Origin: Loxodes magnus
Taxonomy: Eukaryota > Ciliophora > Karyorelictea > Loxodida > Loxodidae
Direction: 5' to 3'
NCBI GenBank assembly: GCA_946699065.1
Contig: CAMPDV010000104.1
Location: forward strand, 620,001-684,000
Length of the DNA: 64,000 nt
The first letter of the stretch is position 1. Each line of letters begins with the position of its first letter. The position numbers were made by a program, and so were the translations under genes. Below, one piece after another: positions 1 to 64,000 of this stretch. The notes below the pieces were generated by a model that saw only the letters and a list, made by a program, of their open reading frames with translations, was not told the DNA's origin and ran no database searches.

Positions 1-2215
1 AAAACTCTAAATAATTATTTGCTTTTCTTATAATTATAATGATAAACTGTAATCTTAGTTTTATTTACTTTTCTTATCTTTTTCAAAGCTTAATTATAGA
101 ACATTATTTTATAAATCTTAATATTATTAATCAATTGTTAGATTAATAATAATAATAATAATATACTTAAAGTTAGTAGAGTTTTGCATTCTCTGGAATT
201 GCAACCAGTTCCTGCGGACAGTTTTTTTAACGTGGGTGTGATCCACGACCTTTTTATTAAGTGGAAGGTTATCACTGTAACCGTTCAAGTGATCTTGCAA
301 AAAGCTTTTATTTGTAGATCCCTGTTGGAGTTATTCATAGTTTATTGAGTTGTTTCCATGTTCTTTTCTGCTCTTATTCGTTTATTTTCTTTCATTATCA
401 ACAGTCTTTTAAAATATGTTGATTTGATTTGCAACATCAACAAAGTTTGTATTATTGTCTTTATTTCGTTCTTTTTTATGATAATTTATTTTCTATATTT
501 TCTAATCTTTTAATGAAACTTGTAGCAATCATTTCTTTTTCTGGATTCAATTCTGTTTTTAATTCTATTGGCATTTTTTCTATTTCCATTTTTGTGTCGT
601 ATTTAAAATTTTATTATGATTAAGTTCAGAGTTATTCTTCCGTTATTAATTTGCTACAAATAAGTTATCTTCTAAGTATTAGTAATTCGTTGTTCTAATC
701 TTCTATGTTACTCATTAGTTCCCGTATTTTTTCGCCTAAGTTGTAAGTTGTTTCTTCATAATTTGAGATTACTTTTTACATTTGGTCTAATTAAATTTTA
801 AGTTTTTGATTAGTTTCGTTTTTAGGTTAACTTATCTCTATTTATCCTACCATAACTTTACCTTCTGAAGAAGAGCTTGACTCCTCCTATTGTTATTATT
901 TTTTCTAAATTTCTTTTGCCACTTTTCTCTTTAGGTTTCTAAGTTAATTTTTTGAGAGTCGAAGAGATTAATCCATTTTTTCTTTTTTATCAATTGTTAG
1001 ATTTACTCTTATTGTAGTTGTTCTCTATTAGTTGCTTTTTTAACTATATTTCACTATTTACTTTTAAATAATAAATATGCTTAAGTTAAACTTAAATACT
1101 GTTTAAAGTATTAATTACGATTCCTATTAAGCATTTTAACTCAATTCAATTAATTATTTAAAATATATCTTTAATCGTGATTATCTTTTAAAGAAATTTC
1201 AAGAATCTAAGATGACACCTAGGCAGCAAACTATTTTTTGTATATAGGAATACTTATTTTCTTTTAAAGTTTTCTACAATCATAGTCCACGTTTAGAACT
1301 ATACTAAGTTATTTTAAAGGAGTACGAAGAATTGATAATTGGTTACTAGTTAAAGTTTCTTAAGACATTTTTTATTAATTCATATTTCTTTAACTCTCTA
1401 TAGTCTAAATCTATTCCTTTAATGTAGTCAAACATCTGTCTATGCTAATCATTTTAGATAGCAGCTTCTTTATTTTTAAATAAAGAAGAGTCGCTAAAAT
1501 TGAACTCTTGCAATTTTATTTCTTCCTCATTTTTTTAATTATCGTATTTATAGGAGAATTGCCACCATAGTCTTCTAGTAATGCATTATAGTTATCAAGA
1601 AGAATCAAAATCTTTTGGGGGAAGTGTATTAAGTATTTTGTTGAGAATTTCGTAAGCTTCATCTTTCATTCCAGTAATTTTTTTATTATCTGGCATGAAG
1701 CAGGAAGTAATAAGCATATCGTTAAATTTGATTGCGCAATATCTAAGCTAAGTCTCTCCTTAAATCTAATATTTTAATTGAGTATTATTTAAATTTTCTT
1801 TAACTAGAATACAAATACCTCATATCCATTAACATTTTTTAATAATAATTCTTAAATCCATGCTTTTAACAGACACAAATTAGTCCTTGGCATGCATTTT
1901 ATTGATATAAAAAATGTCAAAATCCTTAATAATTATGAACTCTTGAATGGGTAAAATTTTGGTTGCAATAGCTTCTATTTTGACATGACTTTAATTAATT
2001 TATTTGATTTACTGATTTAATTAAGAACCTTTTTTCAGTCCAGGTTCATAAATTACAATTTCCTTTTATTATCCACTAATTTTAACATGGAAGTATTTTT
2101 TCTGAGTTCTTTATGCAAATCGAAAAATTATATTAATATGTAGAGATATTTAATGCTGTATTTTTTAAAAAGTCTCTAAAAAATGCTAATTTAACTGGAA
2201 TACTGTAGATCTAGC
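1..2215 (-). mobile_element. LINE-like non-LTR retrotransposon, left copy (partial, broken)
   Basis: Read on the minus strand with TAA/TAG as Gln and TGA as Trp, about 2000 to 1200 resembles the AP-endonuclease domain that opens LINE ORF2. It has a GICILVKEN strand, then a segment ending in a hydrophobic strand followed by DNYNALLEDYGGN, where GDFN-type endonucleases carry their Asp/Asn pair. From about 1000 to 620 comes a coiled-coil region with the block SSSSEGKVMVGQIEI, matched in the right-edge copy. Near 440-400 lies CWCCKSNQHILKDC, a C-x2-C-x4-H-x4-C zinc knuckle. The same frame runs on through the more GC-rich 190-320 stretch. No reverse-transcriptase YxDD motif is visible; it may lie left of the window. 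Frame changes show the copy is degenerate. It stops at 2215, where MORN-derived sequence starts. The LINE class is inferred from motif order. Confidence 0.5.
145..163. repeat. TAA trinucleotide microsatellite
   Basis: About six perfect TAA units inside the left retroelement copy. Confidence 0.8.
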
Positions 2216-3332
2216 TTTTTTCTTTTTAGGAATTTAATTTGAGTTACCTAATTTGGAGTTTGAGGATGAGAATTATTGAAAATATAAAAAGATGTTTGTA
2301 TAATTTGATAGAGAGATCTATTAAAATGAAAGAGAATTGTTATTTGTAAATTTAAAGCTATTTTAGGTTTTTCATTAAAGTTAGTCTTTCTTCTATCCCT
2401 CTCTCGTAATCTTTTACTTTACTGATAAGCTAAATGCTTAGTAATTTTATTAATCTTTCAACTTTATATATTCCTTATCATTGAAATCGCTTTAAGTATT
2501 TAAATCTAAAATAGTAAATATTTACCATTAGATGAGTCTAAAGGTAAAACTTCAGTTAAAATGTTTTGATTGTTTTATTAAACTTCAATTTATGTTTGCT
2601 CTTTTTATAGTTATTAAATATTTGCTCATATTAGAAAGCTTTTAATTGATTTGACATGCTTATTTTTTAGTATCTCAGTTCCCATAATACCTAGAAATTC
2701 TCATTTTGTAATAGATAATATTAAGACTTTTTTAATTGAAAGCAATAGCTTTTCATAGGATAATGACATAAATGTAGATAATATTGAAAAGTATAAGAAT
2801 AAGTGTGTAGCTTGAAGATTTAGATTAATTCGTTCCTATATTTATTGTTAAATTTATTAGTTAATTTTAGTTAATTTTTATGTCTTTTAATTATGATCGG
2901 AATATCCTTTCAGATAGAATGTCTCTTTAATAAAGATAGATTTTTAAGAATATTTTTTTATAATAAAAAACTAATATTTATAGTTGAAGTAAAAGATAAT
3001 CATAAGGAATCCTTTATACGATCGCTTTCATTTACCTATCTTATGCGTGTTCCTTCACTCCATTCTCCTTCTTTCATTTCTCCATTTTCAGATGCATATA
3101 CACCTTTTCCATGCATCTTTTCATTACGTCACATTCCTTCGTATTTTCTTCCATCAGACCATTAAAAGATTCCAAATCCTTGTTTTTTATCGTCTACATA
3201 ATCACCAGTGTAACATCTGCCATCTGGTCAAGTAAAAACACCTCTACCATGCTTTTTATTATTTTTCCATTCACCCACATATTTTCTTCCATCCTCCCAA
3301 TGATAAATACCATTTCCGTGTATGTTATTATA
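2216..3332. repeat. Inverted segmental duplication, copy A
   Basis: These 1117 bases match the reverse complement of 36468-37584 at roughly 95 percent by eye. The shared segment holds the last MORN repeats, the terminal TGA and about 780 bases of 3' flank. Homology ends sharply at both sides: at 2215 against endonuclease sequence, and at about 3332 against the GC-richer 3340-3655 stretch. The two copies lie in opposite orientations about 33 kb apart. Confidence 0.9.
3000..3332 (-). pseudogene. MORN-repeat gene, 3' fragment (copy A)
   Basis: Only about the last 110 codons of the MORN protein at 35937-36803 are present: the units YVGEW, YTGDY and YEGMW, then the tail ending [12 protein letters not shown] or close to it. 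The stop TGA is at 3000-3002. The frame is still open and conservatively changed (for example GDG to EDG), so the copy is young, but it has no start and lacks the first five or six repeats. Several Trp positions of the repeat are TGA. A role as an exon of a chimeric gene with the fragment at 3340-3655 is conceivable, but the two are not in one frame. Confidence 0.85.
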
Positions 3333-3339
3333 TATATTT

Positions 3340-3655
3340 TTAAAAACCGCCATAGTTGTTCGAAGGTGAACAACAAGGGACATCTTCATCAGAGGTTGGG
3401 GAAGTTAAGTACTCATAATCGACTTTATGTCTTCCTCTGCTTTGGCTTGGCCTCGAGACATAAGATTCTTAGACCTTCGGCACTGGCTTAATTTGGATTT
3501 AATTCTGGAACGAAAACGAAATAATACTGCGAGCTTCATCAGAGGTGGGGAATTTAAGTACCCATAATTGACACATGTTGTCCTCTGCTTTGGTGATGCA
3601 ATGAGACACAATCCTGCCATGTCCTTGGACCTCCAGCAAGTATTAAAGATTACGA
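3340..3655 (-). mobile_element. Detached 5' fragment of the LINE-like element
   Basis: GC is clearly higher than the surroundings. The minus-strand frame gives LWVLKFPTSDEARSIISF at about 3580-3530. The extreme right edge of the window (64000 to about 63890), upstream of the right retroelement copy, gives LWELDFSISDQAILFF in the same place. This makes the stretch the part of the element upstream of the endonuclease, separated from it here by the MORN segment. G is enriched at codon position 1. The assignment rests on one short protein match and is moderate. Confidence 0.45.
3384..3593. repeat. Direct repeat of about 60 bp (two copies)
   Basis: Positions 3384-3445 and 3534-3593 are about 78 percent alike, both running from CTTCATCAGAGG to CCTCTGCTTTGG. 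A third, weaker relative starts at about 63962 at the right edge of the window. Confidence 0.75.
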
Positions 3656-3668
3656 GTATTCTAAAATT

Positions 3669-3762
3669 ATATCAGTATTGAACATTTTTATCAGTACTGA
3701 ATAATTATACCAGTATTGAACAAGGTTTATCAGTAACAAACACTCTTGTCAGTATGAAACAT
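3669..3762. repeat. Degenerate tandem repeat, about 20 bp unit
   Basis: Five imperfect units built around TCAGTATTGAACA. They sit just upstream, in the minus-strand sense, of the retroelement fragment at 3340-3655. Confidence 0.75.
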
Positions 3763-3799
3763 TTTTTTTAAAGAGCTGCGCATCAACGAGAGTGCTACG

Positions 3800-6710
3800 C
3801 TCTCTATAATCAAATTTATTTATTTATTATTTATTTATTAGAAATCTTTTTCATTTTAATTGTAGCTAAACATTTTAAAATATTTAACTAAAGTACACCT
3901 TAGTTTTGAATAAAATAATCTGCATAATTTAAAAACTATAATGAAGTTTATGCAAAATAAAATTTATCAAAGTTTTAAGCTTTCAAATAAATTAAAGTCA
4001 TATTTAAATAAAGATTTATATTTTTAGTTTTTCAATTAAATATAAGTTTAACTAGAAGTTTGAATTAAGATAGAATGACATTTAAATCTTACTTAAAAAG
4101 AAGATATTCTTAGTCTTTTTATAGTAGTTTTAAAAGAGTTAGTAATAAAAAATGTAAGATTATGAGTTTATCTTCCTGCTTATTTATTTAGATTCAAAAG
4201 ATAATATAAAAATATTTTGATATACACTTTATACAATTATTTCTTTTATGGTCTATTAGGCTTTCCAAATACATTTTAGTAATAAAGGAAAATATTTTAA
4301 ACTATTATATTTATTTATAACCTTTTTTTAATTTGTTTATTATATTAAATCTATTTATAAAACTTGATAATTTCCTTTTGCTAATATTATCTTCAATATA
4401 CATTTATAAATTAAAAAAGCATATTAATAGGATTACTTCTAGAAAAGAAAAATATTATAATTTGTTTATTTAGCCAATGCTAAATTTACTAAATTCATAC
4501 TATGCTTTATATGCTTTACAATTTCCCTTTGAAATTTCTTCCTATATTATAGATATAATTTTTAAATATTCTCTTAGGTAAAAATATTAATTTAGACTAA
4601 TTATTATCTTAATTTAAGCTTATATGGATTTTTAATATGATCTCAATATCTTATATTAAAGCTTAGACAAATCAAAATTTATAAATTTTCTTATAATATG
4701 CATTTTAAAATGTAAATCACAATTTTTTTCTTTTTAAGCTTTAATTATATACATAATTTGTTTTCTTAATGAAAAGAAGGATCTTTATCTTTTAAAAGTA
4801 TTTATTATGTATATTTATTAGATGATTATAATGTATTTAATTACTAAGTTATAATAGGTTAGTTTTATTTCCTTTAAAATATCTTTAGTTAGCAATAATT
4901 AGAAAATAACTATTTTTTAAAGCGAAACATTTTAAGTTCTATTTTCCTTTTTAGTTATTTGAAGTTTTATGACCATTTTAAATTGCTTATCCAGAAGAAC
5001 AGAGATTTACTACTATTTAATGATTCTAACTTTTATAGCTCAGGATACTTATATAAAGGAAATCTTCAAATTGAAGTTGTTAAATTATCTATGATATTCT
5101 TGCTAAATATCAACATCGCAGACTATTTGAATTGCTTGATTTAATTGTTTTGATATTAAGATATAAAAGCCTAGCCAAAGCATAAGTTCACAACATTATA
5201 ATTAGTTTCTAAAATTTGTTCTCATAGCAATTAACAGTATTAAGACACTATATTTAAGCTTAGCATTTTTTTATTCTTTTTAGTTGCTTTCATTTCTTCA
5301 TTACGTCGAGATTTTGTTATGAGTTAATAATTGGACTCCTTTTTTGCAATATTTGGCTTTTTAGTTTTAAGAAGGTGCAATTAGTTATAACTATGCACAG
5401 TAGCTTATTAGTAAGAGCTAAATAAATCTATAATATTACTAATTTAAAGTAAAGAAAGCAAGCAAATGAATAGATTTATCACTCATTTACTCTAATCTAG
5501 TATGCTATTTTTAAACCAAAATTTAATTAAAAGTACTTATACTTTAGTACTATTAAGAATGATTAGTACCTAATACTAAGGTTATTATTCATAACTATAA
5601 AGATACATATAATCATAACTTAGCTAATATAAGTTTAATTTATGCTTATAATAGCATCTTTTAGATAAATATTGTATTATCTAGAATTTTAAGAAAGATA
5701 GTAGAAATAGAAATTTTGTTAGTAGTCATTATTAAACTGATATAGAAATTTGATTAATAAAAGATCAATATAAGATGCTAATAATAAAATATAGTAACTG
5801 GTAATTAAAAATAATACAATGAAACTACAAGATTATGTAATATCTGTCTTACTAACATATTAATATAGAATTTTAGTTTGGTTTATAAGTAAAGAGCCAA
5901 TAACTTATCAAGTCAATAATTAAGAACTTTATAACAAAAATTATAATTTAGAATTTTTAAAGTTTAGAGTAGAAATTTACAAAGCTGTTTGAATTGATTT
6001 ATACTTATTAACTATATATTATAATTATTTAAGATAAATGACTTTTTATTTACTATACAGCTATATAATATTCTTAGATAGCTTTATTATTTGTTCTTCT
6101 TCTATTAATTTACTTTAATCTATAAAACCCTATAACTTCCTTTAGCTCAATTTTAGTTTTATAAACTTAATTTTTATTCTTTTCATACTTAGAATATAAA
6201 TAAACCTCAAAGCTATTCTATAGTACCAAACTTCTAAAATATAATATATATTAAATATTAAAAGTCAGTTGTTGTTTTTCACTCAAGTTTAGCATAAATA
6301 AGCAATAGTCAATTTATTTCAAAGTTTTAATATATTGCCTAAAGAAAAAATAGCATACCAAATAATAGATTGTTAGTTAGATATAGCGTTTTATTATTAA
6401 AGTATTGGTAATAAAGATATAAACAGCTACTTGATAATTATAATTTAGCTAAGATTTAAGGCTTAAAAGTTATGCCACTATTATTCCTTTTGGATGAGAT
6501 AGATTTATACCTATTTAGTTTTTAAGATCTAGTTATTTCACCTAATTTGTGATTGGTCTTAGAAGGAATAATAAATTTAAAATTATAAGAAGAAAAATAA
6601 TAAGACAACTTTACTTGAACTTTAGACTATGTAAAGTTTTAGTAGCTGAATAACTAAGTTGATGAAGCTATAAGTAAAATTAAGAAATCAATTTGAAAGA
6701 GATTGTTTTT
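3800..6710. other. Long stretch without a supported gene
   Basis: Very AT-rich. Frames are open, as everywhere under this code, but I found no family motif and no codon-position bias. Nothing here is called as a gene. Confidence 0.4.
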
Positions 6711-7997
6711 TCAACTCATAGTACAAGTTAAAAAGGGCAAAGGAATCCAAAAGTTGTTGAATAACATTGAAGCCATTACGAAGTAGAATAAATTAGGATC
6801 TTACTTAAATACTTTCATTTCTACCCAGTTTTCTTTAAAAATGTTGATGGGATAAGGATATACTTATTCAAATATTTTTCCTACCTTTTTAAAATTTAGC
6901 TTTTGCTAAGGATCTTTTCCTGATACTTCAAAAGCATGTCTTTTCTATCATACTGGAAGACAACAAAAAGCTTTGAAGTTAAGAATAATATCAACTATGG
7001 GAACTTTAATAGTCATTAAATCTACAAAACTATTCATACAATTCATAAACTGGAAAGAACTATCAGCTTTGCATTTGCTTTAATAATAGTTACAGCAATC
7101 ACAGCTCCTTAAATCAAAATCTTTTCCTCCTACAAAATATTTTACTTAATTGTTGCCTTCTTCGTAAAACTCTATTCTATCGCCTCTCCATGGAGGAAAT
7201 ATACATCACCTTTTCTAAATTCTTCCTATTTTGCGCTTATTTACGAGTATGTCTATGGAAAAGCAGCATCCTCACTCTCTAACTATTAAGCTAAATAATT
7301 CTTTGTCTTAACTAATGTTATAAACCTTATAAAAAACATTATGCATCATGCAAAATAGAGCGCAAAATTTCACCTTGTAAAGCTTTCTACCCAAAGATGC
7401 TTTTTCCTTATTTTTAACTATCTCATAGCCTGAAATTCCTCTACAACATCCAGATTAAAACCTCAATTCAGTCATAAATTATTCTTACTCACTTCGAAAC
7501 AAATGATCTCTATCAGTTAGAATGGTAGTTTATGAATTATAAGGATCATATTACATTTTTTACAATGGTATTTCTTTGAAATCTATTACTTCTATATTTG
7601 AATCATCCAATTTATTTTTACTTAGTTTATCTTTATTAATATCATGAGGAGACTAGCTTATAGCAGTAACATTTGAAAGTTGTAACTAAATTTAATTTTC
7701 ATCTTAGTTCTTAGTTTAAATACTAGGATTAAAATCTTCCTCGTTATAAGTATATCTCTAATTTTCTACTGATGGCTACATAGCAGGCTACATTAGTTCT
7801 TGCTCTATTTATTATTAACTTGATATTACTTGAACATTTTACTAAGGCTAGTCTGAATCGAATTCTAATACTACTTATGGGATGTTAGGATTAAAGGCAG
7901 AGGACGATCCACCTTTTAACCCTTTTGATCTTAAGCTTGGGATATTTCCCCTGACTATAATTTGATTCAATAGTTAAGATTAGCAAGTACACTCCAT
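6711..7997 (-). CDS. Phospholipid scramblase-like protein
   Basis: 428 codons in one frame from ATG at 7997 to TGA at 6711-6713. Scramblases move phospholipids between membrane leaflets in a calcium-dependent way. The first 150 or so residues are low-complexity and rich in Q, N, S and P, as in animal PLSCR proteins. A conserved core follows: FRSEQEQFMTELRF, a Cys cluster, then IDILVNKRKIGRIQKRW, which matches the IGYVxQxW strand of the family. Next come a second Cys cluster (SCDCCNYYQSKC) and VEMKVFKQDPNLFYFVMASMLF, which matches the C-terminal strand and membrane helix of PLSCRs. At least three Trp codons are TGA. The stop is placed just after the final hydrophobic helix, as expected for the family. 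The family call is from motif order. Confidence 0.72.
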
Positions 7998-9161
7998 ATC
8001 TATTATTAGATAAAAAAGTAGAGAGTACTTGGGATTTAATTAGCAACAATAAAGAAATTACTTAATTTAGTATACTTCACTATACTGTACTTATGACTTT
8101 AATCCTAATCCTTATTAATCATAACTACTCTTATTTATCTTTTACTTTTATTATACTCTTTTTAATGCTTCAGTTCCTAATTGTGGGACAGTTAGAAGAA
8201 AGGAGTAAATTTAAGTAACTTTTATCGTTATAAATGAGAAACTTTAGATTAAATAGTGAGATTAACTTTTAATAAAGGCACATTATTAGTGCTTAAGTTC
8301 ATAACTAGATACAATGCTTGAATCCTTATAATTAGTAATTACTAAAGCAGCAATAAAGCTATAGTAAGCTATAAATCTCTCACAAGTCAATAATAATAAA
8401 AATAAGATTAAGGAAGTAAAATAAAGATATTGTAAAGACTTTAGTTTCAATCACTATTAAGATAAAAGTGCTATAACTAGACTAAATTATATGAAATTAA
8501 CAGACAAACAATAAACTTTTATGTAATCATAAATTAAACTAAAATAGACTCTCAGGCTAATTATAATAATAAGATAATATGAATTGTTGTATTAAACATC
8601 TAGATATCTATCTACTAGATAGTAATTAATAATATAATATATAGTTACTATCTAATAATATTCATATAAGATATAGCTATTATATCTTAAACAAGATATA
8701 TAGGTTTAATTAAAATAATTGAATACTAATTATAATAAAAATAGTCTACGAGTATACCTTTAAATTTAATGCTTTTTAATAAATCTATAAGGAGACTACA
8801 AATATCACTACTGATATTAAAATTATTAAAGGCTCTTTGTAAGTATATTTTTCACTAAAATGAAGCTATCATAGTAATTATAGCTATGCCTTATTTAATA
8901 AAATAGATAAGATAGATTATGCTATTATATTTAAGTATTAACTAGCTTTACTTTAATTGCATTTTTATAATTTATTTAGGTTAGTTATTAAAAATCTAGC
9001 AACTTAGCAATCAATCTAGAATAATAATATGAAATTTGTTTTCATTTGATAGAAGATTTATTTTTTAATCCTTAAGTTTATTCTACAATTTGATAATGTA
9101 AGTCTGAAGGGAAATTATTGAAATAGATTTATACAAAATTAAAATTTATTTAAGTGTTTTA
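7998..9161. other. Intergenic region
   Basis: No gene recognised. It contains the inverted repeat at 8616-8654. Confidence 0.4.
8616..8654. repeat. Perfect 10-bp inverted repeat (hairpin)
   Basis: TAGATAGTAA at 8616-8625 and TTACTATCTA at 8645-8654, with a 19-base AT-only spacer apart from one G. Further palindromic ATATAGCTAT-type sequence follows to about 8690. Role unknown. Confidence 0.6.
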
Positions 9162-9995
9162 TCAAGTGTCCACTACATAAAAATTATTCTAAATGCTCTT
9201 CATCAAATCTTCAGGGCTTTGCTTGTTAAAGTTAGTCAAAGGAATTTACTGAGTTGCTTTCACTGCCAAATTTATAACATCGTTATCAATAAGCATTTCT
9301 GTTTGATTCAGCATCAAAATTATATTTCTTACTCTGCACATGTATTCTCTCAGTCTTTCATCTATCTACTTATCTGCTACATAGATTCATATTTTTCCGT
9401 TGCATGATATTATAAGCGAAACTCCACATTCTAGAGTAATATAATGCTGCTTCATTCTTTATATTTTCCAATGAGGAATTTTGATGAGCATTCCATTTTT
9501 AAGTTTTCCATACTTTTCACTTCTCGTATGAAGCACTAAAGTTCCATCCTGCTACTTAGTTTAAACTTCTCCTGATAACAAATCGTTTGTTGTAAAATAT
9601 GATCTCATGTTTAGCTAATCAAATTCAGATCTTTTTCTATGTTCTGGAAGTTGAATAGCAGTCAAATGTAAGACAGCTTACTTTTCACTATCAAGGTCTA
9701 TCTTCCATCTTTTATTTCCAACTTATAACACTCTTCCTATAACAACATCTCCAACATTTCCTGAATATTTACTCCTTTTTGACTCAATAAATGTAAAATT
9801 ATTGATAACCTTTATCTATCCCAAAACTGAAGACACAAGCTCATCTTATTCATTTTTATAAGTTCCATATCCTCCAGAGGTGTTCTAAGATAGTTATTTA
9901 ATAATTTATCCAGGATAATTCATTTATTTATATCTATTAATTTAAACTAACTTTTCCTCCCTTTGTTATTATAAATAGAAGCTTCTTAATTACAT
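9162..9995 (-). CDS. RRP4: Exosome complex S1/KH subunit RRP4
   Basis: 277 codons from ATG at 9995 to TGA at 9162-9164. RRP4 is a cap subunit of the RNA exosome, the 3'-5' RNA-processing machine of nucleus and cytoplasm. In order: the N-terminal YPGQIIKQ...GGYGTY turn, the S1 domain with GDVVIGRVLQVGNKRWKID (yeast has GDHVVGRIAEVGNKRWKVD), then LPEHRKRSEFDQLNMRSYF. After that come GTLVLHTRSEKYGKLKNGMLI, nearly identical to yeast and human, and the KH part with GKIWIY, where Trp is TGA. Length matches the family (human 293). The upstream ATG at 9995 is preferred to the one at 9923 because the region between reads as a plausible N-terminus in the same frame. Confidence 0.93.
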
Positions 9996-10518
9996 CTAGC
10001 TCATTAGTATTGTTATACCGCTTTTAGTCTCATAATCTAACTCTATTATCTTCTAACCTTTTCCTTATCTTTTTTAGTTTTAATATGTCTTTAGATAAAT
10101 ATACGACTAACTCAATGCAAAAGAGATTAGATTAAAAGCTTCTTATAGAAAAGACTCATTAAAGGATAAAAGTAAAATAATAATAAACCAGAGCTTTAAC
10201 TAAAGATACTACCAATTAAACGAAATATAGAAGACTAGTCATTTTAAATAAGCTAATTCAACTCTTTAAGGCTATTTAATTGTTTATTTTAGAAATTTGC
10301 CTTTTTTAATAAAATACGATAGCAATGATTCGTTTTGAATAAAGGCTAAAATATTTAAATGAAAGAGAAATGAAAATTGTTATCTATTTTTAGAAGGTAA
10401 AATAAAGATGATTTGATAGTAAATATTAGTTAAGAGGATACTATAGAGTATAGAGCATATGAATATAAGTGATAAATATGAATAAGAGAAGCTTAGTAAA
10501 TATATGACAGTTATAAAG

Positions 10519-12153
10519 TTAAAGTTTTTTTTGTGAAATCAACTCAAAATTTTATTCTAATTTTACTTCCAAAGCTGCTAGATTTAGTAAATGTGTGAGC
10601 TCCTAAGCACTCTCTATACTTTCTTCTTTAGTTGTCTAATCTAATTCAGCAAAAACACTAGAAATTTCATCGAAAGGATCTAAAAAGCTTCCATTAAGTT
10701 AAGGTCGATTTTACAATTCTTCCATTAGTTTGCTCTTAGTTTTTTAAATAAGATGAGGCTTTTATTAGTTAGAAATGATATGCTGCTTTGTAGAGAAAGC
10801 TCCTTTGGATAAGTCTTTTCAATTATGTTATTAATGCATAATTTTCTTAGACTGCATTATTCTTTATTATAGAACTTAGATGCTTTCTTAGGATTTTTAT
10901 TTAGGTTTATTCTAATTTTATTTGTAGGCTTAATTTTTGGGGGAAATCATTTTATCCTTTACATATAATTAAGGATTTGAGTCTTTCTTTTCTATTCTAA
11001 AATATAATTAAGCAGTTGGAGAATTGATTTTATTAAATCTTTTTAATTAAGGAGACATCTGCTATGATTCAAGCGAACTAGTTTTCCTTTAATATGGTTT
11101 ACTTTTAGGTGACATTTGTAGAATATCTAGTTTACAGTTATTTAATGAAGTGTATACTGACGTTGTTGGTGATTTTTCTCTTGATATTGGAGTTGATGCC
11201 GCACTTTTAGCATTTTTCAAAGGTGATTGAGTTCCATCTTTTAAAGAGGATTTAAAGGTCTTATTATCTACTAATCATAATTCAGCTACTTTTATTTATT
11301 TATTCTACTTTGGGCTTAATTACTTCTACCTACCAGTTGACTGTATCTATAACTAGTTTCTAGGTGAAATATTTGGAGAATAAGAAAATTAGTTTTTTTT
11401 GTGTTCTGCCCCTTATTTTTGTGGATTTTAATATTTTTTGTTATTTTTACTTAGAATTTCTTTATTACTCTGGAACTAAATACTAAGAGAAGTCTATTTT
11501 AGTTTTGAAAATTTATATTGCATATTTATGATTTAATTAGTCTTGATATTGCTATTATTCTTAGGATTTTATTTCATCTAACTTTAAGTCTACTATTATT
11601 GCTTTAAAGCTTTCTATTTTTCGATGGTTTGATTTTACTTTTTTTAATCTTCTTCTTTTAATTATGGGTTTTTGTCAGTCTCTGCTATATGCATTGCTTT
11701 ATCCTTTTTATCATTGTATTGATTACAAAAACTAAATTCTAAGTCGTCTTCTATTATCTATAACTAATCATTTTCTAGAACAGACACTTTCATACTTTTT
11801 TCTACAAAATTCTGCTATTCTTAAAGTAGAATTTACACAGTTTAGGAGAAACTAGGTATCTAATCTCCATTTTGCTTTTACAATTCTTAAATTTTAGAAT
11901 TACCTCCAAGCTATATATTAACCTTCTTAGGATTAGCTGCTGTTCTTTAACTACTCAATATCATTCCAGCTTATTTTTTTATTGGTTGTGGCTTTTAGCT
12001 TGCTTAGCGTGAAGAAGCTTAGGAACTACGAGGATTAAATAATTTAGCTAAGTTGTTTTTAGATTCAGAGCTTTACCGCGAAGTTGGAGTGCTTTTAGGA
12101 TACCTATTTTTTAATTATCTTTTATTTTATTCAATAAAGTTTTGTTTCTACAT
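10519..12153 (-). CDS. Low-complexity Q/S/K-rich protein, function unknown
   Basis: A single frame runs from ATG at 12153 for 544 codons. The N-terminal third is serine/arginine/proline-rich (SSRQASQKPQPIKKQAG type), the middle is poly-Q/N, and SP and TP pairs (KSPTTS, QMSPKSK, NSPTAQ) suggest a phosphorylated scaffold. The C-terminus is acidic and helical (DPFDEISSVFAELDQTT, LTHLLNLAALEVKLEQNFELI). No domain is recognised. The end is the odd part: no in-frame TGA follows the last protein-like residues. I have ended it at the TAA at 10519-10521, after ELISQKKL, as the most natural point. That would need TAA to act as a stop, or an unseen intron that moves the frame onto a TGA. Confidence 0.6.
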
Positions 12154-13063
12154 CTTTAATTTCAATCAAGGTTTATTAAGCCAAACATTTTAATTTTACT
12201 ATAGAATATCAAATATTCCTACTCTCATTATTACCTTCTTCATACTCTCATATTCATCTTTTATCCCTATTTTAACTTATATATCTATCTTATTAAATCT
12301 TGCTTATAGAGCTATTGATAGGTAATCTTTTAGCCTTATTAAATTATAAATCTTAATTTTTGTATCATCTTAGTGTAGTTAACTCTTAGTGTCAATTTTA
12401 TACAATAGCAAGACTTAATGAACTAGTAATTTAAATTTAAATAGTGAAAGTAAATTTGCTTCTAAGCTTAAATTTATTTGTATGCATATAAATAAAATAG
12501 ACTAAGCACTGCTAAATAGCTAGATGTAAGAAGAGAGTTATTAATTTTAATATTTAGAGTATGAGAATGTGGCTTCTTTATGTAATACCTTCTTCTATAT
12601 CTATCTTTTAATGCTCTTCAAGATTAATTTTAGCAAATTTTACCTTTTCGATCATTCTAAATCGCTAAAGATTTTGTATTAAAATCTATATGCGAAAAGC
12701 CTTTAGACTTGTATATAATTGTTATAGTTGTAAATAGAAAGCAGATAGTTTTAGCAATAAAGGATTGACTATAATTGGAGGCTTTAAGTATTAACTAGTT
12801 AAATTAGAGAAATATATAATATCGTTGTATTAAGTATAAGTAAACCTAACTCACTTTTTTAGATAAAGTATGGTTCTTCATATGATAGATAACTTTGGTT
12901 AATTGATAAGAGTTAAGTGACATAGCAAGTTTATAATACTGCTAATTTATATTGTTAAAGTTAAATTTCCATCGAACCAATTTTTGATGTCTTAGAAATA
13001 ATAATTTAGCACATATGGAAGTAAGAAGTTAGCAACTATTATTTAGTTTAATTATAAATAAAA
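12154..13063. other. Divergent intergenic region
   Basis: Lies between the start of the minus-strand Q/S-rich gene and the start of the plus-strand phosphodiesterase. No gene seen; it presumably holds both promoters. Confidence 0.4.
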
Positions 13064-15769
13064 ATGAATGTGCAAGTAAGTAGCAAAAACGAGTTAGATA
13101 GTTAAGCTTCTTTCTTAAAGAATAATTTAGGTACTTCCTCAACAAAGACTTTGCAAGAGGCTGAGAGAGTAAATCTGAAAGTGAATTAAAATAGCTTAAA
13201 ATTCAAAATTTAGGGATATGAGTAAGAATATCTAGAGTATTTGATATAGGACTAAAATAATAAAATATCAAGGCCATTCAAAAAGAACTTTATTGTATTT
13301 TCAGCTTATTACTTTCTAACTTTGATTACGTGTATCGCTGTCAACATTCTGACTTTAATTTTGTAAGACACTAAGAGTATCTTTCCTTTAGTTTCTATAA
13401 TCATATTAGTTATCCTTTTATCCCTAGGATGCATTATAATTTTCATTATAATCAAAAATCCTAGACTAAGATTGAAATCTTTCATCTTTATCCTTATCCT
13501 GTTATGCGCTTTATAAACTTATCTAATAGTGCTTGAGAAGTAATCAGTAGAGAAAATACTAGAGCAAGAGATTGAAACTTAGACAGATCATAAAATAATG
13601 GTAGTAGCAACTATTTTTATTAGCTATAATGTATTGCTAGCCAAATACTTATACATTGTGATTATTTGCCTTTATACTATAAGCTTGTATTTTGCGGTTG
13701 AGGTACTTAAGGGGGACCAGTTCTATGAGATAATTTGCAACTTCATTCTAATATCTTTCATATCAATCATATTCATGAAAAACTCTTACTAAAAGGATAA
13801 GTTGATGAGGATTATTTACGCAGAGTAGTATGTTAAAGAAGAGTAGTCACTTGATTCACTCTAAGAAGAAACTGAGACAAAAACTGAAGCTTAAAATTTA
13901 AAACAGAGTCCTATTTAGAGGAAATCATTGAAGGATGATATTCTAAAGATTTAAGTTTAGTCTTATCATAAAAAAAGTTCTACCATTGAAAAAATCAATA
14001 AAATAGCTGAAAAATAGAACCTAACTGAATGAGACTAAATATCCTTATCGCTACATAAAGTAATGCAAATTCTGTGAAAGAACAGCGAAATTATAATTTT
14101 TAAAGAGATTTAGTAAGAACTAATATAGTCAGCATCAGACTTGCAGTAAGTTCTTAAGACTATTATGACTAAAGAGAATCTATTTAACTTTAATATAGAA
14201 AAGGCTTTTGAGAACGATAATGAGGTTACAGAAGATGATAAGAAATTTGTAAAGGAACAATTTTCAAATCCAGTAATAAGAAATGAAGATATGTGAATGA
14301 TGAATTAAACTAGGCAGAAGTTTAGAAAGACTACACTTCATTAAAAGCTCTGAAACTTAAAGAATGCAGTATTAGACTACTCAATTCCTGAAATTAAAAA
14401 TCTACTGAAACAGAGTGGATAAAATTGAAATTTTGATGTCTTTTTTTTGGCAAATCTTACTAATAATAAAAGTTTATCAACGCTTGCTAATTTTATGATG
14501 AAGTATTTGTTTGATGTAGAAGTTAATTTTGGTATGAAAGAAGTAGTCTATGTTAAATATTTCTAAGCTATTGAAAATAAATACGTTGATAATCCATACC
14601 ATAATAGACACCATGCTGCTGATGTTGCCAATTCTCTTATCTATTTCATATATAATTCCTCTCTTAAAGAACATTTGGACAATCTAGATAACTTAGCATG
14701 CTCTATTGCTTGCTTTGGACATGATGTTGCACATCCAGCACTTAATAATAGGTTTTTGGTAAATAACTAAGAAGATCTTGCAATTACCTATAATGATATT
14801 TCTGTACTGGAAAACATGCATTGCTCTATTACTTTCAGAGAAATGAAAAATGAAGGCTGTAACTTATTATCAGGCTTAAAACAGCAAGACTGATTATACG
14901 TTAGAAAGTTAATAATAGAGATGATATTAGAAACTGATATGTCAAAGCATTTTGATACATTAGGAAAGTTTAAGGCTAAAACTAAAGCTTTGGAAGAGAA
15001 CTTTACTATTGAAAAAGCAGAAGATAAAATTTTAATTTTACAAACTGCTATTAAATGTGCTGATATTGGACATGCTAGCAAAGACTGAGATTTGCATTAT
15101 AAATGAAGTTTGAAGGTATGTGATGAGTTTTTCAATTAGGGAGATATAGAAAAGTAACGAGGGTAACCTATTTCAATGTATTGTGATAGAACTACCACTA
15201 TAATAACTCAAAGTTAAGCTGGTTTTATAAAATTTGTTTGCATACCTTTATACGAAGCTTGAAGCGACTTCTTAAATACTTAACAGATTAAACAAAATTG
15301 TTATCTATAACTAGAAAAAAACTTAGCATAATGAAAATCTAGAGTCTAGAGAAGAAATTCCTTTGATCACTAAGCTAAATAAGACTTGAATAAAATTCAA
15401 AAGATATAAGAAGAGTAAAAGAAAACCACTAAGAAGTAGAGAACTTAAACCATAACCGTTAAAAAAGAACCTCCTAAGTTAATTTCTTTTCATAGAGCAA
15501 CAACTTCCAACTTCAAGAAGATAGGAAAGGGAAATTAAAAGGATAAAAATACAAAAGAAAAGCATTAAAATTTAATAATATAGGAAGAAAACGAAGAAAA
15601 CGTTAAAGAAGAAGAAATTAATCAGTTTAAAGTGAAAGATTTTGAACACAAGGAAAAAAAATCCAATTATATTACATTTAAGAGAAAAGAATCTTATGAA
15701 AAAGAGAAATAAGTAGAAAACCTATTAGAATAGATAGAAAAATCTTCAAATGAGAAAGAAAAAGATTGA
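13064..15769 (+). CDS. Membrane-anchored 3',5'-cyclic nucleotide phosphodiesterase
   Basis: 901 codons in one frame from ATG. Hydrolyses cAMP and/or cGMP. Residues about 75-260 contain about six hydrophobic spans (for example FSAYYFLTLITCIAVNILTLIL), then a charged linker. The class I PDE catalytic domain spans about 470-750: YHNRHHAADV (residues 512-521) gives the metal-binding HNxxHAxD, GHDVAHPALNN the second HD pair, and CADIGHASKDW the third metal Asp. A glutamine-rich SQAGFIKF helix forms the nucleotide pocket. A basic and acidic low-complexity tail follows. Trp residues inside the catalytic domain are TGA. Two in-frame TGAs compete as stop, 15767-15769 and 15794-15796; I chose the first. 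Multi-span PDEs are known from ciliates and apicomplexans. Substrate preference cannot be read. Confidence 0.93.
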
Positions 15770-15808
15770 CAAACTTAAAAATTTATTTTTTCTTGAATAA
15801 TATATATT

Positions 15809-17782
15809 ATGGCTATAATTAAAAACATGAATACTTACTTTTACAATTATTAAAAAGTCATTCACTAAAATAACACTAAAACAACATTAAATTTGGTTTT
15901 CTTTTACAATGTTAGTTTATAAGTTATAAGTATAAAAATAATACAATCTCGATTATTTGAGAATAAGTAGTTCTGTAGCAGTAAACTTTAAAACTACCCT
16001 GGAGAAATATTTATATTAATAGCTTTTGCTAATTTTATCTATTTCTATCCTTATTGGAATATGATAATGACTTAATTAGAAAAGCTATGAGTGTTACTTA
16101 AAAGGTAATCTTAGGATAATATGTAAAATACTATTACAGAAAAATAGAATTTAACTCTTTATTGTATTCAGTTGGTTAGTAATTTAATGTTTAATATGTT
16201 AAGAAAGCATCTTCACTAATGTATAATTAATCTTTTAGGAAGAGTATTCACTAGCTTTATCTATTAAATCCATAAATTGACTTTATAATAGTAACAAAAA
16301 GACTGAATTATTAGCTTAGACATAGGTATAATAGTCACATTTTGCATAATATTAGCTTGTTAATTAAATTGTATCTTATCATTATAGCTATTATTTTCTA
16401 TCTTATAACTAGTTATCTTTAGTTAAATAATCTAGTGAATCATTTAACTCTAAGAACATTCTAAAAATAAATTTGAACTTATAAATATATGAAATAGTTT
16501 CATATTGATTAAGCAATAATTACTTAAACTATATGAGTTATAAATGAACTTTTGAGAAGGGAAGTGAAAGCAGCCATTATTTCTTTTTAATCAAATCATT
16601 TTTCTTTTAATACAATTTAAGCCAAATTTACTAAGGAAGGCTTTTTACTTACCTTCTATCTTTAAAAATCCTTTTGAAGATAAACCTCAAATATGACTAA
16701 TATGATACTAAAGTTCCCAACTAGATAGACTTTAATAATCCATCTAGATAAAGCATCTAAAGAATGTTTATTCTCTAATAATAAATCTAAATACAATTAT
16801 ATTAATACTTTGTTTCCCACTATTTTCATTTATTAATCTCTTACTTTTAATAAGTAGCATTGTCATAATATAGTTCATACACAATTATTATCTTCTAAAT
16901 GTTCTTATTTACCAAGTTTCTATAATAAGCTTTTATACTCTTATCAATAGAAGATTTAAAGTACTAAACTGTATAAAAATAGTGAATATAAGCTTGTTTA
17001 CATTAATTTGTACAATTATACTCATCATTAATAGAAGTGTGTCTAAGTTATGGTTTTATTTAGTTAGCAATGCCTTTCTTATATTTTTATTATTAATAGG
17101 GTTTAACTTTCTAAAGTACTTTATTATAGCTTATCTTATACCCTCTTTTATATTATCTTTTCAAAAAACAATCTATGAGTAAATATACCTTGCAGTATTG
17201 AGCACAGCTTTAGCTTATTAATTTTATAGCGTATTGAAGGATATTTTAGACAATTATATGAAACTAGTTTCAATTTATTAGTTTAGAATATAGAATGTTA
17301 GAGTTGACTATTTTAAGTTGAAGTACTTAATAAATAAAATAATCTTACTATTATTAATCTACTTAAGTGCTAAATAATACTCATTACTATCTATATTATT
17401 ATAGGTTATTACTAAAAAGCCTAGAAATTTAACTCTTCTCTAGTTAGTCTATTTTATGTTTGTAAGAGTAGAATCTTAATTGATGAAAGAAGGAGCAACA
17501 AGATTTAGTGTGAGTGAAGTAAAAATATTAGTTTAAATAGATGATCCAACTGTATAAGACTGGATTTTTATTATATGTATTATGATAAACTGAGATGCTC
17601 ATGAATAGCATTAGCTATTATTAATCTAGAGTAATTAAGGAATTTCTATTTAAGTAAGTCATAAACTCAAATCCATCTCTCTTCTTGGAAGACTCTTATA
17701 AATAGCTTAATTAATAGGCAATAAAGGAATGAAAGAATATCCATAGACTATTAAAACAGTATCTAAATGACATGGTTACTGA
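15809..17782 (+). CDS. Probable multi-span membrane protein, function unknown
   Basis: Starts 39 bases after the phosphodiesterase stop. One frame runs from ATG at 15809 to a TGA at 17780-17782, with alternatives at 17768 and 17591. Most of it reads as alternating hydrophobic spans and short charged loops (for example NAFLIFLLLIGFNFLKYF). The C-terminal part from about 17460 (VESQLMKEGATRFSVSEVKILVQIDDPT) shows clear enrichment of G at codon position 1, so the 3' half is convincing. The first 700 bases have no such bias and could be wrong in frame or start. No family recognised; no RING or channel motif seen. Confidence 0.4.
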
Positions 17783-17869
17783 GGTAAAAATTTAATAAGA
17801 CAATTAAGGAAAAAGAGAATATAACAATAACTTCAGTTTTATATTAATTTTAAAACAAAACTTAAGAAA

Positions 17870-18562
17870 ATGGGATGTGGAAGCTGTGCATAAAAAAATA
17901 TAGAGTAAAGCAAAGAAAGATCTGGTGGAAGCGCTAAAAAGCCAACCTAGGAAAATAATTAATTAAACAATAAAAATAAGACTGCCTAAAATAGCACCCA
18001 AAAGGATAATTTAGGAAATATTAATGGAAAAAGTAAAGAATTAAAGGCAGAGCTAATCTCAGAGGAAAATACAGAATTTGTAGCTGTAGAAAACTAGAGT
18101 AAAGTGATTAAGTAACAGAAAGAAGAAAAAGGGCAAAGCAAGACTTAAAATGCTTAAAAAGAAGACATAAACAAAAAACAGCCATAATAATAAGTCTAAA
18201 AGCCCAAAGACTAGATTACTTAAAATAAAACTGATGAGAAAACTTAAGAAGCTAAGTAGAATAACGATAAAACAATAACCTAAACTAAAGATGCTAAAGT
18301 GACGAATAATAAAGAAGAAATGCAGAAAGGCATTGTAAAAGTACCCAGATAAGGTGAAGAAAAAGAAGCGGCAAAATATTTACAATCAGTATATTCAAAG
18401 AACATCAGAAGAATATCCCAAGACTAAAGTTAAATTTCCACAAACATAGATAACACACCTAGTTATTTGGAAAGTGAAGACAACTGGAATTAAAAAGATA
18501 AAATAAGAATTGAAGTGAAAAATTATTTATTAAAGCTGTATAATAGAGTAAAGCTTACTTGA
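17870..18562 (+). CDS. Small MGCGSC-type lipid-anchored protein, unknown
   Basis: 230 codons from ATG to TGA at 18560-18562. The start MGCGSCAQ fits N-myristoylation of Gly2 plus palmitoylation of Cys3 and Cys6, a dual-anchor pattern common in ciliate plasma- and ciliary-membrane proteins. The rest is Q-, K-, N- and E-rich and probably disordered, ending ESEDNWNQKDKIRIEVKNYLLKLYNRVKLT. Most Gln are TAA/TAG, so the standard code hides it completely. No catalytic domain is visible. The anchor is inferred from the N-terminus alone. Confidence 0.7.
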
Positions 18563-18739
18563 CTTTTTATATATAAAATTAATTTAACCTTATGTATTAA
18601 ACTTCTATCTTCCTTATTCAGTTCTAAACCTTATATTGGCTTTTGTTATAATAGGTTCTAGTAAATAGTTAAATACTAATATTTTTCCTTCTTAACTTTT
18701 AATAATCTAACTAAAATCTTATTTAATTGAAGACAAATA

Positions 18740-21060
18740 ATTGAGCTTATAGTTAATTTTATTGTCTTAATAGACTTATAAAATAACAAAAAAAGTATTA
18801 CGAACTGGAGTAGAAAGGAAGCATTTCATTAATGTCAAAGAATATGATGTAATATAGTAAGAAATAAAGAGAAAATATTATAGGCTTTTATAAGTATAAA
18901 AGAGCGCTTTAAGATAGATACTTACTAGCAAATGAAGAAAGCATATATACAAAAAAATTTAATAATGCAAAATTTAAAAAATCGAAAGATATATATAAGT
19001 AGATTACGCTTATAATATCATGAAAGATTGACTATGAAAGTGCTATAAGTAAGATAAAAACAATTTATATGTGCAAAGGAATTTTTTAAATTCCAAAATA
19101 TTTGAAGAAATGGAAGCATATTAAGCAAAATAAAATTGATCTTAGTACTAATTTTTAATTAAAACGGCACAATTAAACTAAGGTATAAGCATATTCTTAG
19201 CTAAAAAGCACATTTAAATAGCTAAATTTCTAATAATCTCAATATCTATATATAAAAATTATACTAAAGTAGATAATTTAATTCAAAGATTTCGCTTTTA
19301 ATGTACTTAGACATTTAAAAAGGTATGATATTGATTTAATTATAAATAAGAATAATAAAAATGCATAAAGGAGCTGAATGATAATAAAGATAATAAAAAT
19401 GAATTATAGATTTCTAAATAATGATAACTAGTCTTTGCTATAATATCATCTGTTCTACTTAACTACTTCTTTAATCTATATGCTTCTATCTAATTATTAA
19501 ATTGAACTTATTTAGTTTAGTGCTTTTATTATTAAGGCTGTAGTATAATTCAAATTATGCTTATTTAGATGTCATTCTTGTAAATTATATTAACAAAGTG
19601 ATGAAAATTTGAGAAGGAGCTAGGAGATAAGATTTAAAAAAATTTGGAGTCTATATCAAAATATTTAAAAAAGGACTAAAGGTTAATGCTTTATTAATTG
19701 AAACGGAAAATAAATACGTCTTTGAGTAATCAAATTAGAAAATTATTAAGCACAAGTATCATGAAAAGATCTACAAGCTTCATATAATTAAGAGAGGTTA
19801 TATACATATAAACTAACTGAACTTAGAAGCATTAAGCTTAAAATAGTAATATATTAAAAATAAAGTTTTAACTCAAGAATAGCTATATAGTTAATCTATA
19901 GACAATTCATTTAAGGAAGCTTAAATATTAGCAGAAGTAACTTAGACTAATTTCTTGCTATAAAATAAAGGATTAAATAGAAATTTAAAATACTTAAATG
20001 TATAAATATTAAAGTTTAAAATATTTTCTAATCTAACAAACAAAAAAAGAAGACTAAGTGAAGTTCATTTAGTTATAGTCTAATAAAACATCACTTTATC
20101 TCTCAAAAAATTAAAGAACTTGAAAGGAATTAAACTATAAATAGAAATATATTTAAAAAGGTTACTACAAAAGTATTTGCAGCAAGTTAAGTAAAGGAAA
20201 ATTAATAGTACAAATATACAAATTATTTTAAATTAAACTATAAGAAACTGGAATTTGATTAAAACTTTATTTGATATTGCTATTATTAATGGAAATTAGA
20301 TAATTAAAAGACTTGGTACTTTTAAGCGAACTAATTGCTTCGAATTTTTTTAATTAGGTTAGACAATTAAACACTCAGTTTCCACAAAGTAAAGAGTAGT
20401 CTTAACTAATTAATATATTGGGAACTTAAACTCTAAGATGTAATTTTTTATAACGAGAGTTGTAAAAAAGAATAATGTAAGCGGAGAAAGAAACAAAGAA
20501 GTCAGTAAATAACAAGAATATGGTAGTTAATTACTCCTATAAGCTCCTTTTTAATAATTATAAATCTATCTAAATACTTAAATAACAAATAAAAATATTT
20601 AACTAAGAAACACAAAAACACAAGAAAGTTTGCTCGGTATTAATTTAAAATAAGTATGTTTAATAAAAGAAAATAAGTAATTACTAGCACGAAATAAAAT
20701 TTTAAACATTTAGCAAATCACTAAACGAGAAAGGTTTAAATTAAAATTAAATGTTAAATCGAAAAATATTATGAGTATATTAAAAAATTTTACAATAATA
20801 CATCCGACATATCATCGCTTAAGGAATGCTTTATGGTTTTAGTTTCATAGCTTTTAACTAGCTATAGTAATTGTGAATCTTGTCCTTCTAATCCCCAATC
20901 TCCTATCGTAATTTTTTCTAGTTATATCTTCAAAATCCTTTAGAACAAGCCTTATATCTTATTTAGTAATTATGAATTTCCTGCTTATATTTAACTTTAA
21001 TAGAGCTTATTTAATAAACTTAGAGACTTATTTTATGTTTAGATAATTGTTAAATTTTTA
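18740..21060 (+). CDS. Possible coding region, frame and ends unresolved
   Basis: Two stretches carry coding-type base periodicity: about 18780-19140 (VLRTGVERKHFINVKEYDVIQQEIKRK) and about 19600-19800 (VNALLIETENKYVFEQ). They are in different frames, and a tandem TGA TGA at 19599-19604 closes the first frame. This is either two adjacent genes or one gene with an intron. I recognise no family. No convincing terminal TGA is found before the convergent MORN gene at 21270. Confidence 0.25.
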
Positions 21061-21269
21061 AGAGCTATTAAGATTATTTTCTTACTTTGCTTAAATATTA
21101 ATACATATTAATAAATTATTATCTTAAGAAGTTTAAGCTCTTCTTTATTTTTGTTAATATATTAAAAGGAATATAAAGAAATTTTATTTTATATTAGTTT
21201 AAATAAAGTTTAATTCTAAAGATTTTATTATCTAAAGATTATTATTTATTCTAATTCTTAATTTTTAAA

Positions 21270-21935
21270 TTAAAGGTAACTTGGGGTATCCATATTATTA
21301 GCGTTTTCAATAACCGTTTTTATTTTTTTCCCTTCAATCCATTCTCCTTCTTGCATTTCTCCTTTTTTATTTACTTCTATACCTTTTCCATGCTATTTTC
21401 CATTATGTCACATTCCTTCGTATCTTCTTCCATCAGACCACTAAAAAACTCCAAATCCTTGTTTTCTATCGTCTACATAATCACCAGTGTAACATCTCCC
21501 ATCTGGCCAAGTAAAAACACCTCTACCATCCATTTTATTATTTTTTCATTCACCCACATATTTTCTTCCATCTCCCTAATGATAAATACCATTTCCGTGT
21601 ATGTTATTATCATAAAAATCTCCCTCATATGTACTTCCTTCTGCCCATGAAAATTTTCCCTTTCCATGCCTTTTTCCATATTCATAGCTACCTTCATATT
21701 TCGATCCGTCAGGCCATGTTTCTACTCCTTATGTATGCTATTTATCTTCTTTTCATTATCCTGTTTAAATAGCTTCATTTCCTAGCTATACAGGTCCGTT
21801 ATCAAGAACTTAAGCTCCATCTGATAAAATGTTTTCTAATTTAAAAGGATCATATTTTGCTTCAGTTTCTTTAACTTTATCATTAGGATAATCAGGGAAT
21901 AGTGATTCTATTTCTTTGAATTGCCCTAGTTCCAT
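21270..21935 (-). CDS. MORN-repeat protein, short paralogue (copy C)
   Basis: From ATG at 21935, about 221 codons with six to seven MORN units ([36 protein letters not shown] and others). MORN proteins act as membrane- or cytoskeleton-associated scaffolds. The repeats are close to those of the gene at 35937, but about three central units are missing. One repeat Trp is replaced by Gln (TAG in YHQGDG), and the C-terminal tail has diverged: where the relative ends DSL-TGA this copy reads DTPSYL then TAA. No in-frame TGA follows, so the end at 21270 (TAA) is provisional. It starts 66 bases downstream of the exonuclease gene on the same strand. It is either a gene with an unusual terminator or a decaying copy. 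Confidence 0.7.
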
Positions 21936-22001
21936 ATTAAGATATAAATTAAAAGGTAAAGAATATAATTAATAGAATAATTAAAGTTTAGAATAAATTT
22001 A

Positions 22002-23945
22002 TCAGACTTCCATGGTGATGAACTTCCAATAAAAATAACTTTTTCCAATCTCTTCAAATTTCATTTGGGTCATTAGATTAGCTATACTTTGCTTTATTTG
22101 GTTACTATTTAATTCTTACTATGCTTAGCTTACTTAATTCGAGAAGCATTAGTTCATCATTAAAGAGACTTATTAAAGATAATTCTAAGCTTATTAAATT
22201 GTTCGTAGCAAAGACATTTCAGAAATAGGGTTAATTTCTCACTTTTACGTTTAATTGACTAAGTCGAAAATAAAGACAATTCTAGCTATAATATTTGGAT
22301 TTTATAGCACTTCTAAGTCTTCAGTTACCATTGCATTAATTGGCAGTAAATAAACTGAAACTACAGAGTCCTTCTCACCTGCTGATTAGCTATAGCAAGG
22401 GTGCGAGTACATATATTACTTAAATTATTATAAATCTAAAGTCTTGTAAATCATTCCTAAAACAAGAGAACTGTAGAATAAATTCCTAGCGTAGATAGCA
22501 TCTGAGCTAGAGTATATTAACTATTCTTCACTCAGTCTTTAATTCCAGTCACTTAGTTATATAAGTTTATTTTTAGGAACGAAAATTCCATAGAAAAAAG
22601 CTAGTAAATTAACTAGACCTAGTTAACGATTTGCTTTAGTATGAATGAAGACTCCTTTTTAAGTTATGAACTCATAGTTATCTATTAAGCTTTTCATCTT
22701 CAATTAATGCTTTTCTAGTTCTTTTTAATCTTAGTTCACTCCAATGCCTACTTTGACAATTTTTTCACTCTCTAGGATAAATTTAATCTAATCTGGCAGC
22801 TATTTTTAAGTCTTATTTTAGTATAATAAGCAGCCTCATTATGTTGAAATTTAAAATAGAGAAACTGCTTATTATGTGTAATAAAAAGAAACTGCTACTT
22901 CACTATCAAATCCAACTACTTAAGGCCATATTCTAACTTTCTAAATTCAATTAGCTATTCAGTTATTGCATTATTAGGGGTCGTCAGTATAAAATATGTT
23001 ATATTTATTCTATCTAAAATCGCAGGTTTACACCTATTAGTACTAGATTCTTGAGTTAAATAGACTCTGCTATACAAGCTTGTCATCGTTGTGAACTTAA
23101 TGAATCATTTAGTGATAATTTAACTCTACTTAGTTGCTGTTTTCTAAAATTTGACTGCTATTTTTGGCATTTTCTGTTAGACTAATTTGTAACATTTAGG
23201 TTTCATTTAAAAAATTCATTTTTTCTTCCTCGATAGTTATCATATTTTAACTTTGCTATAGCTAACCTTACTCTAGAAAGACTTAATATCCTTAATCAAT
23301 TAAGTTATCTCAGTTTTTCTATTTAATTTCTTTATCTAAAATAAAAGTTTCTTAGAAAATACCGAAAAAATGCGCCAAATCAAATTTAAATTAACCTTTA
23401 AATCTATAAACTGAAGGAACAAGCTTAACTAATTGCTTTAAAGTCAGAACTTTCCTCTCAGTGGTTAATTCTTTCATTGCTTTAAGTACTTAATTAGCAA
23501 CTTTAATAATGAATTGAAAGATATTTAGCTAATCCTGTTTCTTAATCAAGTTATTTTGTGTTAAATATTCGTTTACTTTCTGTTTAGCAATCTCACTTTT
23601 ATTCAATGGACCTGATAAGATAAGAGTATCTCCTCTAGTTTATGCATAATGCTGGTATTAGTTGATTATTTAGAGTAATCCTTTTCATTATTAATCTGCA
23701 AGTTTTTAAACATTTTGGATGATAATCTCTTGAGTATTATTATTAAACTAGCTTAATTTCTTGACTATTTCCGCTTCTAGTTTTGGGTATAATTATCAGT
23801 TTTTCATTCTTTATATTCTTAGCATTTACTTTCTACTTTCATCTAATAGATAAGCATTATACCTCTTACATATATATATTAATTCATTTCTTTGCTCAAT
23901 CAGCAATGGAAATTTAACTTTAATGATTTCCTCTTTCTCATTCAT
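22002..23945 (-). CDS. 3'-5' exonuclease, DEDDy family (Egalitarian/EXD1/WRN-like)
   Basis: 647 codons in one frame, ATG at 23945 to TGA at 22002-22004. Removes nucleotides from 3' ends of RNA or DNA. The exonuclease domain carries all five catalytic residues: Asp and Glu in VGFDSE (about residue 343), Asp in VGIGVNQDQKEL (WRN has GIEGDQWKL), and Tyr/Asp in LIYSSSDAIYARNLFY. A hydrophobic FILESEKIVKVGI strand precedes motif II, as in the family. N-terminal to it, GDTLILSGPLNKSEIAKQKVNEYL resembles the end of a KH domain, which would give the RNA-binding plus exonuclease order of Egalitarian; that part is tentative. The C-terminus is Q-rich. Trp in the middle region is TGA. Whether it acts in mRNA decay, small-RNA trimming or repair cannot be told. 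Confidence 0.83.
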
Positions 23946-26265
23946 TTTTAATATTCATTCAAAAGCTGATTAAGTAAGAAAAGCTAATTTTTTAATCAGT
24001 AGTGATTATACTTAATTTACAATCAAAATTATGATTCCCACATTTTTATCTAGGAGTGATGCTTTTAAACTACAGTGCTAATAAACTTTCAAGCTGCTTA
24101 TAAAATACCAGCTTAGCTAGTTTTATTTCGGATTTATTCTAATATATTATTGAAGGCTATAGTAACTATTTACTTTAAGGATATAAAAGGTTATTTAGAT
24201 TTACGATAAAATAGATTTAGACTAGAGTTATAAATTTTTCACTAAGAAGCTTCATAGTCCATTTGCTTAATCGCATATAAGTATTCAAACTTTAAAAATA
24301 AAAAAGGATTATTATTTTATGAACTAAGTTAAGAGCAAATACTATATAAGAGCTCCTTTGTATTTACCTCTTTAATTATAAATAAGTAATGTATGAGCAA
24401 ACTGCTGCTGTCTAAGTACCTATATAATCATTGTACGCTTGAGAGTTAATAATATCAAAGCCTATCTAGTAATTGAAATATTTCTTTTATCTTATGAATA
24501 TAGTAGTGAAAATTGATTTTGACATGCTTCTAATTTTAGAGTTTAATTGAAATGTTCTTTTCCCTTTTGTATACATTTATTTTCTAAGTAGATAAGTAAA
24601 TAGAGGTAAAAGATATCTTAGATACCTTTTAGAAACCTTAATTATCTTAAATTAATACATTCATTTCCCTATAACCTTCTTTATTTAAGCAATTATTGAT
24701 ATTCATTAATTTAACAATCGGTTTATTTCTCTTTTCTATAAAATATTAAACCACTTAAGAACTTTGAATATAGATATCTATAAATATCTTAATATTAACT
24801 CTTTTAATAATTACACTTTTTCCTTATAGCTTCTGCTTAATCATCCTCTCTTATTTTATGAAAAGCATTTAGTATAACTTGCTGCCTTTAATTATTCTGT
24901 CTTGAGATCTTTATATTCAACTTATTTTATTATATTTATAAATACTTGCGTTAAACCTCTTCATAAGCCATACAGTTGTATGATAATGTAAAGCATAAAT
25001 GGAATTTTAAATAGTTGAATTACCATAAAGCTACAAATAGAGATACCTTAGCTTTGCTTATAATATATTTCATAGGTTAAAGTAAATGGATATATCTACA
25101 TAACTAGACAATATTTATAATTTCTCATATATAAGGTTACTCTTTATTTAGTAAGTATACATAATATCTCTACTAGTGCTATAATTAATAGCCAACATTT
25201 TAATTTTTTATATTGTTCCTTAAGTTAATTTTATTAAGAACAGAGTATCTATTTTAGTTTGCAAAGTAAGGAATAGAATTTAGACCTCTTAGTTAGATTC
25301 CTTATTGTATTTTAAATATAAGGAAAAGCTAATTTTAAATAAGCTTATGTATACTTGTAATTGCTACTATGCATATCTGATTCCTGCTATAATCAATCTA
25401 TAATTGGTTATGATCTAACTCAGTATTTACCCATTAGCAAATCTAACAAGTCTAGTAATAGTAACTTAGTATATTCATTTTATTGATAATCTAATAAAAT
25501 AAAATGATAAAAGCGCTGCTTGTAGATAAAAGTTATGGCAATGGAGATAATACTGAATTATTTACTTACATAATGACTATTTGCTAGGAAATTAATATTA
25601 GTAAGCCTTTTCTGAGTATCTAAACTGATACTTTGTTATACACTATTAAGTCTCCTATTAGTTTCTAGTTATTTAATTAAAAGCTAAGCGATTAATTAAG
25701 ATTACTAAGCAATTGCTTATTTCAGTCTTCACTCTCTATCTATATTACATCTTTCTAATCTCTTCTTAATACTCTTATTTACTTAGCTTTCTTCAGTATA
25801 CTAGCAATATAAATCAAAAGCTGCTATAATGATATCCATGAAACTAAAATATACGATTAAAGGAAGATTCGAATATTATAAAATAGGGTAATAGGTATCT
25901 ATGTATAATTGGGTTATTCTATTTATGCAGCTAATAAATACAATCATTTTATAAGGAATATTAGAATCTAGTGTACTGTATTACTTTATATCTAACCCTA
26001 TAATTCAGGAAAATCAATATAAGCATTAGTTAATAGTAAGCTGAGAATTCTTATTCCTGCTTAGTAGGAAGAATTATTACTAATGTAGACTGGAAGTAAA
26101 TATGTATATAGATAAGGATAGCTTAGAGTAGAATGAAATGAAAGCTTAATTTATAGTTTAATTATAAGTTAACGGTATAATGGCTTTAAGATTGGAGAGA
26201 TAGACTTTTATTTAAAAAATGATGATGTGAAGTTAATTGTTTTTATTTAAAAAGTTAACTTAAAA
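23946..26265. other. Stretch without a well supported gene
   Basis: The plus frame of the gene at 26266 stays open back to ATG at 25504, and even to 24031. From 25504 on, some G1-rich segments occur (ALLVDKSYGNGDNTELF), so that gene may start earlier. Between 24031 and 25500 codon-position bias is flat and I call nothing. Confidence 0.35.
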
Positions 26266-26871
26266 ATGCAGAAAATTAAGTAGTTTTTAGTGTAATTAAG
26301 ATTTTGCTGTAGTCCTAATAATGAAAAGGAAGAAGATAGAAAGAATGAACCAGAATCTCCCTAATTTTGCTTGTCTAATTAAAAAAAGTAATGCTAGTAA
26401 AGCACATAATTTAAAAGCTCAGAATAAGAAGAAAAAGATTAGAATCAGGAAAGTCCTAGATTTAAAAATTAGCAGGAAAACTAAGAAAATTACAAATTCA
26501 TTCATCCTTAGCTTGGAAGTATAGAAATTAATAAGGAGGAAATAGAGAAAAAAATAAGAGAACCGAAGATGCGCAGAGTAACAGTCAAAGGATAATTACA
26601 GAAAATGGATTCAGGAGAAGCTTTAGAATAAATCTAACGAAAAATAAAAAAGCAACAGACCAACTACACCAAGAAGAAGAACTAGAAAATTGAAAAATAC
26701 ATCGAAAAAAATCTCACTTAAATTTAGCAAGGTGAAAATAAAGACAATGCATCAGAGAACTCTCCTGTCTAAATTTAAGCTGATACTAACTAAAACTCTG
26801 TGAAACATAAAAAAAGTGCAAAAACCAATTTTTTAAAAGTTCCTTCTTTCGAAGAAGAAAGAGATTAATGA
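26266..26871 (+). CDS. Charged Q/E/K-rich protein, unknown
   Basis: 201 codons from ATG at 26266 to TGA at 26869-26871, converging on the diacylglycerol kinase gene. Reads LRFCCSPNNEKEEDRKNEPESP, then a Q/N/S-rich stretch, an amphipathic LGSIEINKEEIEKKIREPKMRRV segment and helical lysine/glutamine repeats. G at codon position 1 is strongly enriched. No known domain. The true start could be further upstream in the same open frame. Confidence 0.55.
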
Positions 26872-27929
26872 AAATTTTAAAGTCAAATCATTATATTTTA
26901 TTTAAGATTAACCTAACAATTTATCTTCCTCTTGATATATAAAATCCCCTAATCTGCATTATAAAACTATTAATACCTCATAAATTATTAATATTAGGAT
27001 ATACAAAGATAAGAGAGTAGCAATGAATAAGGCTTCTTTTTTAATATAGCATGATTAAAGCTTAAAAATTAATAGTTAACTAAATGGTCATAAGTTTAAT
27101 TAAGAAAAGCTACTCATATATTATATCCCAAAAATAAATAAAGTCTTAATCAAATAAAGCAAGTAAGAAATTAGCTTTATAAGGAAATGCTCAAGCTATA
27201 TAACTATTTTTAGCTTCATTTTATGATTAAAATTATTCAAAATGGTATTAACTTTTTCCATAGAATTACTAAAAAGCCAGAATTTAAACTAGTAAGAATG
27301 ATATTAACAGAAGTTAATTTATAGATAAAAAGAGAAAGCATTTATGATCATAAAGCTATTAATAAGATTTACTTATGAATATGATTAGAACTAGCTAAAA
27401 TTAATCTAGTAATTATGAGATTCAGTAATCTATCATGCTTATAAAGGAATAATCGTTCAGTAAACAAATCTATAGAATAATAAAAAATAAAAATATACAG
27501 TTATTAGTGTTCTATAACCAATTTATTGCTCTCTTGTTTACGAGTTCTAAATTTAGGTTTGTAATACTAAAATAAAGAATGCAATATAAATAATTAAAAG
27601 GTATCAAAATACTATTTAACAAATTTTATCAATATTTAATTAAAAAATAATGTATAGAATATTATGAAATTAGCATGCATTAAATCTTATAGCCAGGAAG
27701 AAGCAAAAAGTTATAATATAACTCGAAATGGAGAGATTAGTTATTGAGAGAAGGAATTAGATTTTATGCCTTAGTTTTTATATAATTAAAGTATTTTCTA
27801 GGATTATTTAAATTCCTAATTTATAAAAAAGTTAGATAACTAAATTTAATAGCCAAGCGTGGTTGATAGATGTTATAAGACTAGCTTAAAGTTATAACAA
27901 TGAGATTAGAATGTTTGAAGTCTTTGAAT
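26872..27929. other. Convergent intergenic region
   Basis: Between two genes whose 3' ends face each other. No gene or repeat recognised. Confidence 0.4.
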
Positions 27930-29252
27930 TCATTTTACATTTGATAGCATTGTAATTTTACCATTTTTGGAAATTGAAGAATGCTTAAAAGTAACTAATT
28001 TAGGATACTTCATTCTGTAATATTCTCCATCAAATTACATATACACTCATTGTCTTTGATTTTCAGGTGGAACCTTCAATTTAAAATAGTAAGGACCATT
28101 TCCTTAAGTGAGTCTTTTAGCATTTCCTGCTTTTAGCTATTCCATAATAAATCCAATAGGAGAAGTAAATGTAAGAATTTCAATATTTCCATCTCCCATA
28201 CTTTGCTTTCTAAATTTATCAGAAGAAATTTCTTCAGTTGTAGCCAACTTAGTAGACTTATCTCATATATTTCTTAATCCACCAGCATATGCATTTATGT
28301 TTAAGCAAAGAACTGTAATTGGTTAACCTTAAAATTTAGGTCCTTCTTCTTCAGAATCGCTTACTAATATTTCTTCGCTATTTTGATTTATAACTTGTAT
28401 TTTACTTATGAAGTGCTAAGCTCTTTGAGGCCTTTTAATAATAAGATTTCTAAATCCTTGTCAGCAATAGCAACATTTATTACAGCATTAACTATTTTGT
28501 CTGACCTTTTCAAAATTTAGACCAATTTTAGCATCAACACCGATTGAAAAATAATTGCTAATCATTCTGTTATAAATCAAAATTGGCTTCGCAGTTGAAG
28601 GCTCTAATAATATTTGTCTGGTTCAAGCTTTTCCCTGTTTTACAATTTTTTGGATTTATCCATTGTCTTCTAACTCAACACTTACATCTCATAAGTCTAC
28701 ATCTAGAGGAATTGCATTGATTCACTTTTCCACACTTTTTCTCAAGCCTTTAAAGTTTTTTCCTATTATAGGTTCTTCAGGTTTAATTCCCCATCCTAAA
28801 ACATTAGCCAAGTCATTACCTGATCCAAAAGGAGCAATAGCTAGAGCAATTTAAGATAAATTAATACCAAATTTCTAGATTTCTTCTACTACCCAAATAG
28901 TAGTGCCATCTCCACCTACTACAACTACTCTTGTGATTTAATTTTGATTTTAAGTTATTTACTTTAAAAAATCCAATCCTTTGTATCTAGATTCTTCATT
29001 CATCAAATCAAAAATATTAAGCTTTATTTGCATTTATAAGTTAGGATAATCAAAGTTAAGTTGCTCCTATCCCAAATTAATATATTCAGTTGCTTTAAGT
29101 CCTCCTGATTTAGGATTCACAAACATTACCATAATTTTTTCTTGCTCTTGCTTTGTCAAAATGTTATTAAAGTCTTTATCTAAGGATTCACTTTGTTTTT
29201 CCGAAAGTTCAATGGAGACTAATTTAGTATTTATTTGAGTTTACGTCTCCAT
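27930..29252 (-). CDS. Diacylglycerol kinase
   Basis: 440 codons, ATG at 29252 to TGA at 27930-27932. Phosphorylates diacylglycerol to phosphatidic acid. Catalytic domain: MVMFVNPKSGG (strand 1 with NPxSGG), VVVVGGDGTTIWVVEEI (glycine-rich GGDGT nucleotide loop, about residue 112), then LAIAPFGSGNDLANVLGWG, the conserved P-x-GTGND-type motif. The accessory domain follows: YFSIGVDAKIGLNFEKVRQN, LCLNINAYAGGLRNIW, and SMGDGNIEILTFTS with IGFIMEQLKAGNAKRLTQG. No C1, EF-hand or PH domain precedes the catalytic region, so it is a minimal enzyme. Odd: a Cys-rich insert, QCCNKCCYCWQ, between the two accessory parts. Several conserved Trp (WINAIP, LWDVSV, AWTRQ) are TGA. Substrate could also be another lipid such as sphingosine or ceramide, but the sequence is closest to DGKs. 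Confidence 0.93.
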
Positions 29253-30370
29253 TTTGTTAAATCTTAATTTAGAATTAAAAATAACTAAGTTAGGCTTTAT
29301 TAAACTACTTTTTAATATTCAGTATGATTTAATAAATCCTGAGATCACAATAATTCTTATCTCTTTTTTCATTTAAATCCTTCTATTTTTTATTTTCTAG
29401 TTAATCAAATCCATTTACTAAAGATAGACTTAAAGCCTTTCAAAATATTCTTCTCTTGAGATATAGTCCGTTTTGCTTCCTTTCTATATAAAATAAGGCA
29501 TAATTTTAGCATGGAATTAGCTTTACAAAATTAAATCAAGCCATTCTTATTGGATTTATATACTCAATATACAATATCATTAGTAAGCTTTTTAAAAAGC
29601 TCTGCTTAGCTTAGTAATTGGTATAGAGGAATATGCCTTTAAAGAATTCTCTATAATAGCATTATTATCACTATATTTTCATATAGTATTAGATATTTAC
29701 TACTAACTACTAATAACTAGAATCTATCAAAAGTAATGCAAATGCTTTATTATAACCTTTATTTATTTCTTAAGTATCAAACACAATATTTACTCCCATG
29801 GTCAATTAATTTTCATTGTAGTATAGTTTATAATAATAAAAGTCTAATTTACATAAATTGAAGCCTGTTTATTTGATAAAAGATAAGTGATAAGCATTTT
29901 TTATATTTTAACTATCCTAGAAACTTTATATATTTGAAATGCTTTAATAACAATCATTTTAAGATTATTATATGAGAAGTTAAAACTATCTCTTAAAAGC
30001 CAGAAATAGCTTAATCAAGTTTAATAAAAGTGCTCAGCATTGCTTTGATTATTATCTAGAATAAAAGTTTAAAAATGTTCTAGTGAAAGCATTAATTCCT
30101 ACTCTATTCTTTAGATAGAATATTTAAATTAGAATCTAACAATAAAAAAGCTTTAGCATGTTTTATGCTAATGATAGCTATTATTAGCTTTATTATTATC
30201 ATATACTTATTTAATTAAATTAGCTTTAATTAATTTGTTCATCCTATTTTTTTATAATATAAGCTATCTAAAAAGAGAGTTCTCAAAATCGTTAATTTCT
30301 AACCGTTTTAAACTCAAAACATCTGTATGCTAATGATGATTAAGTGTAGATTGAAGGTTATAATTAGATA
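29253..30370. other. Divergent intergenic region
   Basis: Separates the start of the diacylglycerol kinase from the start of the PAP2-like gene. Nothing recognised beyond AT-rich sequence. Confidence 0.4.
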
Positions 30371-31224
30371 ATGTAGCTTCCAATTTTTCAAAAGATATTA
30401 GATCACAATTATTCCTCCCAACATAACAAAGTGTTTTTCTACATACGAATCTATGTACTTATAGCTATCATTGCCTTGCTTATCGTTTATGCTAGCGTTA
30501 ATTTGCATGATTCTGTTACTAATGTCAATTGCTATTATGATGCAGCTTTTGAAGTTACGGAATCTGCTAATAAGTATTTCAGAGACCACAAGGAGGCAAG
30601 AGATGCATTGCTTATATCTGATTAGGTTTTGATTGATATTTTAGCACTAACTACACTTATTAGATGGTGCTGCTTTGGAAAAAGTTGGCTACCAATTTTA
30701 ACAATGATTATGTTTTACGGCTGTAGAAGCATAATTTAAGTAATTTAATTATATAGGTAATGTTTCAAATGGACGAGCCTGAAGGATATTTATGGAAGGA
30801 TCCTGGATTTCCATCTATTTTTGTTTCATATAAATAGCCTTTAGATTTCTTCTACTCAGGTCATATGGCATTCTGTGTGTGGAATATGATTCATCATTTC
30901 ACTGAAAAGCACACCATTCATTTCATATATTCAATTATAGTTACTCTTGTAACATTCTCTGCTTAAGTAATGCTTAGAGGCCATTTTATTTCAGATTTGC
31001 TTACTGGAGCAGTAATGGCTCACTATTCACATATGATTTGCAAATAATATTTCTGTCCTTGGATTGATAGTAAAATGTCCTGGCAAGTTATTAATAAACC
31101 AATAGATAATGAAAATAACGAGTTATAGAATTAAAAGGACAACGAAAATGAGTAGAAAGTGTATCAGCAAATGAACGAAAAAGATGACGAACTAGAGTAG
31201 CAGCGTTTGCTAAAAGAAGATTGA
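30371..31224 (+). CDS. Sphingomyelin-synthase/PAP2-type membrane enzyme
   Basis: Two exons (30371-30739 and 30757-31224), 278 residues. The family transfers phosphocholine or phosphoethanolamine head groups, or removes phosphate from lipids, using two His and one Asp on the lumenal or outer face. Visible: an N-terminal membrane helix (FFYIRIYVLIAIIALLIVYA), a lumenal loop, further helices, then DFFYSGHMAFCVWNM (first active-site His) and LRGHFISDLLTGAVMAHYSHMI (second His and Asp). This matches the PAP2_C arrangement of sphingomyelin synthases. The tail is acidic and Q-rich. Stop at 31222-31224; another in-frame TGA follows at 31243. It lies 1.1 kb from the divergent diacylglycerol kinase. 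Sphingomyelin synthases release diacylglycerol, so the pairing may be meaningful, but this is inference. Confidence 0.75.
30740..30756 (+). other. 17-nt GT-AG intron
   Basis: GTAATTTAATTATATAG interrupts the PAP2-like gene. Upstream the frame reads MFYGCRSIIQ and downstream VMFQMDEPEGYLW; without removal of these 17 bases the two conserved halves are in different frames. It is AT-only apart from the splice-site Gs. Confidence 0.8.
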
Positions 31225-31245
31225 TTATTATAAACAAGTGACTGA

Positions 31246-32100
31246 GTAATTTTATGCTATTTCTACTATTTGTCTCTCTTTTTAAATTCAAATAAACAAA
31301 TGAACAAAATTCTGGCTAAATCCTCTACATTATATAGGAGAAATTCCATCAAAATGACATTTTTTTAGTTAGATATATCCATTAGATATATCCATATATT
31401 AGCATTATGAACAGCAATATTTCCATTTTTTCCTTATTAAATCTAGTTAACTTTGGCTTTATATAATTTAAGATAGGAAAAAGACTTAACTCAGATACTC
31501 TATTAATTAGATATCCTTGCAACTATTTTATTTCTTGTCTTTAACGCTTCATATCTTGTAAAGCATAATAAACGAAGAAAAGCTATAATAACTTAGTAGA
31601 CTATATTACGCTATAATAAAGTCCTATTAATAGCAAAGTATATTAGATATAGATAGTACCAAGGCTTATTATGCATAAATTAAAGGAGTAAATTTAGTCT
31701 ATCTATATAATATTGTTTGTTGTACATTAGTTAAAAAATGCTAAAGGTAATCTTAATCTTACCTAATAGCTAATTAAGAAAGATAGTTAAATTATTAAAT
31801 TATAAACTCAATCTATACCAGTATATGTATCAAAAATGATACTTGTAAACTATTAATGAGTTTCCGATATTTTAGATGATCCTATAGTTTAGATATTAGA
31901 AATAAGAAATGATTAATATATAATTAGTTCTCCAGTAAAAAAGGCTTAAAAGCTGATTTATATAATAAAAATTATAGTATTAGTATAGTACTTATGGAAA
32001 TAATTAATATATATAAGGATGGTCAATAGATAAAGAAATAATCAGCTTTTATTTTGATGATTAAATATAGATTTTAATAACTTAAAGCTTAGCAAAATTT
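31246..32100. other. Convergent intergenic region
   Basis: A short tandem duplication (AGATATATCCAT twice) lies at about 31375-31405. No gene seen. Confidence 0.4.
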
Positions 32101-32103
32101 TCA

Positions 32104-35100
32104 TCAACTTTGGCCGTATTGACTTTCTAAACTTACGTCTTCAGGTAAAGGTCCACTGCTTTTGTAGCTTTACTATAAATTTTTTAAGCTTTCAGTTAAT
32201 TCATTCTCAAAGTCAAGTTTACTAGAAAGAAGCTGAATATTTTCATTGGCTATGTAATTTTAGATATCAGTGTTGTTGTCACTTTAACTCAAATATTATA
32301 GATAATTATCTGCTTTAAAGTTAAAATTGAACTGCTTTTATTCTGGGGCTTTATGCAATTTCGAGGCAAGATAATTATTTTTTTCAAACTCATTTACTTC
32401 ATAGTTTTAAAAATCTTTGTTAGGCTTTTATAGTCTTGGATTAGGAGAAGGATTTCTATAAGGAGATTAAGGAATATATTATTTAGAAGGAGTGCATCGA
32501 GAAGTTAAAAGCCTTGCATTATCTATTTAATTATGAGACTCCTTCACTCTTTCGAATCTTATCTTTTCTAAAGCTTTTTACCTCATATCTAACTCTTTCT
32601 TTAATTATTCCAATCTTTAAGCTTCTTAGATTATTATTGCTTTCTAATTTTATAGTTCAAATTGCTATTCTAAAATTTCCTTTTTTTCATAATCAATTCC
32701 TTCTTTTATTTTTCTTACAAATATTGACTCTTCCTTAACTTACATTGAAATTTGATGCATTTTGCTTGCTTCCTCCTCGTAAATTTTTTATTCTGCTGCC
32801 ATTTTTTCTTTTATCCTTGCTAGATCATCAATTTGCTGTCTAATGTAAATTTCTTAAGCCTCGACTTATTATCTTCGTTTTGGTAAAGAATTAAACTCTT
32901 CTTATAGCATAGTTCTTTCCTATTCTAGTTTCAAAAAACTTTATCTAATTTGTGATTATTGCTGCTCTATATATGATTTATAATCAGATTTTTCCTTTTC
33001 AAATAATTTTTTTTGTAGTTCCAAATCATGAACTTAGTCGTTATACTGATTTTGCCACATTTACTACTCTTATTTTATTTTTTAAGTTTCATGTTGTAAT
33101 TATAACGTATTCAAGCTAGTTTCTTCTTTTCTTCTTCTCTCTGCTTCTTTAAACTATAAAGCTAGCTCATCTATTTTATCATAGTCTACTTTTGTTTTAA
33201 ATTTTTCGTTATTTCACTCTTCTTATCTTTTTTATTCATTTTGCTCTATTTAGATAGTAAGTTCTTATAACTTGAGTCTTTCAGCAGAAAGTTTCTCCTA
33301 TTCAGCTTAAGTCTTTTTTTCTTGTTCTTACAGTTTTTGTTCTCTCAATTTTATTTCTTCCAATTATTTTGTTATATTTACATCTTATTTTTGCTGTAAC
33401 TTTTAACTAAGTTCTTAAATTTAAGAAGTGGAATTTTCTACTGTTACAGCTATATTGCTCATCATTTCTTATTGCTTAACTTGTAATTTCAAATTTTCAA
33501 TTTGCTCTTCGAAAATTAGCTTCTATCTCTAAAGATTAGCTTCAAACTACTTTTCTGTTGCTTTCATTTCCTGCTCCTGCATTTTTTATACTCTTTCTAA
33601 TTCAATTTTTCTACTTCTTTCAAGATCTTCTATTAGTCTTTGCTTTTCTTATTTAAGTAGGTCCATCTACTAACCATAAGAGTCTTAAAATCTTTTATTT
33701 TCGTCATTATTTCTTTGAATAAGTTTATCCATTGACTAATTATGCTGAGTTTCTAAGGTTTCCATTCTTTTTCTTGAATCTTGTAAATCTAGCTTAAGTT
33801 ATTCGTTAGTCTTTTCTGTTAGTTTTTTTTCTCCTTCTATATTTTGTATCTTGATTTGCTGCTCTCTTTCAACTGTATTAAGTTACGTTTTCAAAGTCAT
33901 AATCTCATTATTTAATTACTCAATTTTTTGTAGAAGTTATAGCTAGTAGTTATTTGCAGCCTATAAGTTCTATTAAGCTGCAGCTAGTTAAGACTAAAGA
34001 TCATTAAAACCAGGTTAAATATTTTGAGGCTAAGGAATTTATACGTTTGTTACAATGCTTTGAGGCATTTAAACATTTGGCTGAGTTTATTGTAGAGATT
34101 ATTATTGCTTCAACTAGAGTTCTTTTAACTTTCTAGGAGGCAAATTTTCCCCGAATTCCTTTTATTGTGACTACAAAAAGACTTGCTCAGGTGCTTGTTA
34201 ATTATAACTAGGAACAGAAATGTTAGCTCTTTGCTGCTATTGTATTAATTCTTAATTTTATTTTATTTGAAACAGGTTAACTTATTCACCTTGCTGCAGC
34301 TCTGAAAAGTCTACTTCCTATTTAATGGGAATTTTATTCTATTAAACTTCATTTTAAGACATTTCATTTTGTTTTTATGCTACCGGCTTGCTAAAGAAAA
34401 CTTATTGAGGTTAATAGTTAGAGCTGAAGCTATTTTCTTGAACTGGAGTGTATTGTTATTAAATAGAAGGTGTTGGACTTGCTCTATCTTTTAAAGTCCT
34501 TTATCTTCTACTCGTCCTTGCAACTTAGATAGTTGGTATTTCTTCTTCAGCACTTTCTCTACTTAAATAAGAATCTTCGCCAACATTTGTACTAGATTGA
34601 TATTTCAATTATTACTACTGCATGTTTTTCGTTCTTTATAAGGGGTTTTGTATGCCTTTATTATTATCTTAAAATCCTACTGTTTTCCTTTGCTGCTAAC
34701 TTTAATCTCTGACCTTCTAAACTTTATCGTAATCAATCTAACTAGTTTATGGACGAGAAGAATTTTGCTTACTATAAAGTGATCCTGTTTAAGAGTATTC
34801 AGAATCTTCTTCACTTACATCTCCTACCATTGCTGATCTGTAAGATTTTTATTAAGCTTAATTTTACTATGCTGATGAAGGACGCAGGTTAAATAAATCA
34901 GCTTTTCGCTTTTACTATCCTTCAGTTTCTCTAAAATTCTCTTGAGTTTTATGATGTACAATTTGCTGCTGTCTTTAACCGATTGTAGTCTCAATATTTG
35001 ATAGCAAATGTTCAACATCACCTGAATCTTCTATGTCATTTTCCATTATAGCTCCAGACGCTCTTTATAAGCCTTAATACTGACTTCTTTGATTTCTAGA

Positions 35101-35202
35101 AGTGTTTCTACTTGTTTCTTTATTGTAGTCCCATTCCGAAGTTTAATTTTTAGCTCTGGTTTGATCTGATAATCCTGGAAATAGATATTCGTCTTCGTAC
35201 AT
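32104..35202 (-). CDS. Long coiled-coil protein, unknown
   Basis: 1032 codons from ATG at 35202 to the first of two adjacent TGA codons (32106-32104, then 32103-32101). The first 380 residues are acidic/Q-rich and probably unstructured (MYEDEYLFPGLSDQ start, many SxS and Q runs). Residues about 400-900 form an almost unbroken heptad-type coiled coil rich in E, K, Q and L. The C-terminal 130 residues have PSPNPRL and LSSKLDFENELTESL segments. Likely a structural or centrosomal/ciliary scaffold, by analogy only. Only one in-frame sense TGA is obvious (EEWNNEKF), which fits a Trp-poor coiled coil. Part of it (33024-33601) has been copied to 37598-38174. Confidence 0.8.
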
Positions 35203-35936
35203 TTAAATGTAATAGAATTAATTTAATCCCTTATATTTAAAGACTATTTTCTTATTAATCTAAACTCATTTCAGCTTCATAAGCTTAATACATTTATTCA
35301 ATTCTCTCTATATACTAGTACCCTTCCAATTAGTATTTTCCTTTATTTTCTAAAAGATACCAAGATATTAGTTCTATATTACATCAGGACATCAAAGTTA
35401 ATAATAGCACACTTTTTATAATAGAACTCAAAGAAGACAGAAGTATATCAATTAAAAGAATGGTTGCAACTTAAGTGAAATATGCATAAATCCAATGGAG
35501 ACTTAGATACTAATATCTAGTAACTAACTATGAGGAAATATAAAAGGAAGCATTTATAAATTGGTATTTAGACTTTACTGTAACTTATTATATTGACAAT
35601 ATTATCTACAAGTTAAGCTAAACACTTATATAGTCAGAGCTAATCTTAAATCTAAGTAACTAATAGGTAAAAACAAGCAATACCAAATAAATATGGGGTT
35701 TACTTAATATGTATTAAGAAACCATTAAGAAACCATTAAGAAATTAAACTAATATCAGATGGATATAAAGTTAAAGTATACAACTTTCCTTAATAATATT
35801 TATAAAGCTAATATAATATTAAAGTACTCAGTTATATACCATTAATAATCAGTGTCAGTATCTAATCACATCGTAACTGTATTGTTTATCACCTTTTATC
35901 AAATTCTTATTTTTATCTTTACATCTTTTATTTAAT
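35203..35936. other. Divergent intergenic region
   Basis: Upstream of the coiled-coil gene (minus) and the MORN gene (plus). A short tandem of an AGAAACCATTA unit lies at about 35717-35745. Confidence 0.45.
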
Positions 35937-36803
35937 ATGGAACTCACACAAATCAAAGAGTTAGAAGGACCAGTCCCTGACTATATTAATGTTTATGCTA
36001 AACAAACTGAAGCGAAAATAGGTCCTTATTAATACGAAGAAAATATTCCAGATGGTGTTTAAGTTATCAATAAAGGACCTGAAGAGCGAGATAATGGAGC
36101 TATTTATACAGGATAATGATCACTTGATGGACTGCGACATGGCTAAGGAGTTTAAATATGAAAAGATGGCTCTAAATACGAGGGATATTGAAAAAATGAC
36201 AAAGCAAATGGAAAGGGAAGACTTATTCATGCAGATGGTGATGTCTATGAAGGAGAGTGATAAGATGATAAAACTAATGGTTAAGGAACTTACTTGAGTT
36301 TTGATGGAGCTAAATATTTAGGATAATGAAAAGAAGATAAATAGCATGGATAAGGAGTATAAACATGATCTGACGGAGCGAAATACGAAGGAAATTATGA
36401 AAATGGAAAAAAACACGGAAAGGGAAAATTTTCATGGGCAGAAGGAAGTACATATGAGGGAGATTTTTATGATAATAGCATACACGGAAATGGTATTTAT
36501 CATTGGGGAGATGGAAGAAAATATGTGGGTGAATGAAAAAATAATGAAAAGCATGGTAGAGGTGTTTTTACTTGACCAGACGGCAGATGTTACACTGGTG
36601 ATTATGTAGACGATAAAAAACAAGGATTTGGAATCTTTTAGTGGCTTGATGGAAGAAGATACGAAGGAATGTGACATAATGGAAAATAGCATGGAAAAGG
36701 TGTATATGTAAATTAAAAAGGAGAAATGAATGAAGGAGAATGGAGTGAAGGAAGACGCATAAAACGGGTAAATGAAAGCGATCGTATAAAGGATTCCTTA
36801 TGA
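35937..36803 (+). CDS. MORN-repeat protein, full-length (copy B)
   Basis: 288 codons, ATG at 35937 to TGA at 36801-36803. About nine consecutive MORN units of 22-23 residues fill residues 55-275 ([48 protein letters not shown] and so on). A 50-residue N-terminal lead and a short basic tail flank them. MORN proteins bind lipids or cytoskeleton and act as scaffolds. The conserved Trp of the unit is encoded by TGA in many repeats and by TGG in others, and Gln by TAA/TAG, so this gene alone fixes the code. It has two relatives in the window: the truncated inverted copy at 3000-3332 and the shorter gene at 21270-21935. Confidence 0.95.
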
Positions 36804-37584
36804 TTAACTTTTACTTCAACTATAAGGATTAGTTTTTATTATAAAAAAATATTCTTAAAAATCTATCTTTATTAAAGAGACATTCTATCTGAAAGGATAT
36901 TCCGATCATAATTAAAAGACATAAAAATTAACTAAAATTAACTAATAAATTTAACAATAAATATAGGAACGAATTAATCTCAATCTTCAAGCTACACACT
37001 TATTCTTATACTTTTCAATATTATCTACATTTATGTCATTATCCTATGAAAAGCTATTGCTTTCAATTAAAAAAATCTATATATTATCTATTATGAAATG
37101 AGAATTTCTATGTATTATGGGAACTGAAATACTAAAAAATAAGCATGTCAAATCAATTAAAAGCTTTTAATATGAGCAAACATTTAATAACTATAAAAAG
37201 AGCAAACATAAGTTGAAGTTTAATAAAACAATCAATACATTTTAACTGAAGTTTTACCTTTAGATTCGTCTAACGGTAAATATTTACTATTTTAGATTTA
37301 AATACTTAAAGCGATTTCAATGAAAAGGAATATATAAAGTTGAATGATTAATAAAATTACTAAGCATTTAGCTTATCAGTAAAGTTAAGATTATGAGAGA
37401 GTGATAGAAGAAAGACTAACTTGAATGAAAAACCTAAACTAGCTTTAAATTTACAAATAACAATTTTCTATCATTTTAATAGATCTCTCTATCAAATTAT
37501 ACAAACATCTTTTTATATTTTCAATAATTCTCATCCTCAAACTCCAAATTAGGTAACTCAAATTAAATTCCTAAAAAGAAAAAG
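36468..37584. repeat. Inverted segmental duplication, copy B
   Basis: Reverse-complement match to 2216-3332. It takes in the last third of the MORN gene and about 780 bases downstream, ending 13 bases before the copied coiled-coil segment. Confidence 0.9.
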
Positions 37585-37597
37585 GATCTATATAGTT

Positions 37598-38174
37598 AAT
37601 CATGAACTTAGTCGTTATACTGATTTTGCCACATTTACTACTCTTATTTTAGTTTTAAGTTTCATGTTGTAATTATAACGTATTCAAGCTAGTTTCTTCT
37701 TTTCTTCTTCTCTCTGCTTCTTTAAACTATAAAGCTAGCTCATCTATTTTATCATAGTCTACTTTTGTTTTAAATTTTTCGTTATTTCACTCTTCTTATC
37801 TTTTTTATTCATTTTGCTCTATTTAGATAGTAAGTTCTTATAACTTGAGTCTTTCAGCAGAAAGTTTCTCCTATTCAGCTTAAGTCTTTTTTTCTTGTTC
37901 TTACAGTTTTTGTTCTCTCAATTTTATTTCTTCCAATTATTTTGTTATATTTACATCTTATTTTTGCTGTAACTTTTAACTAAGTTCTTAAATTTAAGAA
38001 GTGGAATTTTCTACTGTTACAGCTATATTGCTCATCATTTCTTATTGCTTAACTTGTAATTTCAAATTTTCAATTTGTTCTTCGAAAATTAGCTTCTATC
38101 TCTAAAGATTAGCTTCAAACTACTTTTCTGTTGCTTTCATTTCCTGCTCCTGCATTTTTTATACTCTTTCTAAT
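37598..38174 (-). pseudogene. Copy of an internal piece of the coiled-coil gene
   Basis: Nearly identical (about 98 percent by eye) to 33024-33601, same orientation, but net one base shorter, which breaks the reading frame. It has no start or end of its own. Weaker similarity continues to about 38190. A recent local duplication. Confidence 0.88.
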
Positions 38175-38190
38175 CCAACCTTTCTACCTC

Positions 38191-39704
38191 CAAAATTATT
38201 TTAAATTTATGTACATGACTCAGTTAGTTTATCTTAAGTTTTTTTAATTTTGAATGCAGTTTTTCTTTAAACTAAAATTACAATAAATGAGTAAGGCATT
38301 TTAAGATTTATTTTATTAGTGTAACTATTTGAATCAATAAGACAGTGAAAACTCTAATTATTAGATTTATTATTTATATTGAATTATTTTACTTTGCAAG
38401 CTTACAACTTGTCAGAACTCTTCAATAAAAGTATTAACTATCTATTACTTCAAGCATTTAGTTACTTAAACTTTCTTCTTACTCTTATTCCTTATATATC
38501 AGATGAAATTGATACTTCTCATATTTCATATTTTTGCTATCCACTTATCCATTTCTTAGCTTCATATCTATTTATTTTAGAAGCTTTAAACCAAATTAAT
38601 TTATTAAAAATTTGACTGATTTTAGTTAATTTTAATTACCATGATACTTTTAATCTAGTAAAGCATTTATAAGATATACTACTTTAAATGAAACAATCAT
38701 TATACTTTCTCTATTTGCTAAGGGATATATCGCTTGCTTTAATATATCTATTAAACTTTTATTTATAAGATAGCTAATTATTTGAAAGTTAACTAGCTCT
38801 AAATTAATAGGTTTAGAAATAGGAATTTTATGATTACAAATAAACATAAAGAAAGATAAAATTAACTAGAAATATATAGTTTCTTAAGAAGGAATTAAGT
38901 TATATCTATCTCTAAAGGAGGAAAACTATCTAGCTAAGAGTTCACTGATTGAAATTAAATAAAATTATTTATAGAAATTATAAATTAACCTTACCCAATA
39001 AAGAAAGAGGAACTCTAGAAGATCTACTCTTAAAATCAAGCATAAAAAAAGTAAAAAGAAATGCTTTAAAGTTTCTTCACAAGGTAAATAAATTAAATCT
39101 TCTTTCTTTAATTAAAAGCAATGCAAACATTTTATCTGCTAGACTAAGCTAATAAAGATAATTAAATAGAAAAGGAAAAATTAGACAAATGCTATATTTT
39201 GAATATAATAGAATTTAAATATTAGGTAGTTTATTAATCTATTTTGCTTAAAATAGAAGGAAATGAGATGGGATTTTAAATAAACTAATAATTGTAATAT
39301 GAACAATAATTCTTTTTAAATATAGGCTAAAACTAAAATTAGTCTAATTAAAATAAAATTATCTACTAAAATAAAATTGAGGGATACAATAAGATTAAAT
39401 AAAAGAAGCTTTATTTATCTTTTATCTAACTGATTATTAATAAAAGTCAGATATAAATTTAAATAATAATTAAGATAATTAATTGATAAACTAAGAAATT
39501 TATTTTTTATAAATGAAGCGTTAATAACTCAGCCAAAATTTAATTTTTACTACATAGCTTACTAGAAGTTAATAAGTAGAATTTAGATTTAGATTTGAAG
39601 GAATTATAAAATATGAAATTAAATGAATATTATGATAAAAATTAAACTTTTATTGGTATCAGGTGAGAAACTATATTTAAAGATGTATTTTAAATAAATT
39701 ATAA
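38191..39704. other. Intergenic region
   Basis: No gene supported. Small open frames at 38379 and 38949 show no motif or codon bias. Confidence 0.4.
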
Positions 39705-41990
39705 ATGGAAATTAACATTGAATAGTAGTTTATTTTATCAGCTTAGGATTTAGAAAAATTTGAGGAAATAGATAGTGGAAGCTTTGGAATTGTTTATAGA
39801 GGAAAGTGAAAAGGAATATTGGATGTTGCTCTAAAAGAATTGTTCATTAATAAATCTACAGATAAAGATTTTTTGTAAGAGTTACAGATGCTAAAAAGTT
39901 TGAATCATACAAATGTTCTAAAATTTTACGGATATTGTCCTTCTCCGATGAGTTTAGTCACGGAGTTAATGGAGAAATCACTTTACACTTTTTTGAAAAA
40001 AAATAAAGAGATTCCATGAATAACAAGATATAAAATAAGTTTAAATATAGCTGAAGGACTTGATTATATACATTAATAAAATATCATTCATAGAGATTTG
40101 AAAAGTCTTAATATTCTTATGAATTAATACCATGCTAAAATATCTGATTTTGGATTAGCGAAAATGAAAACAGAATCTAAATCATTAAATACAAATTCAA
40201 GAGTAGGAACAATACGCTGAATGGCTCCAGAATTGCTTAATAAAAAACCTTAATATAGCAAGCAATCAGATATATATGCATTAGGAGTTATTTTTTGGGA
40301 AATAGCAACAAAATAAATTCCTTTTAAAGATGTAGACGAATAAGTTATAATAAAAGATGTTTAATCTGGATTTAGAGAAGAAATACCATTAAATTGTAAT
40401 AAAATTTATTCTTAACTAATAAGTGGATGCTGAACATAAGATCCAAATAAAAGGTTAGACTTAAAAACAGTAATTCAATAGTTAAAGGATATTAATTAAT
40501 CTGATTGATTATTTTAAAATCCGGAAAATAATAAAAAAAAATTTTTAAACAGGGAAGTATAATCTTTTAGATCTGAAGAAAACAATAAAAAAATACTTTC
40601 ATTTGAAGAAAATTAACAATTGAATACATATGTTCAATAAGTTCCTAAAATTGAATATGGAATTTATGGCTTTGATAATTTAAGCATTTGATCTTTGGAA
40701 ACTTTTCTTAATGATTTAAAGGAGCAAGACATAGATGCTTAGTAAATATTTTAGATGCCTATTGCTAGATCAGGTTTAATTAATAAAACAGATATTCTTT
40801 TATAGTTAAGTGGAATATAAGACAAAATAATAGAATAAAAGTTAATGGAAGTAGTTGAGTTATCTAAGTCTAGTAACGTGATAGAAAAAGCAGCTGCAAA
40901 TGCCATAACTATATTAAATTATATGAACTATAGATTTATGAATAAGGATTTAAGAGGAATTTAAATAAGTGTAGCAGATTTAAGTGACTCATACTTTGAA
41001 TCATGCAACTTTTCCAGAGCAAATTTATAAGAAGTCAACTTAAGAAATGCAAAATTCATAGATTGTAATTTCTTCAATGCCAATTTTTCTAAAATATCAT
41101 GAAAATTTTAGCATAAATTGAAAGGGCACTAGGATTCCGTATAATCCATAGCAATTTCAAAAAATAATAAGTGATTAATATCAGGAAGTCGAGATTTTAA
41201 GATAATAATTTGGGACTTGATGACTAGTAAAAAAAAGTGTGAATTAAATAGTCATACATCTTTTGTAGAAACTGTAGCAATTTCAAGTGATGATAATTGA
41301 ATCGTATCAGGAAGTGCAGATAAAACAATAAAGATATGAGACATGATAACTGGTAGACTAAAAAATACACTTACTGGACATAAAGATTCTGTAAGATCTT
41401 TAGTAATATCAAGTGACAATAAATAAATTATATCAGGAAGTAAGGATAAAACAATAAAAATATGAGATATGACAACTGGCTAGTTAAAAAATAGCTTGAG
41501 CGATCTCACAGACCGTGTATGGTCTTTAGCTATATCTTGAGACAATACGTGATTAGCATCAGGAAGTGATAGTGCAAAAATAAATATATGAGATTTAATT
41601 ACCGGATAGTTAAAAATAACACTGACTGACCATACTAACTCAATAGAAACTATGTCCATCTCAAGAGATAATAAGTTATTAGTATCAGGAAGTGGTGATA
41701 ATACGATAAAGTTATGGGATACGACAAAATGGGAACTAAAAGGCACAGTGAACAGTCATGCACATGCTGTGAGTTCTGTAGAAATTTCAAGTGACAATAG
41801 ATGAATAATATCAGGAAGTAGAGATTAAACAATTAAGATATATGATTTAAAAACTGGATAATGTATGGTTACATTGAAAGGACACAATGATTCAGTACAT
41901 ACTGTGAAAATAACATCAAATAACAAGTACTTATTATCAGGAGGATAATAAGGTGAAATAAGAAGATGGAATATGTAGAGATTATTATGA
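39705..41990 (+). CDS. TKL-type protein kinase with pentapeptide and WD40 repeats
   Basis: 761 codons, ATG to TGA at 41988-41990. Kinase domain (about 15-285): GSFGIVYRGKW loop, VALK with Lys44, HRDLKSLNIL at 129-138, DFGLAK at 148-153, then GTIRWMAPELL, which is typical of tyrosine-kinase-like (TKL) kinases. All catalytic residues are present. A linker of about 150 residues leads to an armadillo-like AAANAITILNYM helix and pentapeptide repeats (about 420-465: ADLSDSYFESCNFSRANLQEVNLRNAKF). Seven WD40 repeats follow (about 475-757), one complete propeller, with IKIWD blade ends mostly using TGA for Trp. The pentapeptide-WD40 part is homologous to that of the STAND protein at 50528-55093. Probably a signalling kinase whose propeller recruits substrates or senses a ligand; the substrate is unknown. 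Confidence 0.93.
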
Positions 41991-43259
41991 TTAAAAAAAA
42001 ATACTCATTAATGATAGGTAAGTAATTTTAATCAAAAAAGATATAGATAAACTGGGATAAAATTTATTAAGAATATGGTTTAAAATTTGAAAAATGCAAT
42101 TCAAATTGCATTATTATGAATGAGAATGACGAGATGAAACTATTTAAAAAAAAAGAGTGATAAAGCATTAAAGATTTTTAAAAGAGGTTATATTATTTAA
42201 AATATAATAGTTAATATAAAAAATAAAATAACGATGATTTTTAAATTAATAAAAGCAAAATAATAATATTATATATTATCAATATTATTATAAATAAAAA
42301 TAAGAATATTTATAAAAAATAGTAATAAACTTATGAAAAGTCATAATACTAATAATTAATATTCTTATCAATAATAAAAATTATGTTATATATAAATAAT
42401 AATATTCATAATAACTAAATTTATATCTAAAAAATATAAAATTTTTAAGTACAATAATAAATATTCTTTAATCAAGACAATACAAATAACATCAAAATAA
42501 AAAAACACTTAAATTAATGTAATATTAATATTAATAAATATTAAAATAATAAATCAATAATATAAATAATATTAATAGAATCGCTCATTTTTAATAATAA
42601 TGCAACTATTTATAAAAATATAAAAATTAAAGATTGCAATAATATTTTTATATTAATTATATAATTTATTATTAATAATAGCAATATTAATACTATAAAT
42701 AATTAAAACATTTTATATTATGATTAATATTAATATTAAAATATAATAATAAATTATAAAAATAAAATAGCTATTATTATTATTATTGCTATTTTTTTAT
42801 TTTTTGTGCCTTTCCCTTTATTAAATTTTTCACTGCTAGATTTTTATAAAATATCAAATATCAAATTTTTATTTCCTTGCATTACATTTAATTTACTTTT
42901 GCCATTGTAATTTTATCTTAAATAATTATATTATTTTCTCTTTAACTAATCTTAAAATCCTGCTTAGAAATATTCCTTATCCAACCTAGCATTATAACTA
43001 AAATAATTTTCTAAATTTATTTTGCAATTTAACTACAAAGTTTCTTATAAGACAATTGTAAGTTTTCAAGTGGGTTCCAATTACTCTAGCAAAAATTCTA
43101 GTAGTGATCACTTGGTGATGTCAAGAATTAAGAAATTAAGACTTACTCTTAAATATCATTGTTTCCAGTACCTGAAGTCTTCTATCTGCTAAAGTTGACA
43201 AAGAAAAAAAATTTCTTACTTAAAAGCCATAAAAAAAAGCAATTCAATAAAAGAAAAAA
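41991..43259. other. Intergenic region with extreme AT stretch
   Basis: After the kinase gene the sequence becomes almost pure A and T (about 42200-42790). At 42860-43200 a minus-strand frame reads plausibly but lacks codon bias, so it is not called. Confidence 0.45.
42200..42790. repeat. AT low-complexity tract
   Basis: About 590 bases of interspersed AAT, ATT and TAA motifs with hardly any G or C, ending in an ATT trinucleotide run. Confidence 0.75.
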
Positions 43260-45194
43260 AGATTATTGCTAAGCAATAAAATGAATTTTATTATTAAATT
43301 CAGCAAAGAAGCTACTTTATACAACTAGAAAATCAATGGACTTTAAAATTTAAATTTATTTTTAATCTAAAAAATAAAATAAACGTAGCTAGGTTTTAAG
43401 CAAATAAAAAAGTTGAAGAAATAAGGAAAATAATTAAAAAACATTTCCTGTGCTATTGGAATTTTAAATGTTCATATAATCAGAAGAGTAAGATTTAAAT
43501 TTAAAAAATTAGCAATCGATAAATATAATTGCTGCTTGTCAATTCAAAGAAGAGATTTAAAAGTTTATGAAGATTTGTTAAATCTTTAAAGAAATTTGCA
43601 ATAAAGCAAATAGTAAATTATTAACTTTACATTAAGTAAATAATTAATAGCATAGCACTAAGAAATAGAATTATAATTAATTAATAACTAAAATTTTGGA
43701 TTTAAAGAGAATGAGATATTAGAGTTTTCTTACTAATAACATTATTTAATTAAATACAGATAAGTTTCTTTTAATATACCTTCAATTCTAAATTTGATAT
43801 AGTAGAAAAAAAGAAAATTAAGAAATTAAATTTAAATATTTTATAATAATTTAATATTAAAATTTAATCTTATTTATAATTACAAAGTAAAGTGAAATTA
43901 AATATAGTAAATTAATGTAGTTATATCACAATATTAAAATAGAAAAACTAAAAGTGGTAAATATTATATATTTAAGTAAATTAGAAAAATAACTAAAATA
44001 ATAAGTATAATAAAGTTGATAAATGGTATAAAAATGTAAAAGCTTAAAGATAATAGAAATTATAAATCAAACTTAAGTTTGTATCTATTAATTTATTAAT
44101 TAAAGGTACTTAAGAAAAATTTAACAATTTAGCAATATTATATATTTTAAAAGGAGAAATATTCATAAACGAAAGATATAAAATTTTATAATAGAACTAA
44201 AGTAGTAATAGTAACAAAAATATAAATATAAAAGGATGTTAAATCAAAATAATTTAAAAGTTTAATCTATATTGATAAAATTTCAAGAATAGCTTTGAAT
44301 AATAAAGAAAATTAGATTAAATAGTTAAAGAACCACACTAGAATTTTTTAATTCGAGCAAGAAAATTTTTTGATTTCAACAGATTTAAAAAAAATTTAAA
44401 TAGAAAGAAGCATAATTTAATTTTATTAAAAAATTGAACTTAAAAAAATAAATAATCCTAGGCAATATATAAGATCTTAAAAAGAAATAATTAATTAATT
44501 TTTCCAAAGGATTAATTTCCCTTTAGTTGCTTTAATTCATTATTAAATGACTATGATAACGATTTTCCTAATAGAAGATAAACAAAAATTTATTAATAGA
44601 AGGAAAAGGATAGAAAAGATGCCTTCCTGTCATCTTGATTCAGAAAATTATTTGATTGTACTGAGATTAAGATATTTTTTCGATATCTTAGAAGATCAAA
44701 ACGATTCTTGCAATTGATTTTTACGGTAAGAATTATATCTTCTCTTACCTTTTTTATTGGAAAAAAACTTGCCGATATCATTAAAATAATAAAGTTGAAT
44801 AAGAAAACCTTATGGCTCATTTTCTTACTTCTTAATATAATAATAAAGATTTATAGAGAAGAAACATTTATCAAAGTGTTATTTTATAAATTATTTACTT
44901 TATGCAAATCTTTGCCAGATGGCTTAATATTTCCTTTTTATTTTGCTTAGAGAAAACTATAGTTAATAGATGAATGCAACAGAGTTTTTTAGTGAATTTT
45001 ATAGTAATTAAGCATTAATAAGTGCGAAGCTATCTGATTCCTTAAAAAAGGAATGCTAAAGTAATCTTGATAAATTTGAAAATGGAACATTAATAAATCA
45101 TTTAGCTGACTTATATTTTAACATAGGAAAATCTCCTTCTATTTCTACTTCAGATACGAAAAGAAGCAAATCTAAGTTCTAAATGAAATATTGA
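43260..45194 (+). CDS. Probable coding region of unknown function, frames unresolved
   Basis: Segments with strong G at codon position 1 occur in all three plus frames: NVARFQANKKVEEIRKIIKK (about 43380), FIQSEEQDLNLKNQQSINIIAACQFKEEIQ (about 43470-43560), GKKLADIIKIIKLNKKTLWLIF (about 44760) and MNATEFFSEFYSNQALISAKLSD (44970-45194, closed by TGA at 45192-45194). The hydrophobic stretch at 44700-44940 and the following helical segment recall PEX11-type peroxisomal membrane proteins only faintly. Several short introns, or two or three small genes, would explain the frame changes. The last 74 codons are the most reliable part. Confidence 0.35.
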
Positions 45195-48100
45195 AAAATT
45201 ATTGTAATGCAAATGGAATAAAGCATCTAAAAAATTAACAAGAAGGGATGTTTAAAATATTATTTTCTTCCTTTTCATTTTTATTTAATTTATTTTATGC
45301 TTTTTAACTCTGAACGTAGAAGTAAAATTTATACTTGATCAAATTTAGTCTCTGGGTTTTTTTATTATCTGAGAAGTTTAAAATAAGATCTAGAAGTTTA
45401 GTTCGTAAAAATTGGGGTTAAACTATCTTAATGCTTCTTTAAAATCTGAAATAATAGAAAATGTTTTATTATTAAGTTGATTTTTTCTAATATAATTTCA
45501 TCTTCAACTATTTTTATAAAAGCTCACTTAGTTTTATAATGAGAGTATCTTGTATTAACTCTACTTATTCATAATTATCTTTAATATTTATTTTTAGTTT
45601 AAAAGCAATAAAATATTCCTATTTTTTACTAAAGCTTAAATTTATAAATAGCCTTTAAAGCTAAGACCTAGCACGTTTTGATTATAATCCTTAGATTTTT
45701 ATTAATGAATTGATATTAAGCTTTTACTAATAATTTGTATCATGTTTAAATATTAGTGTTTAATTGAAATAACTCTATCACCAATCTAGTGTAAATTTCT
45801 ATTAAGAATAAACACACTATATTACTTTCTTTAACTAAAGCTTTAATCTATAATTAACTAAATAGCTTATTATACTTTTCATGCTTTTAAGCTTTACTTA
45901 TAAATAAATGTAGAGCTATCTTATATTTATAAAATTTAGCATTCTAGTTTCAAAGTAATTATAGCAAGTAACTTCTTCTCTATTTAGTATTCTCTTCACT
46001 TTTTCATTATTTACCTTCTTAAATCTAAATTACTATTTTAAAATTATTAAGAATCTTCATAAGTATATAGCAAAGCTTCGCTTTATTCACTGTCTAATTA
46101 GTTTATCCAAAATGCTTATTCAATTCTCTTCATAAGTATTAGTTAAATTATTAATTTTTATATTAAAAATCAATATTTAAAAAAACTTTCCGCTAATCTT
46201 AGAATTGAGCGCTTCTTGATCTAACTAGCTGATGCAGAGAAATTTGGAGCAGTATCTTTTATATTTAAGCTAAGTATTGTAAGAGTATTATTTCATTATA
46301 GCAAAGAGACTAAATTCTCCTTAGTTCTGTTAATTATTAAGTCTAAATTAACTCTTTTCTTTGAAAGGATAGTTAAGCTTTATTATCGTAAGCTTTTTAT
46401 CTTCTTTACATTCTATATTCTTTACTAATTTTTAAAATTTGGACTTAAAATGAAATGTTCATGAGCATTTTCTATAATTATAGGTAAAAGAAGACATTTA
46501 GAATTATAGCACATCTTATTGATAAATAGAAAGACATCAGTTACTGAGTTCTCAGTTACAATAAAAGTAAATATTAAGAAGCATAAGATAAATAAATTAA
46601 AGGTATAAGAAAGCAACTTACTTTAAATGCTCTATAGTAATAATAAAGTACCTACTTATTATTAATTTTATTTCTTAGTAAGCAACTTTAAATTAAAGAT
46701 TAAGCATACTAAAATTGAGCTTTACTTAGCTTATATATAATTTAAATTATTTCCTTAAGACTAGAAAATCAAATAAGAAGTAATAATTACTCTTTAGTTA
46801 ATTATATTGCTTCGAATTTCAAAATTTAAGTAAGGCGGGAATTAATTTTACGTTAATTAGCATAAATATCTATTAGCACTACTTTATATTTATGATTTTT
46901 GATAAATTACTTATTAAAATTAATCAGTCTCATATAATTAATAGCCTCTTGGTAATTATATATTCCGCTGTAGTAGCAAAGTTATTAATACAGATATCGT
47001 TAATACAATTCAGCATAAGTTCAATGATTTTAACTTAGTACTAGTTATACCTTAAGCCTTTCTTTCTTATATATTAATCTAATATAAGCACTTAATAAGC
47101 TGGCTATTTTAGATAACTATTTCTTGCCGTAATCTTCAGTTTTACTCCAATATATATGACCAACATTCTTTAATAAACCTATAAGAAAACAAATAGCTTT
47201 TTCATGCTTTTTTAAACAATAAGGGTATATTAATAAAGCAAAGTGATGTAATAATTAAAGGTAGATATTAGAAGCAGGTAGATTAAAGTAAAGCTAATAA
47301 GACTTTTATAATAAGCTTTAATAAAGTTTAGTTAATCAATAAAAAGAAATTGGTAACTAATTTACTTTTAACCTTATTTAAATTAGAAGTTAAATTTAAA
47401 GCTAATAAATTTAAATAGCACAAAAGAAAATAATCTGCGTTTAAAGACAAATTTGAATAAGATCTAATAGAGAATCCTAATTAAGAGCTCCTATTATTGG
47501 TTGATTTGCATCCAAATTATCATAATTGAAAAATAGTATTAAATTTCTAGGATTGACTGATTCGTATTAGAAGATAAATTATTAAAGATCCAGAAGATTA
47601 ATAGTCATGCTATACTTTATAAAATTATCTTTAAGGAAAGATATTTAGAATAGAACTTAAGAAAGAAGTATATACATGTATAATATTTGATAAATTAAAA
47701 TATTTGATATGCTTTATTTTAAGTAGCCTAATACAGAAAGAATTAATTTATTCAAAAGCTTTGCCCATCCAATTAATCCTAAGGAATTCATACAAATCTA
47801 AAACTATGAGACATTGTATATAATAAATTAGAAGAACAGCTCAAAAAAAGTAGAAATAACGCATAGAGTAAAATAAATTAAGATGATTTAAAAATTTTGC
47901 TTTATTTTAGAGTAGTTTTTGTAAGCATTTTGCGGATAAAAAGAATCTTAATATCTTGCTTATGAATAAGTCATTAAAAGAGTATAAAAGAGCTAGATAA
48001 AGCGAGGATAAATTGACTTGCTTAAAATTACAAAGCAACATAGTTGCTTGAAAATACATCAAAATAATTTCACCAATCTAGTAACTTTTCAAATTCAAAA

Positions 48101-49880
48101 TTTGAAATAATGCTTTAAGTATAGTAAGGCAACCTTTAAAAAAATAAGAAGGATGAAATTATTTCAAAATAAGCTTATGGAATATTTGCCTATAGATTAA
48201 GAGCACTTAATCACTAACTATTTTTGATAGTTGTTGAGAATTTAATAAAAAGGATAATATTAAATCTAATTTACCCTTTTAACTTACAAGGAAAATTTCC
48301 TAGCTGAAATATTTAAATGAATATACAATCTGATAATTCTTTTTTATTATCTTATAAAATCGTTAGTTTAAAGTATATAAGTATTGCTAAATTAAAATAT
48401 AAGAAATCCCATATCTTAAAGGAAAATAACTAAGTCTACTTACATAAGAAAACTCATAAATGTGACTAGTACTAGATTAAAGATATTATTTTTCTAATCT
48501 ATCAAATGAATGATTTATATAATGACTTTACATTTAATAAAAATGTATGAATAAACTATATTAATTTAAGGAGCTAAAATACATCTAAATTTAAATTTAT
48601 TTTAGCTATAAGCCTGACTGGGTTTCATATTTTTGTGTCCTACTGATTATTTGATGTTTTCAAAATCTTTCATCAAACTTGATAAAGGGATTTAGGCAAA
48701 TCCCAATTCAGTTTTGATTATTTATTGCTAAAAAGTTGGGCTGCTTCAATTAAAAATTGAAAACTTTTTTTAAACTATTAGTTATGATTCATTTTTGGTT
48801 TCTAAATAACAAAATAAAATTATTTTAAACTAAAAGTTAAGGCTATTAGAAGATCTCTTATTTTAACGAGGTAATTTTTCGTGTAGAGTTATAAAATGCT
48901 GTAGTATAGGGTAATTAAAAGAAAGAAATCTCTAAATTAAATACTTTAGTCTCTTAGTCTTATTATAGCCATGCTTTAAAAACTAAATTCTTTATAAGAG
49001 TAAGCATTACAGCTAGACTATAATACTTAAACCTACTAAATATAACATTACTCATATTTAATAAACTTCCATCTATCTTTTATTTTGAATTGCTAAACAT
49101 TTACTAAGTCTTTAACTTATATTAGAAACAAATTTTATGGAGCTTTATTTTAGATATTTTCCATTCTAATCACTTTATTTAATTGAAAAAAGAAGTTAGA
49201 AAATGAGATTGGCTATTCAATAAAATTATAGCTTTTGTAGACTTGAAATATTTTAATTAAAGGATAGTAAAAGAATAGTCCATATTACTTTAGAATGAGT
49301 ATTTAACTTTTAATACAATCTAAAAAAGGAAGCAAGTAATTAAACTCTATAATAATAAAAATCATTAAATGACTGTTAAAATTATTAATAGCATCACTAA
49401 ATTATTAGTTTTACAATTAGCCAAACTAGAACTTACTTTTAGCATCTAGAGTTATATTTCTAAGAAAATCAGAATAAATCTCAGAATGAATAAAAGGAAA
49501 TTAAATACCTCTAAATTATAAACTTTAGTTCTACTTATTTTTGTTAATTAATGCATATATCAGAGAGTAAGTTAATGCTAATGCAAAAAAGTAAATTAAT
49601 AACTATAAGATTAAATGCACTTTTATAGAAATATTTTATGAAAATCATTATGTAAAGAGCTTTAAATAAATTTGCTTAAATATCAGCAAAATTTTGCGAA
49701 ATTAATTTTAGCAGTGATTAAAAAATGTTGGAATTAAAATTTTATTGTGAATTCACAAATTTGATTAAGTCTTTTCCTTGCTTATATCATTAAAACTAAT
49801 TATAAAGTACAAAACCAAAATTTGTTAAAAAAATAAAAAAAACAGACAAAAACCAAAAAATGTATATAAAAAAGAAATGA
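45195..49880 (+). CDS. Possible large membrane protein gene, low confidence
   Basis: The plus strand can be read almost without conflict from about 45200 to 47667 in one frame, and from about 47724 to a TGA at 49878-49880 in another. A possible 56-base GT-AG intron at 47668-47723 joins ELKKE to QPNTERINLF. Clear coding bias appears at 46201 (RIERFLIQLADAEKFGAVSF), 47461 (DLIENPNQELLLLVDLHPN) and around 47760-48000. Elsewhere bias is weak. Many segments would be membrane-spanning. No family is recognised and the start is not found. Parts may be non-coding. Confidence 0.28.
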
Positions 49881-50527
49881 ATTATAATATGTAATAATAA
49901 AAAATTTACAACTTTAAAAATTTAATTTAGCACTTCTTATATTTTTGAACTTTTATCATTTTCTAATATCCTCATTCTTAAAATTAATTATTTTTATTTC
50001 TTTTTATCATTTTTTGTTTAAATCAGTTAATATATTCTCTTTCATTACATTTATCTCTTTCTTTTTGTGATTCTATACAATTGTTCTTTTCTTACTATTA
50101 TTATTCTCTAATTCTTTCTCTTCTCTCTTTCTAATTTAATTTATAAACACTTTTGTGGTATATTGAAATATAAGTTATAGTCTTCTTTCAATCTTTCACT
50201 TTTGATTCCCTTTAACTTTAATTTTATATTCCATTCAAATATAATCCTTTAATTTTAATTTTTTGTTTTATTTACTTCGAAGCTTTTTTATTTAATTAAA
50301 CCTCTAACTTTTTAAGTATTATAAGCTTAACTTTTTTTTGTTTATTTTAATTATATTATTATTATTGTTAAATTTTAAATCTAACTCTAATTATACATTT
50401 TACACATTTAGTTAGCGATTTCTTTTTGATTTTATTCTGTCGACTCTAAATGTATTTTTATTAAATTTAATTTTGAAATGCTTATATTAATTTACTAAGT
50501 ACAAATGCAGCAAATTTAATTCAGTTA
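49881..50527. other. Convergent intergenic region
   Basis: T-rich, no gene seen; 3' flanks of two convergent genes. Confidence 0.4.
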
Positions 50528-53500
50528 TCAATTTAATGAAAGATATTTGTCTATTATAAGCTTTTTATTTTTTTCCTCAGTTATTTCAGCTTCGTCAAAA
50601 GAGCATTTGTGTATTATCAATCCATTTCTTCCTATTATTCTTTTTAAACTTTCTTTAAATGGCTTATTATTTGTATCCATCTCTCAGATTTTTATAGTTT
50701 TGTCCCAACTTCCTGATACTATATGCTAATTATCGTTAGTAAGTGCTATTGAATAAACTAAACTAGTATGGCCTTCCAATGTTTTTATGTTTTTTCCTGT
50801 TTCAAATTCTCAGATTTTTATAGTTTTATCCCAACTTCCTGAAACTATATACTAATTATCTTTAGTTATCGCTACTGAATAAACAGTTCAAGAATGACTT
50901 GCCAATGTTTTGATAATGTTTCCTGTTTCTCTTTCTCAGATTTTAATAGTTTTATCCAAACTTCCTGATACTATGTAATTATTATCTTTTGTTATTGCTA
51001 ATGATCTAACAGAACCATAATGACCTTGCAGTGTCTTTATAATATTTCCTGTTTCTCTTTCTCATATTTTAATAGTTTTATCATAACTTCCTGATATTAT
51101 ATTCTAATTATCAAAAGTTATTAGCAAAGATAAAACAGAATCGGTATGATCATCCAGTGTTTTTATATTAATTCCAGTTTCTCTTTCTCAGATTTTTATA
51201 GTTTTATCACTACTTCCTGATATTATATATTTATTATCTTCAGTTATGACTACTGAATTAACAGAATCCGTATGACCATCCAGTGTCTTTATATTAATTC
51301 CTGTCTCTCTTTCTCAGATTTTTATAGTTTTATCACTACTTCCTGATATTATATATTTATTATCTGCGGATAATACTACTGATAAAACGTTATTAGCATG
51401 ACCTTCCAATGTCTTAATATTATGTCCTGTCTCCAACTCTCAGATTTTGATTGTTCTATCTTTACTTCCCGATACTATTTACTTTGAATCAGAAGTTATC
51501 GCTAGCGAATAAATAAAACTTGTATGCCCTTTCACTGTCCAAAAATCATTTCCTTCCTCTATTTCTCAGATTTTTATAATTTTGTCCCAACTTCCAGATA
51601 CAATATATTTACTATCTTTTGTTATCGCTAATGAATAAATATAATCGTTATGACCTTTCAATGTCTTAATAATGTTTCATGACTCTGTCTCTCAGATTTT
51701 TATTGTCTAATAACTTCCTGAAATTAAATATTTATTATTATCAGTTATCCCTACAGAGTATACAGTTTCAGTATGACCTTCTAATGTCTTAATGATATTT
51801 CCTGTCTCTAATTCTCAGATTTTAATAGTATTATCCATACTTCCTGATATTATTCATTCGTTATTCTTATTTACCTTTACTGATAAAACAGTTTGAGTAT
51901 GATCTTTTAATGTATTAATCAGATTTCATGTTTCAATTTCCCATATTTTTATAGCATAATCAGCACTTCCCGATATTATTTTTTTATTATCCTCAGTGAT
52001 TGCAACTGTTCTAATAGGTTCAGTATGGCCTTCCAATGTTTTAATATTATTTCATGTCTAAAACTCTCAGATTTTTATTGTTTTATCACAACTACCTGAT
52101 ACTATATATTTATAATCTGAGGTAATTGCTACTGATGTAATAGGGCCTTTATGACCTTCCAATGTTTTAATATTTATTCCTAACTTTAAATCTCAGATTT
52201 TTATAGTTTTATCTAAACTTCCCGATATTATATAATTATTGTCCTTAGCTGTTATCACTGATGTAACATCACTCGAATGACCTTTCAATGTCTTAATATT
52301 ATCTCATGTCTCCATTTCTCAAATTTTTATGCTTTCATCAGCACTTCCTGAAATTATGTACTTATTATTAGTAGTTATCGCAACTGATCAAACATAATTA
52401 GTATGGCCTGCTAATGTTGGCATTTAATCGAAGATAACTTAATTCATGTTTGCCTAATTAAAATTGCATTTTCTTAACCATGCTCTACTCAAATTTACTT
52501 TTGCTAAATTCGCTTTACTCAGATCACATCTATCAAATATAGCATCACTCAAATTTGCCCCAGATATTTATATTCCCTTAAGACTCTGCTAAATAAATTA
52601 ATAATCCATATATTTCAGTATAGTTATGCAATTAGCTCCCGCTTGCTATAAATTCCTATTTTAACTTGTTGCTTTCACTATCTTCAATAAATTGTTTTAC
52701 ATTTCCTTTGAATTCTTACTTTCTTTTATAAATTATTATATAACCTAATTATCAATTATAGGAATGATATTTATATAATGATTCTCTAAACTGGCTAATT
52801 TACTTTCTAGATTTAATGCTAGTTCTAATATATCCTGTGCCACGACAAAATCTCTTATTGAAGGATGCTAAAATTCAAAAAATTTTTATTAATTTTGCTC
52901 TTTAATTTAAATCAAGCTTCCTAAGTTTTATTAGCTTTAGTAAAATAATCTTTTTTATTCCTCATTATTTTTCAAAATTTCTTCTACATTTACATCTCCT
53001 TTTTATGATTACCATGATACTTTTTTTAATATTTCATCATATTTCTTTAGTTACTCTGTTATTTGTTCAGGTTCTTTACTTGATGTTCATAATTTTTATT
53101 CGGTTCTTTTTTTCCATTTATTGGTTAAAATCCCATAAATTTCAGACCTTTCTATTTTCTAGTTAATTCCATTTTTTAATCACTCAAATATTTCTTTTTC
53201 GCTCATACAAATATTCAGCGAAAGCGGACTTTTCAAAATTTCCATTAATCCGTTAGCCCCTTAAATAATGGTTTTAATTTCTTTTAATTTTTAAACCTCA
53301 TCAATTTTAGTTTGACTTTAATCTTAAAGTTATTTCCCAATAAACAACCTTAAATACTAATCTATTTAACTTTCATCAAAAGGCTTTATATATAACTCTT
53401 CTAGCTCTTAAGTTTGCATCTATTCACTTCTATTGGGAGAAAATAAATTTTTATAATCTGGAAATGATAAAGCATATTTAATTCTGCAAGTGATTATATA

Positions 53501-55093
53501 TTTTGCATAAGGGTATCTAAGGTTTATTTAATTAGTATGTATTATAGAATTATACTATCCTAACTCATCATATGCATCAAATAAAAACAATATTTTTCTA
53601 AACATCAATTTTTCATTTCATTCTATTTAATAGTTCTTTAAGGAATTTTATACTAATTTATCTTCAAATTCTTTAATTCTTGGAAGATATACATATATAG
53701 GTAAATATTCATTCTTTTTCTCTAGAAAATCTAATGCTAATTTTTTCATAAATAAAGTTTTTCCGGAACCAGAGTCTCCAAGAATTAATAATCCTAATTT
53801 ATTTTCATTTTTCAAAAAATTTTGAACTTTCTCCTCTAAATCTTATTAATCTTAGGAATCAAGATTAGGAGTACATAGTAGCTTAACATAGCATTCTGTC
53901 TTACCTTATATTTCCACTTTTAAATATCTTATCATATTTGAATAGATTTGTCTATCTATACCCTTAAGCGCCAGTCAATTCTCTTTCATTGTTTAAGTAA
54001 ATTTAGTAACATGGTCTGGATGTATTAATAACTCTACGATTATTTAATGTTCCTTAGCATTTTCTTACAAATCCTTCTCTTTTTATTAAAATACTCTTTC
54101 CTTATAACTAGTAACTTTTTGATTATTTTCTAGGCTTAGTTCCAATAACGTTTTCAAAGCATAGTATCTAATTTACCATTTTTTATCCTTGCATAATGAT
54201 TCTAAAAGTTTGCAAGAGTCTTCTTTTAAATCTTCGCTAGAATTTTTATTTTTTATCATAAGTTTTAGAAGAAAGCAAGCTCTGAATCTAATATCTTTTT
54301 TTTCATTCAATACAATACTTTGAAATTATTCAAAATTTGCTTTGGATTTAGTGCTAGTCAAGTCACATGCTAGCATATCTAAAGTTCTTAGCCTAACAAT
54401 TATTTCCTTATCGTATTTTTTCCTTATCCATTCACTTCCTCAAGCAAAAAAGTCCTTTATAATGGTAATTGCCTCTGTATCAATAGCTCCAACTCCAAAT
54501 TACAAAGTAGCTACTCATTTGGCGATATTTAAAAGCTTGCAAAATACTTTAAAATATTCTATTTCTTGGTTATCTGGAATATGTTTCAGGATCATCAAGC
54601 TATACCTTAGAGCAAATTCTAGTTCCGGACCTCCAATTCTATTTATGATTACTTATCTTAAACTATTTTCAAGCTAATCCTTAAGTTTCATTTTTGTAAT
54701 TCCATCTATAAAGGAATTATTCTCGTTTTTTTTAAGCAAAATATCCAATAACTCAGGAAGGCTTTGCACAAGCTACTCTTTCAGGAGTTAAGATCAACCT
54801 TTAGAGTATTAATGAGAGACAATTTCAATAAATTGAATAATAAGTACCAGTGGGTCTTCTACATTACTAAGCTTAATTTTTTAAATTGTTTTAATTCCCT
54901 GCCAAATATATTCCTTATTTTATTGATTTAGGCCATCTTTTAATTACTACAATCCATCTTAATAATTCTTTTATTCCTCTATTTCTTATTAACTTGGCTC
55001 TGGTTATTTTTGAAATTAAGTTATATTTGGATTCGATTTATTTTTTGGTGCTACAGTATTTTTTTATTTGGCAGCTGTGCAACCTCCACCCTT
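50528..55093 (-). CDS. STAND NTPase: HEAT-NACHT-pentapeptide-WD40 protein
   Basis: About 1521 codons in one frame, closed by TGA at 50528-50530. N-terminal helical HEAT/armadillo-like region to about 380. The NACHT-type NTPase has Walker A LGDSGSGKT (about 437) and Walker B ILFLFDAYDELG (about 505), then CRIKYAL sensor-like and LKSPLSLN (the NACHT winged-helix proline) motifs. Pentapeptide repeats lie at about 840-890 (GANLSDAIFDRCDLSKANLAKVNLSRAWL). Fourteen WD40 repeats fit two propellers. Blades end IKIWE with Trp as TGA, about twenty sense TGAs in all. STAND proteins are ligand-triggered switches used in immunity, cell death and signalling. The start is odd: residues read GGGCTAAKQ, a perfect lipid-anchor N-terminus if preceded by Met, but the codon before is AAG (55093-55091), and no in-frame ATG lies just upstream. 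I start the feature at that codon. Confidence 0.92.
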
Positions 55094-55140
55094 CAGTTAT
55101 ATACATTTATAAAAATTTAGTTTTTATAATAAATTGATTT

Positions 55141-58100
55141 TATCTCTTTATCTACTAGTAATTTAGATTATTCCTTCTGAAATACTAATTTCATTTATCT
55201 TATACTGTTAACTTTATTTTCTTTTTAAGAAAACAAAATTGCTTTAGTTTTAAGCGAAATTACTTCTTTCTCTTTTTTGATTTCATTTCGAAGAGAATTA
55301 AGTCTTGTATTTTGACTACTATTCCATTTAATCTAGAGAAGCTTTTTCCTTTTAAAGAAGCTTGCAATCAGAACTATTTACTAGATTTCTTAAAGCTAAG
55401 CACTCAATTTATTGAAATAGCTTTTTATTTCTATTTTAGTTGCATTTTAAAGGTACTTAACTAAATCGGATTAGCAAGTCATGTGGCTTTTTAAGATTCT
55501 TAATCAAGCTATATTATTTAAAATCAAAACAGTTCACCAGAAATTAACTTGGAATTTAGCTATTATAATAGCAAACTTCAGTCAACATTTTATTATTTAA
55601 AGCTTCAGTTTTCTAAATTATTTTTACCTTTTAACTTGAAAATGGTAATAGATACTTCTACCATCTATAACTGTGAGATCTATATATCTCGACAAAAATA
55701 ATAAGCAACTTTATATAAAAAAATTAAACTTAAAGTTACCAAGAATTAACTAAGACAGTCCACATATTAATTATTAAGTTTAATACCAGCAGTATAAAAT
55801 ACACAAGTTAGTCTAATAAATTTGGTAGATTTGGACTGATATTATAAATGAAAATAGAGCTCTGAATTAGCAACTATATCTTAGAATTATTTCGCAGGTT
55901 TTGTTGGTGTTATCTTACTCCTTATTCAAAAAGACTAGAAAATAGCTAAGATTGTTTTTAGTTAAGCTATAAATAAACTAATATTTGTATTTAGAAGATT
56001 TGCTTCTTATGCCACGTTAAATTACATAAATGTAAGATAAATTAATAAATAAATAGAGAAAACAACAGACAATAGCTTAAGCTCCTTTTCATACTCAATC
56101 CATTGAGAAAAGATTTTAAAAAATCCTAAAAAGATCAAAAGAACCAAAGAAAACCCTTAAGTTTCTAAAAAAGAATAAAGAAAAAAAGAACTACTAAATA
56201 CCTTATTTCCCTATAAAAATAAAGCATCATAATGTAAATAAACAAGCAAAGTTAACTATTTAAACAATAAGCTTTTAAGTAGAGTTTTAATAATAATGCA
56301 ATCATAATATTAAGGCAAAAATAGCCAAATAATGAGTATAATTTATTTATAATACCTTTTAATTACTATATAGAACTCTAGTTCAGTTTAAATAAGTAAA
56401 CAGTAGCTTTAAATTGCTATAACTTGAAATAAAAAAAGAGCTTCATATTTTAATAATTAGGATTACTTATAGTTGTAACAAATCTTAAAGACTTAATCCT
56501 ATTTCATAAAGATAATCACCAAAAATAAAATTGAAATGAAATAGCTTAATTATCATAAGAAAATTTAAGTATCTATAATACTAATTAAAATTAAATAAGC
56601 TAAAATTAAAAGAAGATTAAATAACTAAGCAAAGTTAGTTTATGTTAGAAAATTGATACAACTTTAAGAAATCCTTACGTCAAGAAATATATTAGCTATT
56701 TAGTATATTGAGAATAGTTTAAGATAGTAATTAACTTTCATAAGCTTTAATCAGCTTATAAAAGTAGAAAAGAAGTTATTTAAAGGAATTAAAAGTAAAT
56801 TAGTAAACACTGTATGAGATAAATTTTAGTGAGTTAAATATTATTAATGATAAATAGCCAAAGAATAGTTAATTAAAAACTATCTATAATAGCTATTAAA
56901 AAGCCAAGCTTAAAAATGAGTATTAGTAAATAACCTTTTGAGCTAGAAAATGTTAATCTAAAATATGATTTAGAATAAAATCAATCTATTCTTTTTTAAA
57001 TATATTTATTAAAATGTAAAGTTTGTTTTTCTAGCTAAACATTTATAAGTATATATTAGATGTAAGAAAAATTATAAAAATTCTAAAGAAGAGTAGAAGC
57101 TTTCGCTGTAAAAATTACAATAGGTACAAAAATATGGTTGGCTAAATGATTTTAATGAAATTCTTTTTTTAATCATATAAAATAAAAATCAAGCAGATTA
57201 TATTATATTTTGCTTCTCTAAGTATTTAGTAACTTAATATAATTAAATATTTCTAGATTATAAGAAATTTTTTTAACTTCTTCAAAGTTTCTTATATTTT
57301 AGCATACTTTTTAAAGCAAAGAAAAACTTACGTTTGATTTGATTTATATAATTTTTAAATTTTAAAATGTTTACTCTTTTATTGTTTTTAGAGTTATAAT
57401 AATTAAGGTGCTTTGCAATTCTTTTAAAATATTTAATTTAATCTTATTTTATAAAAATTATTTTTTATTTTATCTTTCATAAGTAAGATAAAAGGAAACT
57501 ATCGAATATAATAAGTTTCTAGATTATTCTTTACAAAAAAGGAGTTTTACATTACCTATTTTTGTTTAATCTCAGTCTTAGAGATTATTCAATAAGAAAT
57601 TAATAAATAAATGTTTATAGATACATTGCTTGGTATTGCTTCTGTTATTAAATCTATAATAAATAAGCACTTCATTTTTCAGTTTTATGATGAAAATAGA
57701 AGTTCTAATGCTATCGGAAATCCCTTTAGCCAAAATAATTTTGATCAAAGTCAATTCATTTTCTTTATAAAATTGGTATAGTAACTACAGTAATTAAATA
57801 TCATTCATGAAAACAGTAGAATGAAAGATAATTCAGAAAATTAACTAAATCTTACCACTTTTAAAGAAACTTAAACTCCTTTTTTTTAAAGATTTAGTTT
57901 TACTCAAACTTTCTAATTTTATCTATCAGTTTGTTAGAACTTATTACTAAAAAGATTCTACAAACACTAAATTAAATCTTTTTAAGACCAAACAATCGAT
58001 TTCTATATTTATTTAAGAACTAAATTTTCGCAATTGCTACTTAAAACTCAAATATGCTTTACTAGTATAAAGTTCAATTTTTTTATTTAAATTTTTCTGA

Positions 58101-61100
58101 GTTTCAAAGTTTAGTCTAGCTATCTTTGAAAAGACTACGCTTGATTGAGTTTAGGCTCTATTTTATTATATAAGCTTATTTTAATTATAACTATTCCTTT
58201 ATCCACTCTAAATAAACTAAGAATTCTTGAGATTTTTTGTTTCTACAAATCTAGCCTATTATTATAATTTAAATGGACTTAAACTCTTTCTCCGTAACTT
58301 TTCTTATTTTTGAATTGATATTTATCTTTTCTAATTTCACCTAACTTAATATCAGTATAATTTCTAGATATTTACTAAAGAGTCAATGAAAACAACATTT
58401 TCTTCTATTATGCCTATATTTTTATTCATTTATAAGATCTTAAATAAAATCCTTTTTTGATTTTTTGATAGAAAGGTACTCTTGCTATTAGATTATTAAA
58501 CATTCATTTATAAAGGCAAAATTTGTTTTCTTTATTCTTCTTAAGAATTCACAAGTAGTGACGTTTAAATATCAAACTTTCTTAACTTTTGCTAATTTAC
58601 TGAGATTTCTAGTTTTTATAGTAAAATTTCTCAACTTTTAGAATTCGTCTAAGAATAGGTTTATTTCTATTTTTGTCAATATGCAATCCAGATATTTATG
58701 ACGCTTATTTTGAGGCCTTTAGGACTTTCTTTTTCATCTTCGATATTAATATCTTCCAATTTGCAAATATTTTAGTAATTCAATTAATTAGTTCATAAAT
58801 TTGATCTCCATTCCATTTTAACTTTATTCTTAAGCCTATCTTTTAGTTCTTTACAATCTACCAAGCAATTAGTTATGAGGATTCAAAATGATTTAAAGAA
58901 AGATAGTTAAGCATAAAGGGATACTTTTTTAAAGATGCTTTAAATTTAACTTCCAAATTTTATTTTATTTAGAAAGTTGAGTGTAAATATTAATTGGCTT
59001 ATTAAACTAAATTGCTATTTTGTTTTTTATGTGGAAGCAATTTCTCTAATATTCTTATTACCTTAAAAATGACTTACTCTATAAAGGGGCATTTTTCTTA
59101 CATACCAGCTAAAAATTCATTCCTGTATTAGCTAGGATTGATTCATCATAAACATTGAACAATTCTGCACGATTAGAGTTTAATTTCCTTACTATCTGGT
59201 AACTAAGGTACATTTTGACTACTAAATTGCTAATAATAGCCATATTCTTCCTTCAATACTTTCTTATAATCATCTAAATTCTAAAGGGTTATTTTTCATT
59301 TACTTTGGAGTATACAAATAACTCTTAAATAAACTAATCAGAAGCAAGACCTTGAAGTTCACTGATTTAAATTTTAGTTCTGTTATAGAAATAGCTTTGA
59401 GAAGCAGTAATGAACAATAATATCCCATAAATCTTAGTAATAATAAGCTTATTAAGCCTGCTTGTATAGAGCATTTATTAAGCTATTAACTTACTACTCT
59501 AAAGAAAATCCTTAAATTTCAGTTTCTATATTTTACACTCTATTTAGTTACTCAGATTGCAAATGATCTCCTTTCAGATCTATTAATCAACCTAATTACT
59601 AAAAGTGTAGTCTTAAGAGCTTTAGATAGGATTTTTATTTTAGCAAAAGTAAACAAATAATAAAAACCTAAGAACAGCCTAAGCTTTTTAATTAAACTGA
59701 AGAGAAGCTACTTCAGTAATATCAATTTAATAAGTTTAAGTCATAGAAAATACTTCTTTTCGCTTTATTTAATAAAGCAACTAAATATCCTACTATAATT
59801 ACATGAGGCTAGCTAATTAAAGCAATAGAAAATGTAGCTAATTACTTTAAGGAAAGTCAAAGTTTTAAATTTTAGATTAATATTTTAAAGAAATAATCAA
59901 ATATAGAAGTTAGGAAATAGACTTAAACTAATCTAAGCTAATAGTAAACAATATAAATTAAATTAACTAGTTAAAAACTTAAACTCTTTATCTACTTTAT
60001 ACCTCTAATTTAAGCATTAGGATAATAAAGTAAGTATTAAGTGTAATCAAAATACTTATGAATTAAAAGGAATTAGTAGGGGAAATAGAGACTTTAATTA
60101 TTATAACTAGGATTTTTAATTTATTCCATTGTATAGAAAGGAGGAATATTGCGGACAATGATGTTAATAATAGAACTAATAAAAATAAAATTAATTAATT
60201 ATTAGCTCTTAATGAAGATATCTTGGAAATCAAGTATACTAGATATATGAGCTTAAAATAGCAATAGAGCAAGGAAATTTTTATGATAAAAGATTGAGCA
60301 ATTTTATCTTAGATTAAAGCTTAATTGTAGTTAAGTAAAAAGAACTTTCGGTTATGGTTAATTAAGGATATAGTGCTTTCTTTAAGTTAATATATGTAAA
60401 TCTCATAAATTATTATAATACTACTCTTTTAAATTTACCTATGTTGAAATCTAGTTATTTATTATGACAATTAAAGCTAATTATTCAACTAGATAAAATA
60501 AATTGGAAAACTAAAAGCAATATTTTATGAGCATTTAGTTATAGAAATAAGCTAAAGAGTTATAGATGTCTAGATTCTTAAAGATAAGATTTAAGTAAAA
60601 TAATACTGATTGAAAAATAAGCTTGGCTTTTAGAACTCCTGTATTATAGCGCAGTTTAAGATTTAACCATAGATAAAATAAAATGCTTAGTCTCTGATCA
60701 GCGACTCTCAATAAAGAGAAAATTAGAATAAATTACAAGCTGATTAGTAGCAAAGATATAGATGAATAAAAAACTGTGAAGCAAAAGGCTTTCAATCAGA
60801 ATTTAAAAGTTTAAAGATTTCAGATAGCTCAGAATCAAACTTTGGAGAGAAAAGACATACATTTTATGCTCAAATCTATTTGAAAACTCAGATTTTATCA
60901 AGGCACAATATGATTGGAAATTTACAAAAATATTAACCTAAAAGCTTAGTTTCTTTATAAGGATTTAAGTTTGAGAAGATAGAAGATCTATTTTTAATCT
61001 ACAGCTGAAATCAAACATATTATAAGATTCATTGAATGAATGTAAAAAGAATGAAATTTAAGAGTTAGACCTTTTCAAGATTCTTACTCCTAAAGATGAA

Positions 61101-62079
61101 AAAATATAAGTTCAACTTAAAATTGGAAAAAGCGGATTAATCAATCCATAAGTAGATAGAAGCAAGAATTAGTATCCAAGAGTAAATTTTAGGATTAAAG
61201 GAAAAACTAAGGAATTTTTAAAGAGAAGAAAGAGAGTCAACTCTCAAACTTAGCTAATTTAAATAACAAATTCTGGAATTTAAAAATAATTTATCCTTTT
61301 TAAAGATAATTAGTTTGCTCTATATGAACTTATAAAAACAGAGTATTAATAAATCCCTTAATATTTGTTTTGTAGTAAAACGAGAAAATTTCTAAATTTA
61401 GAAAAATAAATTGATTTTAGATTTCAAAAAGCTAGGAAAAACAAAACTTAAAGAGTAATTTAAAAGGCAAAGGTTGGAGATAAGCTTAAAATAACGTATA
61501 AGTAAAAGATTTATTACAAAATATAGATGGAGCAATAACTTAAAGCGACAATAATATTGATACTGTAAAAAAGTGTTTAATAAGTTATAAAATGAAATAA
61601 TAAAGCTACTAAAATTAGCTACAAATATATCAGCATTAAATAAAATAGATTCAGTTATAAGTTATACCCCTTAAATTTCTTATTTTAAAGGTATTAATAA
61701 ATTAATGATTAACTTTATATTCTAATTATGGTTTGAAAGCTTTTAATAAAAATAATATGTTTCATAATTAAAAGATAGCAAAGATCTCTTAAATCAATTA
61801 TCTTTGAATACAAAAATAAATAATATTAATTTCTAAGATTTAGCAAAAATTTACAAGTTACAAAGAAAGGTAATTAGAGTCAATTATCAAAATAAGAATC
61901 TATATATATTCATTTTTATAAACAAATCTTAATCAGTTAAGAAATTCTAAAGCTAAAAAATTTAATTAAAAAAATTAAATGTAAAGAGAGTTTCTATAAT
62001 TTAAAGAGAGAGAAATGTAAAAAATTAATATTAGTATATAGAATAAATATCTTTAAAAGTTTTATAATAGAAATATTGA
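55141..62079 (+). CDS. Possible very large membrane protein gene, 5' part uncertain
   Basis: One plus frame can be followed for about 2300 codons to a tandem TGA TGA (62077-62082), the same double terminator as the coiled-coil gene. Coding bias is good from about 59700 to the end (for example GCT/GAA/GTT-rich 59701, 60061-60200, 60541, 60781, 61201) and in patches at 55441, 55861 and 56761. It is flat at 57900-58560 on both strands. Predicted protein: hydrophobic spans alternating with Q/K-rich loops, then a more soluble helical C-terminal third. First in-frame ATG is 55642, though coding-like sequence starts earlier. It would diverge from the STAND gene. No family recognised. Two or more genes with a non-coding middle are equally possible. 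Confidence 0.33.
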
Positions 62080-62149
62080 TGAAGTTGTAAACGATTCTTT
62101 ACATAAAATTCTAATTTGGTTTACTGATTTAAACTACTAAATATCTTTC

Positions 62150-64000
62150 TATAATCTTAACTTTTAGCTACTATTAATAATCATTTATTCTTTCTTATTA
62201 CACTAGTTTCTGTTTTCGTTTATTATACTACATTGAGTATACTTTTCAACTAAATGCTTTTCTCTAGATTAAATTTGTTTTAACTTAGAAAGATGCTTTC
62301 CTTCTTCTCTTATTACTCTTTCTATTAATTCACCATTCATAAACTTAATAAATTTAACAAAGCAGGCTTTAGATTTCCTAGGTCTAATATCTAATAAGCA
62401 AACTAACCATGCTCTTAGATATAGAAAATTAGTTTTTTCTATTTAAAAATTTAGCTTCTATAAGTAATGCTTTTTTACCTTTTATTAAGCTATTAAGCTT
62501 TTCATTAATGTATATAATAAATGTGCATACTTTCCTTAATTTATAAGATTAGCAACTAATGTACTCGAGAATTGTCATACATAGCTTTCATTTGATCTGA
62601 ATTAGGATATTCAAAGTTTACATTTATTTTACAAATTTGTTTGAATCTTCTAGTAAAACAGAAGATTCAGTAATCATTCAAATTATTTATTTTGTCAAAG
62701 AAGACTCTATTTGTTTCTAAATTTTTTTAGAATACTCACTCTCTCGTATACTTTTCTTCGCATTGATATCATTACTATTTCCAATCTTAAAATATATCTT
62801 AACGATATGCTTATTTGTTAAATTAATAAATCTAAGCCAAAGCTAAATAATTTGTTGATTTCGATTAAATTTAAAAGATGAGCAAACTTCTCATTTAACA
62901 AAAATCAGTTATAGGATTATTAGATCTCATATCTTTAATTTTCTTAAGCTCAGCATTTTCATTGAATGTAATTATTAATCTTACTATTCCAGCATTTTTG
63001 ATCTATTTTACTCTATTTTTTATACAATTATTCTATTTTCTTTAATCCAGTCTATTCATCTTACTTTAGATCTTAATAAGTGTTGGTTTAGTTTTTTCGT
63101 TTTCTATAGCAATGTTTTATTCGTAACTGAATATCGATTTTGATTATTAGTATAGTTAATTTTCTGACATTTAATTAATTAAGATTAGCTATCGAAGAAA
63201 CATTTATATTCGATATTTTAATCATTAAATTTTTCGTTAATCATCTGACGTTTTTTCTTAGGATTTAATTTTTTCTTCATTTTTTTAATTATTTTTTTCA
63301 TTTCATCTAGTTTGTTTTAGAACTTTTGATTAGCTGTATCCTTAGGTTACCTTATTTCAACAGATCCAATCATAACTTTATCTTCAGACGAAAAAAATTG
63401 ATTTCTCTTGTTTATATTATGTTTTTTTTCTTTCGCTAATTTTTTCCTTAAGTTCTTACACTAATACTTTGAGAGGAGTACTAATAATTTTATTTTTGTC
63501 TCTGTAGAGGACTAATTTTATAATTCCTAATAAGAATAAAAGTTTTAGAGAGTTTTGAAAAGCTATAAAGCCCGTTTAAAAAGAACTACTTCTTACAACT
63601 AAAAAGGATACTGATGGGCGACCTTTTTATATCCTTTCCTGGTCCTAGCCTTTCTAGGATATCATTAATTCCTGCTTTTTTGGAGCTACAAAGAATCTTG
63701 TTTTGAATCCTAACATCATTTTTTTGCCTTATTAGGGACTTTAAATCTGATATTATAGAGTGGTCTTTATTTCATTTGGTTGAACTAAAAAAGACGAAGA
63801 ATTGCAGAGTATCTCATTTAATTCAATAAGAGTCTGTTCAAAGTAAACATTAAATAGAGAATTAACACTATAAGCAATCTAAGTTACTAATTAATTATCA
63901 TAAATCTTATATATGGAACCTCTGAAGGAACATAAGCCATCATTTGAGGGATGAAAAAAAGGATAGCTTAGTCAGAGATTGAGAAATCAAGTTCCCATAA
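62150..64000 (-). mobile_element. LINE-like retroelement, right copy (partial, broken)
   Basis: A diverged relative of the left-edge element, same strand, running off the window at 64000. From right to left: LWELDFSISDQAILFF, an endonuclease-like NSLFNVYFEQTLIELNEIL strand-helix, then KDHSIISDLKSLI (SDH-type endonuclease end) and a linker with DILERLGPGKDIKRS. Next is the coiled-coil block SSEDKVMIGSVEIRQPKDTANQKF, about 50 percent identical at protein level to SSSSEGKVMVGQIEISQPKNETNQKL of the left copy, while the DNA differs more. That pattern shows selection on protein and independent histories, not a recent duplication. Further left lie Cys- and basic-rich segments to about 62180. Frame changes show it is degenerate. 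No reverse-transcriptase motif seen. Confidence 0.5.

Follow-up and report, generated by a model that had tools for sequence, protein, structure and literature searches.

The DNA analyzed here, a 64-kb window (contig C104, positions 620001-684000), almost certainly comes from the macronucleus of Loxodes magnus, a karyorelict ciliate, and follows the karyorelict code already in print, NCBI table 27. By sequence, glutamine is the best fit for TAA and TAG, TGA is tryptophan inside genes, and TGA is the last codon at all four gene ends that can be placed (MORN1, RRP4, and two eRF1 genes). A sequence-only reading of the window had claimed that all three stop codons are sense codons and that TGA also terminates, and this is where Pfam scores under swapped codes, masked alignments, and the genome's own genes for tRNAs and eRF1 point. 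The karyorelict code (TAA/TAG = Gln; TGA = Trp or stop) had been named correctly as well; it is stated for L. magnus in the accessible part of the genome paper (PMC11441545). A table 27-type code in Loxodes and its relatives is already in print and not new, and the same is true of a tRNA-Trp with a 4-bp anticodon stem in Loxodes.

Few known codes are as odd as one in which every codon has a sense meaning and one of them is also the stop, and standard annotation fails on it. Of use may be the set of parts found together in this genome, which comprises both kinds of UAR-reading tRNA, two kinds of tRNA-Trp with a short stem and one with a full stem, and an eRF1 that writes its own catalytic glutamine as a stop codon. 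With these parts in a single species, the competition between tRNA and release factor becomes testable there. According to the accessible text of the genome paper, the L. magnus macronuclear assembly has 706 Mbp and the code is NCBI table 27; UGA is the sole stop, is also Trp if far enough 5' of the poly-A tail, and is depleted, together with UAA, over ~20 codons ahead of the stop (PMC11441545). Termination is described as governed by how near the codon lies to the end of the transcript or the poly-A tail (excerpts of PMC4967479 and PMC11441545).

Tryptophan columns and TGA

The standard code was rejected for the window: stop-to-stop runs reach at most 161 codons when TAA, TAG, and TGA all count as stops, and 768 codons when TGA alone does. 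A codon-usage segmenter run on the 64-kb window placed 22 coding stretches (27,753 bases); since MORN1 and long TGA-free runs were its seed, the codon counts that it yields cannot serve as independent evidence. Pfam was searched with padded translations of every one of the 22 stretches and of five additional pieces. Nine of the 22 stretches gave a match (three MORN genes, RRP4, phosphodiesterase, WRN-type exonuclease, diacylglycerol kinase, kinase-WD40, and the long WD40 gene), and no Pfam match was obtained for the other 13 or for the five further pieces. These nine genes, one long frame, and two eRF1 genes from elsewhere in the genome are as follows:

35937-36803, forward strand: MORN1, MORN-repeat gene (ATG at 35937, terminal TGA 36801-36803)
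3009-3452, reverse strand: MORN2, the 3' part of a duplicated MORN1, together with 3' flank
21246-21938, reverse strand: MORN3, third MORN paralogue
9162-9923, reverse strand: exosome subunit RRP4 with terminal TGA 9164-9162 (start codon uncertain)
13820-15796, forward strand: cyclic nucleotide phosphodiesterase (PDEase_I at 14597-15283; start uncertain; terminal TGA 15767-15769 or 15794-15796)
22653-24050, reverse strand: gene with a WRN-type 3'-5' exonuclease domain and many TAA/TAG
27930-29483, reverse strand: diacylglycerol kinase (DAGK_cat and DAGK_acc), start uncertain (candidate terminal TGA 27932-27930)
39693-42236, forward strand: gene with protein kinase and WD40 parts, TGA in blades of the WD40 part and at three Trp columns of the kinase (end positions provisional)
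49931-55354, reverse strand: WD40 gene, N-terminal half P-loop-like by eye, 13 of 14 matched blade Trp written TGA (end positions provisional)
32107-35349, reverse strand: long frame, coiled-coil-like by eye and rich in TAA/TAG, coding signal ending at a double TGA (no Pfam match)
Contig C196, L070:1456-2766: eRF1 paralogue, 437 codons including the stop
Contig C196, L071:1456-2766: second eRF1 paralogue, 437 codons including the stop

The limits that had been given for the MORN gene are exact, and the internal TGA, TAA, and TAG codons described for it are present: ahead of the last of its 289 codons, MORN1 has 9 TGA, 11 TAA, and 3 TAG in frame (table 27), and it ends in frame at the terminal TGA. 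With TGA read as Trp, the Pfam MORN score was 179.5 bits (gathering threshold, 22.5), the highest of all values tried, compared to 119.8 with TGA masked. Phe (171.2), Tyr (154.8), Leu (147.9), Ser (137.5), and Cys (123.7) came next, followed by Arg (111.3), Gln (107.9), and Gly (99.4).

TGA had also been read as Trp in RRP4, the phosphodiesterase, the diacylglycerol kinase, and the WD40 blades of two genes. For RRP4 this was borne out: with TGA masked, the Trp position of its KIWIY motif aligns with Trp of the RRP4 chains 6h25_H and 5jea_H. The phosphodiesterase gave the same answer, in that PDEase_I scored best with TGA as Trp (269.6, versus 255.6 for Cys, 254.6 masked, 254.0 for Arg, and 253.0 for Gly) and, in the masked alignment with PDE4B, two of the four aligned TGA face Trp, the remaining two facing Arg and Leu. 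Support from the diacylglycerol kinase is weak, as far as its sequence goes. Its DAGK_acc domain favored Trp by 3.4 bits (108.5, with Gln at 105.1 and the others at 102.0 to 104.4), but DAGK_cat did not discriminate and was flat over the TGA values (63.8 to 64.1, with Trp lowest, 0.3 bit under the highest); the masked protein gave no match in a PDB search. In the masked kinase, three of the four TGA face Trp in CTR1, the second-ranked match, and against the first-ranked match, 9p9u_A, the four TGA face two Trp, one Glu, and one gap.

For the WD40 blades, we used a regular expression for the blade end (SG[SG]...IKIx[EDN], with x scored) and counted only matching blades. At the blade Trp position, the 20 matched blades of the two WD40 genes have 16 TGA, 3 TGG, and 1 TAT, as had been claimed, against a background of 120 TGA among 9,251 codons (1.3%) across the predicted coding stretches. 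A PDB search with the masked WD40 region at 1e-60 was without match.

In a masked tally, all three codons were masked and one solved homologue each was used for five proteins: RRP4, the kinase (CTR1), the phosphodiesterase, the WRN-like protein, and eRF1. Alternative alignments were left out, as was a last short RRP4 block that holds none of the three codons. Trp stood opposite TGA in 6 of 12 columns, and W had the best BLOSUM62 sum. By protein, TGA faced Trp in 1/1 (RRP4), 3/4 (kinase), 2/4 (phosphodiesterase), and 0/3 columns (WRN-like protein, a weak alignment in which the residues were Phe, Asp, and Ser); eRF1 has no TGA. By comparison, TGG faced Trp in five of nine columns.

Glutamine codons and the tRNA genes

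In the same tally, Gln was opposite TAA in 12 of 52 columns and opposite TAG in 4 of 19. Gln had the best BLOSUM62 sum in both cases, for TAG narrowly (10, over Ser with 7). The control codons did no better (CAA opposite Gln in 2/13, with Lys as best sum; CAG in 0/5), and therefore Gln is poorly conserved in the tallied proteins and the test is a weak one. The Pfam scores are clearer. With TAA/TAG as Gln, PDEase_I scored 269.6 (256.9 to 263.3 for Glu, Lys, Tyr, Ser, and Leu), eRF1_2 scored 147.3 (132.3 to 142.8 for the same five), and eRF1_3 scored 105.8 (96.9 to 103.8). In eRF1_1, Lys (54.0) was slightly above Gln (52.9), and with TAG alone swapped, Glu (53.6) and Lys (53.2) were slightly above Gln (52.9). 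The glutamine assignment of the sequence-only reading thus gave the best score in PDEase_I and in two of three eRF1 domains, and tRNAs with UUA and CUA anticodons are present in the genome; for TAG taken alone, the sequences point weakly to Gln.

These tRNA genes were found by pattern searches covering the whole assembly (7843 contigs, 705,730,643 bases). The tRNA(UUA) pattern, for a Gln-like tRNA, matched 178 places, with a TTA anticodon in all matches listed; of two matches that were inspected, one (L039) proved to be a sound tRNA and the other (L051) was not classed as a tRNA. The tRNA(CUA) pattern matched 78 places, compared to 1 in the reversed control, and both examples checked are tRNAs. 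A first tRNA(UUA/CUA) pattern had given no match and looser ones succeeded; a CUA pattern with a TTAG D-arm was rejected, with 2 places versus 8 in the reversed control. From the code, we infer that these tRNAs are charged with Gln, and UAA and UAG would then be decoded by the tRNAs with UUA and CUA anticodons, respectively.

For tRNA-Trp(CCA), the pattern matched 643 places at up to two mismatches, and the reversed control gave 0. First tRNA-Trp patterns with an AGAG D-stem gave no match because the actual genes have AGCGC there. Among the matches listed are two types of tandem array, one on contig C148 with a period of 241 and a U.C at the top of the anticodon stem, the other on contig C67 with a period of about 187 and an A.C at that place. 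The two are identical elsewhere in the tRNA, and by cmscan the top anticodon-stem pair is the only non-standard pair in both, which leaves a 4-bp stem. Two single tRNA-Trp(CCA) genes on contig C110 (L072 and L073) keep all five stem pairs; L073 has one non-standard pair outside the anticodon stem. A 4-bp-stem tRNA-Trp in Loxodes is credited to Swart et al. (excerpts of PMC13092985 and PMC12005148), and the word tRNA is absent from the main text of PMC11441545 on the L. magnus genome.

The simplest decoder of TGA would be a dedicated tRNA-Trp(UCA). Our pattern for it, built on the D-arm seen in the CCA genes, matched 0 places in the 705.7-Mb assembly, and the accessible text of PMC13092985 reports none identifiable in Amoebophrya, Blastocrithidia, and Condylostoma; that such a tRNA reads TGA in place of the 4-bp-stem tRNA-Trp(CCA) is improbable, with a slim chance at best. 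The UGA-reading tRNA-Trp whose search had been suggested did not turn up in UCA form with the pattern tried, but short-stem CCA genes did, and the likely UGA reader is a tRNA-Trp(CCA) whose anticodon stem is shortened. In this mechanism, loss of the top pair (4 bp, not 5) would make a C:A wobble tolerable, so that tRNA-Trp(CCA) could decode UGA.

Other tRNA genes were seen along the way. A tRNA-Met and a tRNA-Trp lie about 700 bases apart (L072:710-782 and L072:1485-1557) and have near-identical acceptor, D, and T arms, differing mainly in the anticodon arm. An Rfam tRNA search, in which 63 of 42786 candidates were scored, pointed to numerous tRNA copies with equally high scores, some scattered and some in tandem, on contigs C64, C78, C103, C158, and others; the three of these that were checked are all tRNA-Lys(TTT).

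Gene ends and release factor eRF1

That genes end at TGA had been claimed too, and it holds for the four ends that can be placed, those of MORN1, RRP4, and the two eRF1 genes, with MORN3 as an exception. The coding signal of RRP4 stops at TGA 9164-9162, and its last internal TGA is 75 codons upstream of the stop; in MORN1, 43 codons separate the last internal from the terminal TGA. Both eRF1 genes have their terminal TGA after the acidic tail, have no internal TGA, and write all four Trp as TGG. A second in-frame TGA is the third codon after the stop in both copies. The spacing in these four genes only (last internal TGA 43 and 75 codons from the stop, and two genes without internal TGA) is consistent with the published TGA-poor zone of ~20 codons. 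Toward the 3' end of an mRNA, with few in-frame UGA and a nearby poly-A tail, eRF1 would outcompete the tRNA and UGA would terminate, a step that we take from published work.

TAA and TAG are at none of the four placed ends, and MORN3 is one candidate for a TAA end. Downstream of its coding signal, 175 codons follow without an in-frame TGA and with several TAA, one Trp codon is changed to TAG, and the 3' end is unlike that of MORN1; MORN3 is possibly a UAA-ended gene, a gene with a hidden intron, or a pseudogene. Its 3' course would suit a code like that of Condylostoma magnum (NCBI table 28), in which the three codons are all sense and all three also terminate, and the sense assignments of such a code would be identical to those found here. 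Furthermore, a 2022 karyorelict abstract (Seah et al.) reportedly admits a few UAA stops, a small minority, in karyorelicts. However, TGA is at all four placed ends (MORN1, RRP4, and two eRF1), and MORN3 may be a pseudogene or intron-bearing because of the Trp-to-TAG change and the 3' end unlike that of MORN1. UGA is also given as the only stop of L. magnus in the accessible genome paper text (PMC11441545), and a code of the Condylostoma type is therefore very improbable for the window.

Compared to table 27 as it applies to Loxodes and Parduczia, we have no established difference: TAA/TAG = Gln and TGA = Trp or stop are the same, with only TGA at the four placed ends and the MORN3 end as the exception. 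The Condylostoma code likewise makes all 64 codons sense and terminates according to context but, unlike table 27, uses the other two codons as stops, too (excerpts of PMC4967479). In the code of Blastocrithidia, all three stops are also sense and UGA is read as Trp via a 4-bp-stem tRNA-Trp(CCA), but UAA/UAG are Glu and the stop is UAA (excerpts of PMC12153298).

The two eRF1 copies hold 20 and 21 TAA/TAG, among them the TAA that encodes the catalytic Gln185 of the GGQ motif in both. L070 aligns over its residues 5-432 with an eRF1 chain 436 long, at residues 4-431 of that chain. L069, the best eRF1_1 match, was Pelota/Dom34-like by eye and was set aside. These genes bear on a reading in which the in-frame codons are genuine stops in pseudogenes and the code is standard or only partly reassigned. 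Decayed-looking duplicates do exist, e.g., MORN2, where 315 bases hold 6 substitutions at first, 11 at second, and 7 at third codon positions; but TGA falls on conserved Trp columns, two release factor genes carry their TAA/TAG load with the catalytic Gln in it, and tRNA genes with the matching anticodons exist. We give the pseudogene reading practically no credence and retain the karyorelict code.

In the numbering of 1dt9_A, which we take to be human eRF1, Loxodes eRF1 keeps GTS and NIKS and has Ala55, Arg58, Gln60 (TAA), Ala70, and Phe125. Thus, four of the five stop-recognition motifs are altered (E55A, TASNIKS to RAQNIKS [T58R], S70A, and Y125F), the five being GTS, Glu55, TASNIKS, Ser70, and YxCxxxF (excerpts of PMC12153298). 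Human Ser70 is changed both in Blastocrithidia (Gly) and in Loxodes (Ala), and the Blastocrithidia Ser70Gly change is linked to UGA readthrough (same excerpts). The eRF1 gene of Parduczia has an in-frame UGA (PMC4967479, in part), unlike both Loxodes genes. Since the same partial source reports contradictions to eRF1 changes tracking particular ciliate codes, we make no causal claim on these changes (PMC4967479). A literature search on Loxodes and eRF1 did not have the L. magnus genome paper among its matches. It is imaginable, though we consider it doubtful, that the UGA balance of Loxodes is set by tRNA gene dosage together with a retuned eRF1, that the 5-bp tRNA-Trp are UGG readers, and that occasional genes (MORN3) are UAA-ended.

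Duplicated sequences

MORN2 belongs to a duplication with 94.7% identity that spans 733 bases or more (37200 was the end of the query), 2601-3334 on the reverse strand versus 36468-37200 on the forward strand. The duplicated segment is the 3' part of MORN1 plus its flank, and the coding part is more diverged than the flank and has no codon-position bias. The comparison of MORN1 with MORN2 as evidence of constraint was dropped because MORN2 is without such a bias. Among the paralogues of the window, which are relaxed duplicates, 27 codon differences touch TAA, TAG, or TGA; nine of them are silent under table 27 (three TGA/TGG, three TAA/TAG, and three CAA or CAG versus TAA or TAG), and the non-silent ones include AAA/TAA six times and GAA/TAA three times.

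MORN1 is flanked by the long open frame at 32107-35349 and by a diverged partial copy of it at 37607-38587, both on the reverse strand. Elsewhere in the assembly, contigs C161, C288, C668, C1056, and others have MORN matches that are 138 bases, or multiples thereof, apart, some of the units with TGA; this spacing suggests long tandem MORN arrays.
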